A stretch of DNA of 64,000 bases from Tepidisphaeraceae bacterium (GTDB taxonomy: Bacteria > Planctomycetota > Phycisphaerae > Tepidisphaerales > Tepidisphaeraceae): the NCBI GenBank assembly GCA_035998445.1, contig DASYHQ010000052.1, positions 1 through 64,000 of the forward strand. The letters are read 5' to 3'. A program made the translations under genes and the position numbers. The notes under the pieces are model-generated. The model was not told the origin of the DNA. It was given only the letters and a program-made list of their open reading frames with translations, and ran no database searches. Position 1 is the first letter of the stretch. Each line of letters starts with the position of its first letter. Shown piece after piece: positions 1 to 64,000 of the stretch.

Positions 1-51
1 AGATCCTTGATCGGTTCACGCGCCGCTAACTTCGCGAAGAGACGTTCACTC

Positions 52-2313
52 ATGGCTAAGGAATTCGGCCCCTACTACGCGCCCGGCTACGTCGCCGTGT
101 ACAACCCCGCGATGCCGGGACAGGTGCGCCAGGTGTCGGGCGCTGGTTCACCCGCATGGGTGACCGAATCGGCGACGTTCACCGAGTGCCGCATAGCGCT
201 GGTGCAGGTCGGGGCGACGGGCGTCTACTACGCCGACATCCCCGCGGGCCTGACGTTCGACCGCGACTATTCGGTGGGCGTGTACGACGCGGCGGCCACG
301 ACGTTCTCACAGGCATTGTCGGCCGAGACGTACGGGCCGGACGTGTCGCCCGCCAACGTGACGCAGATCGCCGGCCAGACCGCCAACGCCGCCGCCCCGG
401 TGACGTTCCCGGCCAGCCTCGGGACCAGCACGCTGACGATCGCCCAATTATCGCGATCTGTTTACGGCAACGGCTCTGTCACGTACGTCGAGCACGACGG
501 CAACGCCCTGACAAGCGGGGAGGCGTTGAGGTTGGCGATCGAAAGCGCAACGAACCGGTCTACCGTCGTGACCGGTCCCGGCACGTTCCGCACGACCGAG
601 ACGATCAGCATTCCGGCCGGCGTTCGCGTCGTCGGGCAGGGCAGAACGGAGACGATCATCGAAAGCGACGTGCTCGATGCGGGCACAGGCGCACCGTGTT
701 TCGTGGCGGAGAGCGGCACGGTGCTTGAGGGATTGCAGATCGTGACCGTCACCACGACGGGATTCGACTTTCCGTACACGCGTCGGGCCGACGCCGCCGA
801 CGCGCGTCCCGCGATCCTGCGAAACGCGTGGATTCGGGGTCGGACGGATTGCGTTTATGTCAAGGCGATCGATGTGGCTCCCCCGGCGTACAAGGTTCAT
901 CAGATTATCGAAGACTGCATCCTCGATTCCGGATGGGACGCGATCTTCAGCGAGAACGAGATCGACCTGACCGTGCGTCGGACCATCTGTCGGATAACGG
1001 GTGCTGCCTCGATTGGCGGCAATCACTCGATGGGCATCGGCACGAACAGCGCCTCGATTGATTTCGGCGCTCCGGTCTGGACGTTCGAGGATTGCGTTGT
1101 TCTCGCGACCGCGACCGTGGCGGGCAGCACGGCGACGGCGTTCGGCGTGCAGGACGCCGTTCTCGACCTTCACCTTCACGGCACGTCGGTTATGACGCGC
1201 AGCGACGGCGGAGCGGGCGCGGTGGACATCAAGACAACCGGCGCGTTGGTTTACGTCTCCGGGTCCGCTGTTGATTCATCGAAGCTGGCCGGATCGCAGT
1301 ACGTGACGTTCCTGGCCGACGCCTACGCCAAGGCGGTAGAGGCCAAGGCCAGCGCCGACCTTGCCCTTCGTCCCACGACCCCCGGACGTAAGCTGGACGT
1401 GGACGCATCGGGCAAATCGCCCGCCACGATCGCCACCGGGGACATGGTGGACATGTCACCGACGCGGGCACAAAGCATCGAGTCCGACGCGTTGTCGGCC
1501 GCCACGTCGGCGCTGACGGCCGCGACGCACACGACGACGCTGGTGGGCCGCATTACAGATGCGCTGTTCAGCGGCATGACGTCGCTGCCGAACTGGATGC
1601 GGGCGATCGTCCGCAGCTCGGCCCCGGACGCCACGGCCGCGGGCGAGATCAACGCCGGCGGCGGGACGTTCGACGCGACGAGCGACAGCGTCGAGGCGAT
1701 CGGGACCGCGGTCGGGCAGCTGTCGGTCTCCGGCACCGGCGCCCGGACGGTCACCGTCGTCGTGACCGACGGCGATGAACAAGAAATCGAGGCGGCAAAC
1801 GTACGCTTTTCCCGGCCGGGCGAGACGCGCTCGGCGACGACGAACGATCAGGGCATCGCGATCTTCGGACTCGACGACGCGACGTGGATGCTGAGCGTCA
1901 CGGCGGTCGGTTTCACGTACGTGCCGACGTCGCAGCCGATCGGCGCCAACGCGACGATTACGGTCGTGATGACGGCGCAGACGATCACGGTGGCGGCCGA
2001 CCCCGAGCTGATCATCGGCACGCTGACGACGTACGACCGCCGCGGCGCCGTTCAACCGCGGGTGGCGATTACGTTCCGCCTCATCGCGACCGTGCAGACC
2101 GGCGTGCCCGAGCCCGGCCGCAGCTTTCCGACCGCACCATACGCCGAGACGAGCGACGCCAACGGCCTTCTGCAGGCTCCGGTCCTTCGCGGTGCGCGGT
2201 ACGCCGCCCGCCGCGGCGACGGCAAGGAGATCGAGTTCGCAGTGCCGACTGACGGCGAATCGTTCCCGCTGAACGAAATTTTGGGCGGACTGCGGGATGG
2301 TCAAACCATCTAG
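52..2313 (+). CDS. Beta-helix tail fibre / appendage protein
   Basis: A 753-residue protein likely to be a phage fibre or receptor-binding appendage. Residues from about 150 to 430 look like a right-handed parallel beta-helix (pectin-lyase-like fold): short beta strands with turns such as GVRVVGQGRTETIIES and repeated small hydrophobic rungs. A later stretch (about residues 560-650) resembles a carboxypeptidase regulatory-like beta-sandwich, with TNDQGIAIFGLDD typical of these domains. The frame is open from a TTG at 7, but the ATG at 52 gives the more phage-like start MAKEFGPYYAPGY. The gene precedes the terminase genes, so it may close a circularly permuted late operon. No catalytic triad was identified, so depolymerase activity is not claimed. 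Confidence 0.6.
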   Translation: MAKEFGPYYAPGYVAVYNPAMPGQVRQVSGAGSPAWVTESATFTECRIALVQVGATGVYYADIPAGLTFDRDYSVGVYDAAATTFSQALSAETYGPDVSPANVTQIAGQTANAAAPVTFPASLGTSTLTIAQLSRSVYGNGSVTYVEHDGNALTSGEALRLAIESATNRSTVVTGPGTFRTTETISIPAGVRVVGQGRTETIIESDVLDAGTGAPCFVAESGTVLEGLQIVTVTTTGFDFPYTRRADAADARPAILRNAWIRGRTDCVYVKAIDVAPPAYKVHQIIEDCILDSGWDAIFSENEIDLTVRRTICRITGAASIGGNHSMGIGTNSASIDFGAPVWTFEDCVVLATATVAGSTATAFGVQDAVLDLHLHGTSVMTRSDGGAGAVDIKTTGALVYVSGSAVDSSKLAGSQYVTFLADAYAKAVEAKASADLALRPTTPGRKLDVDASGKSPATIATGDMVDMSPTRAQSIESDALSAATSALTAATHTTTLVGRITDALFSGMTSLPNWMRAIVRSSAPDATAAGEINAGGGTFDATSDSVEAIGTAVGQLSVSGTGARTVTVVVTDGDEQEIEAANVRFSRPGETRSATTNDQGIAIFGLDDATWMLSVTAVGFTYVPTSQPIGANATITVVMTAQTITVAADPELIIGTLTTYDRRGAVQPRVAITFRLIATVQTGVPEPGRSFPTAPYAETSDANGLLQAPVLRGARYAARRGDGKEIEFAVPTDGESFPLNEILGGLRDGQTI

Positions 2314-2328
2314 TTTTCTGTCAGAAAA
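2314..2328. repeat. Short perfect inverted repeat after the fibre gene
   Basis: TTTTCTG and CAGAAAA are separated by one base and begin directly after the fibre stop codon. A one-base loop is too tight for a normal hairpin and there is no G+C-rich stem with a T run, so I read it as a possible protein-binding palindrome rather than a terminator. The 116-base gap to the terminase small subunit holds nothing else recognisable. Confidence 0.3.
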
Positions 2329-2429
2329 TCGTGGGTCCTTCCCGGGGGGGTGGGGGCCGTGCGGGTTAGGTGATCTCGCGCATCGAGCGATACCCGGTTT
2401 GAAATTTTCAGTAGCGCAGTAGCGCACCC

Positions 2430-2993
2430 ATGGCCGCCAAACGACCGCAAACCCCGGTAATCGCGGCAGATAGCATCCGCAGCCTCGCGAAGCTGGTCGG
2501 GCGCGGCGAGTCGAGCGTGCGCAAGTGGGTGCGCAACCCACAGTGGACGTTCGGCTCGGGGCCCTGGACCGCCGCGGACGTCGACCGCATCAAGCTGTGG
2601 GCGACCGACACGCTGGCCGATGATCCCTCGGACCGTGCCGGCGGCGGTGGGGGCGGCGACCTGGCCACGCAGCTGAAGGACCTGCCCGTCGCCAAACAGG
2701 TCGATGTCGGCCTGAAGGTCTCCCGCAAGAAGACGATCGACTTCAAGCTCGATCGCGACAAGGGCCTGTTTCACTCGGTCGAGGAGTGCAAGCGTCGCCG
2801 CTTGCGACAGATCCACGAGGTCAAGACGGCGATGCTGAACATGCCCGACGGCCTGCCGGTCGACGCCGAGACGAAAACCATGATCAAGGGCCGGATCCTC
2901 GAGATCCTTCGGAAGTGGTCGTCGTCGGAGCCGTCGGCGACGACCGCTCAACCCGACGCCCATGACGCAGCTGCCCCAAGTAGTACCCTATGA
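2430..2993 (+). CDS. Terminase small subunit-like DNA-binding protein
   Basis: A 187-residue basic protein directly upstream of, and overlapping by 32 bases, the large terminase gene; that position is the main argument. The N-terminal 45 residues resemble a helix-turn-helix (SIRSLAKLVGRGESSVRKWV), as expected for packaging-site recognition. A Gly-rich linker (about residues 70-80) leads to a charged helical C-terminal half that would carry the oligomerisation and large-subunit contact regions. Small terminases diverge quickly, so the name rests on HTH plus synteny rather than on a conserved catalytic motif. Confidence 0.6.
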   Translation: MAAKRPQTPVIAADSIRSLAKLVGRGESSVRKWVRNPQWTFGSGPWTAADVDRIKLWATDTLADDPSDRAGGGGGGDLATQLKDLPVAKQVDVGLKVSRKKTIDFKLDRDKGLFHSVEECKRRRLRQIHEVKTAMLNMPDGLPVDAETKTMIKGRILEILRKWSSSEPSATTAQPDAHDAAAPSSTL

Positions 2994-5058
2994 TGCCGCG
3001 CCGCCGTCGGCCGATTCCCTTTGGGACGCCGAAGAGGCGGCGGCATGGGCGCCAGCCGAGGAGCTGAACGTCCCGGAATGGTCTGAGAAGCACCGCGAAC
3101 TGACCAAACGGCAAAGCTCGCGGCCGGGTCGCTGGATGAACGCCAACCAGCCGGGCCTGGTCGGGCTGATGCTGCTGGCCACACATCGCGAGGTCCGCGA
3201 GCTGTGGATAAAAAAGTCGGCCCAATTCGGCGCATCTGAGGGTGTCCGCAACGTGATCGCCAGGTGCGCCCACCTGGACCCGAAGCCGGTGATGCTCGTG
3301 CTGCCCGACGAACAGTCAGGCCGCAAGATCGTCCGCAAGCGCGTGATCCCGCTGTTCGAGGACACCGAGGTCCTCCGCGCGCTGCTGACCGGCAACACGA
3401 AGGACAAGAAGCTCACGTCGGTCCTGCTGACCAACGGCTTCGAGCTGTCGCTCGCCTGGGCCGGCTCGCCGTCGGCCATGGCGTCCGACCCGTACGCCCT
3501 GGTCATCCTTGACGAGGTCGACAAGTACTCGGCGGCCGGCCTGCAGGTCGATCCGGTCTATGAAGCGCGCGTCCGCCTCCGCACGTACAAGGAGCAGGGC
3601 AGCTTGCTGATCGCGCTGTCGACGCCGTCGACGCCGCTGGGGCCCATCGCCGTTGGTTACGACGACTGTCAGGTCAAGCTGGCCTACTACTGCCACTGCC
3701 CGCACTGCGGCACGCCGCAGCGGGCGGCCTTCGACCGGCTGAAGTGGGAAAAGTTCGCCGACCTGCCCGACGCCAAGAGCCGCGCAGCACGCGTGAAGGC
3801 ACGTGCCGCTGCGTGGGTCGAGTGCAGCAACCCGCAGTGCGCGACGATGCATCCGGCCGGCGAGGGGAAGATCCTCGAGCGACACCGTCGGGCGATGCTG
3901 ATCGGTGGGTTCTGGGCAACCGAGGACCTGGGCTGGCGGATCTACACCGACGGCAGCGAGGAAGGTGAGAAGCCCGAGGGCGGCAAGGTCGGGATGCACA
4001 TCCACGCCCTGATCGACCTCAGCGTGTCGCTAGCGGACATCGCCGCCGAGTACATCGAGTGCGACGGCCGGCCCGAGCAGCTGAAAGGGTTCTTTAACCT
4101 TTGGCTCGGGGAGGACTTCAAGGATCCTGTCGCGATCCTCACGACCAGCATCTTCCGCAGTAAGTGCCTGCCCGACCCCGACACGGGTTCGGTCCCGTTC
4201 CCACAGCAGATCTTGCCGCCGTGGGTCAGCCGCATCCTCGTCACGGTCGACACCCAGAAGGATCACTTCTGGTTCGTCGTACGGGCCTACGGCTACGCGA
4301 TGCGTAGTCAGCGGATCCACCACGGCCGCGCGGGCAGCTTCGAGGAATTGGAAGACCTGTTCGAACGTCGCGAGTGGCGGTACCAGCACGACTGCTTCCC
4401 ACCGCTGCGGGCGTACAAGCTCGGCATCGACTCGGGCGGCGGCGTCGACAGCCTCAACCGTGACGCGTCGCGCACGGAGCAGGTTTATCAGTGGTGCAAC
4501 CGGAATCCGCTGTACCGACTCGCCCTGAAGGGTGCTAGCAAGGCCCTTGAGCCACCAGGCGTGCGCATGCGAGATCGTACCTATGCCCCGATCGACAACC
4601 GCAAGGCGCCGTTCCCGATCCGGCTATATCTGATCGACGGCGCGAACTTCCGCGACCAGCTCAGCCACCAGTTCACCGCTGAGGTGCAGGTACCCGACGC
4701 GGAGACCGGCGAGCTGCTCTCGGTGCCTCAGTGGTCGCTGAACGACTCGAACGACGACGAGCACTACAACCGCCACCTGTCGAACATGCTCAAGACGCGC
4801 GTGAAGTCGGGCAAGGCGTTCGTCGACCGCTGGATCCCGAAGACCGCCGGGGCCCGGCACGACTTGCACGACTGCGAGACGTATCAGATGGCGATGGCGA
4901 TTGGCATGGGCCTGTGCGTCGCGCTGCCCACGCCACGGTCGATCATCCGGCAACAGCAGCACCTGCAGGCCGCCATTACGACCCCGCCTCCCCGTAGCGG
5001 CATGGGCGGCGGTTTCCGGGCACCGGACGGCCGGGCCTTCCTGGCCCCGCGACGCTAA
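2962..5058 (+). CDS. Terminase large subunit, lambda GpA family
   Basis: The ATP-driven DNA packaging motor and endonuclease; 698 residues, the usual size for GpA-type terminases. The ATPase N-domain has a deviant Walker A at residues 85-93 (KSAQFGASE), which matches lambda gpA (KSARVGYSK) rather than a classical GKT loop, and a Walker B VILDE at 181-185. A Cys cluster (CHCPHCG, then CSNPQC about 40 residues later) forms the zinc-ribbon-like insert seen in this family. The C-terminal nuclease half begins near RILVTVDTQKDHFW with its metal-binding Asp. It overlaps the small subunit, consistent with translational coupling. Confidence 0.92.
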   Translation: MTQLPQVVPYDAAPPSADSLWDAEEAAAWAPAEELNVPEWSEKHRELTKRQSSRPGRWMNANQPGLVGLMLLATHREVRELWIKKSAQFGASEGVRNVIARCAHLDPKPVMLVLPDEQSGRKIVRKRVIPLFEDTEVLRALLTGNTKDKKLTSVLLTNGFELSLAWAGSPSAMASDPYALVILDEVDKYSAAGLQVDPVYEARVRLRTYKEQGSLLIALSTPSTPLGPIAVGYDDCQVKLAYYCHCPHCGTPQRAAFDRLKWEKFADLPDAKSRAARVKARAAAWVECSNPQCATMHPAGEGKILERHRRAMLIGGFWATEDLGWRIYTDGSEEGEKPEGGKVGMHIHALIDLSVSLADIAAEYIECDGRPEQLKGFFNLWLGEDFKDPVAILTTSIFRSKCLPDPDTGSVPFPQQILPPWVSRILVTVDTQKDHFWFVVRAYGYAMRSQRIHHGRAGSFEELEDLFERREWRYQHDCFPPLRAYKLGIDSGGGVDSLNRDASRTEQVYQWCNRNPLYRLALKGASKALEPPGVRMRDRTYAPIDNRKAPFPIRLYLIDGANFRDQLSHQFTAEVQVPDAETGELLSVPQWSLNDSNDDEHYNRHLSNMLKTRVKSGKAFVDRWIPKTAGARHDLHDCETYQMAMAIGMGLCVALPTPRSIIRQQQHLQAAITTPPPRSGMGGGFRAPDGRAFLAPRR

Positions 5059-5091
5059 ACGATAGCACGAACACTTTGAGAGGATCTGAAT

Positions 5092-5793
5092 ATGGCCAAG
5101 GCAACCACTGAACCCAAGCCCGTCACGCTCGACACGAAGTACTTTCGAATTACCGTCGGTGACTGGATGAAGATGTCGCGCGAGGACCGCCTGGCCGACA
5201 CGCGCATCGGCGACGTGCGCATCAAGGAGCTAGACGAGCTGATCACACGGGCTGGTGGCGACCCGTTCGCCCAGCCCGCAACGGCCGCCGCTGACGCGCC
5301 GGCTGATGGCGGTCGTTCCGAGATCATCGCCGCCGAGGTTGCCACGGGCGACGACGCGCCACCGCTGGTCATTCCGCCGGTGACCACCGACCCGGCGAAG
5401 CTCGACCTCATCGCAGCATTGGTTGCCTCTCAGCTTGAAGACGCCGATCGCGTTGCCGACTTTGAGAACGCGGTGCTCGAAACGCCCCACGCTACTCTGG
5501 ATCCAGCCCTCGACGTTCAGCCTGCCCCTCCGCTCGCCAGTCTGGCTACGGAGCCGGTGAAGGCCGTGGCGCCGCGCATGAGCGTGGGACAATTGATCGA
5601 CGAGCTCGAGGATGAACCTGCGGCGATCGGGTACGTGCGGCGGTCGCCTGCACCAAAGCTCACGAGCGAGCAGGCGAACCTGCAGTCGCGCATCCACGCG
5701 GTTCTCGTGCGCAACGGCGTGGAGCTCCGCGATCCGTCGGACGTGTACGGGTGGCTTCTCGACCAGATCGAAGCCGCAGTACTGCAGGCATGA
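5092..5793 (+). CDS. Hypothetical phage protein between terminase and portal
   Basis: A 233-residue protein with no family I recognise. The N-terminus (KYFRITVGDWMKMSREDRL) and the C-terminal 50 residues look folded and helical. The middle (about residues 60-160) is rich in Ala, Pro and Asp and is probably disordered. A ribosome-binding sequence GAGAGGATC precedes the ATG. It lies in the head operon, 33 bases after the terminase stop, so a role in packaging or head assembly is plausible but unproven. Confidence 0.6.
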   Translation: MAKATTEPKPVTLDTKYFRITVGDWMKMSREDRLADTRIGDVRIKELDELITRAGGDPFAQPATAAADAPADGGRSEIIAAEVATGDDAPPLVIPPVTTDPAKLDLIAALVASQLEDADRVADFENAVLETPHATLDPALDVQPAPPLASLATEPVKAVAPRMSVGQLIDELEDEPAAIGYVRRSPAPKLTSEQANLQSRIHAVLVRNGVELRDPSDVYGWLLDQIEAAVLQA

Positions 5794-5839
5794 CGCCTAG
5801 CCGGTCCCCCGTCGCTCCTGCACCTCGTAGCTCACCGCC

Positions 5840-6160
5840 ATGGATGTCGCCGCCGAACTTCTCGCTGCCCAAGAGGCCTATCTCGCCAACGTGCCCCCGT
5901 GGCGCACCGTGGCGCGCGCGTCGGCGTTCATCGGCGCCGCGTCGAAACTTCTGGTGCTGATGCCGACCACGTCGGGCTCGCGCGAGGGCAACGTCAGCTT
6001 CAATCTTGAGCTGATCCAAAAGCAGTATGACGATGCCACGGAGTGGCTTGAAGCCAACGGCGGCGGCGGTGGCGCGGGCGACAACGCGGTCGGCACCGCC
6101 GCCAACGGGGGCCAACCGACGCGCATCGTCCGGGCCAGTTTTGTCCGCTTTCGAGATTAG
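5840..6160 (+). CDS. Small head protein, gpW-like position
   Basis: A 106-residue protein seven bases before the portal start. Residues 1-75 are mostly helical (AAELLAAQEAYLANVPP, then FNLELIQKQYDDATEWLEA), and the tail is Gly-rich (GGGGGAGDN). In lambda-like phages a small head-tail connector (gpW) is encoded exactly here between terminase and portal, and the helical content fits, but sequence similarity is not obvious by eye. Treat the gpW comparison as positional inference. Confidence 0.5.
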   Translation: MDVAAELLAAQEAYLANVPPWRTVARASAFIGAASKLLVLMPTTSGSREGNVSFNLELIQKQYDDATEWLEANGGGGGAGDNAVGTAANGGQPTRIVRASFVRFRD

Positions 6161-6166
6161 CCACCC

Positions 6167-7774
6167 ATGCCACGCACAAGCCCCAACGCGATTGCCTCGT
6201 TCGGCGCCATGAAGGCCGAATATCAGGGCATGGTGGAAAACCGCTTCCGCCGCCGCCGTCCAGGCGTCAACAGCATTGGCACGCACGCCGACACGCACTA
6301 CGCCAACGAGGCGGCGTTCATCAAGATGCGCGAGTACGGCCGGGCGGCCGACCGAGACGACACGATCGTTGGCATGCTCTACGACCGGGCGGCCGACAAC
6401 CAGACGCAGACCGGTTACACGCCCAAGCCCAACACCGGCGATCCAGAGGTCGACGCGATGCTCTACGTCGACAAGTGGCTCCCCTGGGCCACAGACAAGG
6501 ACATGTGCGACGCATCGGGCACGCAGACGTTCCCCGAGATGGAGTGGAGCGTTGCGCGGGCCGACATGGCCGATGGCGATGTGTTGGCCCTGCCGATCGA
6601 CGATGGGTCGCTGCAGCTGATCGAGGCCCATCGGCTGCGCACGCCGGCCAACAGCAAGCGCAACATCGTCCACGGCGTGGAACTGGACGATCGCCGCCGC
6701 CGCCTGCGGTACTACTTCGCTCCCGAGGACGTCTCGCCCCAGCAGCGGTTCGCCAAGGTGGGCGACGCGCGGATCGTTCCAGCGTACGACGCCGACGGCA
6801 ACCCGCAGGTGTTCCACGTATACCGGCCCAGCCGGTTCAGTCAGACGCGCGGCGTGCTGTGGCTCAAGGGCGTCCTCGACCTGCTGACGCAGATCGAGGA
6901 CACGACGTTCGCCACGAGCGTGAAACAGCAGATCGCCGCCTGTGCCGTATGGAGTTGGGACCGCGACCCGGCGGCCACCTACGGTGCTGACAACGTCGTC
7001 GGCGAGCGCGAGCAACAGCAGATCGACGCGTTCACTCGCGCGATCAACGAGGGCGTGAGCCCGGGGCAGATGTACCAGCCGCCCCCGGGCACGAAGCTGA
7101 ACATCCACAGCCCGAACCTGCCCGGCGACAATTTCATCCCGCACCAGCGGATGCTGATGAGCCTTGTCGGCGTTCAGGTGGGCGTGCCCCTGTTCATGAT
7201 GCTGCTGGACCCCAGCGAAGGGTCATTCAGCAGCCTACGGGTCGCATGGGACCAGGCGATTCTCGGCTTCGTCAAGCAGCAATACCGTCGCATCGGCCAG
7301 TTCTACACGCCGCTGTGGCGTTGGAAGATCCGCCAGTGGATCGCCGAGGATCCACGCGTCGCCCGGGCCGCGGCCAAGCTCGGCGACCGGATCTTCTCGC
7401 ACCAGTGGAACCCGCCGGGCTGGAAGTACCTGCAGCCCATGCAGGAGGCGGCCGCGTTCGCTTTGCAGGTGCAGACCTGGCAGACGTCGCTAACCCGCCG
7501 CCACGCCGAGAACGGCGACGACTTCAAGGAGGTCGCACGCGAGATCGTCGCCGATAACGAGTTTGGCATCACCCTGGCGATCGAGGCGGCCGAGCGGCTC
7601 AAGACGAAGTTCAAAGACGCGGCCAAAGACGTGCACTGGACGCAGCTCTACCACCGCGACTACTTCAAGGGTGGCCAGCTCATCGACACGCTGGAAACGC
7701 CGAACGACGGCAGCAGCACGAAGGCCATCAAGGACGGCAGCGCCTCGGCGCCGTCGCCGGGGCAGAAGAAGTAG
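6167..7774 (+). CDS. Portal protein, lambda gpB family
   Basis: A 535-residue portal that forms the dodecameric ring at the head vertex through which DNA is pumped. The N-terminus has the family pattern of an Arg-rich region (NRFRRRRPGVNS) and a helix with RDDTIVGMLYDRAADN. The mid-region has the typical FASWRxxLxxxIDxxExxxLALP-like segment, here WSVARADMADGDVLALPI, and downstream SFSSLRVAWDQAILGFVKQQ corresponds to the long stem/wing helices. Length and location between terminase and S49 protease match the family. Confidence 0.88.
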   Translation: MPRTSPNAIASFGAMKAEYQGMVENRFRRRRPGVNSIGTHADTHYANEAAFIKMREYGRAADRDDTIVGMLYDRAADNQTQTGYTPKPNTGDPEVDAMLYVDKWLPWATDKDMCDASGTQTFPEMEWSVARADMADGDVLALPIDDGSLQLIEAHRLRTPANSKRNIVHGVELDDRRRRLRYYFAPEDVSPQQRFAKVGDARIVPAYDADGNPQVFHVYRPSRFSQTRGVLWLKGVLDLLTQIEDTTFATSVKQQIAACAVWSWDRDPAATYGADNVVGEREQQQIDAFTRAINEGVSPGQMYQPPPGTKLNIHSPNLPGDNFIPHQRMLMSLVGVQVGVPLFMMLLDPSEGSFSSLRVAWDQAILGFVKQQYRRIGQFYTPLWRWKIRQWIAEDPRVARAAAKLGDRIFSHQWNPPGWKYLQPMQEAAAFALQVQTWQTSLTRRHAENGDDFKEVAREIVADNEFGITLAIEAAERLKTKFKDAAKDVHWTQLYHRDYFKGGQLIDTLETPNDGSSTKAIKDGSASAPSPGQKK

Positions 7775-7777
7775 GCA

Positions 7778-8467
7778 ATGGCCACGAAGAAGAAGACAAC
7801 CGCAGCTCCGGCTGCCGGCGACACGGTGACGCTGGCAGACGGCTCGATCGTGCCGGTGGCGGCCGTCGAGCACATCACGCCCGACCTGCGCCCGCTGGCG
7901 GTGCCGATCGACTCGCTGACGCCCGACCCGCGCAACGCTCGCACGCACGGCGACAAGAACCGGGCGGCGATCGCCAAGTCGCTGCAGCAGAACGGCCAGT
8001 TGAAGCCGATCAGCGTCGACGCCAACGGCGTGATCCTCGCCGGCAACGGCACCTGGGCCGAGGCGAAGGCCTTGGGCTGGCAGTACATCGCCCGGGCCCG
8101 CACGGCGCTTACTGGCGCCGCCGCGATGCGGTGGGCCCTGCAGGACAACCGCACCGCCGAGCTGGCGGAGTGGGACCAGGCGGAGCTCGAACGGCAGACC
8201 GACGAGCTGGCCGCCGAACTGGACGGCTTCGACCTCGGCGACATCGGTTTCGACGAGGGCCAGCTTGAGGCGCTACTGAACGGTGACGTGAAGAAGGCGC
8301 ACGGCTTCGCACCGGCACCGCCGCCGAAGGATCCGCCCGCGGGCGAGCAGAAATACCCGTCGGTCTTCAAGATCATCATCACCTGCACCGACGAGCGGCA
8401 TCAGGCGGAGCTGATCAAGGAGTTCGAGGGGCGCGGGTACCAGTTCACGGCCCCGAACGTCACTTAG
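7778..8467 (+). CDS. ParB-like N-terminal (ParB/Srx fold) protein
   Basis: A 229-residue protein. Residues 36-115 carry a ParB/sulfiredoxin-fold domain: VPIDSLTPDPRNARTHGDKN, a helix AIAKSLQQNGQLKPI, then GVILAGNGTWAEAKALG at 85-100, the equivalent of the nucleotide-binding GxGxR region. Then comes a helical segment with WALQDNRTAELAEWD, typical of phage ParB-domain proteins often found next to DNA methylases. There is no partner ParA and no parS was seen, so plasmid-type partitioning is unlikely. It starts three bases after the portal stop and lies upstream of the ABC/GNAT gene, suggesting a joint DNA-directed role. Confidence 0.8.
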   Translation: MATKKKTTAAPAAGDTVTLADGSIVPVAAVEHITPDLRPLAVPIDSLTPDPRNARTHGDKNRAAIAKSLQQNGQLKPISVDANGVILAGNGTWAEAKALGWQYIARARTALTGAAAMRWALQDNRTAELAEWDQAELERQTDELAAELDGFDLGDIGFDEGQLEALLNGDVKKAHGFAPAPPPKDPPAGEQKYPSVFKIIITCTDERHQAELIKEFEGRGYQFTAPNVT

Positions 8468-8681
8468 CCGGCTCGTCTAGGCCGAGCTCGCCGATGAGTC
8501 GGTCGGCCGCCTCAACGGCATACCTAGCCGCTTTGGTAGGACTTAGGTCGCCAGGTCCGGCCAGCAGTCCCTGCAGAGCCATGCCCGCCGCCCATTGACG
8601 GTAGGTCATGCCGGGGACGTCAAATTGTGCCTCTGCCAATTTGCCGTTGCGGGGAAACGCCGCTTCATCGCCTAGAGCCAT
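8460..8681 (-). CDS. Small conserved phage protein of the GM(S/T)xRxWxA type
   Basis: A 73-residue protein on the minus strand that overlaps the end of the ParB-like gene by eight bases. The core VPGMTYRQWAAGMALQGLLA resembles a widespread phage small-protein family whose members contain GMSLRDWFAGQAL-like motifs and have no assigned function. The start is set by a strong ribosome-binding sequence (CAGGGAGG, 5-12 bases upstream of the ATG at 8681). A longer frame to 8705 would bury that site inside the gene. Confidence 0.6.
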   Translation of the reverse strand: MALGDEAAFPRNGKLAEAQFDVPGMTYRQWAAGMALQGLLAGPGDLSPTKAARYAVEAADRLIGELGLDEPAK

Positions 8682-8746
8682 CTGGACCTCCCTGTGAATG
8701 TGCAAGGGATTGGAAACGTAGGTAACCCGGAAAGCAAGTAGACGTG

Positions 8747-9904
8747 ATGACCAGTGCTGCCTCTCAACTCCGTCGCGAAGTGACTGTGGAGCGCACGCCG
8801 CGTTTCTACCAGGTCTGCGGCAAGTTCGACCTCCCGACCGACGCCACCAGCGTCCGCGAGTGGAACGTCGACCTGACGCTGCCGGATGAATGGAGCGTCG
8901 GCGTCATCGTCGGGCCATCGATGGCGGGCAAGACGACGATCGCCCGCGAGTTGTTCGGCGCCGATAGCGTCGTCGATGCTGGCTACTGGCCCTGGCCGGC
9001 CGGCAAGTGCATTGCCGACGGCTTCCCCGACGGCATGGGCATCGACGAGATCACCGGCCTGCTGTCGGCGGTCGGCTTTTCGAGCCCGCCAGACTGGAAG
9101 AAGCCGCACGGCGCGCTCAGTAACGGCGGCAAGTTCCGCGTCGATCTCGCCCGCACGCTCGCCGAGCGGCCCGAGCTGGCCGTCGTAGACGAGTTCGGCT
9201 CGCTCGTGCACCAGCAGGCCCGCCAAGTGGCCGCCGCCGCGGCGGCGAAGGCGGTCCGCCGGCGGGGCGGCAAGCTCGTGGCGCTCTGCGTCCACCCGGA
9301 CGCGGTGGAATACTTCGAACCGGATTGGATCATCGACATGATCCCAGGCGAAATCGTGCGGTGTCAGGCCGTAAGGGGGTCGGTTCGGCGACCGCCAATC
9401 CAGTTGGAAATCGCACGCGTCAATCGAAAGGCATGGGACCTTTTCCGACACCATCACTATCTAGACCACGCGATCCACGCGAGCAGCAAGTGCTTCGTGG
9501 CGTTCGTCGACGGGCAGCCGGCCGCGTTCACGGCGGTCCTGCCGTTCCCGCACGCGGTGAAGCCCGGTTGGCGCGAACATCGCACCGTGTGCCATCCCGA
9601 CTACCAGGGCATCGGGCTGGGCAACCGCATGAGCGAGTACGTCGCCTCGCTGTTCCGTGCCACCGGCAAGCCGTACATGAGCACGACCAGCCACCCGGCG
9701 ATGATCAAGTATCGCGCCCGCTCGCCCGTGTGGGCGGTGACGAGAAAGCCGGGCATCGTCAGCGGGTCGGCCGGCCCAAAGTCGAACCAGCAGACCGGCC
9801 TTGGGCGCACGCTGTCGACGGGGCGGATCACGGCAGGGTTTCAGTACGTCGGGCCGGCACGGCCGGAGGAGGCTCGCAAGTTCGGGGTGGTGAAATGCGA
9901 CTGA
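8747..9904 (+). CDS. ABC-type ATPase fused to a GNAT-like acyltransferase domain
   Basis: A two-domain protein of the COG2401 type (ABC ATPase plus predicted acetyltransferase); positions below count from the GTG at 8744. The ATPase half (about 1-215) has Walker A GPSMAGKT (57-64), a signature-like LSNGGK (125-130), Walker B LAVVDE (145-150) and an H-loop CVH (182-184). The C-terminal half (about 222-340) is GNAT-like: HHHYLDHAIHASSKCF, then TVCHPDYQGIGLGNRM (281-296), which is the acyl-CoA pyrophosphate-binding motif. There is no membrane domain, so it is not a transporter. The GNAT fold recalls the Mu Mom DNA-modification protein family; a modification role is inference. ATG 8747 is preferred over GTG 8744. 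Confidence 0.8.
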   Translation: MTSAASQLRREVTVERTPRFYQVCGKFDLPTDATSVREWNVDLTLPDEWSVGVIVGPSMAGKTTIARELFGADSVVDAGYWPWPAGKCIADGFPDGMGIDEITGLLSAVGFSSPPDWKKPHGALSNGGKFRVDLARTLAERPELAVVDEFGSLVHQQARQVAAAAAAKAVRRRGGKLVALCVHPDAVEYFEPDWIIDMIPGEIVRCQAVRGSVRRPPIQLEIARVNRKAWDLFRHHHYLDHAIHASSKCFVAFVDGQPAAFTAVLPFPHAVKPGWREHRTVCHPDYQGIGLGNRMSEYVASLFRATGKPYMSTTSHPAMIKYRARSPVWAVTRKPGIVSGSAGPKSNQQTGLGRTLSTGRITAGFQYVGPARPEEARKFGVVKCD

Positions 9905-10143
9905 TATCGTTCGATGTCGACAGCACCGCGGCGATCGCAGCCTTCGAGCAATGCATCCTGGAGGAGCTGCTCGTCAGGAATCAGATGAGGCGCCTTGAGC
10001 AGTTCAAGCAGATGCCACTGGAACTGGCGGCCCCACCCCGCGTCGTCTACGAGCCGCCGAGGGTGGAACCGATCCGCGGCAAGTTTCGCCGATCGGTGAC
10101 CATGGCCGATCAGTTGGCTGCAATCTGGCGGGCGTTGAAGTAA
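9895..10143 (+). CDS. Hypothetical small protein coupled to the ABC/GNAT gene
   Basis: An 82-residue protein whose ATG lies inside the end of the ABC/GNAT gene, a ten-base overlap that suggests translational coupling. It is predicted largely helical (STAAIAAFEQCILEELLVRN, then QMRRLEQFKQMPLEL), with a basic C-terminal segment GKFRRSVTMADQLAAIWRALK. No known domain is recognised. The tight coupling suggests that it assists the upstream protein. Confidence 0.55.
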   Translation: MRLISFDVDSTAAIAAFEQCILEELLVRNQMRRLEQFKQMPLELAAPPRVVYEPPRVEPIRGKFRRSVTMADQLAAIWRALK

Positions 10144-10152
10144 TCTGGCGGG

Positions 10153-10371
10153 ATGGCCAAGCCGTTTCCCTGCCCCAAATGTAATCGCCCGCTCCGGGCG
10201 TCCGGCGAGATCACCGACGAATCGGGCAACACGTACCCGACGTACCAGTGCGACGAGTGCATCAAGGTCACCAACGTGTTCGGCAAGCAGATGGAACTGC
10301 ACCTGACCTTCATGGTGAAGGACGGGAAGGCCTACGACCCGGCCGAGCCCGACGGCGAGCTGAGGATCTGA
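10153..10371 (+). CDS. Zinc-ribbon protein
   Basis: A 72-residue protein with two Cys pairs, CPKC (residues 7-10) and CDEC about 25 residues later (YQCDECIKV), flanking a short beta hairpin: a classical zinc ribbon. The C-terminal part (MELHLTFMVKDGKAYDPAE) is a single beta hairpin. It ends inside the convergent XRE gene. Function is unknown; such proteins usually bind nucleic acid or a partner protein. Confidence 0.65.
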   Translation: MAKPFPCPKCNRPLRASGEITDESGNTYPTYQCDECIKVTNVFGKQMELHLTFMVKDGKAYDPAEPDGELRI

Positions 10372-10631
10372 GCCGCGGCCGCGGCGGCCGCTGACCGGCG
10401 CCGCTTCGGCATCGCCGGCGAGTCGTCGGTGAGGATGTCCAGCACCGAGCAGTCGAGGATCTCGCACAGTCGCTCGATTGTGCCGAGCTTCGGGTCGCCC
10501 TTCGTGCCGTTCGCCAGGTGGTACCACTGCTGTTTCGGCTTGCCCGTGAAGCCGTACGCCTCGCCCGCCGCTTCCATCGTGGCGAAGCGTTTCTTCCGTA
10601 ACGTCTCGATCTTCTCGCGGTCCAGCGGCAT
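10332..10631 (-). CDS. XRE-family helix-turn-helix regulator
   Basis: A 99-residue Cro/C1-type DNA-binding protein. Residues 5-70 hold the five-helix domain: EKIETLRKKRFATMEAAGEA, YGFTGKPKQQWYHLANG and TIERLCEILDCSVLDIL. The C-terminus is a low-complexity Ala/Ser tail. It is the last gene of the minus-strand operon amidoligase - amidotransferase - XRE, so it is a good candidate for autoregulating the operon promoter near 12320. The tail overlaps the convergent zinc-ribbon gene by 40 bases. Confidence 0.75.
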   Translation of the reverse strand: MPLDREKIETLRKKRFATMEAAGEAYGFTGKPKQQWYHLANGTKGDPKLGTIERLCEILDCSVLDILTDDSPAMPKRRRSAAAAAAAQILSSPSGSAGS

Positions 10632-10664
10632 CGCTCGTCTCCGGTTGAGGGGCGGCGGCGGCGT

Positions 10665-11384
10665 TCAGCCGCCGCGGTAGCTGGCGAAATCATACTGCCG
10701 CGCTGCGTAGGTTTCGCCCGCGATGGCGACGCGCCGGCGCGTGATGCCCGCCGCGTCGATCTCGATCGCCTGATTGTCCTTCAGCGATCGCACCGCACCC
10801 GGCAGGCCCTGCGGCAGCGACGCGAGGTAGATTCCGCGTGGGTTCGACCCGACGTGCAACGGGTTGCCGCGTCGCGCGGCGATCAGCTTGGCCGGCCGCG
10901 TCCAGATCGACAGCGTGGCGAGGCAACCGCTCGTGTGCTCGATCGCCTCGGCGGTTCGCCGGGCAAAGCCCGATGCCTCGCTCCGCTCGATCAACTGGCC
11001 GATGGCCTCGCTGTCGCACACGCTGGTCGGAAACAGGTTCTGTTCGTCGAGCAGATCCTCATAGTTGGCGACGATGCCGTTGTGCACGAGCCAGCCGCCA
11101 TCCACCGGGTGCGGGTGGTTGTTCGTGTTGTCGGTCGCGTCGCCATGGGTGGCAAACCGCAGGTGGCCGACGAGCATGCAGGCGTCCCGCAGGATCGGCA
11201 GCATCTTCAGGTGGTTCGTCAGCCGGCCCGGCGACTTGTAGCAGTGCAGCCGACCGCGCGAGTCGATCCAGGCGAAGCCGAAGGCGTGGGGGCCGCGGCT
11301 GATGTTCACGTTGATGATGCGGCGGAGAATGGTCAGGTCGACCGGCTCACCCTCGCGGGCGACGTATCCGAAAATCGAGCACAT
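10665..11384 (-). CDS. Class II glutamine amidotransferase
   Basis: An N-terminal-nucleophile (Ntn) amidotransferase of 239 residues that releases ammonia from glutamine. Cys2 (MCSIFGYV) would be the nucleophile after Met removal. The expected family segments follow: ISRGPHAFGFAWID, VGHLRFATHGD (Gln-binding Arg and Thr), NNHPHPVDGGWLVHNG (the HNG motif) and VCDSEAIGQLIE. It lacks the sugar-isomerase domain of GlmS, so it is a free-standing glutaminase that must hand ammonia or an acyl group to a partner, most likely the adjacent amidoligase. A good ribosome-binding site (GGAAAGGA) precedes the ATG. Confidence 0.9.
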   Translation of the reverse strand: MCSIFGYVAREGEPVDLTILRRIINVNISRGPHAFGFAWIDSRGRLHCYKSPGRLTNHLKMLPILRDACMLVGHLRFATHGDATDNTNNHPHPVDGGWLVHNGIVANYEDLLDEQNLFPTSVCDSEAIGQLIERSEASGFARRTAEAIEHTSGCLATLSIWTRPAKLIAARRGNPLHVGSNPRGIYLASLPQGLPGAVRSLKDNQAIEIDAAGITRRRVAIAGETYAARQYDFASYRGG

Positions 11385-11415
11385 GTGCAGTTCCTTTCCG
11401 AGCGTGAGAGCGAAC

Positions 11416-11441
11416 GGGGCCGCGACACGTGCCGCGGCCCC
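11416..11441. other. GC-rich intergenic hairpin inside the amidoligase operon
   Basis: Nine perfect base pairs (GGGGCCGCG with CGCGGCCCC) around an eight-base loop lie in the gap between the amidoligase and amidotransferase genes. There is no T run on the minus strand, so it is more likely an RNA processing, stability or attenuation element than a terminator. Confidence 0.45.
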
Positions 11442-11456
11442 CGGCGGCCCGACCCG

Positions 11457-12278
11457 TTACCGGGTCGAACCGTCATACTTGCGGGCCAACTTCATCAGCG
11501 TCCGCTTGGCGCGCGTAACGACGGTGACCGGTGCTCCAGCGACGTTCCCGTAGGTGTAATCGGTGCGGCCCTTTGTCCAACCCAACTGATAGAAGAGGCG
11601 ATTCAGGGCCGTCTGCCCCTCACCCTTGCGGGCGATCGGGCTGGTCGGTGAAACGGGTTTGGCGGTCCAGTTCGTGACGCGGGCGGCCTTCAACGACCGT
11701 TCCACCAAACCGACGGCCATCATCACGTGGGCGATGATCTTCGATTCGTTCAGCGTCCCGGCGAACGCCCGAAACTCAACCGTGGGCTTGACGGTGGCGA
11801 GGTTGCAGACGTGGTAACGGTCCGCACGGGCGTAGCGCGTCGCGTCGACCGCGTTGCCGTACCGCTGAATCGGGCGGCAGTAGTCGCCACGCTCGCGGCT
11901 GTGCGTCCCGGTGCTGGCGTAGATGGCCTTTTCGACGTTCGCCACGAGCGTCGTCAGCTTGGCGGTCGCGATGGCATCCGACTTGTTGAACCCGACGTGA
12001 ACGTGCAGGCCGCAGGTCTGGTTGACGGTCCCACCGATCGACTTAATGAACGCGACGGCCGCGATGATCGATTCGACGCCCTCGGCACCCTTCAGCACCG
12101 GCGACACGAACTCGCACCCGACCCGACCGCGACCGGAACGGATCGAACCGTCGCGAGCGGCGGTCCAACCCGGCAACTGCGGGATGGGCTGGCCGTGCCC
12201 GTAGCTACCGATCGTGAGCGTGTTCGCGGGGATCGTGGTCTCGATTTCGATGCCGAAGGTGATTTCCGAAGCGTTCAT
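11457..12278 (-). CDS. Amidoligase (COOH-NH2 ligase, glutamine synthetase-like fold)
   Basis: A 273-residue protein with the Amidoligase_2 signature set. An N-terminal FGIEIETTI carries the metal-binding Glu residues, GCEFVSPVL follows, then TCGLHVHVGF (residues near 85-95) and TVEFRAFAGTL near 175. This fold forms amide or peptide-like bonds using ATP. Pairing with a class II glutamine amidotransferase is a recurrent gene neighbourhood in phages and bacteria, in which the pair is predicted to build an unusual amide on a peptide, metabolite or other target. First gene of a minus-strand operon whose promoter lies at 12318-12345. The real substrate is unknown. Confidence 0.88.
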   Translation of the reverse strand: MNASEITFGIEIETTIPANTLTIGSYGHGQPIPQLPGWTAARDGSIRSGRGRVGCEFVSPVLKGAEGVESIIAAVAFIKSIGGTVNQTCGLHVHVGFNKSDAIATAKLTTLVANVEKAIYASTGTHSRERGDYCRPIQRYGNAVDATRYARADRYHVCNLATVKPTVEFRAFAGTLNESKIIAHVMMAVGLVERSLKAARVTNWTAKPVSPTSPIARKGEGQTALNRLFYQLGWTKGRTDYTYGNVAGAPVTVVTRAKRTLMKLARKYDGSTR

Positions 12279-12317
12279 CTGTCTGTCCCTTTCGTGTTCG
12301 TTGACTGTTATGCGATA

Positions 12318-12345
12318 AGTATACCTCGTAAGGCTACTACGTCAA
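12318..12345 (-). promoter_or_regulatory. Sigma70-type promoter of the amidoligase operon
   Basis: On the minus strand TTGACG (12345-12340) and TATACT (12323-12318) are spaced by 16 bases, five of six matches each to the -35 and -10 consensus, 40 bases upstream of the amidoligase start. A short palindrome TTAT-GCG-ATAA (12308-12318) abuts the -10 box and could be the operator for the XRE regulator encoded last in the operon. It is one of the most AT-rich patches in the head region, pointing to expression independent of the late genes. Confidence 0.65.
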
Positions 12346-12432
12346 GCCGAAATGAGCGAAATTTGGCCGAAAATCGGTGAATTCGCCTAAGTGCTGGTTT
12401 GGCGTGAGTTTCGCCGGATGGAGCCGAGAACG

Positions 12433-14085
12433 ATGAGCGATTCCCAACTATTAGAGCGCCGTACCTCGTGGCTCGGCGTCGGCGGCATGCACCTGAACGA
12501 GTATCAGGGCGCGTGGGCGATCTACCGTCCCTACGGGGAGGCGATGATCCAGCAGGCCCGGCGCATGAACGTCCGCCTGCACGTCAAACAGCAGGAACAA
12601 GCCGTAGCGCAGCAGGCGGCCCAACCCCTCGCCGAGGGCGAGGGGCAGCCGGCGGGCGGCTTCAACGGGATGTTGACCGGCGATGGCATCGCGGTCATCG
12701 AGATCAGCGGCACGATGATGAAGTTCGTGTCGAGCATGAGCAGTGGCGTCAGTACCGTCCGCGTGCGCCAGCAGGTGCGGCGTGCCAAGGCTGACCCCAA
12801 CGTCGTCCGCGCGATTATCATCATCGAGTCGGGCGGCGGCACGGTGGCGGGCACGCAGGAACTGGCCGACGACATCGCGGCGCTCGCCGCGGTCAAACCC
12901 ACCGCGGTCTTCGTCGATGGCCTCATGTGCTCGGCCGCCCTTTGGGTCGGCTCCCAGGCGAGCGTGATCAGCGCCAGCAAGACGTCGATCGTCGGGTCGA
13001 TCGGCGCGATGAGCGCCGTCGTCGATTACTCGAAGTGGGCGATGAAGCAGGGCATCAAGGTGCACGTGCTCACGAGCGACGGCGCCGAGACCTACAAGGG
13101 CGCGGGCACGCCCGGCTCGAAGGTGACCGACGCGCAGATCGCCGAATGGCGGCACATCCTCAACAGTCTGGCCGACGAGTTCTTCGCTGGCGTCGCGGCG
13201 GGGCGCAAGCTCCCGCTCGCGAAGGTCCGCGAACTGGCGACCGGACAAGTGTGGATCGCCGAGGAGGCGAAGGCACACAAGCTCGTCGACCACGTCGAGA
13301 CGCTCGACGCCGCGATGCAGCGCCTCCGGGCGATGCCGGTGCGGGCAGCCCAGTCACAGGCTCGGCGAGCTGACGATGGCGGCCTGCAGATCGCCGCCGA
13401 TCAACAGAACAACGAACTACAGGCCAGCGGAACGTCCGCCGGCCAACCGAGGGCCGAGGAGGCGGGCACGCAGTCGCCCGCCGTCGCCGAGGCCGTGTCC
13501 CCAGATGAGGAGACTCTCATGAGTCAGCAGCAGCAGGGGGCCACGTCCCCCAACACCAGCGCCGCGGCGGTGATCGCCGCCGCCACCACCGCAGCGGCGG
13601 CCGCAACCGGCACCGTCGAGCAGCCGAAGGCCGCGAACATGGCTGAACTGAAGGCCGCCTGCCCGGGCGCCGCCAGCGACTTCCTGGTTGAGCAGTCCGA
13701 GAAGGGCGCGACCGCCGCTCAGGCGCAAGTCGCGTTCATCGGCTGGCAGGGCGCGCAGATTCGCTCTCGCGACGAGGAACTGGCGACGCTCAGGGGCGAG
13801 AAGGCCGCCGCCGCCGCTACGACCACCGAGACGACGGCTACGACTACCACCGCACCGGCGGCGACGGTGACCACGCCCGCGGCGAAAAAGCCTGGGGTGG
13901 CGGCGCTGGCTAGTGCCCCGGCCGAACAGACCGGCGCCGGCGCGTACAGCGGCGACCCGAAGGCCGAGCTCGACACCCGCGTCGCCAAGCTCACCGAGAA
14001 CGGCCGCATGGGACGTGCTCAGGCGGTGGGCAAGGTGTTCGCAGCGGATCCCGCGCTCCACGAGGCGATCAAGGCACTCCGGTAG
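12433..14085 (+). CDS. S49 (SppA/lambda gpC-like) prohead protease with scaffold domain
   Basis: A 550-residue head-maturation protease fused to a scaffold. Residues 80-330 form the S49 serine protease: DGIAVIEISGTMM, IESGGGTVAGTQEL, the nucleophile Ser167 in DGLMCSAALW, the glycine-rich SIVGSIGAMSAVVD, and Lys222 in TYKGAGTP as the general base. The remaining C-terminal region is Ala/Gln/Thr-rich and helical, as expected for a scaffold released by proteolysis. Possible starts are GTG 12391, ATG 12418 and ATG 12433; the last follows a GGAG nine bases upstream and was chosen. An internal start at 13519 makes the scaffold alone. Confidence 0.88.
   Translation: MSDSQLLERRTSWLGVGGMHLNEYQGAWAIYRPYGEAMIQQARRMNVRLHVKQQEQAVAQQAAQPLAEGEGQPAGGFNGMLTGDGIAVIEISGTMMKFVSSMSSGVSTVRVRQQVRRAKADPNVVRAIIIIESGGGTVAGTQELADDIAALAAVKPTAVFVDGLMCSAALWVGSQASVISASKTSIVGSIGAMSAVVDYSKWAMKQGIKVHVLTSDGAETYKGAGTPGSKVTDAQIAEWRHILNSLADEFFAGVAAGRKLPLAKVRELATGQVWIAEEAKAHKLVDHVETLDAAMQRLRAMPVRAAQSQARRADDGGLQIAADQQNNELQASGTSAGQPRAEEAGTQSPAVAEAVSPDEETLMSQQQQGATSPNTSAAAVIAAATTAAAAATGTVEQPKAANMAELKAACPGAASDFLVEQSEKGATAAQAQVAFIGWQGAQIRSRDEELATLRGEKAAAAATTTETTATTTTAPAATVTTPAAKKPGVAALASAPAEQTGAGAYSGDPKAELDTRVAKLTENGRMGRAQAVGKVFAADPALHEAIKALR
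13519..14085 (+). CDS. Nested scaffold protein (Nu3-like) from an internal start
   Basis: An in-frame ATG at 13519 inside the protease gene is preceded by GAGGAG seven bases upstream, one of the best ribosome-binding sequences in the operon. Translation from it gives 188 residues (MSQQQQGATSPNTSAAAV onward), exactly the scaffold part without the protease. Lambda makes Nu3 from within gene C in the same way. The product is Gln/Ala-rich, then helical (MAELKAACPGAASDFLVEQS), with a charged C-terminal end (LHEAIKALR) that could bind capsid protein. Confidence 0.7.
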   Translation: MSQQQQGATSPNTSAAAVIAAATTAAAAATGTVEQPKAANMAELKAACPGAASDFLVEQSEKGATAAQAQVAFIGWQGAQIRSRDEELATLRGEKAAAAATTTETTATTTTAPAATVTTPAAKKPGVAALASAPAEQTGAGAYSGDPKAELDTRVAKLTENGRMGRAQAVGKVFAADPALHEAIKALR

Positions 14086-14215
14086 CCGTCGACGGCACAC
14101 GTTCCGGCCGCGACAGTTTCTCCACCCTCCATCCACCATTCGTCCACCGCGTCATTGACCAATCCAACCGACCGCACGGGCGATGCCCGTCGGCACTTTT
14201 CGAGGTACACGTATC

Positions 14216-14599
14216 ATGGCTCACAAGAACCCCCTCGGGCCCCTCACCGTCGCGGTCGCCGCGGCGATCATGGCCTTCCGCCGCGTGAAGTTCGACGGCT
14301 CGATGAATGCCGTCGTGGCCGGCGCCACCGATAAGGCGATCGGCACCACCGAGCATCAGACCTTCGCCGCCGGCGAGATGGTCGCCGTCAACCTCCGCGG
14401 CCTGCCCGGCAAGCGAGAGATGGTCGCCGCCGGCGTCGTCGCCGTCGGCGCCAAGGTCTACAGCGCCGCCGACGGCAAGGTCAGCGCCACGCAGGCCACC
14501 GGCGCATACGAGGAAGGCACGGCGATGAGCGCAGCCGCGGCCGACCTCGACATCATCACTGTGCTCACCGAGCCCGGCGACAATCCCAAGCCGGCATAA
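14216..14599 (+). CDS. Head decoration / DUF2190-like protein
   Basis: A 127-residue protein between the protease/scaffold and the major capsid gene, the slot occupied by lambda gpD-type or DUF2190 decoration proteins. It is small, beta-rich and Gly/Ala-rich, with a repeating pattern GTTEHQTFAAGEMVAVNLRG and AAGVVAVGAKVYSAADGKVS typical of DUF2190 (an HQTF-like turn, then VG..VY...DG). The start at 14216 has GAGGT about ten bases upstream; the frame is open further 5'. A perfect hairpin (14176-14190, ACGGGC-GAT-GCCCGT) lies just upstream. Confidence 0.68.
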   Translation: MAHKNPLGPLTVAVAAAIMAFRRVKFDGSMNAVVAGATDKAIGTTEHQTFAAGEMVAVNLRGLPGKREMVAAGVVAVGAKVYSAADGKVSATQATGAYEEGTAMSAAAADLDIITVLTEPGDNPKPA

Positions 14600-14726
14600 T
14601 CAGCTCGCCCACGCCTCCCGCATCGACCGCCGACGCGTCGTCGGCACTGGCCGGCTCCCGGCCGCCTCACACGTAACTCAGACAAACGAACGGAAACCCG
14701 CGTCGACCGAGCGTCGTACGCCTGGA

Positions 14727-14747
14727 CGCCCGCGCGCGACGCGGGCG
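14727..14747. other. Hairpin directly upstream of the capsid gene
   Basis: CGCCCGCG pairs with CGCGGGCG around a five-base loop (CGCGA), ending 13 bases before the capsid start codon and just before GAGAAAG, its likely ribosome-binding site. It has no T run. It could protect or process the mRNA of the most expressed virion gene. Confidence 0.4.
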
Positions 14748-14760
14748 AGAAAGCACCACA

Positions 14761-15729
14761 ATGTCCTCACCTTCCTCTTCCACCGCGACGCCCCGTGCCG
14801 ACCTGGCCGTGACGCTCGAGGAGTATGACCTCGAAGCCAGTCGCCAGGGCTTCGTCGGCCACAAGCTGTTCCCCGTGTTCGACGCGGCCAAGGTCGCCGG
14901 CACCTGGCGCGTGCTCGGCGCCGACGAGATGCTGCAGGATCACCCGACCGAGCGGGCCCCGGACGGGTCGTACAACCGAGCCGGGTTCTCGAGCGGCGAG
15001 AAGTCATACACCACCAAGGAGCGCGGCTTTGAGGTGCCGATCGACGACAACCTCCGCGAACAGTACCGGGAGTACTTCGAAGCTGAGGTGGCCGGCACCG
15101 AGATTGCCCGCGACGTCGTGCTACGTGGCAACGAGCAGAAGGCCGTGGCCTACGCTCTGAACGCGGCCAACAACGGCGGCACACACGCGATGGCGGTGAA
15201 GCTCGACCAGACCAACGCTGACCCGGTCGGCGAGTTCCGCGAGGCGATGATTGCCGTGCGCAACAAGGGCTACATGCCGAACATGGCCGTCCTGGAGTGG
15301 GAGGCGCTGATGTTCCTCTCCGAGACGCCCCAGATCATCGACAAGCTGGGCGCGGCTAACAGCAAGGACGCCAAGATCGCGACGCTGGAGGTGATCGCCC
15401 GCATCCTGAAGATCGATGAGATCGTCGTGGCTAATGCCCAGCGCAACGCCGCGATCCGCAGCCAGGATGCGACCAAAGCGAAGCTGGACCTGCGGCCGCT
15501 CTGGGATAAGACCAAGATCTGGGTCGGTCACGTCGACAAGCGCAACCGCCTGCAGTTGCCGACGTACGGGCGCACGTTCCACTGGACGGCCGACGGCAGC
15601 CAGATCGGTGGCCTCGTCGAGACGTACCGTGACGAGCGCGTGCGCGGCGACGTGGTCCGCGTCCGCAACCAGGTGGACGTGAACCAAGTCGTAGAGGAGT
15701 GCGGTTACCTGATCACCGACGTCCTGTAA
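14761..15729 (+). CDS. Major capsid protein
   Basis: A 322-residue shell protein. Its size, its position after protease and decoration genes, and a sequence without enzymatic motifs identify it as the main coat protein. It starts MSSPSSSTATPRADLAV; residues 20-60 (YDLEASRQGFVGHKLFPVFD) are the usual N-terminal arm plus first beta strands of E-family (lambda gpE-like) capsids. A long central helix spans IARDVVLRGNEQKAVAYAL, and VVANAQRNAAIRSQD precedes the axial domain. The C-terminal YLITDVL strand is typical of this group. Confidence 0.85.
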   Translation: MSSPSSSTATPRADLAVTLEEYDLEASRQGFVGHKLFPVFDAAKVAGTWRVLGADEMLQDHPTERAPDGSYNRAGFSSGEKSYTTKERGFEVPIDDNLREQYREYFEAEVAGTEIARDVVLRGNEQKAVAYALNAANNGGTHAMAVKLDQTNADPVGEFREAMIAVRNKGYMPNMAVLEWEALMFLSETPQIIDKLGAANSKDAKIATLEVIARILKIDEIVVANAQRNAAIRSQDATKAKLDLRPLWDKTKIWVGHVDKRNRLQLPTYGRTFHWTADGSQIGGLVETYRDERVRGDVVRVRNQVDVNQVVEECGYLITDVL

Positions 15730-15764
15730 CGTTGGCGGGCAGCCATACGACAACACAATCCCGC

Positions 15765-15795
15765 GGGCCACGGCGGCGAACACCCGCCGCGGCCC
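15765..15795. other. Strong hairpin after the capsid gene
   Basis: GGGCC-x-CGGCGG pairs with CCGCCG-x-GGCCC (one internal mismatch) around a seven-base loop, followed by CTTTCC. The T run is too short for a convincing terminator, so partial attenuation between capsid and downstream completion genes is the best reading. Confidence 0.45.
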
Positions 15796-15812
15796 CTTTC
15801 CGAGCTCACACG

Positions 15813-16172
15813 ATGCCCAGCCTTCACGAGACCCTCATGCGATCGCACGCGACGCCCGTGCTGGCGCAGTACCACCAGCGGCCGGTCGTGCTGAAGCCGG
15901 GCGGTACCGGCTCGGTCGCCACGATGGCGATCGTCGGCGCGTTCCGCTCGACGCAGATCACCGACGATGCGGGCGTTCGTATGGTCGAGCAGGGCTCGAT
16001 CGAGGTTGTCGCGACGGACGGCCTGTCGATCGGCATGCAGGACGTAATCGAGGTCGACGCGTTCCTGTACGACGTGATCGAGTCGAGCCAGCCGAAGAAC
16101 GGCTTCATCTACGTCACGCTCCAGCGCCTGCTGACGCACGAGATGAGCCGTTACGCGCGCGGCGGAAGGTAA
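15813..16172 (+). CDS. Head-tail joining protein candidate
   Basis: A 119-residue protein right after the capsid gene. It is mostly beta (VVLKPGGTGSVATMAIVGAF, IEVVATDGLSIGMQDVIEVD) and ends with a basic tail. In lambda-like gene order the head-tail joining proteins (FI/FII) follow the coat protein, and the size and strand content fit an FII-like stopper, but this rests on position. The ATG at 15813 was taken as start; the frame is open upstream without a ribosome-binding sequence. Confidence 0.58.
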   Translation: MPSLHETLMRSHATPVLAQYHQRPVVLKPGGTGSVATMAIVGAFRSTQITDDAGVRMVEQGSIEVVATDGLSIGMQDVIEVDAFLYDVIESSQPKNGFIYVTLQRLLTHEMSRYARGGR

Positions 16173-16176
16173 CCCC

Positions 16177-16710
16177 ATGGCAATTGAGGAACCCGACGGA
16201 CCGGTCAGCGAACCGATCGAGCAGTTTCGCGCGATGCTGGCAGAGTCGCCGGCGTGGCGGCAGTGGATCGGCGGCACGCCCGAGGACGCCGACGCGCACC
16301 TGTACGAGACGGCGGCGCTGCCGTTCAGCAACGCGCCGTACACGCGGGCGCAGATCGAGGCCCTGCGGCCGTTCGGCATCGTCAACATCCTGCCGAGCCT
16401 CGGCGTGGAAATGAGGATGGCCGCCAGCGACACGATCACCGAGACGACGCGCGTCGAAATCGAGATTCAGGCCAACATCAGCCCGCAGCTGCCGTACCGC
16501 GAGGTCAGCCGGGCGTTCAACAACCGCATGGGGCGCATCATGCGGGACCTGTACGACCTGTCGCTCGACGGCAGCGAGAACCGCCCGTTCATCAACCGCA
16601 TCTACACCACGGGCCCGATCTGCCGCTGCGACCCCGACGTGCGCACGAGCGAGGGCGACTATCTGTTCCTGCGCATCGTTGGCGAGGTCGGCGTGCGAGC
16701 CGGCCGGTAA
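16177..16710 (+). CDS. Tail completion / neck protein candidate
   Basis: A 177-residue protein with no recognised family, starting five bases after its upstream neighbour with a clear GGAAGGT ribosome-binding site. Short helices at the N-terminus (EPIEQFRAMLAESPAWRQW) are followed by a beta-rich body (TRVEIEIQANISPQLPY, YLFLRIVGEVGV). Together with the genes before and after it, this is the expected set of head-tail closure and tail terminator proteins. Confidence 0.55.
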   Translation: MAIEEPDGPVSEPIEQFRAMLAESPAWRQWIGGTPEDADAHLYETAALPFSNAPYTRAQIEALRPFGIVNILPSLGVEMRMAASDTITETTRVEIEIQANISPQLPYREVSRAFNNRMGRIMRDLYDLSLDGSENRPFINRIYTTGPICRCDPDVRTSEGDYLFLRIVGEVGVRAGR

Positions 16711-16724
16711 GGATCTGAGGAATC

Positions 16725-17267
16725 ATGAGCGTCCGCGGCATCATCCGGTACGACCGTTACCCCAAGCTCGACCGCGACCTGGTGAATCGGGCGGTCAGCG
16801 AGGGCAATGAGGCGGCGGTCGAGCGCTGGCACGACGAGTTCCAGCCGTTGCACTTCGAGGAGTCGGCGACGCGCCGCTACGGCTACCAGAAGCGATCCGG
16901 ATCCGGCGAACCGCCGCGCGTCGTGCGTCGCAAGGGGAAGCTGGCCAACGTGACGGTGGCGAACCCCAAGTACCTATGGCGCAAGCAGCGGGAGAAGGGC
17001 CACACCAAGCCGCTCGTCTACAGCGGTCGCTCCGAGATCGCCGCGAAACAGATGGTCATCACCGCCACCGCGCGGCGCGGCGTCGGCACGTTCACCGCGC
17101 TCCCGAAGTACTTCTTCCAGCGCCGCAAGGACCTTCGGCAGCCGGACAAGGGCGCCGAGCTGATCACCGTCATCGAATACGAGGTCAACGACATGGCACG
17201 GTACGCCGAGGCGGCCGCCACCGCCGTCCTCAACAGCGCCGGCGCCTCCAGCACGGTCCGGACCTGA
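16725..17267 (+). CDS. Minor tail protein candidate (gp10/tail-completion type)
   Basis: A 180-residue basic protein in the neck/tail-terminator slot, with a GAGGA ribosome-binding site five bases upstream. The N-terminal part has helices (KLDRDLVNRAVSEGNEAAVE) and the middle is rich in Arg, Lys and Tyr. Proteins at this site in siphophages close the tail tube (HK97 gp10-like or lambda gpZ-like); the family match cannot be confirmed by eye. Confidence 0.52.
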   Translation: MSVRGIIRYDRYPKLDRDLVNRAVSEGNEAAVERWHDEFQPLHFEESATRRYGYQKRSGSGEPPRVVRRKGKLANVTVANPKYLWRKQREKGHTKPLVYSGRSEIAAKQMVITATARRGVGTFTALPKYFFQRRKDLRQPDKGAELITVIEYEVNDMARYAEAAATAVLNSAGASSTVRT

Positions 17268-17301
17268 CCCCCGCCCACAACCCACTGAAAGGACTTACCC
17301 G

Positions 17302-18219
17302 ATGTCGCTCCAGAACCTTTGGATGCTCAGCAGCGTCGTGACGCCCAACGGCACGATCCGGCAAATCTCCGACCAGAACATCGCGTTCAACCTCGAGGAG
17401 GTCATCGAGCGCGGCAGCGCGGCGGTCGACCCGAGCTTCATCGCGATCATGGGCGGCAAGCCGATGATGTCGTTCGAGACGAAGGCGATCCCCTCGGCGC
17501 TGACCGTCGCGGGCCTCAGCGGCCTGCCGATCGAGGGCGAGCCGATCGACTTCTACTTCCAGCGCGTCGCCCGCGGCAGCACGCGCGACGGCGGCAACGC
17601 GATCATGATCCGCGGCACGACCGGCATGCTGATCCCCAAGACGATCAAGGCCGACCATGGCAGCGTCGCCACGGCCGGCTACGACTTTAACGCGATCAGC
17701 GTCGACGGCGAGACGAACCCGCTGGAGATCTTCCGCGACGTCGACCTGCCGAACGTCGGCCTGGCGACCGAGGTATTCACGTTGGGGCCCGTCGTGATCA
17801 ACGGCAGGGTGTTCGACGGCCTGCAGGGCATGGAGTTCGACCCGTCGATCGACGCGATGATCGAGGGCGACCAGGGGCTGCCGTACCCGACGACGTCCGG
17901 CATCGGCACCCGCACGCCCAAGTTCACGTTCAGCGGTAAGGAGATGGCCATCATGGCCAGCGACGCCTTCGGCATCGAAGGCCTGCCGGTCACGAGCTGG
18001 AGCGCCCACCTTCGCCGCCTCGCCCGCGGCAGCACCCGCTTTGCCAGCGGCGACGCCGAGCACATCCGCTTCTCCGGTAGCGACGGCATGCTCAAGCCCG
18101 AGAGCGCCAAGGCCAACGAGAAGAAGCCGTTCGACGCCGAGTATTGCCTGTACCCGTCCATCAACGACGACGATGCGCTCGCCGTCGAGATCAGCACCGA
18201 GGCGACGATCGACGTCTAA
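17302..18219 (+). CDS. Tail tube (major tail) protein candidate
   Basis: A 305-residue beta-rich protein with a clear AAGGA ribosome-binding site. It is Gly- and Asp-rich with repeated strands (FIAIMGGKPMMSFETKAI, FYFQRVARGSTRDGG), and the motif RLARGSTRF in its last third echoes RVARGSTRD near residue 95, hinting at an internal duplication. Its place before the chaperone and tape-measure genes is where the major tail protein is encoded. Confidence 0.55.
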   Translation: MSLQNLWMLSSVVTPNGTIRQISDQNIAFNLEEVIERGSAAVDPSFIAIMGGKPMMSFETKAIPSALTVAGLSGLPIEGEPIDFYFQRVARGSTRDGGNAIMIRGTTGMLIPKTIKADHGSVATAGYDFNAISVDGETNPLEIFRDVDLPNVGLATEVFTLGPVVINGRVFDGLQGMEFDPSIDAMIEGDQGLPYPTTSGIGTRTPKFTFSGKEMAIMASDAFGIEGLPVTSWSAHLRRLARGSTRFASGDAEHIRFSGSDGMLKPESAKANEKKPFDAEYCLYPSINDDDALAVEISTEATIDV

Positions 18220-18313
18220 CGCGCGATCGCGCAGCCCCCGGTCCCTCTCTCATTGATAACCCCGCGGGGCTCACGACGCCTCGCACAACCACGTTTCCCG
18301 AAAGGAACTGTCC

Positions 18314-18868
18314 ATGACGAAGTTCAAAGGTTCGCTCTCGATCGCGCTCGCCACGTCCGACACGGTCGAGGTCAACGACCTGGTCGATAACGCCGGCAAG
18401 ATCTCCTACAAGCACAACGTCACGTTCGACGACGCGAAGGTGTCGAAGATGACCGTTCCGACCACGCTGGGCGCGGGGCTGAAGGTCGAGTTCCTCGCCG
18501 AGGATGCCGTCGCCCGGGTGCTGGAGTTCGCCGCGGCCGGCACCGACAACTTCGACCTGGTCGGGGCCCTGACGGACCCGCAGGGCTCGGCGGTCACACC
18601 GATCAAGCTCAAGGCGATCATCATCGAGAACCGTTCGCCGGGTAACAACGTGCTCGTCGGCGGCCACGCCTCGGCGGCGTTCTCGGAGTTCTTCGGTGAC
18701 ACGACGGACAAGGTCAAGGTCGGCAAGAACGGCGGCGTATTCGTCATGTCGTTCCCAGACGGTCTGACGATCACGCCCACGACCGACGACATCCTGCTGT
18801 TCACCGGCGCCGGCGACGACACGTCGACGTCGTGCAAGGTGGCGGTCGTCCTCGTCGTCGAGGTCTAA
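18314..18868 (+). CDS. Tail protein candidate upstream of the tail chaperone
   Basis: A 184-residue beta-rich protein (MTKFKGSLSIALATSDTVEV) with an AAAGGA ribosome-binding site. It holds only short polar segments and Gly turns, with no enzymatic motif. It lies between the first tail tube candidate and the assembly chaperone, so it could be the tube protein itself, with the 305-residue protein being another tail component. The spacer upstream holds two palindromes (GCGCGATCGCGC at 18221 and CCCCGCGGGG at 18260). Confidence 0.52.
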   Translation: MTKFKGSLSIALATSDTVEVNDLVDNAGKISYKHNVTFDDAKVSKMTVPTTLGAGLKVEFLAEDAVARVLEFAAAGTDNFDLVGALTDPQGSAVTPIKLKAIIIENRSPGNNVLVGGHASAAFSEFFGDTTDKVKVGKNGGVFVMSFPDGLTITPTTDDILLFTGAGDDTSTSCKVAVVLVVEV

Positions 18869-18904
18869 GGCGCGACCGCCGCCTGGCGAATTCAGTAACC
18901 ACAC

Positions 18905-18941
18905 GCCGGCCCGGGCCCCGAGGGGGAGGGCCTGGGCCGGC
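18905..18941. other. Long GC hairpin before the tail chaperone gene
   Basis: A 14-base-pair stem (left arm 18905-18918, right arm 18928-18941, one G-T wobble) with a nine-base loop fills most of the gap between the 184-residue tail protein and the chaperone gene. There is no T run. This is the strongest of a series of hairpins in the late operon and may reduce or stabilise transcript levels between tail genes. Confidence 0.5.
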
Positions 18942-18960
18942 TCCCGGAACACCACGTATC

Positions 18961-19806
18961 ATGAACTTCCTCTACTTCGTCCCCACGCGCCAGAAGTCAC
19001 TTACCAAGGCCAAGCTGGCGGAGCTCGGGCTCGGCTACGCGATCGACGAGAACACGTCGATCGGCAACCAGGACGCGCCCCGTGGTCCCGGCGACCAGTC
19101 CGGCCTGATCGTGTCGCTGCCACGCAAGGGCGGCAAGGCGTCCGCCACCCTCTATAAGCCCGATGCGCAGGTCTGGAAGCCCGGCCCGGAGGCTCGCTAC
19201 TGGGTGGGGCTGAACAAGGGTGAGCGGCCCGGTCCCGACGACCTATGCCGCGCCAACCTTATAGGCGGCGAGCCCGTGAAGCTGCGCGACGGGCGGGCGT
19301 GGACGGTGCCGATCGCCCGGTCGGCGGTGGGGGGAAGCACGTTGCCCAAGGAACTGGTCCTATCGGACGACGGTCACGCTTGGGTCGAGGCGGACCTGGC
19401 GGAGTACTTCGCGCTGTCGAACCACGCGGCGAGGCTCTTCCCGCTGTTCTATGGCATCCCGCTCGTCGCGCCCGCGAGCGGCGATGGTGCGGATGGCGAA
19501 GCGGATGGGGAGGGCGAGTCTACAACGGCGACCGAAGAACCGCCGGAGCTGCCATGGCAGGAGGCGACCGACATGGCCGTCGACGCGATGGCGATCAACT
19601 ACCGACTGTCGCGGATCGAGGCGTCGATGCTGCGGCTGTTCAGCACGGCGACGGTCAGGGACGTCCTGCAGGCGCTCGTGGACCTGCCGAACTTCCGGCG
19701 GGTCATGATCGACCGCCGGGGAAACGAGTTGGCCTCCGAGACCTCGTCTATCGGCGATGGATCGGAGGCCACCTGCCCCAATACCTCCCCAGCTACTGCG
19801 ACCTGA
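18961..19806 (+). CDS. Tail assembly chaperone, short form (gpG-like)
   Basis: A 281-residue protein immediately before the tape measure, the position of lambda gpG-type chaperones that coat the tape measure during tail assembly. The N-terminal two thirds look folded (MNFLYFVPTRQKSLTKAKLA, WVEADLAEYFALSNHAARLF); a linker rich in Gly/Asp/Glu follows, then a helical part (EASMLRLFSTATVRDVLQAL). The last 26 residues after the slippery site are Ser/Thr/Ala-rich filler, as expected for the non-shifted product. Confidence 0.62.
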   Translation: MNFLYFVPTRQKSLTKAKLAELGLGYAIDENTSIGNQDAPRGPGDQSGLIVSLPRKGGKASATLYKPDAQVWKPGPEARYWVGLNKGERPGPDDLCRANLIGGEPVKLRDGRAWTVPIARSAVGGSTLPKELVLSDDGHAWVEADLAEYFALSNHAARLFPLFYGIPLVAPASGDGADGEADGEGESTTATEEPPELPWQEATDMAVDAMAINYRLSRIEASMLRLFSTATVRDVLQALVDLPNFRRVMIDRRGNELASETSSIGDGSEATCPNTSPATAT

Positions 19807-19880
19807 AGCTGTACGAGATCGACGGCACCCCGCCCGTCGGCCGCGTCGACGTCGTCCACCATTATCCCCACCGACGCTGA
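18961..19880 (+). CDS. Tail assembly chaperone, -1 frameshifted long form (gpGT-like)
   Basis: A -1 shift at the heptamer at 19719 joins the first 255 residues of the short form to 51 residues of the overlapping frame, ending at 19880 just before the tape-measure start. The appended stretch (RDLVYRRWIGGHLPQYLPSY, then CDLKLYEIDGTPP) looks like a real protein segment, more so than the zero-frame end. Lambda and most long-tailed siphophages make such a G-T fusion, whose T domain binds the tail tube protein. Confidence 0.65.
19719..19725 (+). other. Programmed -1 ribosomal frameshift site GGGAAAC
   Basis: The heptamer G-GGA-AAC sits in the correct zero-frame register (codons CGG GGA AAC) for tandem tRNA slippage to GGG AAA. 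This is the X-XXY-YYZ form; lambda G/T uses GGGAAAG. The zero frame stops 81 bases later at 19806, while the -1 frame is open to 19880. The location between chaperone and tape measure is where such sites occur. Confidence 0.72.
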
Positions 19881-19890
19881 GTAACTACCT

Positions 19891-22032
19891 ATGGCCGGGA
19901 CCGTAAAACTGATCGTCGATGCGGATACGAGCAAGGGCGTCAGCGAATTCGCCAAGATGACGGCCGAGGAGCGCAAGGCGGCGCTGGAGTTCGCCAAGCT
20001 CACGCGCGATGCACGCGCGGCCGAATTGCAGATGGAAAAGCTGGCGGCAGCCGGCACGCGAGCCGGTCGCGCTCAAGTGTCTGCATCCCAACGGCTCGTC
20101 GGCGGGATCCAGGCCCGAACGCGTGGCGATGCGGGCATGGCCCTCACCCAGGCGCAGCGTCAGGCGCTGCGCACCGGCCAGGGATACACCGGCAACGACC
20201 GGGCGGTCGCGATCGCCCGACAGTTTCAGGCCCGCGAACTGCGCGACCAGCGGGCGTTCCAACAGTTCATCACCAAACGGAACGCCGGCTGGTCTGCCGT
20301 CGATCTCGATCGAACTGCCGTGCTCGGGGCCGGGGGGCGGAACGGCTACAACACGGGCAACCTCGTCGCCGACATCGGCTCCGATGCCGAGCACTACGCC
20401 GAGTTGGACCGCAAGCGCAAAGCGCGAATTGCCCAAGGCAAGGCCAACGATCTGGACGTGTTCGGTTCCCGCATGGAAGCCGACCGTGTAGCAAAGCAGA
20501 AGTTCCTCGAGCGTCGCCAGTCGGTTGCCACAGGGGCCCTGGCGGTGGGTGCCGCGGTCGGGGGAATGGCTGAGGCGGCGGACCAGAAGCTGACCGCTTA
20601 CGCCGACAAGATCGTGCAGGCCGAAGATCAGATGGCCGGCCTGTACGGCGTCGGCGACAACCCCGCCACGCGCCGGCAGCTGCGGCGAGGCGCGATCGCC
20701 ACGTCGATCGGTGCGGGCATGTCCTTGGAGGACGTCGCCGACCTTCGCGGTCGTATGGAGTCGGCATTCGATGAGGCGAGCATGCCGGCGTCCGCCAAGC
20801 GCGAGGCGGAGTCGGCGGCGATCAAGTACCGCAAGCTGGGCGTGCGGGATTCCACCAGCACGGCGCTGGGGCTCGGCGCGCTTTACTCGACGTACGGTGA
20901 CGATCTGGGCGGCGGCGGTGGGGCGATGCGCCTGCTGGCCAACCGCCTGCAGCACTCGGCCGACGTCGGCGCGTTCGATCCCGACCAAGTCACTCCGTAC
21001 CTGGCCATGATGGGACAGGCGTACAAGGGGGCCGGCTACAGGGACACCGACATGTTCGCGTCGGCGGCGCTGGCGTCGAAGACCGGCATGCGGGCCGAGG
21101 CCTTCTCGACCGGCGTGCGCAACCTGCCGCTGCTGATGATGGAGGGCAAGAAAAAGGGCTTTCAGCAGACCGGCGACTTCGCGGCCGACGTCGGCCAGTT
21201 GGCAAAGATGGAGAGCCCCGAGCTGCTCGACCTCGTCGGGCGCGACGTGTTCGTCGTCGCCAAGATGTTCGCCGACAACACGGCGCTGCTGAAGACGTAC
21301 ATCGCCGCCCAACAACAGATCACCGCACAGCAGGACACGCTCGGCGCCAAGATCGGCCAGATGATGACCGACCGTGCCTTCAACACGGCCGAGACGATCA
21401 AGAGCGCACGCCAAGTGCAGGAAAACGCGCCGCTGATCCAGTCGGAACTGCCAGGGATGAGCGAGGCGATCACGGAGTTTGAGATTCGCAAGGCTGGCCG
21501 CGCCGCCACGTCGAACCCGCTATTCAGTTGGCTCGACAAGCCGGCCGTCTGGATGGGCGCTGCTGCAAATTCCCTGTACGAGGCCACGGATGGGCACCTC
21601 GGCTACGACGACACGCGAGACCGACGCAGCGGCCTGACGCACATGATCGCCGGCGCGATCGACTCCGGCGACAAGTTGAAGGCCGGTTACCTGACGCTCA
21701 TGGGGGGAGAGGACACGGGCAGCTACTTCACCAGGTCGGACGGAAAGCGACAGTACACGAGCAGGCGCGACGCCGACGACTGGATCGAGATGCGCACGAA
21801 GGGCGGCTACGACGATCTTTCGGCCAACGAGTACACCCAGTACAGGCAGATGCAGGCGGCCGGCAACGGCGGCGAAGCCAAGGCGTTCCTCGAACAGGTC
21901 GGCAAGAGCCTGTCCGCCGCCGCCGACAAGCTCTCCGCTGTCGCGGACCGAATGAACGGCGAGGACCGCGATCGCGCGGCCTGGACGGACGGCACCAACA
22001 ACCACGGCGAGTCGTCCGGCGGAGACTTCTGA
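19891..22032 (+). CDS. Tape measure protein
   Basis: A 713-residue protein that fixes tail length. The beginning (MAGTVKLIVDADTSKGVSEF) and the long Ala-rich helices through residue 330 (AEERKAALEFAKLTRDARAA, MEADRVAKQKFLERRQ) are typical of tape-measure proteins. A hydrophobic segment (SVATGALAVGAAVGGMAEAA) lies near residue 210. It follows the chaperone pair and precedes the tail tip genes, and its stop overlaps the next start (TGATG). It would set a fairly short tail; the family average is longer. Confidence 0.75.
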   Translation: MAGTVKLIVDADTSKGVSEFAKMTAEERKAALEFAKLTRDARAAELQMEKLAAAGTRAGRAQVSASQRLVGGIQARTRGDAGMALTQAQRQALRTGQGYTGNDRAVAIARQFQARELRDQRAFQQFITKRNAGWSAVDLDRTAVLGAGGRNGYNTGNLVADIGSDAEHYAELDRKRKARIAQGKANDLDVFGSRMEADRVAKQKFLERRQSVATGALAVGAAVGGMAEAADQKLTAYADKIVQAEDQMAGLYGVGDNPATRRQLRRGAIATSIGAGMSLEDVADLRGRMESAFDEASMPASAKREAESAAIKYRKLGVRDSTSTALGLGALYSTYGDDLGGGGGAMRLLANRLQHSADVGAFDPDQVTPYLAMMGQAYKGAGYRDTDMFASAALASKTGMRAEAFSTGVRNLPLLMMEGKKKGFQQTGDFAADVGQLAKMESPELLDLVGRDVFVVAKMFADNTALLKTYIAAQQQITAQQDTLGAKIGQMMTDRAFNTAETIKSARQVQENAPLIQSELPGMSEAITEFEIRKAGRAATSNPLFSWLDKPAVWMGAAANSLYEATDGHLGYDDTRDRRSGLTHMIAGAIDSGDKLKAGYLTLMGGEDTGSYFTRSDGKRQYTSRRDADDWIEMRTKGGYDDLSANEYTQYRQMQAAGNGGEAKAFLEQVGKSLSAAADKLSAVADRMNGEDRDRAAWTDGTNNHGESSGGDF

Positions 22033-22463
22033 TGCTGACCTACATCTATTCCGCCGACGGTGCGATCTACCCGTTCACGGTCGCCAAGGGCGACGCGCCC
22101 CAGCCGTTGCAACAGTCGGTGCGCGAGGTCTCGCGCCCGGGCGTGAACGGGCATGCCTTCCGCTGGGAGGGAAAGCGGTCGGAGCCGTTCGAGATCATCG
22201 TCGGTCGCGATCACACGTCGGTCATGGAGGCGGTGGACTTTCTCCTCCGGTACCGCGAACTGGTGGGCTCGCTCGTCACGTACGTCGATCAGATGGGCGT
22301 CCGGTCGGACAGCGTCATGGTGCACAACATGCGGCGCGAGCCGATGAGCCGGATGATCGGCATCAGCGGTCGTCGCATCAACGCCGCGCCCGGCTACTGG
22401 CAATGGGTGCGGTTCACGCTGCAATTGACCATCCTGCCGCCGGCCCCGAACGGGGGAGGGTAG
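22032..22463 (+). CDS. Tail tip / distal tail protein candidate
   Basis: A 143-residue protein whose ATG overlaps the tape-measure stop by one base, so it is translationally coupled. It is beta-rich (MLTYIYSADGAIYPFTVAKG, HAFRWEGKRSEPFEIIVGR), with helix EAVDFLLRYRELVGS and a C-terminal WVRFTLQLTILPP strand. That profile and position suggest a tail-tip component, but no named family is seen. Confidence 0.58.
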   Translation: MLTYIYSADGAIYPFTVAKGDAPQPLQQSVREVSRPGVNGHAFRWEGKRSEPFEIIVGRDHTSVMEAVDFLLRYRELVGSLVTYVDQMGVRSDSVMVHNMRREPMSRMIGISGRRINAAPGYWQWVRFTLQLTILPPAPNGGG

Positions 22464-22466
22464 CCC

Positions 22467-22988
22467 ATGGCCGTCATCGACATGAAGGCCGTCCGCGCCG
22501 GTCACCTGACGTGGCGGTTCACGTGGGCCTCGACGCTGGCAGCGCCGGTGACGTTCTACGTCTACCGCGACGGCGCGCCGGTCCTGACCACGACGCGGAC
22601 CGAGGCGACGATCCCGGTCACGGCGGGCGAGTCGCCGCTGATCGAGATATTCGACGGCCCGGCCGACCGACCCGACCAGGCGTTCCCGTCGTTCGCGACC
22701 GTCAACTGGTACGCGACGCCCGGGGCAGCCTCGTACCGCGTGCAGCGGCTGGACGGCTCGCGGTGGACCACGCTGGCGACGCTCGACGACGACGGCCGCG
22801 GCTACTTCGAGTGGCGCAGCCGCCCGCTGGCGGACGGCACGACGTATCGCTACCGAGTCGTGCCCGTCGCCGCCGGCGGCACGGAGGGCATCGGCGGCGA
22901 GGTCGTCCTGCTGATGGTCCGCCGCCCCGACGTGCCCACCTGCCGCTACGCCTATGACCCCGCCACCGGCCAGATGACCGTCCGGTGA
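22467..22988 (+). CDS. Tail protein with fibronectin III-like domain
   Basis: A 173-residue protein. Residues 72-145 follow a fibronectin type III pattern: FATVNWYATPGAASYRVQRL, then a TTYRYRVVPVAAGGTEG strand, the usual Y-x-V/L-x-R...Y-x-Y/F-x-V spacing. The N-terminal part is a second beta sandwich (VTFYVYRDGAPVLTTTRTEA). These domains decorate phage tail tips and bind surface sugars. It starts three bases after the previous gene. Confidence 0.62.
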   Translation: MAVIDMKAVRAGHLTWRFTWASTLAAPVTFYVYRDGAPVLTTTRTEATIPVTAGESPLIEIFDGPADRPDQAFPSFATVNWYATPGAASYRVQRLDGSRWTTLATLDDDGRGYFEWRSRPLADGTTYRYRVVPVAAGGTEGIGGEVVLLMVRRPDVPTCRYAYDPATGQMTVR

Positions 22989-23042
22989 CGGGCCGACCGG
23001 CGCGGTAAGCCAAAACTAACCATTTAGAAGGAGATCCTCCCG

Positions 23043-24077
23043 ATGCCCGACCAATTCACGCGCGCCGATTCCATCCGCTTCTACGGCTCCGGTGCCAACA
23101 GCGACGGCAACACGCAGGCCAACGCGGACCTGTCACTGGGCAACTACCGGTCGTCGCTGGAGGTGCAGAGCCTCTCGTGGACGATCGTGAACCCGATCAG
23201 CAACGTCACGATCCTGTCGGCCAGCGACAACAACGGCACGGGGGCCGGCACGCTCGCCGTCACCGGCGACGACACGCTCACCTGGACCGCGCCCGGCGGG
23301 GCGGCCGGGGTCGCGGTGACGATCCTCTCCGGCGAAACGAAGACGCTGGAATCGTTCCTGGACCCGTCGAAGTTCATCCGCGTGCAGCGTACGAACACGA
23401 CGCCGCTGGCGGGGAACGCGACCGTGACGCTCGCGGAGGTGTTCAACAACGTGATCGGCTTTGACAACGTGCTGTCGGCCGAGGCGAGCACCGGCGACAG
23501 CGAGTACCGGCTGACCGTCATCAAGAACCTCAACGCGACGGCGATCGGCGCGGTGAAGGTCTGGATCGGCACGCTCGGCACGCAACGGGTCAGCGCCAGC
23601 ACCCAACTGGGCGCGGCCGGCGCAGGCACGGTCACGATCTCGGCCGGCACGTTCGACGATTGGCCCGACACTGGATTCTGCCACATCAAGAACGGCGCCA
23701 ACACGCGCGAGGTCGTCTACTACAGCGCGCGGACCAGCACCGTCCTGACCGTCCCGGCGACGGGCCGGGCGATGCTCGGCACGACCGCCGCGGCCGGCGC
23801 GGCGACCGACACGCTCGACGCGGTGCCCGGCATCCGCATCGCCCGCGTCGCGCCCAGCTCGCAGCCATCGGGGAACTTCGCGACGATCGCCAACGAGAAC
23901 ACCGCGCCGGCCGGCGTCGTGACCTGGAGCCTGGGCACGACCGCCGCCGACGGGCTGGACGTCGGCACGCTGGCGTCGCAGAACATCCAGGGCATCTGGA
24001 TCCACCGGCAGGTCCCGCCCTCGGCCGTCGCGGCGCCGTCCGTGCGGCACCGCCTGCGCGCGTCGTTCGACGCCTGA
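23043..24077 (+). CDS. Hypothetical virion protein, beta-rich
   Basis: A 344-residue Gly/Ala/Thr/Asn-rich protein led by the clearest ribosome-binding sequence in this stretch (AAGGAG nine bases upstream). It has repeated short strands (NPISNVTILSASDNNGTGAG, SEYRLTVIKNLNATAIGAVK) and looks like a fibre or collar protein. The C-terminal IWIHRQVPPSAVAAP segment is compact. No catalytic signature is visible. Confidence 0.6.
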   Translation: MPDQFTRADSIRFYGSGANSDGNTQANADLSLGNYRSSLEVQSLSWTIVNPISNVTILSASDNNGTGAGTLAVTGDDTLTWTAPGGAAGVAVTILSGETKTLESFLDPSKFIRVQRTNTTPLAGNATVTLAEVFNNVIGFDNVLSAEASTGDSEYRLTVIKNLNATAIGAVKVWIGTLGTQRVSASTQLGAAGAGTVTISAGTFDDWPDTGFCHIKNGANTREVVYYSARTSTVLTVPATGRAMLGTTAAAGAATDTLDAVPGIRIARVAPSSQPSGNFATIANENTAPAGVVTWSLGTTAADGLDVGTLASQNIQGIWIHRQVPPSAVAAPSVRHRLRASFDA

Positions 24078-24106
24078 TCGGGGTCGCCTGAACACGGAGC
24101 AGCACG

Positions 24107-25606
24107 ATGGCCGAGTTTGAGTCCAGCGCCACCGGCACGCACGCGGTGGCCGCCGTCGCGTCCTACGAGGCGCTCGCCGACGGCGCGTACCGCCATTGGG
24201 AACCGTTCGAGCTTCAGTCGTGCGGCACCCACGCTGTGGCGGCGGTCGAGGCCTTCGCGATCGCGATCGCCGGCGCGTTCCTCCATTGGTCCGCCTTCGA
24301 GCAGGCCACGGGCGGACGGCACGCCTCGGCGGCGGTCGCGGGGTTCACTGCCGCCACCGCCGGGCGGCACCGGTACCTGGTGCCGCTGGCGCTCGACGCC
24401 GGCGGCGGACACGCCCGGCTCGGCCCGGCGTCGTACCTGACCGGGACGCGGGGCGGCCACGCCTACCTCCAGCCGATCGCCGTCGCGGTCGGTGGCAACT
24501 TCGCGGTCCTGCCGGCCACGTCGTTCTTCTCGGGGGCGGGCGGGACGTTCGCGGCGTTGACGGCTTACTCGGCCGGCGGCGGCGGCGCCTACCTTGTGGC
24601 GGCCGTCGACACGTTCGGGCTCGACGCCAGCGGGTGGCACCGCATCGGCCAGTCGATCGTCTCGGGCTTCGGGGGCGGGTACGCGGTCGAGCAGATCGTC
24701 GGCTACGCCCACGGGTTCGGCGGGAGCTTCCGGCACATGGCGACGTTCGCCGCGGGCGGCACGGGCGGCTCGCACGCGCGGGCCGGCATCGTCACGTACT
24801 CGCTCGACTCTATCGGCCGGCACGCTCGCCTGCAGGTCTACGACCGTGCATGGGGCGGCCTGCACATGCGCGGCGTCACACGGATGGCCGCCGGGACGCG
24901 CGGCCGGCACGTGGTGCGGCTGGGCTTCGCTGGCGGTGCCTCGGGCCTGGCCCGCATCGCCAACGACGCGCTGGCCCGCTACGAACTGCACGTCGGCGCG
25001 GGCGGCCCGCCGGACCTGTCGCTGCCCCCGACCTTCACGAGCCCTGTCCGACCGTTCAGCGTGCCGCTGGCGCCGGGCGGCACCTACCACCTCGTCACCA
25101 ACTACCGCAACGCGTACAACCTCGTCAGCCGCGGCGTCGAGGCGACCGTGATCGCGATCGCCGCAGACGCGCAGCCCGAACCGACCCCACCGTCGGCCCC
25201 GTCGGACGCGCTGGTGACGCCCGAGGGCGGCGATGCGGTGCGGATCACCGCTCTCTACGACTACGGTGCCGACGGGACCGCATCGGCCGACCGGTTCCTC
25301 GTCTACGCGACGCGCGACGGGTCCGACCCGGATCCCGACGGCGACGCGTCGTACGTCGTGCCGTTCGCCCGCGTCGATGGCCTCGGGAAGCTGAGCTTTC
25401 GCGTGGGCAGCCTGTCGCCGGGGCAGACCGTCCGGGCGATCGTGCGCATGCGCCGGGGGGAGCAGGGCGGCCCGACCGGCCCCGCCTCGCCGCTGCTGGT
25501 CGCCACGCTGCCCGTCGCGCCGGTCGGCGTGCCCAACCCGGCGGCGCTGCTCGGCACCGTCGCCAAGCAACAGCAATTGTCGCGCGACCCCGTGCCGCAC
25601 CCGTAG
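24107..25606 (+). CDS. Tail fibre-like protein with 16/14-residue tandem repeats
   Basis: A 499-residue protein. Residues 10-280 are built from 18 tandem units, each beginning Gly-x-(His/Phe/Tyr), with alternating lengths of 16 and 14 residues, so the true period is 30. Residues 345-465 resemble a fibronectin III-like domain (ALYDYGADGTASADRFLVYA, then VRAIVRMRRGEQGG). It lies among tail-tip genes, which suggests an extended fibre or adhesin-like appendage. I know of no named family with this repeat. Confidence 0.7.
   Translation: MAEFESSATGTHAVAAVASYEALADGAYRHWEPFELQSCGTHAVAAVEAFAIAIAGAFLHWSAFEQATGGRHASAAVAGFTAATAGRHRYLVPLALDAGGGHARLGPASYLTGTRGGHAYLQPIAVAVGGNFAVLPATSFFSGAGGTFAALTAYSAGGGGAYLVAAVDTFGLDASGWHRIGQSIVSGFGGGYAVEQIVGYAHGFGGSFRHMATFAAGGTGGSHARAGIVTYSLDSIGRHARLQVYDRAWGGLHMRGVTRMAAGTRGRHVVRLGFAGGASGLARIANDALARYELHVGAGGPPDLSLPPTFTSPVRPFSVPLAPGGTYHLVTNYRNAYNLVSRGVEATVIAIAADAQPEPTPPSAPSDALVTPEGGDAVRITALYDYGADGTASADRFLVYATRDGSDPDPDGDASYVVPFARVDGLGKLSFRVGSLSPGQTVRAIVRMRRGEQGGPTGPASPLLVATLPVAPVGVPNPAALLGTVAKQQQLSRDPVPHP
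24134..24946 (+). repeat. Coding tandem repeat, 18 units, 30-residue super-period
   Basis: Glycines that start the units fall at residues 10, 26, 40, 56, 70, 86, 100, 116, 130, 146, 160, 176, 190, 206, 221, 237, 251 and 266, an almost perfect 16/14 alternation. The consensus is G-x-[HFY]-[small/hydrophobic] with alternating hydrophobic residues, suggesting beta strands in a solenoid or prism. DNA identity between units is low, so it is an old repeat kept at the protein level. Confidence 0.75.
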
Positions 25607-25617
25607 GATCGACCGAT

Positions 25618-27846
25618 ATGGCCAGTGAACAACTCCCGCCCCTCGAACCGCTGCCCGCCGTGCGCCCGCCCGACCGCCTGCGCGTGCTGCTGAAGCGGAG
25701 CTGGGCCGACCCGTGGACGGCGATGCCGTACCTCGTGCCGATCTCGGCCACCGAGCCGCTGTCCCCGAGCATCGCCAAGGCGCGGTTCCGGTACGACGCC
25801 GGCTACATCAAGCGGGAGGACGCGCGCGAGTACGAGACGTTCGTCCCGCTGGACTTCCGCGACTGGTTCGTGCGCATCGAGAAGCTCGGCCAGGTCGACG
25901 CGTCGTCGGGCAAGCCGGCGCCGCCCCGGCCGCTGTGGACCGGGCGGATCGTCGACGACCTCTACGAGCCGCACGGCACCGACGTGCCGGGCTCGGCCGA
26001 CCAGGGCCTCGACGCCTACGGGCTGGAGCACCTGCTGGACCGCCGCGACGTGGCGACGAGCTGGGTCGCAGACGATGGGCAGGGGGGCTTCGGCCAGTTC
26101 GAGATCGGACACGCGCTGATCTTCAACGACCGGACGATCCGGGGCCTGAGCAACCACGGCAACCGCAGCCTGAACCGCATCGGCGCCGACCCGCTGGCCG
26201 ACCCTCCCACCGAGGGCGGGTCGTACGCGTTCGACAAGTTCGCCAACCAGAAGGAGAGCGCCAGCGACGACGCAGGGGCGCCGGCCGTCTCGCAGGCGTG
26301 GAGCGCCTACGACATCGCGGAGTACCTGCTGGCCAACTACACCGATCCGGACATCGGCTGGCGGCTGTCCGGCGCCCAGGACGTGCTCGACTGCCTGCGG
26401 GCGATCAAGCCGCCGCGGTTCGACCCCGGCAAGGGCCAGAGCCTCAAGCAACTGCTCGACCGGCTGTTCGACCGGCGGCGCGGGTTCGGGTGGCGCGTGC
26501 GCGTCGGCCTGGCCGCGCCGGCGGGTGGCGGTGCGGGCGGCGCCAAGCCCGAGGTGGCGGAGGTCGAGGTGCTGAGCCTGATCGGCGAGCCGGTCGTGAT
26601 CGACGACGTGACGATCCCGACGGCCGTCGCGGCGACCGTGCTCGACACCGACACGTTCGGCCACTGGATCGACACGCCCTCGATCGAGACCAGCTCGGCG
26701 GTCCGCTACGGCCGCATCGTCGCCGTCGGGCCCCGCACGATCTCCTGCTGCACGTTCTCGGTCGCCGAGGGGACGTTGGTCAAGGGGTGGACCGACGACG
26801 AACAGACCGGGTACGCCGACACGCTAGCGCCCGGCGCGACCGCCGATCCGAACGCATCGGACGACGAGCGTGCGAGCGAGAAGTTCCGCCACGTCTACGC
26901 GCACTACCTGGTGAAGCGGGACTGGGACTGGCTGAGCAAGAACGGCGAGCCGGCGACGCCGGCGTTGGCGTTTCCGGTCGCCCCGGCGTTGGATGACAAC
27001 GGCAAGCTGAAGTCCCCGCGGGCGCCCGCCGACGCGCGCAGCTGGGGGCACGTGTTCCTCAAGTCGCTGCCGCTGCCCAAGCCGCAAAAGCAGGCCGACG
27101 ACGGCACGGCCGAGCCGGGGTACCGCGAGATGTTCGCGCTCGTCGAGCGCCCCGAGTCGGGCACGCCCGGCCAGCCGGGCCACCGGGCGAAGCGGCACGT
27201 GTTCCTGGACAACCCCGGCGGCGACGGCGACCCGTCCTGCAACGTGCAGCCGCTCGACGCGGAGTTCGGCGTCGAGCTACGCCTGCGGCCGAACCACCTG
27301 ATCGCCCGCGGCACGTTCTCGTCGGCCAGCGGCACGAAGTCCAAGCGCGAGCCGGTGTACGATTACCGCACGCTGCTCGTGACGGCCGCCATCGAGACCG
27401 ACCAGCGGCTGCGCGTCGCGGTCGACGTGCCCGGCGGCGACCCGAAGCGCGTCCTGACGATCGACGTGGCCGACGCGCAATTCTGGTTCGTGCTCAAGGG
27501 CACGGTGACCGACGTCGTCGGCGGCAAGCTCGTGCGGCATGAGGCCGACGAGGTGGTGCGCGACGACTCGGACCAGCTCCGCCAGGTGGCGGCGATGGGG
27601 CGGGCGTGGTACGGCCGCAGGCGGGCGGCGCTGTCGTTCACGCTGAAGTACGTGGCCGACGAGTTCCCGGCCGGCACGTTCGTCGGGTCGATGGTCGACC
27701 GGGCGAACGATGAGCCGGTCAACAGCGCGATCAGCAGCCGCACTTGGGACTTCGTGCAGGGCACGACGACCTACCGCACGGATTACTGCGAACTCGACTT
27801 GTCGCTTGCAGCATCGCGGCCGCGGCGGCGGAAAGGACGGTTATGA
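25618..27846 (+). CDS. Tail hub / baseplate protein candidate
   Basis: A 742-residue protein starting MASEQLPPLEPLPAVRPPDR. Early strands (RARFRYDAGYIKRE-like region, FVRIEKLGQ, PLWTGRIVDDLYEP) suggest the hub domain 1 fold that follows tape-measure genes. The second half is mixed alpha/beta with a linker rich in Pro/Gly. No lysozyme or peptidase motif was seen. Its stop overlaps the next start (ATGA). Confidence 0.6.
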   Translation: MASEQLPPLEPLPAVRPPDRLRVLLKRSWADPWTAMPYLVPISATEPLSPSIAKARFRYDAGYIKREDAREYETFVPLDFRDWFVRIEKLGQVDASSGKPAPPRPLWTGRIVDDLYEPHGTDVPGSADQGLDAYGLEHLLDRRDVATSWVADDGQGGFGQFEIGHALIFNDRTIRGLSNHGNRSLNRIGADPLADPPTEGGSYAFDKFANQKESASDDAGAPAVSQAWSAYDIAEYLLANYTDPDIGWRLSGAQDVLDCLRAIKPPRFDPGKGQSLKQLLDRLFDRRRGFGWRVRVGLAAPAGGGAGGAKPEVAEVEVLSLIGEPVVIDDVTIPTAVAATVLDTDTFGHWIDTPSIETSSAVRYGRIVAVGPRTISCCTFSVAEGTLVKGWTDDEQTGYADTLAPGATADPNASDDERASEKFRHVYAHYLVKRDWDWLSKNGEPATPALAFPVAPALDDNGKLKSPRAPADARSWGHVFLKSLPLPKPQKQADDGTAEPGYREMFALVERPESGTPGQPGHRAKRHVFLDNPGGDGDPSCNVQPLDAEFGVELRLRPNHLIARGTFSSASGTKSKREPVYDYRTLLVTAAIETDQRLRVAVDVPGGDPKRVLTIDVADAQFWFVLKGTVTDVVGGKLVRHEADEVVRDDSDQLRQVAAMGRAWYGRRRAALSFTLKYVADEFPAGTFVGSMVDRANDEPVNSAISSRTWDFVQGTTTYRTDYCELDLSLAASRPRRRKGRL

Positions 27847-28049
27847 CTGGTTCGGAGGCACGATTGGGCATGGTGGAAGAGGACGTGGCGGCGCTGCGCC
27901 GCGCGCAGGCGGGCGTCCCCGCTCGGTTCGCGACGAACACCGGCTGGCGTCCGCCGGCCGGCAAGCGGTACCAGGTGGTGCAGGTCATCGACGACTACAA
28001 CACGATCGGCGTCGACGACGTGCGGTTCCGGAAACCGGAGAAGGTGTAA
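27843..28049 (+). CDS. Small tail-module protein
   Basis: A 68-residue protein translated from an ATG that overlaps the hub stop codon. It begins with a helix (GMVEEDVAALRRAQAGVPAR) and ends as a beta hairpin (RYQVVQVIDDYNTIGVDDVR). Tight coupling to two large tail genes argues that it is real. No function can be assigned. Confidence 0.6.
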   Translation: MTGSEARLGMVEEDVAALRRAQAGVPARFATNTGWRPPAGKRYQVVQVIDDYNTIGVDDVRFRKPEKV

Positions 28050-28055
28050 CCCGCC

Positions 28056-30266
28056 ATGGCCTACGACTGGAAAACGCTCGACTTCGACGACATGGACGCG
28101 GGGCACCTGCTGTTCGATCCGGAGCTCATCAACCTGTTCGTCGACGCGTTCGAGGAGAAGGTTGCCGCGCTGGACAGCTCCGTTACGGGCGGCTTCAACC
28201 CGAACCCGGTCACCCCCGGAAACTACGCCCGCCCCGACGAGGGGAACAACGCGCTGGCCGGCTACCGTTCGTTCTCCGGCGGCCAACCGACGGTCTGGGG
28301 CTGGGCGGACCTGCAGAGCGCCGTCAACGAGCTGGGCCGGGCCTACGTGCGCTACGCGGAGGCAAATGGGACGCCGATCGACTACGAGGGGCGTCCGTCG
28401 CTGGAGTTCTACGGGCCCAAGCCCCAGTTTTCGGGCGAGGTCTACGACCCGGAGCAGGATCACAGCTTCCGGCGGTGGCTGATGCGCCGGTGCTGGCCGC
28501 GCGAGGTGTGGGCGCTGGCCAACCCGGGCGAGGCGGGGCAGGTGGCGCGGTTCATCGCCACCGACTTCCCGCAAGGCTTCGGCATCCGGCCGCTGACGCC
28601 CGTCGACGAGCGCGGACTGTCGGGGCGGATCGTGCGGCACGACGGCGGCGACAAGTGGATCGTCGTCGACGAGTTCGACCCGCTGAACTGGCAGGGCCCC
28701 GACGTGATCGAGGGGTTCGGACTGCTGCGGCCGCAGGGGATCTACAACGTCACGACCGACACGAACCAGCCGACCGACCCGCACTACGCGACGGCCGACA
28801 TCTTCGGCGTCTGGATCGCCGCCGACATCTACCGGGCGATCAACCTGATGCGCTGGACCAACCCGGCGTCGTATTGGTCCAACCGCTGCGAGGCGGCGCG
28901 GCGGTACGGGTTCCGCTACGAGTCGGCCGGCGATCACTACACGAATGTCCACTTCGAGACCGCCGGCGAGGCCGCCGCTGCGTTCGAGAATCGCCGACAG
29001 CAGGCCGTCGCGATCTACTCCGGATCCACCGCGCCGACCAACTCAGAGCTCGGGTTTAACTTCGAGGGGCCGACCGGTCCCAACCCGTACGTTCAACTGC
29101 CGGCGACCGTGGGCACGGACTACTTCTTCGGGTTCATGAGGGTCCAGGGCACGATTCCCGGCCTGACCCTCATTCAGGGTGAGTCGCTTCCGTGGCAGCG
29201 ACCAAAGTATCAGTCGCTCGCCCTGTCGATGGAGAACCTGCACGGCGTCGGCAAGCTGCAGCACCTGGGGGGCAACCTCTTTCGTTGGCGCCCGCCCCGC
29301 GCGACCGAGTTCGGGCCGGCCGTCCACGTCGCTGAAGATCGGGTGACGGTCCTGCACGGCGCCGGTGAGCCGATGAAGCGGATCGGGATCAGCTACCGGA
29401 AGCCGAGCCTGATGGGGGGGCTGCAGTTCACCGTCGTCAACGGCAGCGTGACGAACACGAGCGGGCGGATCTTCACCAGCTTCCCGCTCTACAACAACGA
29501 GGAGTCGCCGATCGGGGCTTACGTTGAGGGCGGCCGATTCGCGCGGGACGGCTTCTTCCTCCTTCAGGCCGTCGGCGGCGATAAGCTCTACCTCGGAGGC
29601 ATCGGGATCGACGGTCAGCCCCTCGAGTTGCCGGAGGAGGGCGATAGCGGCCGGGTCTACACTGCCGATGGCCGATCATGGCTCGACGTGCGCCGCGCCT
29701 TCAGCCCGCGCGAGATCAGCATCGAGTTCGCGGCGGACCTGCGCGCGAGCCCCATGGCGTCGGCAGGTGAGTGGAAGCTGCTCAAGGACAGCGGGACGTC
29801 CAGCCAGAGTCGGCTGTTCCTGCTGGAAATGGGCCAAAGCGGCTTTAACGCCTACGCCGCCGTCGTTCAGCGGCAGTACGCCTATCCGCACATCGATGAC
29901 CTGCCCCAGCCGGCGGTCGTCAATCGTACGATCGAGTTCTACGTCTCCACCGGCGCGGAGATCCTCGGCGACCAGTACGATTCATTTGGCGATCCGGACG
30001 CGGTGCCGCCGGAGTACGGCCTGCACCGCGTTCAGACGATCGGCTTAACGGTGGACCGCGATATCCGCGGGCGGCGCATCGGGCAGCTGGAGCCGACGCC
30101 GAACCTCTGGCCCGAGCCTAAACCGGGCAGCACGAACATCTCACCGGTCGGCACCGAGGTGATCCGCTACCATTGCCACTCGGACTACCTGATCGGCTAC
30201 GCGTTCCGGCTGACGACGATCGTCAAGTGGGACGTGCCCGGCGGGTTCCGTTACATCGTCGACTAA
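28056..30266 (+). CDS. Large tail protein, last gene of the late operon
   Basis: A 736-residue protein six bases after its neighbour. It is aromatic-rich and Asp/Gly-rich. The N-terminal 300 residues include helices (FVDAFEEKVAALDSS, DLQSAVNELGRAYVRYAEA); the rest is beta-rich (YVEGGRFARDGFFLLQAVGG) as in fibre or tip proteins. Its stop overlaps the stop of the convergent pseudopilin gene by two bases, which marks the end of the virion operon. Confidence 0.62.
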   Translation: MAYDWKTLDFDDMDAGHLLFDPELINLFVDAFEEKVAALDSSVTGGFNPNPVTPGNYARPDEGNNALAGYRSFSGGQPTVWGWADLQSAVNELGRAYVRYAEANGTPIDYEGRPSLEFYGPKPQFSGEVYDPEQDHSFRRWLMRRCWPREVWALANPGEAGQVARFIATDFPQGFGIRPLTPVDERGLSGRIVRHDGGDKWIVVDEFDPLNWQGPDVIEGFGLLRPQGIYNVTTDTNQPTDPHYATADIFGVWIAADIYRAINLMRWTNPASYWSNRCEAARRYGFRYESAGDHYTNVHFETAGEAAAAFENRRQQAVAIYSGSTAPTNSELGFNFEGPTGPNPYVQLPATVGTDYFFGFMRVQGTIPGLTLIQGESLPWQRPKYQSLALSMENLHGVGKLQHLGGNLFRWRPPRATEFGPAVHVAEDRVTVLHGAGEPMKRIGISYRKPSLMGGLQFTVVNGSVTNTSGRIFTSFPLYNNEESPIGAYVEGGRFARDGFFLLQAVGGDKLYLGGIGIDGQPLELPEEGDSGRVYTADGRSWLDVRRAFSPREISIEFAADLRASPMASAGEWKLLKDSGTSSQSRLFLLEMGQSGFNAYAAVVQRQYAYPHIDDLPQPAVVNRTIEFYVSTGAEILGDQYDSFGDPDAVPPEYGLHRVQTIGLTVDRDIRGRRIGQLEPTPNLWPEPKPGSTNISPVGTEVIRYHCHSDYLIGYAFRLTTIVKWDVPGGFRYIVD

Positions 30267-31573
30267 GGTTTGACGCTGAAGATCATCTCGACCGGCTGCG
30301 GGTTGTTTAGCCGCCCCTGCGCGTCCTGCAGCGTGTAGGTGATTCGGATCAGCGATGGCCAGGCGGTATCGGTGCCCGGTCCCCACGCAAAGACGGTCGG
30401 CGTGCCGGACACGACGTTCTGCGCGGCGCTAGTGCCGCCGCTGGCGTAGGGCCACGTGACGTCCTCCGGATCGTTCAGGTCTCCGTCGGCGTTCACGTCG
30501 CGGGCCAGCCCGTACCAGCGGATGTGCTCCATCGGGGGAATCGTGCCTGCGCCGGGTCCGTCCGGGTCGATCATCGCCTTGTCGATTCCCGCCACGCCGT
30601 CAAAGTCACCTGCGAACTCGACGCGGAAGTCCGTGCATCCCGGCAGGAATACGGGCGCGGTCTTCGCTGCGCCTGCTGAATCGAGCGGACGCATGGGGAA
30701 GGGGTCGGCTTGGTAGCGATAGTTGAACGAGTCCCACCACGAAGCGTTGGCGGTCAGCTTCGCCACGAGATAGGGGAACACATCTGCGGAATCCGAGTTC
30801 AGGCCGACCAGGTCGTAACGCGACTGTTCGACGCGCGGCTTCGGACCAGTTGCGGGGTCGTTGGTCGCGGGCGAGGCGTACTCGAATGGGCTCATGTCGG
30901 CGGCGTCGTCGTCGATGAAGACCTGCTCCACCCTCTGATTGTCCAGGACGACTCGGCTGCCAACCGGGACGTTCGTCGGCGTCTTCTGCTTCATCAGGAG
31001 CGCCACCCGACCCAGCGTCCACTGCCGAGCGAAATAGTTGTTGGGGTTCGTCGAGAAGGTAGAACCGGCGTTGGGATTCATGGAGCCCGGCAGGATCGGC
31101 TGGCTCGCGTTTCCGTTGTAGAAGAACGCGCCACCATTGTCCGGCAGCATCAGGTGACCGTACCACACGTACGCTTGCTCGCCAGACATGTCGGACGTGA
31201 GAAAGTTCACGTTGCCGCTTTGCCGGCGGAACTCACCGGTGACGAACATGCCGATCCGGTCAGTGCGGTACAGCGTGCGGCCGGTCATCCCTGCGTCGCG
31301 CGTCGGGTCCTGATCGCGGGTCGCCGGGTCCAGGTACCCAGCCGTGGTGCCGGACCAGATGACGAGGCCGGGGTTCGTGCTCGCCAAGCCGGCAAAGTCG
31401 TTGCTGAACACGGTCTGTGCCGCGCGCTGGTCGCGAGTGGTGGCGGACAGCGCCATGCCGGCCCCGATCGTCTGACCGGTCAAGCTGAACACGGTCGCGA
31501 TGCCGATGATGAGCACGAGCGCAATGGCGATGGAGATCAGGAGTTCGGTCAGGGTGAAGCCGTTACGTTTCAT
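30263..31573 (-). CDS. Type IV pseudopilin (prepilin N-terminal methylation motif)
   Basis: A 436-residue protein with a class III signal: MKRNG then FTLTELLISIAIALVLIIGI. Cleavage after Gly5 would leave N-terminal Phe with Glu at mature position 5, followed by one hydrophobic helix. The body is large and beta-rich, closer to minor pseudopilins (GspJ/PulJ-like) of Planctomycetes than to a major pilin. The start at 31573 is fixed by GGAG seven bases upstream; the longer frame to 31669 has no signal. A host-type surface protein inside a phage is unusual. Confidence 0.8.
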   Translation of the reverse strand: MKRNGFTLTELLISIAIALVLIIGIATVFSLTGQTIGAGMALSATTRDQRAAQTVFSNDFAGLASTNPGLVIWSGTTAGYLDPATRDQDPTRDAGMTGRTLYRTDRIGMFVTGEFRRQSGNVNFLTSDMSGEQAYVWYGHLMLPDNGGAFFYNGNASQPILPGSMNPNAGSTFSTNPNNYFARQWTLGRVALLMKQKTPTNVPVGSRVVLDNQRVEQVFIDDDAADMSPFEYASPATNDPATGPKPRVEQSRYDLVGLNSDSADVFPYLVAKLTANASWWDSFNYRYQADPFPMRPLDSAGAAKTAPVFLPGCTDFRVEFAGDFDGVAGIDKAMIDPDGPGAGTIPPMEHIRWYGLARDVNADGDLNDPEDVTWPYASGGTSAAQNVVSGTPTVFAWGPGTDTAWPSLIRITYTLQDAQGRLNNPQPVEMIFSVKP

Positions 31574-31826
31574 TTGGGGTCTCCACGACTTCAAAGCCGC
31601 GTTGGCGTTTTTCGCTGACGATGCGGGTGCTGAGGTAGAACTCGGTGACGGCAGCGCCGATGACGACACCGATGCCGGTGGCCGCCAACCAGAAATACGT
31701 GTCGTGCTGGGCCGGCACGCCGGAATAGAAGAACTTGAAGGTCATCACGAGCGAGAATGCCGCCGCCACGAGGCTCAGTGCCAGGTTGATCGCCCGGTGC
31801 AGGGTCATCTCTTCATCCCATTCCAT
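31563..31826 (-). CDS. Small two-helix membrane protein
   Basis: An 87-residue protein with two predicted membrane helices (AINLALSLVAAAFSLVMTF and FWLAATGIGVVIGAAVTEF) and a charged C-terminus. It overlaps the pseudopilin start by 11 bases, so the two are one operon. Two-helix topology also fits a holin, but no endolysin is near, so a role with the pseudopilin is equally likely. Start ATG 31826 was preferred over GTG 31859. Confidence 0.55.
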   Translation of the reverse strand: MEWDEEMTLHRAINLALSLVAAAFSLVMTFKFFYSGVPAQHDTYFWLAATGIGVVIGAAVTEFYLSTRIVSEKRQRGFEVVETPNET

Positions 31827-31976
31827 TCTCGGCCGCCCTTCATTCTTCGCAATGTCCACGTCTCGCCGCTAGGGCCAAATGCCGGCAAGTGAATCGTGAC
31901 GTCACGGTTCGCTGCCGTCAATTCAGAGTAGCTCATCTCAACCGCCGACAACGGCGATTCCACCGTCAAATCCGCC

Positions 31977-32010
31977 ACGCCCCGCCCCGGTAACGGTGGC
32001 GGGGCGTTTT
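31977..32010 (+). terminator. Rho-independent terminator upstream of the recombination operon
   Basis: ACGCCCCGCC and GGCGGGGCGT form a ten-base-pair stem. The loop can close further into CCG/CGG with a GTAA tetraloop, and a TTTT run follows at 32007. It works on the plus strand and would stop late-operon read-through before the Bet/RecT gene. A second, smaller hairpin (CCCCCG/CGGGGG, 32050-32068) lies downstream in the leader of that gene. No strong promoter was found between. Confidence 0.65.
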
Positions 32011-32148
32011 ACGTTGAACTAACCCTGTCGCGGGCGCAGATAGGACTTGCCCCCGCTGCACTCGGGGGTTACATCCTAACAAAGTGCGAACATTGCCACG
32101 GGAAGGCACTTCACCACGCCCGCAGGATGGGGCCCTATCTGGAGACCG

Positions 32149-33258
32149 ATGATGATCCAACCGCTTTTCGAAGTGACCGAGACCGGTCGCGTAATGCCGC
32201 TCTGGCCGCTTGACCCACGATCGGGCGAGCCGATCGAGCCCGACGGGAAGGCCCGCCTGACCGCTGCGCAGGCGTCGCAACTCTCAGGCGAAAGCGAGGC
32301 GTCCCATAACGAGCAGTTTCGTTTGGCGTTCGCGAAGTGGCTCGACGACGAGGTCACGGAGGCCCAGGTCGAAGAGTCCGAAAAGGATGCCCGAGAAAAG
32401 AACGGCGGCCGGGCGCCGACCAAGGTCCGCCTCGGCGGTGACCTGTTCCGCGCGCTCTTTTACCCGCACTTCGCCGGCTATGACGCAGAGTGGGATTACT
32501 ACATGTCCGAGTGCGCCCGCCGGAAGCTCAACCCGCGGTCGAAGGAGATCTTCGCCGAGCTGAAGCCGAACGAGGTGACCGGCCGCATGGAGCTGGTCAT
32601 CTACTGCGGGATCGCCGGCTTCCGGCGGATCCTCGACGAGACCGGCCGCTCCGCCGGCAACGACGAGGCGCAGTTCACGTACGGCGACGATCCGTACTAC
32701 CCGGTCAAGTGCGTGTTCACCCTGTACATGATGGTTCACGGTCAGCGTTGCCCGTTCGTCGGACGCGCCAAGTGGCTCGAATACAACCCCGAGGGCGAGC
32801 CGACGCAACAGTACCGGCGCGAGAAGCCTGAGCAGTGGCTGTCGAAGATCGCCGAGGCCGACGCGATCCGCCGCGCGGCGCCGGAACGCGCGTCGGACCT
32901 CTACGAGCGCGCCGAAATGGAAAGCGTGCGACAGCGCAACGCGCGGGCGTCTGCGCGCCCCGCGCCGGAGGCGAAGCGCGGCCAGGCTGAACGCGCGACG
33001 GTCCCCGTCGGAGGCCGCGACTGGACCGACCCCGAACCGTACTACGACGCCGACGAGGACGCGCCGGCGAGCGAGGAGGGCTTCCGGACGGTGTTGATCT
33101 CGATGGGCTTCGCGACGCCCGCTCAACGCAAGGCCGTCACGCGGCAGCTGCAGGATCGGCTGACTGCCAACAGCCCGCGCGAGTTCTGGGCGAAGGCCGT
33201 GCGCGAGCTGAGGGACAAGCCGCAGGTTTACGGCGCCAAGACGCTGACTGAAGTGTAA
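32149..33258 (+). CDS. Single-strand annealing protein, Bet/RecT family
   Basis: A 369-residue phage recombinase that anneals complementary single strands. The Bet/RecT core lies at about residues 100-230: YYMSECARRKLNPRSKEIF, ELVIYCGIAGFRRILDETG and PVKCVFTLYMMVHGQRCPF, matching the order C-x-(3-4)-LNP...I-GxxRIxxxTG...A-x-V..... The C-terminal 100 residues are charged and poorly conserved, as in the family. GGAG lies eight bases upstream of ATG 32149. No matching exonuclease gene is seen beside it. Confidence 0.82.
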   Translation: MMIQPLFEVTETGRVMPLWPLDPRSGEPIEPDGKARLTAAQASQLSGESEASHNEQFRLAFAKWLDDEVTEAQVEESEKDAREKNGGRAPTKVRLGGDLFRALFYPHFAGYDAEWDYYMSECARRKLNPRSKEIFAELKPNEVTGRMELVIYCGIAGFRRILDETGRSAGNDEAQFTYGDDPYYPVKCVFTLYMMVHGQRCPFVGRAKWLEYNPEGEPTQQYRREKPEQWLSKIAEADAIRRAAPERASDLYERAEMESVRQRNARASARPAPEAKRGQAERATVPVGGRDWTDPEPYYDADEDAPASEEGFRTVLISMGFATPAQRKAVTRQLQDRLTANSPREFWAKAVRELRDKPQVYGAKTLTEV

Positions 33259-33268
33259 GGGGGCGACC

Positions 33269-33670
33269 ATGCCGAACATCGGCGAGCTCGAACTTGTCAG
33301 CCGGCCGTCCACGGAGGGACGGCGGTTGCCGATGCAGTTCATCACGATCGAGAGCCCCGGCTACGCCGCAGCGAGGTCGGGAAAGTGGAACCCGCCGGAC
33401 GCGTACGTTCGTCACGAGGCGATCGTCCTCGGCGTGCTGGAAGATCACACGGGCGACCGCTGGCTACGCGTGGTTCAGTGGTGCGGGGTGACCCGCCGGT
33501 GGAGGGTCGAGTCCGGCTACACGCCGTTCGCCGTCGTCGCTTGGCGCGCGGATGTCGAGTCCAAGCCGTTCCTGGCCGTGCCGACTGCCCGCGAGTTCCC
33601 GTCGGTCCCGTTCCCGCCGCCGCCGGCGCGGGACCCGCGACAGTACCGGACGAACCCGTACGTTCGATGA
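33269..33670 (+). CDS. Hypothetical early protein
   Basis: A 133-residue protein ten bases after the annealase gene and presumably in the same transcript. It has a beta-rich body (HEAIVLGVLEDHTGDRWLRV, WRVESGYTPFAVVAWR) and a Pro-rich tail (SVPFPPPPARDP). No known family is recognised. Confidence 0.55.
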   Translation: MPNIGELELVSRPSTEGRRLPMQFITIESPGYAAARSGKWNPPDAYVRHEAIVLGVLEDHTGDRWLRVVQWCGVTRRWRVESGYTPFAVVAWRADVESKPFLAVPTAREFPSVPFPPPPARDPRQYRTNPYVR

Positions 33671-33692
33671 GGCGGAGTAGGAGGGTGGGACG

Positions 33693-34184
33693 ATGTCAGA
33701 CCAAACGTTCGAGGTCCGAGCCGCGGCGGTGTTGTCCGTCCCGCGCAAGCTGCAGTGGGTGATGCTCGTGCTGCAGGACCTGCTGCGGTTGCCCGGCGTC
33801 GAGCACGCCGAGGTCTGGTTCTTCGACCCGCGGGACGCGGCGCAGAAGCTGCGCGAGCGGAAGGTGACTGCCGAGCAGCTGCCGCTGCGCGGCGACGAGA
33901 TCCCGTGGCCAATCGACGTGAAGTTGTTCGCGGCCGTCGGCCAGGTGCTCCACCGCGACTTCGCGGAAGTGATGGAGCGTCATCGTGACTTCGTTGCCAA
34001 GCTGTCAGATGTGCGAGTGCGACGTCGCGGCTACAAGCCGGTCAGCCGTCTGCTCGTCGTCGACCGCGTTGAGCACCGGGGCAAGTGGGTTACGTACCAG
34101 GTGATGACGTCAGGTAAGCGACGGACCGCGTACGGGTTGCCGCTCTTGCCCGACACTTACGGATCATACGCGACCGCCTTCTGA
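33693..34184 (+). CDS. Hypothetical early protein
   Basis: A 163-residue basic protein downstream of the annealase operon, with GGAG-rich spacing upstream (GTAGGAGGGTGGGACG). The N-terminal region mixes helices and strands (LQWVMLVLQDLLRLPGVEHA); the C-terminal part ends in TAYGLPLLPDTYGSYATAF. No recognisable domain. It is convergent with the next gene, and only a weak imperfect hairpin separates them. Confidence 0.55.
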   Translation: MSDQTFEVRAAAVLSVPRKLQWVMLVLQDLLRLPGVEHAEVWFFDPRDAAQKLRERKVTAEQLPLRGDEIPWPIDVKLFAAVGQVLHRDFAEVMERHRDFVAKLSDVRVRRRGYKPVSRLLVVDRVEHRGKWVTYQVMTSGKRRTAYGLPLLPDTYGSYATAF

Positions 34185-34228
34185 TGATGTGCGGCCCGGG
34201 CCAATGGTCGCATCACTCTAGTCCCGCA

Positions 34229-34447
34229 TCAAAAGACGTCTAAGAGCCGATAAGGCCCTCGGTGCTCAAGATAAGCAATGCCTCGAGAAGCTGTTTCATC
34301 TTTGGTCGGGGACCGTTCCGGCTTTAGTTTCGTCGCCAGCTGAACGCCGCTGCCGTTCTTGATTGTATAGGTCCAGTTTCCTTTCTCGCCCCCGTCAATC
34401 TCAACCAAAACAACGATCAGCACGTCCGCTTGCGATGTAACTGCCAT
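34229..34447 (-). CDS. Small hypothetical protein
   Basis: A 72-residue beta-rich protein (DVLIVVLVEIDGGEKGNWTY, then GSGVQLATKLKPE). First or last of a run of minus-strand genes (34.2-35.7 kb). The base composition is lower in GC than neighbours, which may indicate a different origin. No family is recognised. Confidence 0.5.
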   Translation of the reverse strand: MAVTSQADVLIVVLVEIDGGEKGNWTYTIKNGSGVQLATKLKPERSPTKDETASRGIAYLEHRGPYRLLDVF

Positions 34448-34504
34448 AGTGCGTCCTTCCAGTTCATTATGAAGCAGCCTCCGCCAAGGCTGACTCTCGC
34501 CAAT

Positions 34505-35314
34505 TCACGGCATATACGGCGTCAACACGAAGACGGTCCGCGTCGACCCCATTACCGTCTCGTACTGCGTTGTCCCGGTCACTTGGAATGGGTCTGCCGA
34601 CGCGAAGTCGCTGTCGTCGGTCAACCCCGTGGTCGGGTAGACGTCCAACATGACGATCTTCCCGTCCAGGCTGAGAAGCGTGCGCATGCGGTCGATCACC
34701 TGCACGATGCGCGTCTCCGATGGCAATCGCCCGACGTCGCCGATCGACATCGAACGCGGGCGAATCGTCTGCTGGGCGGCCGCCGCCAACGCGGCACGAT
34801 ACGCGTCGGCCCGCCGCATTCGTTGAGCCCGTTCGCGCGCCTCCTGCTCGGCGTGCGCCCTGGCTTCGGCGGTCTCGTGAGCCGCGATCAGGCGGGCATA
34901 CGTCGCGTCGTCCGTCCCGGGCTGGCGCGGCACCGCGGGATGCACGTATGGCAGCGGGGCCGCGGCGGCCGACGGCGTGGTGGCCTGTACCGTGGCTGGC
35001 TCCGAGAAAATGAGCCACGCCGCGATGACGATGGTCAACAGCGGCAGCCCGACGATCGCCGCCCACGCGGCGGGCGACAACGATGCCTCACGCTGGCTCT
35101 TGACCAGTTGCGAGGCATCGCGCGGCACGCGGCTCACGACCACCGGCAACGCGTCTCCCGTTGCCGCGCGTGACGGCCTCGGCTTCACCCGCTCAATCAG
35201 CACTGTCTTACCCGCGATCTTCACGGCCTCGGCCTCGCTGGCCGCTTCCACCTCAATGCGAACGTCGTCGGCCGTGTCCCGGTCGGCGCCGATGATCTCG
35301 TATTTCATGCTCAC
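34505..35314 (-). CDS. Single-pass membrane protein, hypothetical
   Basis: A 269-residue protein with a cytosolic N-terminal 90 residues (YEIIGADRDTADDVRIEVEA, a small beta/alpha domain), one membrane helix (AAWAAIVGLPLLTIVIAAWL, about residues 82-103), an Ala/Pro linker, a charged coiled-coil region (ETAEARAHAEQEARERAQRM) and a C-terminal beta domain ending FVLTPYMP. The topology suggests a membrane-anchored sensor or superinfection factor, but that is inference. Confidence 0.6.
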   Translation of the reverse strand: MSMKYEIIGADRDTADDVRIEVEAASEAEAVKIAGKTVLIERVKPRPSRAATGDALPVVVSRVPRDASQLVKSQREASLSPAAWAAIVGLPLLTIVIAAWLIFSEPATVQATTPSAAAAPLPYVHPAVPRQPGTDDATYARLIAAHETAEARAHAEQEARERAQRMRRADAYRAALAAAAQQTIRPRSMSIGDVGRLPSETRIVQVIDRMRTLLSLDGKIVMLDVYPTTGLTDDSDFASADPFQVTGTTQYETVMGSTRTVFVLTPYMP

Positions 35315-35332
35315 CCCACTGTCAGACGTGTC

Positions 35333-35704
35333 TCAGTCCTTCTTCTTCGTCGCCTTTTCCGCGACGTGCTCCATGTTCTCGTAAGCCCGCTCGACCTTGT
35401 CGGCGAGCTTGCGGATCAACTCGCAGGCCTGCGAGACGTTGGCAGGGATCTCGCTTCCGGCGATCCCGCCGGCGGCCGCCATCTCAGCCAGCTTGATCTT
35501 CGCCAACGCAGCTCCCGCGTCGCCGGTCTTGGAGAGAACGGCTAATCGCACCGACAAGTCCTGTGCGGCGAACCATTCCAGCAGCCGCGCGATAATTTGC
35601 ACATTCGGTACGCCGTGCTCTGTCTTCATCTGCGCAAGAAGATCACGCGCAGCGGCGCTCACTTCGACGGAAATCCGGACAGCGTCCTCGCTACTTGTCG
35701 CCAC
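35333..35704 (-). CDS. Small DNA-binding-like protein, divergent from the RHH gene
   Basis: A 123-residue protein from a GTG start. Residues 10-45 (RISVEVSAAARDLLAQMKTE, then NVQIIARLLEWFAAQD) have the strand-helix-helix pattern of a ribbon-helix-helix regulator. The C-terminal half is helical and Lys-rich. It is transcribed away from 35862, sharing the intergenic repeat region at 35781-35812. Confidence 0.55.
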   Translation of the reverse strand: MATSSEDAVRISVEVSAAARDLLAQMKTEHGVPNVQIIARLLEWFAAQDLSVRLAVLSKTGDAGAALAKIKLAEMAAAGGIAGSEIPANVSQACELIRKLADKVERAYENMEHVAEKATKKKD

Positions 35705-35780
35705 AACTCCCCACCGTAAGAAATTTCGTGATTGATCGCAACATTTGGTTTGGCCGAGGGTTATCGCGCAGGGGGCGATA

Positions 35781-35836
35781 GTTTGCTCTAGATTGTTCTA
35801 GTTTGTTCTTGACGATGGGCTAAGTGGTGGTATCTT
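35781..35836 (+). promoter_or_regulatory. Promoter with three 10-bp direct repeats (likely RHH operator)
   Basis: Three head-to-tail 10-mers (GTTTGCTCTA, GATTGTTCTA, GTTTGTTCTT) occupy 35781-35810 and run into a -35 box TTGACG (35809-35814). A 16-base spacer leads to a -10 box TATCTT (35831-35836), and the gene starts at 35862. Ribbon-helix-helix dimers commonly bind tandem sites at about one helical turn, and RHH-like proteins are encoded on both sides, so autoregulation is likely. Confidence 0.6.
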
Positions 35837-35861
35837 CCCCACATCACTTGACGGGAGTTGT

Positions 35862-36098
35862 ATGCCACTGGCCGAGGGAAAAACCGAGGAAAGCGTGAAA
35901 ATCAACGCGGCGGACTACGACCGCGCCGAGAACATCGCGCTCGACACCGGGCTGAGTCGGAAGGACTCGATCGGTGCCGCCCTGGAGGGCTGGGATTCGT
36001 TGCCCCGCACCGTGCGGGAACGCATCCGCCGCGATCGGCTGGCCCGTGCTGCTGCTCGTGATGGCCGCCAAGGCCGTACTGAACGCGTCTCCGCTTAA
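35862..36098 (+). CDS. Ribbon-helix-helix-like small regulator
   Basis: A 78-residue protein whose N-terminus fits a ribbon-helix-helix fold: a strand (TEESVKINAAD), helix A (YDRAENIALDTGLSRKDS) and helix B (IGAALEGWDSLPRTVRERI). A GGGAG ribosome-binding site precedes ATG 35862. It sits next to the three tandem repeats that overlap its own promoter. The basic C-terminus (RRDRLARAAARDGRQGR) could add DNA contacts. Confidence 0.6.
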   Translation: MPLAEGKTEESVKINAADYDRAENIALDTGLSRKDSIGAALEGWDSLPRTVRERIRRDRLARAAARDGRQGRTERVSA

Positions 36099-36165
36099 TC
36101 GTCCGATCGTTCAATGTTTCGCTCGGGGGCCGCGGAGATTCCGCGCTTACAGGAAAGGGAATTCC

Positions 36166-37275
36166 ATGAAAGCCTTGTCCGTCCGTCAACCGTGGGCCTC
36201 GCTGATCGCCAGCGGCGCCAAGACCTTGGAGGTCCGGAGCCGTCCCTCGCATTACCGCGGCCCGCTGCTGATCTGCTCCAGCAAGCGACAAGACGAAAGT
36301 TGGGATGCGGCTGTCTACACCGGCTGGCACCCGTATGGTCCTCGCGGCGTCATGCTCTGCGTCGTCGACCAGGTCGACTGCCGCCCGATGACCGAGACCG
36401 ATGCCGACGAGGCCTGCTGCGACTTCGCGCCCGGCTACTTCGTCCGCGTGTTTGCCAACGTGCGTCCGGTCGAGGAACGCGCTGTATCCGGTTCGCTGGG
36501 CCACTTCGACGTTGCTGATGATCTGATTCGCTTCGTTGTTCATCACGATCAAGAGACTAAACCCGCGACTCCGCCGATGACGGCGGGAACGCTAACGAAA
36601 ACCGCCGTTTCACGGCAGGGGCCCTCCGATGTCGACGCCGTTCGCGGAGTTAATTCAGCGGTGCATCGCACGCTCGGACACGAATCAATCGGGCCTAGCG
36701 GCGCGATGGGGCAAGAACGAATCGACCATGCGCAACTGGCTGCCCGGCAAGCACGGCGAGCCCCCGAAGAACGACCCGTCGGAGGATCTGCGGCAGTTGT
36801 GCCGGCGGATGAGCGACGCGGACCTGGTCGACTTCCTGCAGCTGCTGTCGGCGGGGCGGGTGTCAATTGCGCCGGTCGACCACAGCGAGCTCCCGTCCGT
36901 TGTGCGGCCGGAGCATCTACGGGATGCGTCGATGGCAGTGACCGAACGGGCCGTGGCTTACCAGGCAGAGATCAACAAGGCCTTGGGCGACAACCTGATC
37001 GACGTCGACGAGAGCCATCGGATCTTCGCGTCGGGCCTCTCGCTGTCCAAAGCCAAGCTCTGGCTTTCGCGTCTCACGGAACGCTGCTCGGTAGCGCGCA
37101 GGGTGGGCTGATCGCCGATGGTGCCGATCGCCCATTCCTGCCGCTCGCGCAGCAGTATGCCTTGGCAGTAGCTACCCGCACCGGCATCGAGGACGTGGCG
37201 GTGAGGCGGTTGTTCGACGCGGTTCTTATGGACATCGCGATGGACGACATCAACTCGACCTGCATCGAGTGCTGA
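36166..37275 (+). CDS. ASCH-domain protein (frame runs on past the domain)
   Basis: Residues 1 to about 125 are an ASCH/PUA-like RNA-binding domain: MKALSVRQPWASLIASGAKT, LEVRSRPSHYRGPLLICSS and a GVMLCVVDQVDCRP strand. A strong AGGAAAGG ribosome-binding site fixes the start. The frame has no stop where the domain ends (near 36560). It continues to 37275 underneath the HTH gene, where the encoded residues look random (Arg/Gly/Ala-rich), and then gives a compact end (YALAVATRTGIEDVAVRRLF). Stop loss or an indel is likely. Confidence 0.65.
   Translation: MKALSVRQPWASLIASGAKTLEVRSRPSHYRGPLLICSSKRQDESWDAAVYTGWHPYGPRGVMLCVVDQVDCRPMTETDADEACCDFAPGYFVRVFANVRPVEERAVSGSLGHFDVADDLIRFVVHHDQETKPATPPMTAGTLTKTAVSRQGPSDVDAVRGVNSAVHRTLGHESIGPSGAMGQERIDHAQLAARQARRAPEERPVGGSAAVVPADERRGPGRLPAAAVGGAGVNCAGRPQRAPVRCAAGASTGCVDGSDRTGRGLPGRDQQGLGRQPDRRRREPSDLRVGPLAVQSQALAFASHGTLLGSAQGGLIADGADRPFLPLAQQYALAVATRTGIEDVAVRRLFDAVLMDIAMDDINSTCIEC
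36629..37111 (+). CDS. Helix-turn-helix regulator-like protein
   Basis: A 160-residue protein in the +1 frame relative to the ASCH frame. It starts MSTPFAELIQRCIARSDTNQ and contains SGLAARWGKNESTMRNWLPG, an HTH with a recognition helix resembling phage CII/XRE proteins. The rest is helical (EDLRQLCRRMSDADLVDFLQ) and may form an oligomerisation domain. It lies wholly within the extended ASCH frame; the better protein-like composition favours this frame here. Confidence 0.62.
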   Translation: MSTPFAELIQRCIARSDTNQSGLAARWGKNESTMRNWLPGKHGEPPKNDPSEDLRQLCRRMSDADLVDFLQLLSAGRVSIAPVDHSELPSVVRPEHLRDASMAVTERAVAYQAEINKALGDNLIDVDESHRIFASGLSLSKAKLWLSRLTERCSVARRVG

Positions 37276-37394
37276 GCTTTGCCGGCGGCGATCCCCGCTT
37301 GAGGTTCCCCCCCTCCTCTTGCACCCGCCGGCATTTGTACACGGCCCCGCGATCGCGAACAGCGGTCGCAGGGTGATCGGAAGGGAGTCGAGAC

Positions 37395-37610
37395 GTGTTG
37401 GCGCGAAAGGATTACCCGGTTTGGTGCGAGTGCGGCTGGCCGATCCTCATCACCTCCGTGGTGCGCGACCTGACGCTCGACTTCGAGTATCGATCCGGTG
37501 GCGTCAACGGCGCCGAGGTCGAGCGCTGCCCAAAGTGCGACGAACGGCTGCCGCTCGCCCTCGTGCTCGATATGGCGGCGGGCGACCGTCCCGGTGGGGC
37601 GGTGGCATGA
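37395..37610 (+). CDS. Small zinc-ribbon-like protein
   Basis: A 71-residue protein from GTG 37395 (GGGAG upstream). CEC near residue 11 and CPKC near residue 46 (VERCPKCDERLPLAL) provide four possible metal ligands around a short beta region. The next gene starts at the overlapping ATGA. It belongs to a string of small early phage genes. Confidence 0.55.
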   Translation: MLARKDYPVWCECGWPILITSVVRDLTLDFEYRSGGVNGAEVERCPKCDERLPLALVLDMAAGDRPGGAVA

Positions 37611-37858
37611 GCGACGCGACGACGCAGCTGCTGGTCGGTGACGAGGTGACCGTCGTTGTGGACCGGCTGACGGCGGCCGATCGGAAGCGGCTGGGCACGT
37701 GGGCCCAGCAGGTCGGCGAGATCATCGGCGGCAACGTGCCGGGCTCCATGGCCCTGGTCCGGTTCAGGAAAGTGATCGGCCGCGAGCGCCGCAAGACGGC
37801 GTTTCTGTTGCCGGTGAACGCACTACAGAAGGCCTGCTCAGCAGGCAGGGAAGGATAG
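37607..37858 (+). CDS. Hypothetical small phage protein
   Basis: An 83-residue protein coupled to the zinc-ribbon gene by an ATGA overlap. Pattern: LLVGDEVTVVVDRLTAADRK, then GEIIGGNVPGSMALVRFRKV, a beta-alpha-beta arrangement. The spacing to the following gene is four bases. No family is recognised. Confidence 0.52.
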   Translation: MSDATTQLLVGDEVTVVVDRLTAADRKRLGTWAQQVGEIIGGNVPGSMALVRFRKVIGRERRKTAFLLPVNALQKACSAGREG

Positions 37859-37862
37859 GCAG

Positions 37863-38255
37863 ATGCCAAAGGAAACGCTGACGATCGACACGATGGGCAA
37901 CATCGACGAGGGCTCGCTGCGGATCGCGGCGAACAACGCGTTCAAGCTCCTCGCGCAGGACCTCGCCGATCGGCCGGTCCTGAACAAGGCGAGAAAGATC
38001 GTGATTACGCTGGAGATGAAGCCGGTCGTCAACACGAATAGCCATTCCCCGCAGCTCGACTCGGTCGAGTACGCCTGGCACATCGCCCAGAAGGTGCCGG
38101 CGATCGGCAGCAGCGGGGGAGTCATGCAGCCCCAGCAAGACGGCACGCTCGCGTTTCACAGCGACCTGCCCGACTCGCCGAACGATGAGACGATCATGGA
38201 TGAAGCGGAACGGCGTCGCGCCGAGTTGCGCGAACGCGACCGCAACCGCGGGTGA
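37863..38255 (+). CDS. Hypothetical conserved early phage protein
   Basis: A 130-residue protein with a GGAAGGA ribosome-binding site. The core is alpha/beta (SLRIAANNAFKLLAQDLADR, KARKIVITLEMKPVVN), followed by a charged tail (DEAERRRAELRERDRNRG). It sits directly before the DUF2303-like gene, a pairing seen in many phage early regions. Function unknown. Confidence 0.58.
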   Translation: MPKETLTIDTMGNIDEGSLRIAANNAFKLLAQDLADRPVLNKARKIVITLEMKPVVNTNSHSPQLDSVEYAWHIAQKVPAIGSSGGVMQPQQDGTLAFHSDLPDSPNDETIMDEAERRRAELRERDRNRG

Positions 38256-38311
38256 ATCCACCGCGTTGACGACTCACCTTATTAACACCCGCACACGGGA
38301 AGGATGCAGAA

Positions 38312-39121
38312 ATGGAAACCGGAGCAAGTTGGCTGGCCGACGGCGTGAAGGAGATCGAGCGGATCACGAGGTCCGCGATGATCGTCGAGCCCAAGATAAT
38401 GAACCTCCCGCTGGAGAAGCCGGGGACGTACGCAATCTTCACGCCGGGTCCGGCGGGGCAGCCGATCAATGTCGACGTGCGCACGGCCGGGCCGCTCTGG
38501 CACAACGAGCGGCTCGAGGATCCGAAGCAGTTGATCGCATTCATCACCTCGCTAGGCGAGCGGGGCGTCAAGCCCGAAGACGGCGCGGTGTACATCAGCC
38601 AGTCGGCCGTCACGTACGTCTACAACTTCGAGGACCGCCGGCACCGGGCCACCTGCCCGCTGATCATGAGCGTGCCGTGGAAGTGGCTGAGCGTCGACCA
38701 GAAGCCCCTTAGCCAGCGGGATCTGATCCGCCTGCTGCGCATCACGTTCGACGGCAGCCTGCCGACCGACTCCAACCTGATCTCGCTCATTCGCACCGTG
38801 AAGTGGAAGTCCGACGGCACCGTCGAGTCCGACGTGCAGCGCGGGCGCGAGGCGCTGGGGCGCCAGATCATCCGCGAAGTGTCGGGCATCGCGAACTTCC
38901 CGGAGGAGTTCACGCTGGACGTGCAGGTGTTCGAGAACGTGAAGCAGGACGTGCGGGTTCGGGTCGCACTCGAGCTGTTGCCCGACGTGGAGCGATTCGA
39001 GGTGACGCCGTTCCCGACGCAGATCCACAACGGTATGGCCGAGACGCTGACCTGGCTGCAGAGCGACATCGCGCAGACGAAGGTGCCGACGTTCATCGGG
39101 GCCGTGCGGGGTGGCGAATAG
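38312..39121 (+). CDS. DUF2303-like phage protein
   Basis: A 269-residue protein with the layout of the DUF2303/YfdQ group: an N-terminal helical part, a central beta region (VTYVYNFEDRRHRATCPLIM), then PLSQRDLIRLLRITFDG, and a C-terminal domain (EEFTLDVQVFENVKQDVRVR, WLQSDIAQTKVPTFIGAVRG). These proteins occur in phage early operons beside recombination genes and have no established activity. AAGGA precedes the ATG. Confidence 0.65.
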   Translation: METGASWLADGVKEIERITRSAMIVEPKIMNLPLEKPGTYAIFTPGPAGQPINVDVRTAGPLWHNERLEDPKQLIAFITSLGERGVKPEDGAVYISQSAVTYVYNFEDRRHRATCPLIMSVPWKWLSVDQKPLSQRDLIRLLRITFDGSLPTDSNLISLIRTVKWKSDGTVESDVQRGREALGRQIIREVSGIANFPEEFTLDVQVFENVKQDVRVRVALELLPDVERFEVTPFPTQIHNGMAETLTWLQSDIAQTKVPTFIGAVRGGE

Positions 39122-39387
39122 TGATCGTCCGACCGGCGGCTGGGCTCGGGTCCGCGCTGCTGGTCACTGACGCCCGGTCGAGAGCGTTATCTCGCCCTGA
39201 GCTGGCCGACCCAGCAGGTGTGCTGCTCTCGCTTCACGAGCGGCCGGGCCGACAGCCGTTACCTGTTGGACGCTCGCGAGTCGCGGTCACGCGGTTCGCA
39301 GCATTTGCGGCCGGGGTGTTCTCGGCCCACGGTGGATGTGCGACGCGGAGTTTTCTCTTTTCGCTGTGTCGAGACGTCCGCCGTTAC

Positions 39388-39474
39388 GCAGCGGTAGCTC
39401 AGATGGCAGAGCGTCAGCGACGTGTTCCCCCCTCGCGTCGCTGGAGGTCGCAGGTTCGAGTCCTGCACGCTGCT
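39388..39474 (+). tRNA. tRNA-like gene with an enlarged anticodon arm
   Basis: The acceptor stem (GCAGCGG with ACGCTGC, one terminal mismatch G7-A66), D arm (GCTC/GAGC with a GG in the loop), five-base variable loop AGGTC and T arm (GCAGG/CCTGC with TTCGAGT) are all canonical. The anticodon arm is not: it is a stem of eight perfect pairs plus a wobble with a 13-base loop (TGTTCCCCCCTCG) instead of 5 plus 7. No anticodon can be assigned. A broken tRNA, a tRNA mimic or an insertion in the anticodon loop are the options. Confidence 0.6.
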
Positions 39475-39599
39475 TTGGGCCTACGGGCTCATGGTGCATA
39501 GGTCGTGGCCGTTTCAGCGGCACCTGACACGCGACCGGGGCGACGGGCGCCCGACCGGCTGAATGTGAGCCGGTTCCCGTCGTCGACAAAGCAGGGCGT

Positions 39600-39686
39600 G
39601 CAGCGGTGTGCGGTTTCGGCCCCGGTTGGACACGACCGGATTGCCCGTCACCTGGCCACTCGCCGGTTCGAGCCCGGCCCGCTGTC
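39600..39686 (+). ncRNA. Degenerate tRNA-like element
   Basis: A seven-pair acceptor stem (GCAGCGG with CCGCTGT, one wobble) and a perfect T arm (GCCGG/CCGGC with TTCGAGC) frame 87 bases. A CCGGT/ACCGG stem with an eight-base loop takes the anticodon position and a class II-like long variable region follows, but no good D arm can be drawn. It lies four bases before the ribosome-binding site of a 36-codon ORF. Confidence 0.4.
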
Positions 39687-39699
39687 TTGAGGAGTCGTT

Positions 39700-39810
39700 A
39701 TGGCACGCTGGCAGTACTACCGAACGAAGTGGCGTCGCTGGTGCGACTGCTCGGCTTCCGACGCCGCGATCAACTCCGCGTTCGGCGTTCGGATCAGGCT
39801 TGTTGACTGA
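39700..39810 (+). CDS. 36-residue Trp/Arg-rich small protein
   Basis: ATG 39700 is preceded by GAGGAG at a spacing of five, one of the best ribosome-binding sites nearby. The product begins MARWQYYRTKWRRWCDCSAS and is very basic and aromatic. It follows a tRNA-like element and ends just before the ribosome-binding site of the next gene. Too short for family assignment, so the case rests on the initiation signal. Confidence 0.45.
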   Translation: MARWQYYRTKWRRWCDCSASDAAINSAFGVRIRLVD

Positions 39811-39822
39811 AAGGAAATGTTC

Positions 39823-40185
39823 ATGAGCGTCTACAGTAGCGACAAGCCCGATACCTGCCGCGTCCCGCCCCCTGGTTGGTCGTGCAGCCGGCCGGCCGGA
39901 CACGAGGGTCCGTGCGCTGCGTCGCCGATCAACTCGAAGGTGATCGATCGCAACGTCGTGATGTTCAAGCCCGACGGCGTGACGCCGCGGCACCCGTCGA
40001 CCTCGGGCGTGTTGAAGCATTTCCGGTGCGATCACTTACCGGTCCAGCTTCGCGAGGTGTCGCAGCCATTTGCCAACTTGGCGTTCAAGATGGCCGACGA
40101 GTTGCCGGAGGGCCCGGATCTGACGTGCGGGCTGCGCGACCTTCTGACGGCGAAGGACAACTGCGTCCGGGCGAAGCTCGGGTGA
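39823..40185 (+). CDS. Conserved phage protein with Cys/His-containing N-terminus
   Basis: A 120-residue protein. ATG 39823 was chosen because AAGGA is seven bases upstream; ATG 39817 lies too close to it. The N-terminal half contains PPGWSCSRPAGHEGPCAA, a compact Cys/His cluster. The C-terminal half (HFRCDHLPVQLREVSQPFAN, LAFKMADELPEGPDLTCGLR) recalls a widespread phage/actinophage motif with LPEGP then LRKLLEAKDA. Function unknown. Confidence 0.58.
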   Translation: MSVYSSDKPDTCRVPPPGWSCSRPAGHEGPCAASPINSKVIDRNVVMFKPDGVTPRHPSTSGVLKHFRCDHLPVQLREVSQPFANLAFKMADELPEGPDLTCGLRDLLTAKDNCVRAKLG

Positions 40186-40193
40186 CGGTAGCG

Positions 40194-40227
40194 GTCGTGC
40201 TGTAAGCCATCCCTGCGGAAGCACGAC
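40194..40227 (+). other. Perfect 8-bp hairpin in a gene-poor leader
   Basis: GTCGTGCT (40194-40201) pairs with AGCACGAC (40220-40227) across an 18-base loop. There is no T run. It is the first structure in a 140-base untranslated stretch that also contains the three-way-junction element at 40262. Confidence 0.4.
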
Positions 40228-40261
40228 GAGGAACGCCGCGACCTTAATGGCGAAAGCGGAC

Positions 40262-40314
40262 TGCAGCGGCGGCACGATGGATGTGCCGACGTCGGCGAAA
40301 GCCGGCCCGCTGCA
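40262..40314 (+). ncRNA. Compact three-way-junction RNA element upstream of a small membrane peptide
   Basis: An eight-pair closing stem (TGCAGCGG with CCGCTGCA) encloses a five-pair hairpin (GGCAC/GTGCC, loop GATGGAT) and a six-pair hairpin capped by a GAAA tetraloop. The ribosome-binding site GGAGG of the next ORF begins three bases later. All stems are visible in the sequence. A cis-acting leader (riboswitch-like or translation control) is inference, and it matches no riboswitch class I know. Confidence 0.45.
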
Positions 40315-40326
40315 TTGGAGGTCGCC

Positions 40327-40416
40327 ATGGTTTCAGAATCGTTCGGTGTGGCGGCGTTCGTGTTGTACTGCCTGGTCGTCGCCGCGGTGATCCTCGGCGG
40401 CGCCAAGCCGGGATGA
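40327..40416 (+). CDS. 29-residue membrane peptide
   Basis: ATG 40327 with GGAGG six bases upstream. The product starts MVSESFGVAAFVLYCLVVAA and ends with a short AKPG tail: a single hydrophobic helix with almost no soluble part. Such peptides act as phage lysis, immunity or membrane-complex modulators, but no function is claimed. Regulation by the junction element upstream is plausible. Confidence 0.45.
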   Translation: MVSESFGVAAFVLYCLVVAAVILGGAKPG

Positions 40417-40544
40417 CGGGATTCTAACGCGGTGGTCCGAGCAGCGAGAGGCCTGACGAGGCGGGTAGCTGCCACACATTAGGGTCGGAGCGGAATGTAC
40501 ATCTGCCCGACCGAAGCCCGACGGATCGGAGACGTCGGGGATAT

Positions 40545-40618
40545 CGCAGGGTAGAGCAGCATGGCAGCTCGCCGGGCTCATAATCCGGAGGTCGCGGGTT
40601 CGAATCCCGCCCCTGCTA
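40545..40618 (+). tRNA. tRNA-Met(CAT), initiator-like
   Basis: A 74-base cloverleaf with anticodon CAT (40579-40581). The D stem has A11-T24, the purine-pyrimidine pair typical of bacterial initiator tRNAs. The first acceptor position does not pair (C1 opposite T72), also initiator-like, and the anticodon stem has G29-C41 and G30-C40, with G31-T39 replacing the third G-C pair. The T arm is GCGGG-TTCGAAT-CCCGC. The 3' CCA is not encoded. It lies in the phage early region, 24 bases upstream of the excisionase-like gene. Confidence 0.88.
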
Positions 40619-40641
40619 CTGAATCAACGTGAGGTATGACG

Positions 40642-40986
40642 ATGGCCGACGCAAAAGACAGTGAAACGAAGCAGCCGAAGGCGACGCGCCGGCGCCAGCC
40701 ACGCCAGGGCGACTTGTGGACGTTGAGGGACGTCGGCCGACGCCTCACGTGCGCCGACGAGACGGCCGCCCGCTGGCTCGAAAAACACAACGTTGCGCGC
40801 TACGACATCGGCACCGGCAGCCGCGACGAGATCCGGGTGAAGCCGGCCGACGTCGAGGCCGCGCTCGAAGGTTGCCTCGTGTCCGGCACGCCCGCAGCGG
40901 CCACCCATGAACGGCACGAGCGCGGTTACACGCCGAAGTACAGGCCCAGCCGGAGCGACGGCGGCGCGGTCACGTCGTCTCGGTGA
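40642..40986 (+). CDS. Excisionase-like / helix-turn-helix protein
   Basis: A 114-residue basic protein. ATG 40642 has GAGGT six bases upstream. The core DLWTLRDVGRRLTCADETAA, RWLEKHNVARYDIGTGSRDE, IRVKPADVEAAL is a winged-helix of the MerR/excisionase type in which an N-terminal helix pair is followed by a hairpin. It is convergent with the integrase, overlapping its last 17 bases, the usual xis-int relation with opposite orientation. Confidence 0.62.
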   Translation: MADAKDSETKQPKATRRRQPRQGDLWTLRDVGRRLTCADETAARWLEKHNVARYDIGTGSRDEIRVKPADVEAALEGCLVSGTPAAATHERHERGYTPKYRPSRSDGGAVTSSR

Positions 40987-42346
40987 CGGGTTGCACGTCA
41001 GCAGTCGCCGCCGGTTGTTCCTCCGGCGGCTTCGGGTCGATCGCCCCCAGTTTCTCGACCAGGTTTTCCAGCGTCAGTTCGTTGGGATCACAAGCGAAGA
41101 GCGTCCGATGAACGTAGTCCGTCACAGCTCGCAGCCGCTCGATCGGGATCGCTCGCACGTAGTGCGGGTCCATCCCGGTCAGGTCCTGCCCCTGGATTCG
41201 GCGGACCGCATCCTTGTCCTTCGTGTCGTTGCCGATCGTCGCGAACGTCCGACGCAGCGCGTAGAAGGCGCGCTTCTTTCGCTTCATCGGCCGGGTCACA
41301 AGCCCGCCTCGGCTGTCCGGCTCAGTGACCGTCAGCTTCGCCTCGAACTTCCGGTGTGCCGTGCCGATCTCGTCGTTCGGCGCGACCTCGCCGATCGTCC
41401 CGTCCTTGTCCTCGAAGAACTCGCGCACCCAGGCGTGCCCGCACCGCGTGCGGAACAGCAGGCCCTTCGCGTCGTCACACACGGTGTCGGGGCGGATCGC
41501 CATCGCCTTGCGGATCGCCTCCGCGGTGACCGGCCAGACGGTCAGTTGGAAGAGCTCCTCGGTCTTCGTCCTAACCCAATCGACGTACAGCTTGGCGAAG
41601 TCGAGCTTCCGCTCGGGCAGGTCGCTGATGTGGCTCTGGCCCATGCCGCCGTTGAGCCCCAGCAGCACGAACGACAGGATGTTCCACTCCTCGGCCTCGC
41701 ACGCCGCGATCACCTGCAGCCGGCACTCCTGGGGCGAGTAGATGGGCATGCCGTGTTCGTCCTCCATCTCGCGCCGCTCGCGCTTCACGTGCTTCTGCTT
41801 GGCCTTGGCCAGCGCGTCGTCCTCGTGACGGGCGACGGTGAGCAGCGGGCGCGGCTTGAGCTTGTAGGCCCAGCGGAGCATCTTCTTGGTCTTCGTGACG
41901 TAGCGGTTGAAGCTCGTCAGCTGCATGCGCCGCTTCAGGTGCGTCCGGTACTCATCGAGCGGCGGGATGTCGGCCGCCAGCCGGTCCTCGCCGGCCCAGG
42001 TCCGGAACGCCAGGGCGGCGCGGCGCAGGTCGTCGAACTCGCGGATGCCGATGTCGCCGGCGCGGAATCGCTCCTCCTGGGCAATGATGAACCGGTCGGT
42101 CAGCTCGAGGACGGTCACGCGCGACGCGTCGGCCGTGACGGGCTGGCGGTCAGCGAGGATGTCGGGCAGCTCGCGGAGGAACCGCTCGCGTGCGGCCGTC
42201 TCGTCTTTGCCGAAGTAGAAGTTCCTTCGCCGGCCGTGGACGCGCTTCGGGATGTACCACTGACCGTTGGGGTGGAGGCGCAGTTGCGGGATCTTCTTGC
42301 CGCGCCCTCGCTTGACGGGACGTTGGGGGGCCGTACGATCAGTCAT
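40970..42346 (-). CDS. Tyrosine recombinase, divergent planctomycete type (prophage integrase)
   Basis: A 458-residue integrase. ATG 42346 has GGAGG nine bases upstream. An N-terminal basic region (GKKIPQLRLHPNGQWYIPKR) and SAM-like core-binding helices are followed by the catalytic domain: LLGLNGGMGQSHISDLPE in place of the usual TGLR-x-x-EL box I, YALRRTF in place of HxLRH, and DPHYVR with the nucleophilic Tyr. The box I Arg is missing and the box II His is Tyr, as I recall for many planctomycete integrases. It marks the right end of the phage genome. Confidence 0.82.
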   Translation of the reverse strand: MTDRTAPQRPVKRGRGKKIPQLRLHPNGQWYIPKRVHGRRRNFYFGKDETAARERFLRELPDILADRQPVTADASRVTVLELTDRFIIAQEERFRAGDIGIREFDDLRRAALAFRTWAGEDRLAADIPPLDEYRTHLKRRMQLTSFNRYVTKTKKMLRWAYKLKPRPLLTVARHEDDALAKAKQKHVKRERREMEDEHGMPIYSPQECRLQVIAACEAEEWNILSFVLLGLNGGMGQSHISDLPERKLDFAKLYVDWVRTKTEELFQLTVWPVTAEAIRKAMAIRPDTVCDDAKGLLFRTRCGHAWVREFFEDKDGTIGEVAPNDEIGTAHRKFEAKLTVTEPDSRGGLVTRPMKRKKRAFYALRRTFATIGNDTKDKDAVRRIQGQDLTGMDPHYVRAIPIERLRAVTDYVHRTLFACDPNELTLENLVEKLGAIDPKPPEEQPAATADVQPVTETT

Positions 42347-42470
42347 GGCGACAACCTCCGGCCGGATTATATCGGCCTGTTCGGTGGAAGTAAGGTTGTC
42401 GTTAAGGGTTGTCGAACGCATCAGGCAAAGCAGCCCGAAAACGTCGTAAGTCCGCTAACTACGGCGATTA

Positions 42471-42544
42471 GCACTCGTAGCTCAATTGGACAGAGCATCG
42501 GTCTTCGGAACCGAGGGTTACAGGTTCGACTCCTGTCGAGTGCA
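42471..42544 (+). tRNA. tRNA-Arg(TCG), probable attachment site
   Basis: A complete 74-base cloverleaf: acceptor GCACTCG/CGAGTGC, D arm GCTC/GAGC, anticodon arm TCGGT-CTTCGGA-ACCGA with anticodon TCG (reads CGA), T arm ACAGG-TTCGACT-CCTGT. No CCA is encoded. It lies between two divergently placed integrases, 137 bases from the downstream one. Tyrosine recombinases often use the 3' half of tRNA genes as attB. A duplicated 3' end was looked for by eye in the window and not found. Confidence 0.92.
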
Positions 42545-42682
42545 ATTCATTCATCTCCAAGCGCTTACGATCACGATACGTGGCGCCAGACCTGTGCTGT
42601 CTCGCGGCCTTATCACATAAAATATCAGATCCACGGCAAAAGTGGCGATATGATCTCCTGCGTCATTCGCAAGGAGAAGTGC

Positions 42683-44119
42683 ATGGCCAGATTGCCTGAC
42701 GGTGAACTTTCAAGACATCCAGTCCACGGCTTTCGCGTAACTGTCGGTCGTAAGGTGGACGGGAAACCTCGCCTGTTCTGGCTCGGGAAGAACGAGGACT
42801 ACGCACGGTTTGCTGCATGGACTTATCGAACTGGTTGGCAGCAAATGCAGGCTTGCGGAATCAAGCACTGGACCCCCGACATGGAGCAGCGGGTCAAGGA
42901 AACGATCGACTTTGCTCAGCGTGCTCTAAGAGACCGCATTCAAGACCATCAGGTCAGGGGTGAAATGATTGCCCCAGTACGAGGGATCGTCTTCCCAGGT
43001 ACCACTGCTCATATACCGCCTGCTTCGCTGGTCGAGGAGAAGCCTGTACAACAGCAGCCCGCGAAGACGCTTTATCAAGCGATCGAAACCTACCTTCAGA
43101 CGATCAAGGGCAAGCGTATCTCTGACGCCCACAAGTGGCGTGCGGAACAAGTCGTGGGCGTGACGCTCAAGCACGCGGTCCCTGACTGCCCCATGGAGCA
43201 AATTGACTTTGCTTGGCTCGACCGGCTCGCGGACCACTTCAAGTCGCGTCCCAAGTCCAGGAAGGGCAAGCGTAGAAATCGCAAACCGATCGGTCCCCAG
43301 ACCGTCAAGACGAACCTCGCGTACATCCGCCAATTCTTTGTGTGGTGCGACGACGTGACCTTCGGGGGCTGGGAAGGTCCTAGGAAACTAACCAAACCTT
43401 TCAGGGTCCGCCTCGACGACCTGCGCACACCCGCAGAACTTCGCCAGGCGAATACGATCGAGCAATTTGACCTACCGACACTTGTGAAGATCTACAGGGC
43501 CGCTAATGACTACCAGAAGGCGATCATGCTGACCGCACTGTTCACAGCCGGCACTCAACGAGAACTGGCCGTGCTTGAGAAGTCTGAGTTTGATCTGCAA
43601 GCAGGAGTGCTGCACCACTGGCGGAATAAAACTAAAATCGAGGGCCGTTTCTGGCTTCCACCGGAGTTAATCCTATTGCTAAAGGAGGAGTTCAAGAAGC
43701 ACCGGAAGCGACCTTTGGCCTTCTACACGGCCCACGGATTCTCGCTTGTCACCTACCTGAACGGAAAACTCGTAAGCGACGCGGTACGACAAATGTGGGT
43801 CGACCTCCGAGTGAAGGCTCAGGTCCCTACCGCCCTCAGCTTTAAGTATCTGCGAAAGTTCGTCGCCGACTTCATGGTCCGTCATGGCGGTGAGGCAATC
43901 GGACAGATCGCGCTTAGCCACGCGCCCACCTCAATCCTGGCGAAAAATTATACGAGAGCTCGCGATTTCGGTGCATTTAACGAGCTACAACGCCAGATGT
44001 ACGCCGAGTTTACTTCAGCTGGGATGTTTGAAACGGACTTCAGGGATGACGTCGAGCGAATCCGCCACGCAGGCCGCATGACTTCAGAGCCGGCGAAAGA
44101 CCTCATACATGAGAGTTAA
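42683..44119 (+). CDS. Tyrosine recombinase of a second integrative element
   Basis: A 478-residue integrase with AAGGAG six bases before ATG 42683. The core-binding domain includes YQAIETYLQTIKGKRISDAH; the catalytic domain has TALFTAGTQRELAVLEKSE (Arg in a shifted position of box I), FKYLRKFVADFM (Tyr for box II His) and LSHAPTSILAKNYTRA with the nucleophilic Tyr. It is divergent from the prophage integrase. Its position directly after a tRNA suggests that its element extends rightwards. Base composition is lower in GC than the phage region. Confidence 0.85.
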   Translation: MARLPDGELSRHPVHGFRVTVGRKVDGKPRLFWLGKNEDYARFAAWTYRTGWQQMQACGIKHWTPDMEQRVKETIDFAQRALRDRIQDHQVRGEMIAPVRGIVFPGTTAHIPPASLVEEKPVQQQPAKTLYQAIETYLQTIKGKRISDAHKWRAEQVVGVTLKHAVPDCPMEQIDFAWLDRLADHFKSRPKSRKGKRRNRKPIGPQTVKTNLAYIRQFFVWCDDVTFGGWEGPRKLTKPFRVRLDDLRTPAELRQANTIEQFDLPTLVKIYRAANDYQKAIMLTALFTAGTQRELAVLEKSEFDLQAGVLHHWRNKTKIEGRFWLPPELILLLKEEFKKHRKRPLAFYTAHGFSLVTYLNGKLVSDAVRQMWVDLRVKAQVPTALSFKYLRKFVADFMVRHGGEAIGQIALSHAPTSILAKNYTRARDFGAFNELQRQMYAEFTSAGMFETDFRDDVERIRHAGRMTSEPAKDLIHES

Positions 44120-44278
44120 CGCAGACATATTTCATCAGGGACGAGAAATTGGCGAAGGTGGCGATTCCGTCCTTCCGATACGGAAACTGACGTGACGAGC
44201 GTCGCGGTTGCGAGCCGCCGTAGAGTCTGATCCATGACATAGGCAAAACGTTCCTGGGCTATTCAGACTCGGCCCACC

Positions 44279-44312
44279 GAAACCGCCGCTCGCAACGGCG
44301 GTTTCTTTTTTT
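44279..44312 (+). terminator. Rho-independent terminator after the second integrase
   Basis: GAAACCGCCG and CGGCGGTTTC form a perfect ten-pair stem with loop CTCGCAA, followed by seven T residues. It is 160 bases downstream of the integrase stop and six bases before the frame of the HNH gene opens. Confidence 0.85.
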
Positions 44313-44317
44313 GGTCG

Positions 44318-45499
44318 ATGCGTAGAAGCACAGCACAACCTCGCCGCACAAACACTGCCTCTGGGTCAGAAGGCGGGCCACCCCGTCGTCTATCCCAATT
44401 GCGTCAGCGTCCTATCCGTCGCCCGTGGCTAGTAGGCGACCGCAGCGCGGCCCAGCGACGACAGCACAGTCGGTGTGTAAGGTGCGGTAGCCCGGCGAAT
44501 CATGCACATCACCCTAACGCAGTTGGGCAAGGCGGTTCCCTGCAACAGCCGCTGGAATCCCTGTGCGTGAAGTGCCACAAGCAAGAACACCTGCGTCGCT
44601 CACGTTCTACTACCTCGCCACAAAAGGTGCAGACGCTTGGCCGCTGCTTAGAAGAGCGGGTCCGGCGCATCCAGCAGAGTACACCGCGACCCGAGATGCG
44701 ACGCCTGTGTTACGAAGTCATGCGCCAGGCCATCTTGGAGTTGCTGCCGCAACACCAGCGGGGCAGTCGGCCATCACCTCGGCGGGAAGCTGCGCTCTTC
44801 GAACGTGCTCGCGAGCTATTAGAAACGCTCGCAGCGGAACCAGCGGACGGGGATGATAGTCCGGATATAGAAGACCTGCTGACGAAGGCCTTCAGGCAGT
44901 TGATCCGCACTTACGACAGCAAGCTTGCTGGCGACGATGTCTGGTACGACGAGCGGGACTTCATCGAATCTCTGAAGATCTGGGCGCAACATTCGAATGC
45001 TTGGATTGCCCAATATACAGGGGTCAGGCCGGACATCGTCCGCAAAGCCGGCGCTCGTGCCCATGTAGTGAGGATCAAACAGATCATCTCCAGGGACGGT
45101 GCCGCCAGCACTGCTGCGATCGCCCACGATCTGAAAGCTCACTGCCTGCCGGCCTACCCAGCCTTCGTAGCCGCGCTGGTGCGCATGCTCGCGGACATGA
45201 AGTTGATTACCTGCACCGACGGCCGTTATTGGCCAGGTCGGTGCCAGCGATGGGCCCTTGCGGGCCGGAGTGGGAAGCTCCCCTTCGTACTTCGCTGGCT
45301 CTCCGACCAGCAACATCGCGCGATCGAAGACATGGTTGACGAGGTTGTGTCGCCGCGTCTACCTCATCAAGAGTACTACGTAGTAAGTATACCTGTCCTC
45401 AGCTCCTATCCCACCCCTGTCATGTACCAGCAAGGCACTCTGGACCGTCAGTCGAAGCCGTTGTGGCAGAATTCTGAGCCAGCTACCACCTTCTACTAG
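44318..45499 (+). CDS. HNH endonuclease-like protein with winged-helix C-terminus
   Basis: A 393-residue frame. Residues 53-91 form an HNH/zinc-finger nuclease core: CVRCGSPANHAHHPNAVG, then ESLCVKCHKQEH, with Cys-x2-Cys twice and a HAHH motif. A charged helical region follows, and residues near 250-310 (AASTAAIAHDLKAHCLPAYP, RMLADMKLITCTDGRYWP) resemble a winged helix. The true start is uncertain because the first 40 residues are low complexity, directly after a terminator and without a ribosome-binding site. Confidence 0.6.
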   Translation: MRRSTAQPRRTNTASGSEGGPPRRLSQLRQRPIRRPWLVGDRSAAQRRQHSRCVRCGSPANHAHHPNAVGQGGSLQQPLESLCVKCHKQEHLRRSRSTTSPQKVQTLGRCLEERVRRIQQSTPRPEMRRLCYEVMRQAILELLPQHQRGSRPSPRREAALFERARELLETLAAEPADGDDSPDIEDLLTKAFRQLIRTYDSKLAGDDVWYDERDFIESLKIWAQHSNAWIAQYTGVRPDIVRKAGARAHVVRIKQIISRDGAASTAAIAHDLKAHCLPAYPAFVAALVRMLADMKLITCTDGRYWPGRCQRWALAGRSGKLPFVLRWLSDQQHRAIEDMVDEVVSPRLPHQEYYVVSIPVLSSYPTPVMYQQGTLDRQSKPLWQNSEPATTFY

Positions 45500-45954
45500 G
45501 GGGACACTGCGCCCATGGGTCATCTAAGGGCTAGGAGTCGCTGGCAGTGTGCTGAACGAGTGACTCAGCCCCCACCAAGGTAGGAGACCGGGCAGAGAGG
45601 TCTGGGACAAGGGTCGAATGGATGCGAGGAGGCTATACGGAGGCCGGTCCAGTGTCGTCCTGCCCCCGGGGCGCGCTTGGCGTTGCCCATGGTGGTTGTG
45701 TGGCAGAACATGTTGGGATCGGAGAATGCCAACGGCCTGCGTATTGTGTGGATGAACCTAGTGCATATTGCACAAACGCGTGGTTTGTCCTTCCTGGCAC
45801 AACGCTAGCCCCCAAGGATCCGCCACTACCTTGCGTTCCGTTTCGGTCGAGGAAGGTTCACACCCACAGATACCCAAGAAACTGAGCAAGTTGGTGGCGT
45901 CTTCCAAAGCATCCTAGCGGTAGAGGGTTGATGGGTTAGGTCTAAAGACCGACC
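45500..45954. other. Gene-poor spacer
   Basis: I see no convincing gene here. Short open frames exist, but they have unusual Cys/Pro/Gly-rich composition and no ribosome-binding site. One short perfect palindrome (GTGCA-TAT-TGCAC, 45761-45773) is present, with no clear promoter or terminator. Confidence 0.4.
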
Positions 45955-46947
45955 TCACTTTTCCTGGGCTGGTACGAAGCGCGTCCCATCGTACCCGACG
46001 ACATAAGGGACAGTATTGGGGTCCAGTGCGAACGATCGTGGCTGCCCTTCCATCATCAACATCCTCGGTACCCAGCAGCCCTCGTCGACCTTGTACAATT
46101 CGACTTCTGCTTGCCCAGCGAAGACAACGCCCGATTGCGCTCGGTACTGCACCGTATAGGTTGTCCGGATCTCCGAGTCAGACGACGAACCACGCAACAT
46201 GGCAACGTGGGACTCGCTTGAGCCCCTGTACGTACATTCGATAACGTCCTGTTGCTGCCGAATGACGGCCTCGCCAACGCCTTTTGCCTCACCGTACGCC
46301 AGGGCCAAGGCTCGCATGCGCTTCGCATTGCTGCTGTCCAGCTGAACGAACAGATCACCCACCTCCCTGGGGCCGAGTTGTTCAAATGCCTTGGCCACCC
46401 GCTTGGCGTAGGCAAGTTTCTGCGCCAACTCTTTGCGCCTTTGGGCAGTGGCCCCGGGAGTGGTGCCCGTGGCCGACGGACCCTTGGCAAGTCCTCGAAG
46501 CTCTGCTTCGATCTTCTGGGCCCCGCTCACATAGGAAGCAAGCTGCTCGTCCCGACGCTTACGCAGAACATCGTTCCAGTGATCAGGATCCAGGGTCGGC
46601 TGAGTCGACGAAGTGGCTGGCAGAAGGACGGATAGAGCGATACCTGGATCAGGTATACGCTCGCCGAGTGTTCTCAGCACGGCTTGTAGCCGGGTGATCT
46701 CTTTCTGATCGTTGTTTTCAATTGCAAGTGACATCAGCACCCGCAGCGGAGCGACGAGAGTTGGCTCATCGGCTACCGCACGCTGCGCATGCCGCAACGC
46801 CAGCGACTTCTGGTTTGTGTTCAAGTAGAGCTCGGCGAGCTTGCCCACGAGGAAGGGGTCTTCACCAACACTGCCTCGGATTGAATTGATAAGGTCTATT
46901 GCCTCTGCCCAATGTCCCTGTCGCCAGCAGCGTGTGATCAGGAGCAT
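45955..46947 (-). CDS. TPR-like protein coupled to the zinc-ribbon membrane protein
   Basis: About 330 residues from ATG 46947. The N-terminal 110 residues look like tetratricopeptide repeats (RCWRQGHWAEAIDLINSIRG, LAELYLNTNQKSLALRHAQR). Then come a coiled-coil-like stretch (AQRRKELAQKLAYAKRVAKA) and a beta-rich C-terminus (YTVQYRAQSGVVFAGQAEVE). Its start overlaps the end of the upstream gene by ten bases; helical repeats seem to continue across the junction, so the pair may be one protein split by a frameshift or two coupled subunits. Confidence 0.6.
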   Translation of the reverse strand: MLLITRCWRQGHWAEAIDLINSIRGSVGEDPFLVGKLAELYLNTNQKSLALRHAQRAVADEPTLVAPLRVLMSLAIENNDQKEITRLQAVLRTLGERIPDPGIALSVLLPATSSTQPTLDPDHWNDVLRKRRDEQLASYVSGAQKIEAELRGLAKGPSATGTTPGATAQRRKELAQKLAYAKRVAKAFEQLGPREVGDLFVQLDSSNAKRMRALALAYGEAKGVGEAVIRQQQDVIECTYRGSSESHVAMLRGSSSDSEIRTTYTVQYRAQSGVVFAGQAEVELYKVDEGCWVPRMLMMEGQPRSFALDPNTVPYVVGYDGTRFVPAQEK

Positions 46948-48365
46948 GTCCAATCCGGGATCACTCCCGAAGAGGGAACGGTGCGCTCCAGTGCGTCCGC
47001 AAACGATCGCTCCCCCAGCATCTGAGCGGCCCTCGCCCGCAAGAGGCTGACTGACCTCCTGGTCTTTAGCGATTCGGGTAACTGATCAATCAGGTGGATC
47101 GCTCCGCTGGCTTGCCCCGCCTCAAATCGCCCAGTCGCTTGGGTCAATACGCTGCCATTGATCAGCACATCCAGATCAGCCCTCGACAGCTTTCCAGCGG
47201 GCGTAGTCTTTGGCAACACTGTCTGGATGGCATGAAACCTTAGCCTTTCAGTCAAGATTTCGCCTGTGCCGAGCTGGTAGCTGTCTGCGATCAATGGCTC
47301 CCCTTCAGGTGACGCGGCCAAGGTCAAGGCCAGGTAGTCGTAGCCACCATCCACCCTGAGCATGCGAACGACCGCGTGGCCCTCGCCGTTCGACGTGACG
47401 CGTGCGTTGAGAACCTTGAGTCCACCAATATTCAGGTTCGAAACCCAAGCCGAACTGGTCTCCATTAGTTGAGAGCCTATCAACTCGTGCACGATCGTTT
47501 TCTGCTCCGCCTCAAGCGGCAGTCCGGCCGTCGACGTCTTCAGTTGGGCTTGCGTGTCGAAGCAGCGGACGATCGCGTTCACATCTCGGGCTGCGAAATG
47601 CTTCTCCAGCATCCGGGCCCATGCGGCCACAGTCTCCCGCTTGATTTCCGGGCGGTCACGATGTCCCGTAGCGGGCGTGCTCACCACAATTAAGTCTCGA
47701 GTTTCGTCTTCGCCTGCACCAACTTTTGCGTATGCCACGGGTGATCCTCGAGTTGGTAACGGCACCCGATGTTTTCCATTATCCCCCAGGGCACCTGAGG
47801 ACGCGGCCGTTCCATCCTGCGGCCCATCCGACTGCCCCGTTCCTCGCGGCAGTACCGAGGCGATGCTAGCCATCCATGCGATGAGAAATAGAACGGCTAA
47901 GATCTTGTTGGCAGGTGACCAGACTTTGAGCACTCCTGGTGCCGCAAGCTTGCGGTAATAGATTGGGCCGGTGAGGGATATAAAACACACCACGACGAGG
48001 GGTGTACCTACGAGGAACAGCGCTGCTACGAGCAACACGGTCATCGTTTTGCTGCGCCGGTGCCACGGAACCTTCGCATAGAGACGTTCAAGTTCATCGA
48101 CTTTGCGGTGATCGCTTGAAGCATCCTGAGGGTGGCGCTTGCGGGCGACAGGCAATCTGGCATGGTCGCGAACAGATCCAGGCGCTAAGTCGTACTCCAT
48201 GCCGGTAGCCTGGCCAGACACGATGTCTGCCTGTAATGCCACCTCCACCTGCGGCTGCGCTGCACTGACACATCCAACGCAGCGATAGTCGCCCGACGCG
48301 CTTCTGTACCGTCGCTGCCCTATAACGTCTTGACCACACGTCACACAGACCTTTGTACCCGCCAT
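46938..48365 (-). CDS. Zinc-ribbon, two-helix membrane protein
   Basis: A 475-residue protein. GGAGGAG five bases upstream fixes the start. It begins with a zinc ribbon (VCVTCGQDVI...YRCVGCV); residues about 107-170 contain two membrane helices (TVLLVAALFLVGTPLVVVCF and KILAVLFLIAWMASIASVLP); the rest is an exposed domain with helices and a beta sheet (AHAVVRMLRVDGGYDYLALT-like region) and helical repeats at the end. This architecture is common in planctomycete proteins of unknown role. Confidence 0.62.
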   Translation of the reverse strand: MAGTKVCVTCGQDVIGQRRYRSASGDYRCVGCVSAAQPQVEVALQADIVSGQATGMEYDLAPGSVRDHARLPVARKRHPQDASSDHRKVDELERLYAKVPWHRRSKTMTVLLVAALFLVGTPLVVVCFISLTGPIYYRKLAAPGVLKVWSPANKILAVLFLIAWMASIASVLPRGTGQSDGPQDGTAASSGALGDNGKHRVPLPTRGSPVAYAKVGAGEDETRDLIVVSTPATGHRDRPEIKRETVAAWARMLEKHFAARDVNAIVRCFDTQAQLKTSTAGLPLEAEQKTIVHELIGSQLMETSSAWVSNLNIGGLKVLNARVTSNGEGHAVVRMLRVDGGYDYLALTLAASPEGEPLIADSYQLGTGEILTERLRFHAIQTVLPKTTPAGKLSRADLDVLINGSVLTQATGRFEAGQASGAIHLIDQLPESLKTRRSVSLLRARAAQMLGERSFADALERTVPSSGVIPDWTCS

Positions 48366-48451
48366 GGTTCTCCTCCCACACGTGATCGCGCAGACCAGAA
48401 AAGAGGCCTTCTTTCCGAACGAATCACGGCAGACTCGTCATCCCTAACAAT

Positions 48452-48470
48452 ATATCGAATTTTTCGATAT
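48452..48470. promoter_or_regulatory. Perfect palindrome upstream of the XRE regulator
   Basis: ATATCGAA and TTCGATAT flank a three-base centre (TTT), followed by two further partial copies (CCGATATGG, GCGGATATG). It lies 30 bases before the start of the XRE gene and 87 bases upstream of the divergent membrane-protein gene. The AT-rich context and symmetry fit an operator for the adjacent regulator. Confidence 0.55.
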
Positions 48471-48499
48471 TCCGATATGGCGGATATGCCCTCTAGGCA

Positions 48500-48739
48500 G
48501 TGCCAAGGTCAAGTTTCACGCGGGCTGCCGATCGTCTCCGTCGCCTTCTTCTCGAAGCCCGACGACGGGCCGGCATGACTCAGGCGGATGTAGCCAAGTC
48601 CTTGCGCCGGCCCCAGAGTTTCGTATCCGACTTCGAACGCGGCCAACGTCGGCTTGACGTCGTGGAGTTTCTCGAGGTCACTCGAGCCTTAAAGGCCGAC
48701 CCTCACGATATCCTGCGTAAGGTTGACCGGGGGGAGTGA
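48500..48739 (+). CDS. Small XRE-family regulator
   Basis: A 79-residue Cro/C1-type HTH protein. Residues 14-70 carry the full domain: LLLEARRRAGMTQADVAKSL, RRPQSFVSDFERGQRRLDVV, EFLEVTRALKADPHDILRKV. It starts at GTG 48500 with only a weak ribosome-binding site. The size and fold match restriction-modification controller proteins and mobile-element repressors. It probably binds the palindrome at 48452. Confidence 0.75.
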   Translation: MPRSSFTRAADRLRRLLLEARRRAGMTQADVAKSLRRPQSFVSDFERGQRRLDVVEFLEVTRALKADPHDILRKVDRGE

Positions 48740-48968
48740 ACTTCAAGAACTCCACAAATCGAAACCTGTCAATGCACACCCCCGTTTTTTTCTGCCGGGT
48801 CGACCGACGGCGTGCGGGCCGATCTCCAATTGGGTAGGACCGTATTGTTCGTGTAAACCTGCCCATCGCCTGCGACCGCTGGGACCCTTCCCTTGGATGT
48901 CGAATACCCCCCGGGTGGACATAGGACGGGCACATGAGTCGGACTATGGGGTATAGACTTAAGAGTCA
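48740..48968. other. Spacer without genes
   Basis: I see no gene, strong promoter or terminator here. It separates the XRE gene from the convergent Gam-like operon. Confidence 0.4.
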
Positions 48969-49583
48969 TCAACGAATGTGCAGTTGATCGCGGGCTGGCT
49001 CGAGCACGGCGCCATCGGGTATCTCTCCCGTATCACCAACATGAGCGTTCACGAGACGTTTTGAAACAGTCTCGAACATCCGGACTTCTAATCCAACCGC
49101 TGCATGCCATTCGAGCAGTTGCTTCGCGTCGGGTCCAGTAGCACCAAGTTGAACCTGCAAAGCGTCCATCATGTTCTGCTTGACCCACTGCAACAGTGCG
49201 GTCTCGTCAACGACCGTCAATTTCGCGGGCGTGGCACGGAGCCCAACACTTCCAGCGGGTAGGTTGATGGACCGCCGCCGACCGCCCTCATCGACCAGTC
49301 GGCGTCGAAGCCAGTTCTCGAGTTGGCCGCCGTACCGCTCAAAGAGATATGCCTCCCTGCGTCGAGACCGAGCAACTTCCGTCGTTGACCAGCACTCAAC
49401 CCGGTCTACGTAGTCTCGCAACTCTCGAATCCGGCGGACAAACCAATTTGCCGCATGCTCGTTGTCAATGACGAACTCATGCTCCGTGCCTTGACCGGCG
49501 GCAAGATCCGATGTGTCGTCGGTGCCAATATCGGAATCCGAGAAATCATCAGGGCCCGTTTCTTCGGCCTCGCTAAATGACAT
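48969..49583 (-). CDS. Mu Gam-like DNA-end-binding protein
   Basis: A 204-residue protein with the layout of Phage_Mu_Gam: an acidic N-terminus, a long helix (NWFVRRIRELRDYVDRVECW, then RSRRREAYLFERYGGQLENW) and the conserved beta segment RRRSINLPAGSVGLRATPAK, LTVVDETALLQWVKQ. Mu Gam binds double-strand DNA ends and blocks exonucleases. Its presence in a tRNA-linked element suggests protection of a linear or excised form, or regulation of a nearby nuclease. It is last in a three-gene minus-strand operon. Confidence 0.72.
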   Translation of the reverse strand: MSFSEAEETGPDDFSDSDIGTDDTSDLAAGQGTEHEFVIDNEHAANWFVRRIRELRDYVDRVECWSTTEVARSRRREAYLFERYGGQLENWLRRRLVDEGGRRRSINLPAGSVGLRATPAKLTVVDETALLQWVKQNMMDALQVQLGATGPDAKQLLEWHAAVGLEVRMFETVSKRLVNAHVGDTGEIPDGAVLEPARDQLHIR

Positions 49584-49591
49584 GCGTTACC

Positions 49592-49927
49592 TCATTTCCC
49601 TTCGGTTCGCGCCCTGGCTTCTGCATTGATAGCCTCAAGACGCGCCTTGTACTCCAGCGCCCACTTTGCACCCAGTTCGTTGGGAGGATGCAGAACTCGA
49701 ACAGCTGGCCCGACCACGGAGACGGCAAACTGGAGCAACTGGATTTGCAACTCTGGACGTCCCGCAGACGCGGCGTCCATCTCGTTCAACAGCCGCCTCA
49801 CGGATCGGATGATGTGTTCCTGCAGGAACGGCTCAATGGTGCCCATTTGGAGCAGTGCCGGTCCCGGGCCCAATACTTCCAGTTGGTCAACCACACCCTG
49901 GATTGTCGCTGCAGTAACTAGGTGCAT
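49592..49927 (-). CDS. Hypothetical protein of the Gam operon
   Basis: A 111-residue, mostly helical protein (TIQGVVDQLEVLGPGPALLQ, EHIIRSVRRLLNEMDAASAG), with Asn-Glu-Leu-Gly-Ala-Lys-Trp-Ala-Leu-Glu near the end. It lies eight bases upstream of the Gam-like gene. No family is recognised. Confidence 0.52.
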   Translation of the reverse strand: MHLVTAATIQGVVDQLEVLGPGPALLQMGTIEPFLQEHIIRSVRRLLNEMDAASAGRPELQIQLLQFAVSVVGPAVRVLHPPNELGAKWALEYKARLEAINAEARARTEGK

Positions 49928-49939
49928 TGGGCCCTCAAA

Positions 49940-50452
49940 TCATGGCTTCCACATCGCGAAATCAATGGCGGTCAAGATTGCTGCACCTATTCGCCGCTCG
50001 AGTAGACATGCGGCTCGGCGGGATGCAACGTGCCGTCGAATTGATCGCGAGAACGAGGCTAGCTGCACCTCGACATAGCTTGCCAGTGCGGGATTGCTGT
50101 TTTTGAGCTTGTCCAAGTACTCACCAACCCCGGACGACTTCACCAAGCGCTCAGACCGGCTGATACTACTTTTGAAGAAGCGTTCGCGAGGGTACATGCC
50201 GTCTGGTTTCCAGACTTCTGCATCAGCCTCAAACTCCGCAATCATCCGGCGGAGCTTGAACGCGTCCTCCGGGAGCAGTGCGAGAACGTCCGTCGAGCCA
50301 TCCGGTTCGCCAAGGGTAACCAAGAGCAGATCCTGCCTTGCGTTGCCTTGCTCCTCACCGATCGCGCAGTGCAAGGGCGTGACCAGCCGAGCGGCAAGAT
50401 TCGTAATATCGCCTATTTGTGGAGTTGACTGTTCGTCATCGCTTGGGGCCAT
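49940..50452 (-). CDS. Hypothetical protein, first gene of the Gam operon
   Basis: A 170-residue protein. The N-terminal half is alpha/beta (RQDLLLVTLGEPDGSTDVLA, LLPEDAFKLRRMIAEFEADA); the C-terminal half is helical and basic (ASFSRSIRRHVASRRAACLL). Transcribed away from the small gene at 50550 across a region holding a perfect palindrome. No function can be assigned. Confidence 0.55.
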   Translation of the reverse strand: MAPSDDEQSTPQIGDITNLAARLVTPLHCAIGEEQGNARQDLLLVTLGEPDGSTDVLALLPEDAFKLRRMIAEFEADAEVWKPDGMYPRERFFKSSISRSERLVKSSGVGEYLDKLKNSNPALASYVEVQLASFSRSIRRHVASRRAACLLERRIGAAILTAIDFAMWKP

Positions 50453-50476
50453 GACGGCACCGTAGCACAGCCATCA

Positions 50477-50499
50477 AAATATTTCAAGATGAAATATTT
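50477..50499. promoter_or_regulatory. Perfect 10+3+10 palindrome between divergent genes
   Basis: AAATATTTCA and TGAAATATTT flank AGA. It stands out as AT-rich in a GC-rich neighbourhood and lies in the 97-base gap between two divergent genes. It is most simply an operator for a regulator that controls both, perhaps the small protein encoded at 50550. Confidence 0.6.
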
Positions 50500-50549
50500 C
50501 ATTGTGAAAGTTTTGTACCTCGATTCTCTTTCATCTCTAATAAAGCCCC

Positions 50550-50795
50550 ATGAAGAAGCGTGAGACGTTGACGGTGAATGTCCCTCCGATGGTGGCTAAG
50601 GCTTTCCGCGAGGTTGTGGCCCAGTATGGGGGAAAGGTGGGAGCATGTGTTGCCGGCGCAATGGCCCTTTTCATCCGTGCCACTCCTGAGGAGCGAAAGC
50701 AAGTGCTGCAGGATGTCTACACGGCCGAACTTGAAGGAAAGCTGGAACCATTCCTGCAACCGCCACAGAGTCGAGGAAGTGGCAAGAAATCTTGA
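50550..50795 (+). CDS. Small regulator-like protein
   Basis: An 81-residue protein. The N-terminus MKKRETLTVNVPPMVAKAFR is a strand followed by a helix, as in ribbon-helix-helix proteins; AGAMALFIRATPEERKQVLQ forms the second helix region. The tail is Pro/Lys-rich. The ORF is closest to the AT-rich palindrome 50 bases upstream. Function is inferred from fold and context. Confidence 0.55.
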   Translation: MKKRETLTVNVPPMVAKAFREVVAQYGGKVGACVAGAMALFIRATPEERKQVLQDVYTAELEGKLEPFLQPPQSRGSGKKS

Positions 50796-51189
50796 GCGAG
50801 GGATGGCGAAGTAGTGGTTATCCTGTTCGGGCGCACGAGAGCATGGCCGAACAATCGCTTGGATTTGTGAGTGCGTTGCTCTGTCGGTAGCAGTTACTCG
50901 TGCCGAGGCCACGTCTTCGGGTGACCCTGAGCATCACTTGTGCAGCGACAAGGCAAGGGTTGGGGAGGACGAGATCGCAGAAGCCGATGATCCGCTGGCG
51001 TGCGCGTTCTTCCCCTCCTTACACTAAGGATTCCGAGCCGCGGCGTCGGTGCTCGTGGCGACGATCGTCCGGTTGCTCCGGAACAATCGCGACGTGAAGG
51101 CCGGTACGGGCATGATCGGACCCGGCCGTCTTTCGTGGCTACGCGATGCCTTTGACGGCCATGACGCCGTCCCCTACCCTGCCCGCACT
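50796..51189. other. Spacer between the Gam region and the NERD gene
   Basis: Nearly 400 bases without a convincing gene. In-frame starts upstream of the NERD protein exist at 51049 and 51112, but codon use and the lack of a ribosome-binding site argue against them. It marks the change back to higher GC. Confidence 0.4.
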
Positions 51190-51963
51190 ATGCGTAAACC
51201 GGGGAAAAGGTCGCCGTTCCAACGCCGTTCGTTGCCTCAGGCGGGCGAGTCGCTGGGCCAGGAAGCGATCGATCTGTTCTTCGACCGGTTCTTCATCTAC
51301 TTCGTATGTTCCCTGGCGCTCGTGGTCGTCGGCATCTGTGAGTTGATCGCGCGTTGGATCGGCGGTCCCATGTCGCCCTGGCACTGGATCATCGTGGGGT
51401 CGGTCATGGGCGTACTCGCGCTGTGGCGGGGCTATCGAATCAAGCCGCAACTGGAACGGATCCGCCTGGGTCGCCAGGGTGAACGCGAAGTCGGGCGAAT
51501 GCTGGAACGCCTTCGCCGAGACGGCTACGACGTCTTTCACGACATCCCCGGCAATGGCTTCAACGTCGACCACGTGATCGTCGGCCGTGGTGGCGTCTTC
51601 GCGATCGAAACGAAGACGGTCTCCAAGCCGACCGACCACGACGCTCAAATCGTCTACGACGGCGAACGGGTGCTGATTGACGGCTTCACGCCCGACCGCG
51701 ATCCAATCAAGCAGTCCAGGGCGGGCGCCGCCCACGTGGCAGATATCCTGAACCGCATGTCCGGCCGCAATGTCGAGGTGCGGTCTGTCGTCCTGTACCC
51801 CGGCTGGTACGTCGACAGCAGCAAGGTCCGCGGTGAGCCGCAAACGTGGGTTCTGAACGGCAAGGCCTTCCTAAACTGGGTCGGCAACGCACCGCCCCGG
51901 CTCGGCCCGGAGGACGTCGCGCTCTACGCGGACCGCCCGACCGTGCACCTTTCATCGGATTGA
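51190..51963 (+). CDS. NERD-domain membrane protein
   Basis: A 257-residue protein with two membrane helices (FFIYFVCSLALVVVGICELI and WHWIIVGSVMGVLALWRGYR), then a NERD nuclease-related domain: GRQGEREVGRMLERLRRDGY, VFHDIPGNGFNVDHVIVG, GRGGVFAIETKTVSKP. The D-x-V...E-T-K arrangement is that of a PD-(D/E)XK-like fold. NERD proteins often occur in defence islands and on plasmids. Start ATG 51190 (MRKPGKRSPF) is tentative since no ribosome-binding site is clear. Confidence 0.78.
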   Translation: MRKPGKRSPFQRRSLPQAGESLGQEAIDLFFDRFFIYFVCSLALVVVGICELIARWIGGPMSPWHWIIVGSVMGVLALWRGYRIKPQLERIRLGRQGEREVGRMLERLRRDGYDVFHDIPGNGFNVDHVIVGRGGVFAIETKTVSKPTDHDAQIVYDGERVLIDGFTPDRDPIKQSRAGAAHVADILNRMSGRNVEVRSVVLYPGWYVDSSKVRGEPQTWVLNGKAFLNWVGNAPPRLGPEDVALYADRPTVHLSSD

Positions 51964-52207
51964 CCTCGAGCCTGCCCGCGATGTGCCTTCGTTGACACGC
52001 AGAACACCCTTTCCGGCCCGACTACGACGTGGTCGATGCTGGGGCGCCTGTGATTGTAGCTATTTTGCGGCTAGCACAGGTCGTGGCTCGCAACGTGGGT
52101 TGTCGCATAGCACAGCATCGTCGACGTTGCTGAAGAGGGCATCGTCTGCAAATCGATTCGACAGGTTGGGAGTACCCAACCTTTACCACCCGCCGTCTGG
52201 AGAGCCT

Positions 52208-52546
52208 TTAGGCTGGCTTGGTGATCTTGACCAACTGACCGGTTAGAACCGACATCCGACCTAAGCAGTCATGTATCCGCGTCGCCAACGCGATGTAGTC
52301 CGAATCGACTGTACAGGTGATGATGCCCGCGTGCGCGGGCGACTTTTCGTGTTCCTTGTGAAAGTGCTTACGATTGAGCGTGACCACCGCACGAGCGTCT
52401 TTCGTCGCGTACCGGATAACCGCATCGTCCTGTATGCGCTGATTTGCTTGGCCTGCGTCTAATGACGTTAGAACGTCGTGTCCAAGCCGGCGTAATTCGT
52501 CCACAGCAGGCTGCGGAAAGTTTTCGTTGGAATAGAGTCGGGCCAC
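52208..52546 (-). CDS. DUF5615 PIN-like toxin
   Basis: A 112-residue protein of the DUF5615/Mut7-C-type PIN-like group: MARLYSNENFPQPAVDELRR, the SNENF start being the family's usual D/N-E-N-F motif, then LGHDVLTSLDAGQANQRIQD, DDAVIRYATKDARAVVTLNR. The acidic residues at the N-terminus and after the second strand would bind metal for RNA cleavage. It usually pairs with a DUF433 antitoxin, here fused within the gene six bases upstream. Confidence 0.78.
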   Translation of the reverse strand: MARLYSNENFPQPAVDELRRLGHDVLTSLDAGQANQRIQDDAVIRYATKDARAVVTLNRKHFHKEHEKSPAHAGIITCTVDSDYIALATRIHDCLGRMSVLTGQLVKITKPA

Positions 52547-52552
52547 GGTCGG

Positions 52553-53176
52553 TTAGTCCTCCCCAGTCTGAGCGGCAATAGCCTCGTCTATCTCGTCGCC
52601 GTGCTCACGGTAGTAATTCCACGCCGCGTCGAGATCGCCGATACTCAGTCCAGGGAAATCCCCAGTCAGCTGTTCATCGGTTCGTCCCAAAGATTTCAAC
52701 TGTACAAGCGTCCAAACCGGGATGCGCGTATCGCGAATGCATGCATCGCCGCCAGCAACTCCCGGCGTCTTGTTGATGGGAGACGCAACCCGCTCGCGCA
52801 CTGCTCGCTGCGTAGATCCGATTACCTCGTTTGCCCACGCGATCAACTGTTGGACGTCCTGCAATTTGGGATCATCCGCCCCATAGACTGCACGCGATCT
52901 GGTGGACTGTGCATCGAGAAGCCGTTGGAAGACTTGTTGGTCCAGCACGCCTCTACCGATGATTTCCTCATTGATCTGGGTCAGAACTCGCGCATCGTCC
53001 GGTATGACGTGAACTGCAAGTAGCATGGCATTCATCGCCTGCCACATGGCCTGTACGGAAACGGTCATCGCGTAATACGCATCCGCTTGACTCGGATTTG
53101 CGCCAATGCGCGCCTCGACATTTCGCGTCGTACGCTCGGCGCGCCAGAGTAGAAAATACGGATTAGTCGCAACCAT
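52553..53176 (-). CDS. HEPN domain fused to a DUF433 antitoxin domain
   Basis: A 207-residue protein with two parts. Residues 1 to about 125 match the UPF0332-type HEPN helical bundle: RAERTTRNVEARIGANPSQA, DAYYAMTVSVQAMWQAMNAM, LTQINEEIIGRGVLDQQVFQ, RSRAVYGADDPKLQDVQQLI. Residues 138-198 match DUF433: GDACIRDTRIPVWTLVQLKS, then FPGLSIGDLDAAWNYYREHG. The canonical HEPN RNase motif R-x4-6-H is not seen; a Tyr is present instead. It lies six bases from the MNT-bearing gene and six from the DUF5615 gene. Confidence 0.75.
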   Translation of the reverse strand: MVATNPYFLLWRAERTTRNVEARIGANPSQADAYYAMTVSVQAMWQAMNAMLLAVHVIPDDARVLTQINEEIIGRGVLDQQVFQRLLDAQSTRSRAVYGADDPKLQDVQQLIAWANEVIGSTQRAVRERVASPINKTPGVAGGDACIRDTRIPVWTLVQLKSLGRTDEQLTGDFPGLSIGDLDAAWNYYREHGDEIDEAIAAQTGED

Positions 53177-53182
53177 AGGCTT

Positions 53183-56100
53183 TCAAAGGATTATAGCATC
53201 TTTGGAAATGTTTGCCTGCAATGGTCCAGTCTTCAACGCGTCCTTCTGGTTCATGATGATTCGATTGATTGCAACTCCATGTTGCAATGAAATGTCGGCT
53301 GTAAGCTTGCTAGTACGGCGAATTTCGCGGGCGTGGTCAAATGGGCCGTTGAGCACAATGAGGACATCTGCATCTGATCCAGGAGATGCCGTCCCACGAG
53401 CGCGGGACCCAAAAAGGACCACCTTGTCCAGCCTAGGCCGTTTTTTCGGATCATCAAGCGGACCAGGTTCGGGCGACTCTTTTCGGCCCGGATCATACAA
53501 GTCGCTGAGACCATCGCGATACTCCTGCATCGCCTTGGCAAGCTTCGGATCATCGACGACACGACCCTCTCGAGGCGTCCCGATTACCCCCGTTCGCCCA
53601 ATTAGTCCATTCAGCGGTAACCCAGCACGTAAATGATTGAGTCTAAGAAAATTAGCTAGAACCTTTTGATCGACATCAGTTCGCCGCGCGCGTAGTGGAT
53701 GCTCGAGCGACAGCGGTTGCCCCGCTCCCGTGTCCGTCCAAACCTCCGCCCAGTCCTCCGACCAGTCGCCCTCGGTGTCGACGGCGGCGTAGGCGGCGAG
53801 GACAGAGCGGTCGATCTGCTCATGGGCGAGTTTGAGCCAAGTGGGACGTTCGTTGTAGAGGTTCGTGAGCGTCCGCTTCTTCAACCGAGCATCCTTGGCG
53901 GCGGCGGCCATGATGGCGGACTGGCGGACGAGGGCGCGGGCCTCAGCGGGGACGTCGTCGAACGCGTCGGCCGCATCGATCTTCGCCGCCAACGGTTCGA
54001 TCCACTCCGGCGGGTTCAACCACCGCTCCCGCTGCTCGTTCAAGGCCTTCGCCGCCGCCGCGACCCGCAGGTAAGCTGGGTGTTTCGTGTCCTCTTTGCC
54101 GGGGGACCAGGGGAGGGGGAAGGTTTCGAAGCAAGACGACGGCGTGTATCGAAAGCCGGATTCCTCTTCGCGCAACTGGGTTCCCATGCGCCGCGCCCAA
54201 GCCTCATGTAGGGAACTTTGTAAAATGCCGAACGCGTAATCGTCAGCCCGCGCGAAAGCGAATGTAGCGGAGTCGGGGAGCGTGGGATTCGCGAACCAGG
54301 CGAAAATGCGATGCTTCGAGACGCGCGTGGTGACAATGAACCGATCCAATGTCTGCGTCGCGTTGCGTAACGCCGGGCGAGGTTCTACATGAAGCCACCA
54401 GTTCTCGGCGTATGACGCCCGGCGATTGTTGATGCGCTCCGGCTTGACCGTTGTCTCAACGTACTTGAACGCGGACTCGTAACCAGTTGCGGCTTGAAGG
54501 TTCGGTTCGCATCCGTAATCGATAATGAACATCCCACGTCGACGGCCGTTTACGTCGCTACCGTTGATCCACGGCCTGACCACATCGAGCGTGGAAGCTC
54601 CATTCGAGTTAGGCTCGCTGAACAGGGAACGGGCCTCCGCCGGGGACAGGTCAAAACCTCCACCCTTGGTCGTTCCCATAAAACAAATGCCCTCATTCTC
54701 TGTGAGGCTTCGGATCCCCGTCGTCGAAACCCCAGTTGATAGGTCCGCATTGATTTCGCTGACAGGGATACCGTTCAGATTATGTGTGGTCTCGGTCCCA
54801 TCATCGAAGCACACGATCGAGACGTGGACCATCGCCCCGTCAAGAGGCCATTCTTTGTCCTCCCACGCATTAAAGATGTCGCCGAACTCTTTTATTCGTT
54901 CCAAGACGGTTCGATTGTCACCACCGCGGATGCCTTGCGTTGCAAGAAGCCCTACACGAATCGTGTCGAATTCCTCTATGAGCCCGCGCGCCTTATCGAA
55001 CCAATAGCAGCAGAGATCCGAAGTCTTGGGAAGGTCGTACGAACGGAAGAGAGCCCGTAGGTAGTCGTCAGTCAGCCCAAATCTCCGAAACATCTTCGAG
55101 CCGAGGAACGGCGGGTTCCCGACGATGAAATCAACGCGGGGCCATTGCGCCGGCACCGGTAGCTTCTTATTCGAAAGATCCAGGATCGCGTCTCGATGTT
55201 CGACCGTATCCAGCTTGTCGAGGATCGGGGTTTTCGGGTCTTCGATGCCGTGGACGTGGAGCCACTGCAGGTAGCCGATCCAGATGACGACTTGGGCCAG
55301 TTCAGCGGCGTAGAGGTTGATCTCGATGCCGTGCAGTTGCGAGGGGCGCACGCGGGGGATCGGGTCGACGTAGATGTCGCGGCGGGCGCAGAAGCGCACG
55401 ACCTCGTCCTCCAAATCCAGCAACTGCTGCAGCGCGACGTAGAGGAAGTTCCCTGACCCGCAGGCGGGGTCGAGGATGCGCTGCTTCCTGAGGAACTGGC
55501 GGAACGACTCGACGGCGACCTTGATGGGGGCGGAGAGCACGTCGCGCCGCTTGCGGTCCTTTTCGGCATCGTGCTTGTCGATCGCGTCCTTCAGCTCGTC
55601 CTGCACCTGCTGCCATCGACGGCGCAGGGGGGCCATGATGACCGGTTCGATGACGAGCAGGATGTCGGCCTTGCTCGTGTAGTGCGCGCCGATCTGGGCG
55701 CGCTTGCGTGGGTCGAGGATGCGCTCGAAGAGCGTGCCGAAGATGCTCGGCTCCACGCCCGCCCAGTTCTGCCCGTCGCCGGCCACCCGGCGGAGGGCGA
55801 CGAGGTCGCCGTGCTTCAGCGGCAGAGCGGGGGCGTCGTCGAACAGCCCGCCGTTGAAGTAGGGGATCTTGTCGAAGCCGAACTCGCCGCCCTTCCGCAT
55901 CAGCTTAAACAACTGGTCGGCCAGCGGCTGGAACCGCTCGGGGTTCATGAGGCAGAGGTTGATGATCTTCGTGAACGCCTGATCGGGCAGCAGCTTCACG
56001 TCCTCGGCGAACAGGCAGAACATCACCTTCATCAGAAAGTGCGCCACCGGCGACCCGGCCGATTCCCACAGCTGAAGCGCGTCGGGCGGGTATCGTTCGA

Positions 56101-56668
56101 TGAGCTTGTTGGCGAGATCGCCGAATTCCTCGGCGAGTTCCGTTGTTACGGTCTCGGTCGTCTTCTGCGTGCGGCGGAACGAGTCGGGGTCGGTGAAGAC
56201 CCGCTTGAGCAGCCCGAGGTTGGCGGGGATCTGCTCGAGCTTCAGGACGATGCGCTGGGTCGGATATCCCGCGAAGTGCGTGCGGATCTCGGTAGTGCGG
56301 ATGTCGCAGACGATGCTGATCGGTGGGTTGTCCAGGTCGTCGCGATACTGGTAGAGCTGGCGGTAGGCCTCTTCGAGCGACTTGTAGCGATCCTTACCCT
56401 TGTACTCCCACGCGAACCGGCCGCGCTTCCAGACGTCGACGAAACCGTGGTCGCCCTTAGACCCCTTCGACGCCGAGCCGACGACCTTCACGTGCTTTTC
56501 GAAGCAGTAATCGTCGCCGGTAGAATCGGCCCCGGCGGGAGTGGGTTCGTCGAGCAGGCGGCAGAGGTCGATGAAATGTTCGTGCGATGCCGCCCGCTCG
56601 GAGAGCTGCGCGTCGGTCCACTTCTGTACGAATTCATCCGGTGTGAGAGTGCCCGCCCGATGTGTCAT
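53183..56668 (-). CDS. MmeI-like restriction-modification enzyme with C-terminal MNT nucleotidyltransferase domain
   Basis: A 1161-residue fusion. Residues 75-92 hold a PD-(D/E)XK nuclease motif (D78 ... E88-Y-K90 in GFVDVWKRGRFAWEYKGK). A helical spacer follows, then the gamma-class adenine methyltransferase: motif I LDPACGSGNF (399-408) and motif IV NPPF (518-521); then a target-recognition region. Beyond the usual end of MmeI-family enzymes, residues 1080-1150 form a minimal nucleotidyltransferase: FGSRARGTASPGSDADVLIV, with GS at 1087-1088 and D1099-x-D1101 intact. Start ATG 56668 was preferred; the frame is open to 56716. Confidence 0.82.
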   Translation of the reverse strand: MTHRAGTLTPDEFVQKWTDAQLSERAASHEHFIDLCRLLDEPTPAGADSTGDDYCFEKHVKVVGSASKGSKGDHGFVDVWKRGRFAWEYKGKDRYKSLEEAYRQLYQYRDDLDNPPISIVCDIRTTEIRTHFAGYPTQRIVLKLEQIPANLGLLKRVFTDPDSFRRTQKTTETVTTELAEEFGDLANKLIERYPPDALQLWESAGSPVAHFLMKVMFCLFAEDVKLLPDQAFTKIINLCLMNPERFQPLADQLFKLMRKGGEFGFDKIPYFNGGLFDDAPALPLKHGDLVALRRVAGDGQNWAGVEPSIFGTLFERILDPRKRAQIGAHYTSKADILLVIEPVIMAPLRRRWQQVQDELKDAIDKHDAEKDRKRRDVLSAPIKVAVESFRQFLRKQRILDPACGSGNFLYVALQQLLDLEDEVVRFCARRDIYVDPIPRVRPSQLHGIEINLYAAELAQVVIWIGYLQWLHVHGIEDPKTPILDKLDTVEHRDAILDLSNKKLPVPAQWPRVDFIVGNPPFLGSKMFRRFGLTDDYLRALFRSYDLPKTSDLCCYWFDKARGLIEEFDTIRVGLLATQGIRGGDNRTVLERIKEFGDIFNAWEDKEWPLDGAMVHVSIVCFDDGTETTHNLNGIPVSEINADLSTGVSTTGIRSLTENEGICFMGTTKGGGFDLSPAEARSLFSEPNSNGASTLDVVRPWINGSDVNGRRRGMFIIDYGCEPNLQAATGYESAFKYVETTVKPERINNRRASYAENWWLHVEPRPALRNATQTLDRFIVTTRVSKHRIFAWFANPTLPDSATFAFARADDYAFGILQSSLHEAWARRMGTQLREEESGFRYTPSSCFETFPLPWSPGKEDTKHPAYLRVAAAAKALNEQRERWLNPPEWIEPLAAKIDAADAFDDVPAEARALVRQSAIMAAAAKDARLKKRTLTNLYNERPTWLKLAHEQIDRSVLAAYAAVDTEGDWSEDWAEVWTDTGAGQPLSLEHPLRARRTDVDQKVLANFLRLNHLRAGLPLNGLIGRTGVIGTPREGRVVDDPKLAKAMQEYRDGLSDLYDPGRKESPEPGPLDDPKKRPRLDKVVLFGSRARGTASPGSDADVLIVLNGPFDHAREIRRTSKLTADISLQHGVAINRIIMNQKDALKTGPLQANISKDAIIL

Positions 56669-56853
56669 GATCGAGCATTGTGACGGAACGGGCAAACGTT
56701 GCCAAGCATTGGGCACGCCAATGCGCCGCAGGCACGATGCGAGATGGACGGATTTCTTTCATCGGCGGCGTCACCCCAAATCCACGGGCGTAGACGTGCC
56801 ATGTACTCCGCATAGATATTGTGGCGTCCGCACCGATCCATTAACCTCCGCCC

Positions 56854-57972
56854 ATGCCCATACCTGAGGTGGTTTACGTCCCTAGCCGCTACCCGAAAGG
56901 GGTGTCGGCGGCCGCCGGACCCGTTCTCGTACTCACGAAGGACAATTGGGACGACCGCAGCTTCAAGTCGAGCTTCGGCGTCTATCTGCTCACTCCCGGC
57001 GGGCAGAAAGAGTTGGGCGGGATTCGACTTATTGCTGGGAAGGAGCAAACAACGAGCGATGTTCTAGATGGTGCACCGCCGGCAACGCCAGGAGGAAGGA
57101 GAATTGATCTCGGTAACCGGCCGTTTCTTTCCCTAGGTACCAGCCTTGAATACTACAAACGCCTGAACGAGTTGCTGCCAATCCAAGAGGATCGGGATGC
57201 CGTCCTGGCGGCGTTGCATGATGTCGTTTATCTGGAGCATCGCACTCCTCATTCCCCGGATCTTTCGCTCAGATCAGGCAACGCATTCCGGACGTCACTG
57301 TTGCGCGGAACCGAAGAATTGTCGGCCTACGGACAGGCTCGTCAGATTCTATTCAGCAGCGAGCTCGCGCCCGACCGGTTCAATTTCACTTTGACATACC
57401 GCGTCCCACAATTTGCTGCGGATCACGCTATCCAGTTCCGCTTCGACCCCGACCCGAGCGGACCACCAAACGTCAGCGTACTGATTGGCCCTAACGGTAC
57501 TGGAAAGACGCGATCACTGTACGCGATCGTGGAGCGCTACCTCGCGGAGCCGCCAAGCGCTGCCGCACCTGCCCCAGCGAACTTTGCCCGCCTAGTAGCC
57601 GTCTCGTTTAGCCCATTTGAGCGGTTCCCGCTAAAGGCCGCGCCGGGCGTCGCTGCAGGGCCCGGCTTTACTGCCGACGCCCGCTACACCTACTGCGGAT
57701 TCCGCGCCGGTCGGGACGCTTCGGGTGAGGAAGTTGCGTGGCGACACACTTCGGAGGCGCTGGCGAAGATCCTGCGGGACGACGTCCAGCAGGTCCCGTC
57801 GCACCGTCGCCCCAAGTTCGCATCGCTCGTAAGGGTTCTCGGGGAGGCTTTGAGAGCAGAAAAGGTGGGCGTGTTAGTGGAGCTGAAGCGCGACGCCGCG
57901 CTCCCGCCTTTTCTAGCGGCCCATACGATAGTGGATGCTGATGGAACCTTGTATTTCGATGTCGGCGGGTGA
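56854..57972 (+). CDS. Septu PtuA-like ATPase, N-terminal half (frameshifted)
   Basis: The first 372 residues of an AAA/ABC-like ATPase. Walker A is at about residue 210 (GPNGTGKTRSLYAI), with FSPFERFP after it, as in overcoming-lysogenisation/RecF-like defence ATPases. The frame ends in GG-TGA at 57972 just where the ATPase sheet continues in the +1 frame (57935 onward). It is divergent from the restriction gene. With the HNH gene behind it, this is a PtuA-PtuB arrangement. Confidence 0.7.
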   Translation: MPIPEVVYVPSRYPKGVSAAAGPVLVLTKDNWDDRSFKSSFGVYLLTPGGQKELGGIRLIAGKEQTTSDVLDGAPPATPGGRRIDLGNRPFLSLGTSLEYYKRLNELLPIQEDRDAVLAALHDVVYLEHRTPHSPDLSLRSGNAFRTSLLRGTEELSAYGQARQILFSSELAPDRFNFTLTYRVPQFAADHAIQFRFDPDPSGPPNVSVLIGPNGTGKTRSLYAIVERYLAEPPSAAAPAPANFARLVAVSFSPFERFPLKAAPGVAAGPGFTADARYTYCGFRAGRDASGEEVAWRHTSEALAKILRDDVQQVPSHRRPKFASLVRVLGEALRAEKVGVLVELKRDAALPPFLAAHTIVDADGTLYFDVGG

Positions 57973-58600
57973 GGAAGCGGACCGTACTGCGACAATAAAT
58001 GTGGTGGAGAGCGGCTCCATCCCGGGTCGCATAGCGTTCATGGCGGGAGGTTTGGTTCGTCACTTCAGCGCAGGTCAAGCGATGTTCCTGTTCATGGCCT
58101 TTGGCGTCATTGCCGGGGTCGAGCGGAACTCGCTGGTGCTGATCGACGAGCCGGAGCTGTACCTGCATCCGAATCTTGAGACCGCCTACTTGAGGATGTT
58201 GAACGCCCTGCTCCAAGTTTTCGAATCGTACGCTATTGTCGCAACTCATTCGGTGTTCGTCGCTCGTGAGGTTCCAGCACGCCTAGTACGAATATTCGCC
58301 GTGGGTGACGGAGCCCGGCCTGTCGTTGCGCCACCGCCCATCGAGACGTTCGGTGCCGACGTCACGGCCATAGCGGATCTCGTCTTTGGCAATCTGACTG
58401 CGCCGAAAGCCTTCGAGGGGTGGCTGCGTGGATTGATCGGCCACGACCCGGACTTCGATCGGCTTCGAGCGGAGTATGGCCGAACGCTTAATACCGAGAG
58501 CTTGACTTACCTCAGAAACGCCGTCGCTGAGGAGTTGGAGCAGCGACGGCAGCGGGATCGCGACAACGTGGAGCAGGCAGGCAACGATGCGCAAGCTTGA
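57935..58600 (+). CDS. Septu PtuA-like ATPase, C-terminal half
   Basis: The second half in the +1 frame: signature HFSAGQAMFLF, Walker B LVLIDEPELYLHPNLE and switch IVATHSVF are complete and in the right order, so only the connection to the first half is missing. Read-through of GGCGGGTGAGG with one base skipped gives a seamless join. Alternatives: an indel mutation, a sequencing error in a G run, or a programmed +1 shift at the TGA. It overlaps the HNH frame by 14 bases. Confidence 0.7.
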   Translation: MLMEPCISMSAGEEADRTATINVVESGSIPGRIAFMAGGLVRHFSAGQAMFLFMAFGVIAGVERNSLVLIDEPELYLHPNLETAYLRMLNALLQVFESYAIVATHSVFVAREVPARLVRIFAVGDGARPVVAPPPIETFGADVTAIADLVFGNLTAPKAFEGWLRGLIGHDPDFDRLRAEYGRTLNTESLTYLRNAVAEELEQRRQRDRDNVEQAGNDAQA

Positions 58601-58822
58601 CCGGCCAGGGGTTCGCGAGCCGGGCAGCCATGCCCGCATCCTCGCTCAGCGCCGTCCCACTTTGCGGGATCGGGCCTTCCTTGACGCGCTTGCGGAGCGG
58701 TTTCGTGAATATGAGGCGGCCGCCCCACAGCTCCGGCCGCTGCCACCCGCGTCGGCCACGGTGCAGGCGCGAGACGCCATGTTACACGGTCTGTACGAGA
58801 GTAAACCGAGCGCGCAGAGGAG
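58587..58822 (+). pseudogene. N-terminal part of the PtuB-like HNH gene, out of frame
   Basis: ATG 58587 overlaps the ATPase stop, giving MRKLDRPGVREPGSHARILA and a helical stretch (LRDRAFLDALAERFREYEAA, TVQARDAMLHGLYESKPS). Near 58813 the reading continues naturally in the frame of the HNH core (AEEVRKAVRAVSPDGCPYCG) after loss of one base in GAGCGCGCAGAGG. As written, the frame runs on to 58919 in nonsense. So the HNH gene, like the ATPase gene, has one frameshift. Confidence 0.6.
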
Positions 58823-59446
58823 GTGCGCAAAGCGGTCCGTGCGGTCTCTCCCGACGGCTGCCCCTATTGCGGGAAGCCTGGGCCGCCGCAGACGCTTGAT
58901 CATGTCCTGCCCCGGGTGAATTTCCCGGAGTTCAGCCTTTTCGCACCGAATCTCATCCCATGCTGCGGCGACTGTAACCGCAATAAAGAGGAGTACACGT
59001 GGGATGGAACTGGCGTGAGATACTTCCTGCATCCGTACATCGACAACTTCTTGGGAGGCGAGTACGTCCGCGTCACCATTCGTCCCGATGCGGTTCTCGG
59101 GTTCGATGTACCCCTGTTTGAATTCGATTTCGATGGACCAGGGGTTGGGCAGGACGACCGCCGGACGTGCGAGTCACACTTCTCACGCCTCCGTGTAACC
59201 GAGGCGCTTCGCATTGAGTTCGCGCATTGGTTTCGCGCGCTCCGACGAACGTATGTGCGACGGATGGCGTCAGGGCACGTGGGGCCGCTAGACGTTCAGG
59301 CTGCCTTGGCGGAAGAAGAGTTCGTGGAACGGGGTCTTCGAGGTGTGAACTCGTGGCGGTGCTTGTTTCTGCGCGCGGTGATGAATGACGCTGGGGTGCT
59401 CGCATACTTGGTCGCGGCTCCAGCCGCCATGCAGGCAGGACTATGA
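58823..59446 (+). CDS. HNH endonuclease (PtuB-like), core and C-terminus
   Basis: Residues 12-60 carry the HNH nuclease: CPYCGKPGPPQTLDHVLPRV, then LFAPNLIPCCGDCNRNKEEY, with two Cys-x2-Cys pairs, the catalytic His in LDH and the Asn in PNL. The remaining helical domain (RRTCESHFSRLRVTEALRIE) fits HNH partners of AAA ATPases in Septu-like systems. GTG 58823 can be a start after GAGGAG, so a shorter nuclease could still be made. Confidence 0.72.
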   Translation: MRKAVRAVSPDGCPYCGKPGPPQTLDHVLPRVNFPEFSLFAPNLIPCCGDCNRNKEEYTWDGTGVRYFLHPYIDNFLGGEYVRVTIRPDAVLGFDVPLFEFDFDGPGVGQDDRRTCESHFSRLRVTEALRIEFAHWFRALRRTYVRRMASGHVGPLDVQAALAEEEFVERGLRGVNSWRCLFLRAVMNDAGVLAYLVAAPAAMQAGL

Positions 59447-59581
59447 CACGAGGGTGAATATATCGTGCACCCTGCATTTAGTTACAAACGTTCCCCCGCG
59501 TCTCAGCCGTCGCCGGGGTGGCTCCTGGTCACTACTACCACACGAGGCTGCGCGGGGGCCCCCGCCTGATCGAGAAGGCGT

Positions 59582-59769
59582 GGCGTCTTCCACGATGTGC
59601 CCACCGACGACAAGGCGGAGGAGTACCTCGACTCTCGGATCGCCGCCGCCGTGATCGAGGACCAGAAGGCGTCACGTTCCAGATCTACGACGGGAAGATC
59701 TGGCGGCTGACCGGGAACCGGGGCAACTGTCGCGAGGCCTGGTCGATGGTCAAGCGGCGGAGCATAGTT
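59582..59769 (+). pseudogene. Remnant of a tyrosine integrase
   Basis: Two short frames put together resemble the middle of a phage-type integrase: HDVPTDDKAEEYLDSRIAAA (frame from 59582), then IYDGKIWRLTGNRGNCREAW, SMVKRRS (frame from 59671), a one-base shift apart. The region corresponding to the conserved Arg/His/Tyr is gone. It lies at the junction of the Septu-like module with the next restriction operon, so it probably marks an old integration boundary. Confidence 0.4.
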
Positions 59770-59866
59770 AGACCTCTCCGACCGTTTAAGGCCAGTGCAG
59801 AGCGTCGGCCTCGCACATCTCTCTGGAAGTGGTCATGAGTGCGGCGGGTTCGGCCTCACACGGTTG

Positions 59867-60544
59867 CTACGGCGCGGCCGTGAAGATCAGCAGCGAGTGA
59901 TAGATTGTCACCGGCCGTCCGACGGCCTTCCGCTCATGGATCGATACGAACACGTGTCGAGGACCATTGCCAAAGGTATGCGGCTTCCACCAGTCCGCGG
60001 CGTCCACCTCGTGCGCCACCGGGTCCGCCTCAATTGTCGCTTTGATCTCGCCCGCCCAGTAGGCCGCATCATCGTCCTGGACGTAACCGATCATTCCGGC
60101 CTCATCCTCGTCGCGGGCGTAAGTCCCGCAGAGGATGCAGCCCAGGCCCTCAGGTCCGAGATATTTCGAGACGGTGTAACCACGGGCCAACCGCTTGGCT
60201 TCGAACGAAAAGATCGTGCCCGGCCGCGGGCGCGACGCGCGCACCTTGATGTCAATTCGGTTGCGGTCCTTGCCAAACCGTTTGCCGTCATTCACCGGTG
60301 GATCGTCGTGCACGCTGAAATACTCCGCCCAGTCTGGGGCGACCGCGTCGTTGAGGAAGGACTCCATCGCCTCGACCAGCCGCCCGGTGATCGCGGGTTC
60401 GGGCGTGCCGGAATGTGCGGCGGCGTCGAGGCGGTTGTAGCCCTCCTGCAGCACTTGGTGAACGCGGGTGACAAACACCTGGCGAATCTCGGCCGCGTCC
60501 GCGGCGTCGACTTCGTCCTGGCCTCGAACGCTCGGGTCGATCAC
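59867..60544 (-). CDS. PD-(D/E)XK nuclease-like protein coupled to a methyltransferase
   Basis: A 225-residue protein. D98 in NRIDIKV and E115-A-K117 in FSFEAKRLARG make a PD-(D/E)XK site after a helical N-terminus (LVEAMESFLNDAVAPDWAEY). Its GTG start overlaps the stop of the methyltransferase gene (GTGA), so it is the restriction partner of that enzyme in a split system. The C-terminal half is beta-rich (RHVFVSIHERKAVGRPVTIY). Confidence 0.68.
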   Translation of the reverse strand: MIDPSVRGQDEVDAADAAEIRQVFVTRVHQVLQEGYNRLDAAAHSGTPEPAITGRLVEAMESFLNDAVAPDWAEYFSVHDDPPVNDGKRFGKDRNRIDIKVRASRPRPGTIFSFEAKRLARGYTVSKYLGPEGLGCILCGTYARDEDEAGMIGYVQDDDAAYWAGEIKATIEADPVAHEVDAADWWKPHTFGNGPRHVFVSIHERKAVGRPVTIYHSLLIFTAAP

Positions 60545-63500
60545 CGGCCTGCCCCCTGGTAAGCGAGCGTGCGCGAGATGACCTCCGCCGCGTCGAACAT
60601 TGCCTGGCTCTCAGTCCAGTGGAAACGTTGCATTGGCTTGAACAGCAGCGTGTGCCGGCCCTCGAAAATCTGAAGGTTCCGGTCGAAATACACCCATTGC
60701 GCGTGCTTGCGGCGAAGCCGCTGCCTCGTCTTCTGAAGCTCGGCCGCCGTGTCGTCATCTGCGGCGTACAGCCTGATCTCGTTCGGCTGGTCGGCCTTCA
60801 CGAGCGTCAGCTGGATCATGCCGGTGTGGGCATCGAAAATGATGTCCACGTCGTACCGCTTGGGAAGTTCGTCGCCGATGAACCCGTCCAGCTCGGCCTT
60901 CAGCCGTTTGGCGTAACGCTTCAAATGGACAGAGGTCGGCGGCTCCACGGCAGGACGGCCGAGCTTACCGTCATCGAGTTGGAGCCGGATCTGAACCAGG
61001 TCCTCGACCAGAGCCCGTTCACGGGTGCGGAAGCCGAGGACGTCACCGACAAGTCGGTTCAACTCTTCAAGCAGCCGCTCCAGGTCCTCCGGCGGCTGCT
61101 GCTGCTGCTGCGCCATCACCGCCGTGTCGAAGAGCGTCGGATCGCCGCCCGCATCGCGCGCCATCTGCCGTGCCGAGGCGCGGGCCAGCCGGTCATGCAG
61201 GGCCGCCCAGCCCTCCAGCGCCGTCCGAGAGAGTTCCGCGATAGGTGTTGGCATCCCGCGGAGCGAGTCCAAGCTCGCTCGAGGCCGCTTCACGCCCAGC
61301 TCCGATGATGTCAGGAACTGTTGATAGACGGCGAAGTCGGAATTGAGATAGAGCGCCACCGCCTTCAGCAGCAGCTCGTCATCGCCGGGGCTTGTGATTC
61401 CCACCTGACGCGGCGGCACTATCAAATAGTCGGCCGTGTACACCGCGAAGTTCCGCGCCGCACTGACGATCACGTGCGGCGGCCCGCAAACGGTCAGACC
61501 CCTGCGGCCGCCCCGCAGCCGCAGGTAAAAATCGGTGTTCTCTTGCAGGGCATGCGGCGGGAACACGAAGATTCGCCGCAGACGCGCCAGCGCGTCGGTG
61601 TCGAGCACCTGCCGGCCGACCACCTCCTCGCATCGTTCGCGACCTGGCCCCGAGTGCGGCCGGAGTTGCGGGCCCTCGGCCAGGACAAGGCGCCCGTCGC
61701 GCTCCAGATCACGGAAGGTGCCGTACCGGGCCGCGACACGCTCCAGCAGGCGCCGGTCGAGGTGGCTTCCCCAACTCGCCAGCTTCCACGGCAGGGCGCT
61801 GCCGGTGAGCACCTCCGCCAGCGGCACGTCCCGGATCTCGCTCGCATTTAACGCCAGTGCCCACGTTTCGTTCCGCTTATTCTCGACGACGGGACGCGTC
61901 GGTTCCTGATTGGCCACAAGCGGCGAGTAGGTGCTCACATGCTCGACATCTGCCACCTCTAGCGGCTTCTCTCTCTTTGAGTAGAACAAGGCCGCGGCGG
62001 GGACGCGGGAACGGCCCGCGAACAGCACTTCAGCCAGATTCGAAAAGTTTGCGACGGAACTGACACGAAACTTGCGGAAGAAACTGCGCCGGAAATCGGC
62101 GGAGAACTCATCGAACAGCGTCGATGCCGGCAGCAGCAGTCCTGCGTGTCCGTCCTCGGCAAGGAACCGCCCGACCTCCCAAGTAAAGGCCTGCGCGACT
62201 TGGTTGGAACCCACGGGCGTGCCGCGTTGTCCCTGCCCTCGCAGCCACGCCCCGACCGGCTCATCGTCCGCACTGAGATTGTCCACGTTGAGCCGCTTCC
62301 AAGGCGGATTGCCGACAACCCAGTCGAACCGCCGCCGCCCCAACAATTCCCAGCAGCTCCGGTCCGACGAGAAGAAGTTCTCCTCGATGATGTTCTCGCC
62401 GCGCAGCGAAGGCAGCTTGAACCGTGTCCCGTCCTCAAGATCGGGCGGGTCGCAGTAATCGAGCAGAGTCATCACGAGCGACAGTTCGGTCACGCTGCAC
62501 GCGTCGGGATCGCGGTCCACGCCGAAGATGCTCCGCTGCATTAGCTCGCGGAGCTGCACCGGACGGGGCTGCGTTCCGGTCGCAGGATATTCCTTCTCAA
62601 TCAGCCGACGATAGCACTGGACAAGAAAGGCGCCCGAGCCGCACGAGGGGTCTAGCACCTTCACCCCACGATCCAGGGGCCTGCGATCTTCCATTTCGGC
62701 GAGCATGAAGTTCACGACCGGGATCGGCGTGTAGTAGGCACCCGCCTCGCGGCCCCGGGACCGTTCACCTGCCAATGGGGCATGCAGGAACTGCTCATAC
62801 ACGACCGACAGCGTCTCGATCGGAATGTACGAGAAGTCGTAGGCCTGAAAGTCTAGATGCAGCTGCCAGTCGTCGCCATCGGCCGGCTCATCCCCGGCGA
62901 AGGTCGCAGCGACGTGGGCTACGTGGTCGTCGCTAGGCGAGTCGGGGCGGCCGAATGAGAGCGGAAACACGCCGCCATTCAGCCACTCGTCCAAACGGTC
63001 CGTCACGGCCTGCAGGCCCGCAGAGGTTGCCTCACGGCCGAACACGGCCCGCTCCCGGATGCCCCACGCCTCCAGCTTGCGTTCGGAGAGAATCTTCCGG
63101 TGCCGAAGGTAATAAAGATAGACGTACTTGCCGATCAGGGCATGCGACACCTCGGACTTCAGCCCGCGTTTCTGAAGCCACCGGTCGAGGGTCCGTAGGT
63201 TCCCGAGCAGACGCCAGTCCACCCGCGATTCCGGCCGCACCTCGCGCCCCCAGCGACGCCACAGCATGCCATCATCGATCGCGTCAGCGTGGAAGCCAGA
63301 CTGCGCCAAGTCCGAGGCGGAGTTGAATTCCCGAAGCAAGTTCTTCGCTTGCCGATCGGGACGGCGGTCATAGTCAAAGCCGGAATAGAGCCGGTAGCCT
63401 CTCGGGGTCTCCACAATCACAAACGGCACGACGTCCTGGTTCCAAACCAGCCGGTGCGCCCGGTCGGCCTGCGCCTCGGACGCAACTCGGCATAGGTAAA

Positions 63501-63696
63501 TCGCCGGGATCGAGGGCGTGTTGGCCGTAGCCTTGGCGGGCCGCAGGGTGTAGACGCCCAGGAGCCCGGGCTCGGCTTTCGCACGCCTGAAGACGTGCCC
63601 ATAGGCGGGCGCAGTTTCGAGGGCGGAATCGCCCGCGCGCAGAAAGTGCGGAGAGCGCTCGAAGCCGAGTTGCTGGAGGAGGTCTGGTCGGGCCAT
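60541..63696 (-). CDS. N6-adenine DNA methyltransferase (type IIG/Eco57I-like)
   Basis: A 1051-residue enzyme. GAYYTP (319-324) is motif X, LDPSCGSGAF (348-357) is motif I (SAM-binding), and VVGNPPWKRL (461-470) is motif IV (catalytic NPPW). The N-terminal 300 residues are a mixed alpha/beta domain without a clear nuclease site, and the C-terminal 400 hold the target-recognition and helical regions. GGAGAG eight bases upstream fixes the start. It is cotranscribed with a HicB-like gene upstream and the nuclease-like gene downstream. Confidence 0.85.
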   Translation of the reverse strand: MARPDLLQQLGFERSPHFLRAGDSALETAPAYGHVFRRAKAEPGLLGVYTLRPAKATANTPSIPAIYLCRVASEAQADRAHRLVWNQDVVPFVIVETPRGYRLYSGFDYDRRPDRQAKNLLREFNSASDLAQSGFHADAIDDGMLWRRWGREVRPESRVDWRLLGNLRTLDRWLQKRGLKSEVSHALIGKYVYLYYLRHRKILSERKLEAWGIRERAVFGREATSAGLQAVTDRLDEWLNGGVFPLSFGRPDSPSDDHVAHVAATFAGDEPADGDDWQLHLDFQAYDFSYIPIETLSVVYEQFLHAPLAGERSRGREAGAYYTPIPVVNFMLAEMEDRRPLDRGVKVLDPSCGSGAFLVQCYRRLIEKEYPATGTQPRPVQLRELMQRSIFGVDRDPDACSVTELSLVMTLLDYCDPPDLEDGTRFKLPSLRGENIIEENFFSSDRSCWELLGRRRFDWVVGNPPWKRLNVDNLSADDEPVGAWLRGQGQRGTPVGSNQVAQAFTWEVGRFLAEDGHAGLLLPASTLFDEFSADFRRSFFRKFRVSSVANFSNLAEVLFAGRSRVPAAALFYSKREKPLEVADVEHVSTYSPLVANQEPTRPVVENKRNETWALALNASEIRDVPLAEVLTGSALPWKLASWGSHLDRRLLERVAARYGTFRDLERDGRLVLAEGPQLRPHSGPGRERCEEVVGRQVLDTDALARLRRIFVFPPHALQENTDFYLRLRGGRRGLTVCGPPHVIVSAARNFAVYTADYLIVPPRQVGITSPGDDELLLKAVALYLNSDFAVYQQFLTSSELGVKRPRASLDSLRGMPTPIAELSRTALEGWAALHDRLARASARQMARDAGGDPTLFDTAVMAQQQQQPPEDLERLLEELNRLVGDVLGFRTRERALVEDLVQIRLQLDDGKLGRPAVEPPTSVHLKRYAKRLKAELDGFIGDELPKRYDVDIIFDAHTGMIQLTLVKADQPNEIRLYAADDDTAAELQKTRQRLRRKHAQWVYFDRNLQIFEGRHTLLFKPMQRFHWTESQAMFDAAEVISRTLAYQGAGR

Positions 63697-63711
63697 TGCG
63701 GCTGCTCTCCA

Positions 63712-63960
63712 TCAGGCGACCGCGCCGCTCGCCCCGCGGGCGTGCCGCTGCCGGCGTTCCCGGTAGTCGAGCAGCGAGGCGATGGCTTCTTTTGCAGCTT
63801 GGACGGCTTCGACCGGGCTAGGCGCGCGCTGCAGGACACCCGGCAGATCCCTGCATTCGGCGACGTAACCGCCTTCCTCAGCGTCGGCGCTCACCAGCAG
63901 CCGGAAGGGCTGCCGGTTCACCTTCACCGTCTCGCACCACTCCTGAGGCAGCGACTCCAC
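63712..63960 (-). CDS. HicB-like antitoxin (frame open to the window edge)
   Basis: An 82-residue protein with a HicB-type partial RNase H-like fold: FRLLVSADAEEGGYVAECRD, LPGVLQRAPSPVEAVQAAKE, AIASLL, then a basic tail. The GTG at 63960 is a possible start, but the frame continues open to the right end of the window (VPLGLLITEASRKVESLPQE), so the gene could be longer. No HicA toxin is seen in the window. It lies 15 bases upstream of the methyltransferase. Confidence 0.6.
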   Translation of the reverse strand: MESLPQEWCETVKVNRQPFRLLVSADAEEGGYVAECRDLPGVLQRAPSPVEAVQAAKEAIASLLDYRERRQRHARGASGAVA

Positions 63961-64000
63961 CTTGCGGCTGGCTTCAGTGATCAGCAGCCCGAGCGGAACG

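Follow-up and report, generated by a model that had tools for sequence, protein, structure and literature searches.

The minus-strand operon at 10332 to 12345 of the window (the whole 64,000-nucleotide stretch analysed here, taken from the start of a 251-kb contig in a 5.84-Mb genome) is, by all sequence signs, a real and functional phage cassette of an amidoligase and a glutamine amidotransferase (GAT), ordinary in kind and of a lineage carried by Planctomycetota phages. We are confident of the two enzyme types and of the identity of the cassette. Three ORFs were verified in this interval, encoding the amidoligase, a class-II GAT, and a Cro/C1-type HTH protein (Table 1), and their third-position GC (0.85 to 0.92) matches that of the other phage genes. 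The plus strand runs from terminase (GpA) through portal, ParB-like, ABC-GNAT, and zinc-ribbon genes to those for the S49 protease and the major head protein, with the antisense operon filling some 2 kb between the zinc ribbon and the protease. An earlier note on this DNA had placed a minus-strand operon between portal and protease; the three ORFs do lie there, although the ParB-like, ABC-GNAT, and zinc-ribbon genes separate them from the portal. The HTH and zinc-ribbon genes overlap convergently by 40 nt (10332-10371). The hairpin between the amidoligase and GAT genes has an 11-bp stem and an RNA fold energy of -35.3 kcal/mol for 80 nt, and it lacks a T run.

Table 1. Features of the amidoligase operon and its convergent neighbor (positions in the window)
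Feature	Position	Strand	Basis or remark
Predicted sigma-70-type promoter of the amidoligase operon, TTGACG-16-TATACT	12318..12345	-	Consensus match and conserved position
Amidoligase (Amidoligase_2), 273 aa, glutamine-synthetase/gamma-glutamyl-ligase fold	11457..12278	-	PF12224, model, and fold matches
Intercistronic gap between amidoligase and GAT, 72 nt	11385..11456	-	Strong GC hairpin; a HEFxHA-type gene at this place in relative L002
Class-II glutamine amidotransferase, 239 aa, Cys right after the start Met	10665..11384	-	GATase_6 and GlmS matches
Cro/C1-type HTH protein, 99 aa, possible regulator	10332..10631	-	PF13443 HTH_26, E value 5.1e-6
Small zinc-ribbon protein, 72 aa, convergent with the pair	10153..10371	+	Constant companion of amidoligase/GAT

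The amidoligase matched PF12224 with an E value of 6.6e-20 and 72.5 bits (Pfam gathering cut-off, 22). In an alignment of 51 amidoligases, which took in distant Bacteroidales and Clostridia sequences, 12 residues were invariant (G9, E11, E13, D43, S45, E56, S59, G90, H92, N159, E168, and R170), among them E11, E13, E56, H92, E168, and R170 of the metal/ATP-binding motifs. The AlphaFold2 model (pLDDT, 96.2; pTM, 0.94) was matched over 215 to 236 residues by YbdK-type ligases (Z scores of 13.6 and 13.3), glutamine synthetase (GS; 12.8), plant glutamate-cysteine ligase (GCL; 12.6), Dop (12.4), and PafA (12.0). Besides the fold, the order of the metal/ATP motifs is shared with YbdK-type ligases, GS, and Dop-PafA, although identity to these is only 9 to 16% and the phage protein consists of just one minimal domain. 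The FGxExE, N-x2-CGxHxHVG, and VEFRxF motifs parallel FGPEPE, NGSGMHCH, and EVRFP of Escherichia coli GlnA in order and region, and we infer the residue equivalence from this motif order rather than from a residue superposition. No match was obtained by hhalign between the amidoligase profile and the single GlnA sequence, though the fold search matched GS. The sole PDB sequence match to the profile, 7on8, covered 23 residues and was rejected as a chance match.

The GAT matched PF13522 (GATase_6; E value, 2.9e-8) above the Pfam gathering score and GlmS in the PDB with an E value of 2.6e-22, and its glutaminase site (C2, R76, N102-G103, and D124) was aligned with GlmS and invariant in eight sequences. 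Loss of active-site residues, raised by the earlier note as a possible weakness, was looked for on the alignment and was not seen in either enzyme. At the level of sequence and model, this shows a GS/GCS fold for the amidoligase and a GlmS-type GAT, with the catalytic motifs of both intact. Between loci L007 and L008 (one close pair), dN/dS was approximately 0.07 for the amidoligase and 0.016 for the GAT, which indicates purifying selection; the value for L101/L104 was left out as an artefact of ungapped comparison.

We gathered nine close viral, 63 genome, and 80 viral loci, and 62 clade loci remained after dereplication. The 15 best genome matches, each with at least 38% identity, were all from Planctomycetota. 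In G018, a genome from the family to which the window's genome belongs, the amidoligase locus was identical in sequence to a locus recorded as Phycisphaerales bacterium (L025), which places the host in Planctomycetota; the marker PSD1 gave no match, with its controls silent as well. The pairing of the two enzymes, for which a gene-neighborhood comparison had been suggested, is borne out: the GAT gene follows the amidoligase gene in the same orientation, at a distance of no more than 2 kb, in 48 of the 52 loci with enough flank, and the pair also occurs in phages Edmundo and Marvin. The portal-to-capsid order of L002 is the entire order of the window, at 36 to 68% identity, and the operon insertion is therefore old; in many other relatives, the pair is antisense and adjoins the terminase instead. 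An antisense ORF cluster (c6) over the pair in relatives was dismissed as spurious high-GC reading frames. A Planctomycetaceae locus (L014:7001-11572) carries two amidoligase genes in series, with the GAT gene after the second.

The ParB-like and ABC-ATPase/GNAT fusion genes at 7778-9904 form a separate and very widespread phage pair. Acylation of DNA bases is the predicted role of ABC-coupled GNATs (PMC7824862), an ABC-GNAT gene lies within the flank in 10 of 17 close relatives, and in other relatives, e.g., L023, the amidoligase/GAT pair is near a ParB-DNA-methylase fusion. These observations would suit a joint DNA base modification, in which an acyl group attached by the GNAT would have its carboxylate amidated by the amidoligase and GAT, comparable to the carbamoylmethyl of Mu Mom. 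We consider this very improbable, however, because among 80 ABC-GNAT loci ParB was found in 78 but the amidoligase in 3 and the GAT in 2, and an ABC-GNAT gene was absent from all 22 amidoligase loci of other clades whose flanks were long enough. On this reciprocal co-occurrence we rejected an obligate functional unit and regard the two as neighboring units. A reading of the GNAT as a Mu Mom homologue likewise had no sequence-level signal, as neither HMMER nor hhalign detected similarity (hmmsearch E value, 0.12 in a one-sequence search; hhalign probability, 0.1%).

By gene-content comparison, the zinc ribbon is a more constant companion of the pair than the HTH gene. It was found in every one of the 23 near relatives (the window counted among them) whose flanks were long enough and, among the 80 ABC-GNAT loci, only where the amidoligase was present; this zinc-binding partner was previously unnoticed and is missing from the earlier note. 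That note had instead presented the XRE gene as the operon's own regulator, which was conjecture: the HTH_26 match is above the Pfam gathering score and the protein is a possible regulator, but of the nine closest relatives just L002 yielded a homologue. HEFxHA-type and ASCH proteins were each found in 15 of the 23 near relatives, and both genes are missing beside the window's operon. The HEFxHA-type protein, of 140 to 170 aa and without a Pfam match, adjoins amidoligase/GAT at L002:8844-9263, L127:7913-8341, and 13 other loci; it was rejected as a conserved peptidase because HExxH is lost in about half of the homologues, and its fold matches were weak, the best being IrrE/PprI.

The constancy of the zinc ribbon, the presence of Dop and PafA among the fold matches, and the Cys-rich CxxC motifs at the amidoligase N-terminus and GAT C-terminus of mycobacteriophage Marvin are all compatible with an amidoligase that modifies a protein side chain, as Dop/PafA do, or with a zinc ribbon that is itself the substrate or carrier, rather than with an envelope target. 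We regard this as rather unlikely, since GS and gamma-glutamyl ligases match the fold at least equally well and the C-terminus of the zinc ribbon is unconserved, without an invariant terminal Glu. LysW-type carriers use such an invariant Glu, and a LysW-like carrier was rejected on the same ground. It is similarly doubtful that amidoligase, GAT, and zinc ribbon constitute a three-part enzyme with the zinc ribbon as modified substrate or carrier or as targeting subunit; if so, Planctomycetota prophages would amidate a specific macromolecule during lysogeny.

The strongest claim of the earlier note, that the operon has a near-consensus promoter of its own, is supported by the comparison of loci. 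The site in Table 1 is the top-scoring one within 9000-14000 and sits in an AT-rich divergent gap (112 nt; GC, 0.46), with 39 nt from the end of the -10 box to the amidoligase start codon and AAGGGA as a candidate Shine-Dalgarno sequence. We scanned the 25 loci nearest to the window (window included) for sites with the -10 end 35 to 75 nt before the amidoligase start, using 300 rounds of dinucleotide shuffles for the expected counts. Sites with at least 9 of 12 matches were present in 13 loci against 0.57 expected (maximum of the 300 rounds, 4), and those with at least 10 of 12 in 8 loci against 0.06 expected; full 12/12 matches were found in L088 and L093. Repeated on the opposite strand of these upstream windows, the scan gave no sites. 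In L092 and L097, the palindrome TGTAATGT...ACATTACA is located just upstream of the amidoligase start and no sigma-70 consensus was found there, and other clades may therefore use a different control of the amidoligase. The predicted promoter probably frees the operon from late-operon control, including in lysogeny. Its antisense position to the late genes, the host-gene junction, and the integrase domain downstream make expression in lysogeny plausible, and expression solely with the late genes is unlikely, given the putative dedicated antisense promoter.

The element is a probable prophage, in that the contig joins phage genes to host genes, among them a transpeptidase gene at 208 kb, and an integrase domain is found downstream, the left end being cut by the contig edge. 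A tRNA-Arg (tcg) gene at 42471-42544 lies directly upstream of the tyrosine-recombinase domain (42650-44119). The called 1070-aa ORF (40907-44119) runs through this tRNA, and thus the true integrase start is probably near 42650, not 40907. No repeat of the tRNA-Arg end was found within the window. The integrase might be part of a second element rather than of the amidoligase-bearing phage. To the right of the integrase are a NERD nuclease-related gene at 51049 and genes for two MmeI/N6-methylase-type restriction-modification proteins (53183-56716 and 60541-63696); the segment from 44 to 56 kb, adjoining this region (51049-63696), has a lower GC (approximately 0.59). Searches for similar plasmid DNA found none, and PADLOC gave no defence-family match for the three operon proteins.

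Earlier papers already describe phage amidoligase/GAT cassettes and connect them with changes to the cell wall and with superinfection exclusion (PMC5498523, PMC10580990; PMC11318856 for the amidoligase), citing Iyer 2009 and Hardies 2013 as sources. In PSA-HP1 and its relatives, a set of seven genes is believed to alter peptidoglycan and block superinfection (PMC5498523), and the pair is also known from OM43 phages (PMC10580990), UFV-P2/LUZ24 (PMC3890496), tf (PMC3517423), and ZRK32 (PMC10945688). Of the novel amide-forming modification predicted by the earlier note, the enzyme pair with intact catalytic residues stands but the novelty does not, as the prediction had been published; likewise, a superinfection-exclusion or envelope benefit is an already published prediction for the phage cassette (LUZ24, phiEco32, PSA-HP1, and Marvin). 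The peptidoglycan modification cassette (PSA-HP1, RIO-1, phiEco32, LUZ24, tf, and PaP3; PMC5498523, PMC3890496) resembles the window in having amidoligase and GAT close together, with predicted amide or gamma-glutamyl chemistry and a superinfection role. However, the PSA-HP1 set also includes a second amidoligase together with an ATP-grasp enzyme and a gamma-glutamyl cyclotransferase, and it is located among transcription/replication genes, whereas the window has two enzymes and the zinc ribbon in an antisense position among the late genes, and its amidoligase is only about 23 to 25% identical to LUZ24-like amidoligases.

Compared with the described cassette, the window's set appears reduced, having no cyclotransferase of its own. 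A motif scan, which was positive near the pair in three relatives, found none in the first 22 kb of the window, and the only PF06094 (gamma-glutamyl cyclotransferase) match in the genome is on another contig (C18). PF14395 (COOH-NH2_lig, the second amidoligase) had no match in the genome, with the controls silent too. A cyclotransferase gene accompanies the pair in L010, L091, L122, and Arthrobacter phage Edmundo, pointing to gamma-glutamyl chemistry.

Arthrobacter phages Salgado and Edmundo and mycobacteriophage Marvin share with the window the gene order of amidoligase then GAT. The Salgado/Edmundo amidoligase is approximately 28% identical to that of the window over part of the protein; unlike in the window, a cyclotransferase adjoins the pair in Edmundo, and no separate zinc-ribbon gene was noticed in the three phages. 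Marvin gp105 (L254:45627-46988), annotated as a glutamine amidotransferase domain protein, matches the amidoligase profile, and only gp106, the amidotransferase, matches the GAT profile; Cys-rich CxxC motifs occur in both. A mycobacteriophage Tesla protein (BFVD match) was rejected as an amidoligase-GAT fusion, since Marvin of the same genus has two separate genes.

ZRK32 resembles the window's element in coming from a Planctomycetota strain and in carrying both an amidoligase and a GAT. A nitrogen role is proposed for its amidoligase, GAT, glutathione synthase, and cyclotransferase genes in the available text of its description (PMC10945688), and the window's pair could likewise be an auxiliary module of nitrogen or small-molecule metabolism, making gamma-glutamyl amides for nitrogen storage or assimilation. 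We find this quite unlikely. The same text gives no deletion or expression evidence that these genes cause the growth effect of ZRK32 (PMC10945688). Furthermore, the ZRK32 amidoligase aligns at only 27 to 29% identity across part of the sequence, much lower than within the window's own clade, and one phage pair would presumably add little flux beside the host GS.

We propose instead that the GAT would release ammonia from glutamine and that the amidoligase, with ATP, would activate a carboxylate, most likely of a glutamate-type side chain, to form an amide, with the zinc ribbon perhaps aiding substrate or partner binding. GS, GCL, YbdK, and Dop/PafA act on gamma-carboxyls; it is because of these fold relatives, and of the cyclotransferase genes that join some pairs, that a glutamate-type carboxylate is suggested. 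Glutamine-fed amide formation by the pair is reasonably likely, and alternatively the amidoligase could ligate an amine instead of ammonia, the GAT serving another step. An envelope target is put forward tentatively: our leading guess would be a carboxylate in the host peptidoglycan stem peptide, or otherwise in another envelope peptide, and the altered envelope might benefit the prophage through superinfection or lysis sensitivity. The host has Mur ligases and transpeptidases, and one transpeptidase (penicillin-binding protein) gene lies at 208 kb of the same contig.

Phage amidoligase/GAT cassettes are widespread, and in the cited descriptions their substrate is a prediction. The window's cassette differs from these in its clade of Planctomycetota phages, its zinc-ribbon partner, its smaller gene set, and its antisense position in the late operon. 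This minimal two-enzyme version, with its constant zinc ribbon and clear promoter-like site, offers a small, testable form of the cassette, which Planctomycetota phages appear to keep in an orientation that separates its expression from virion production.
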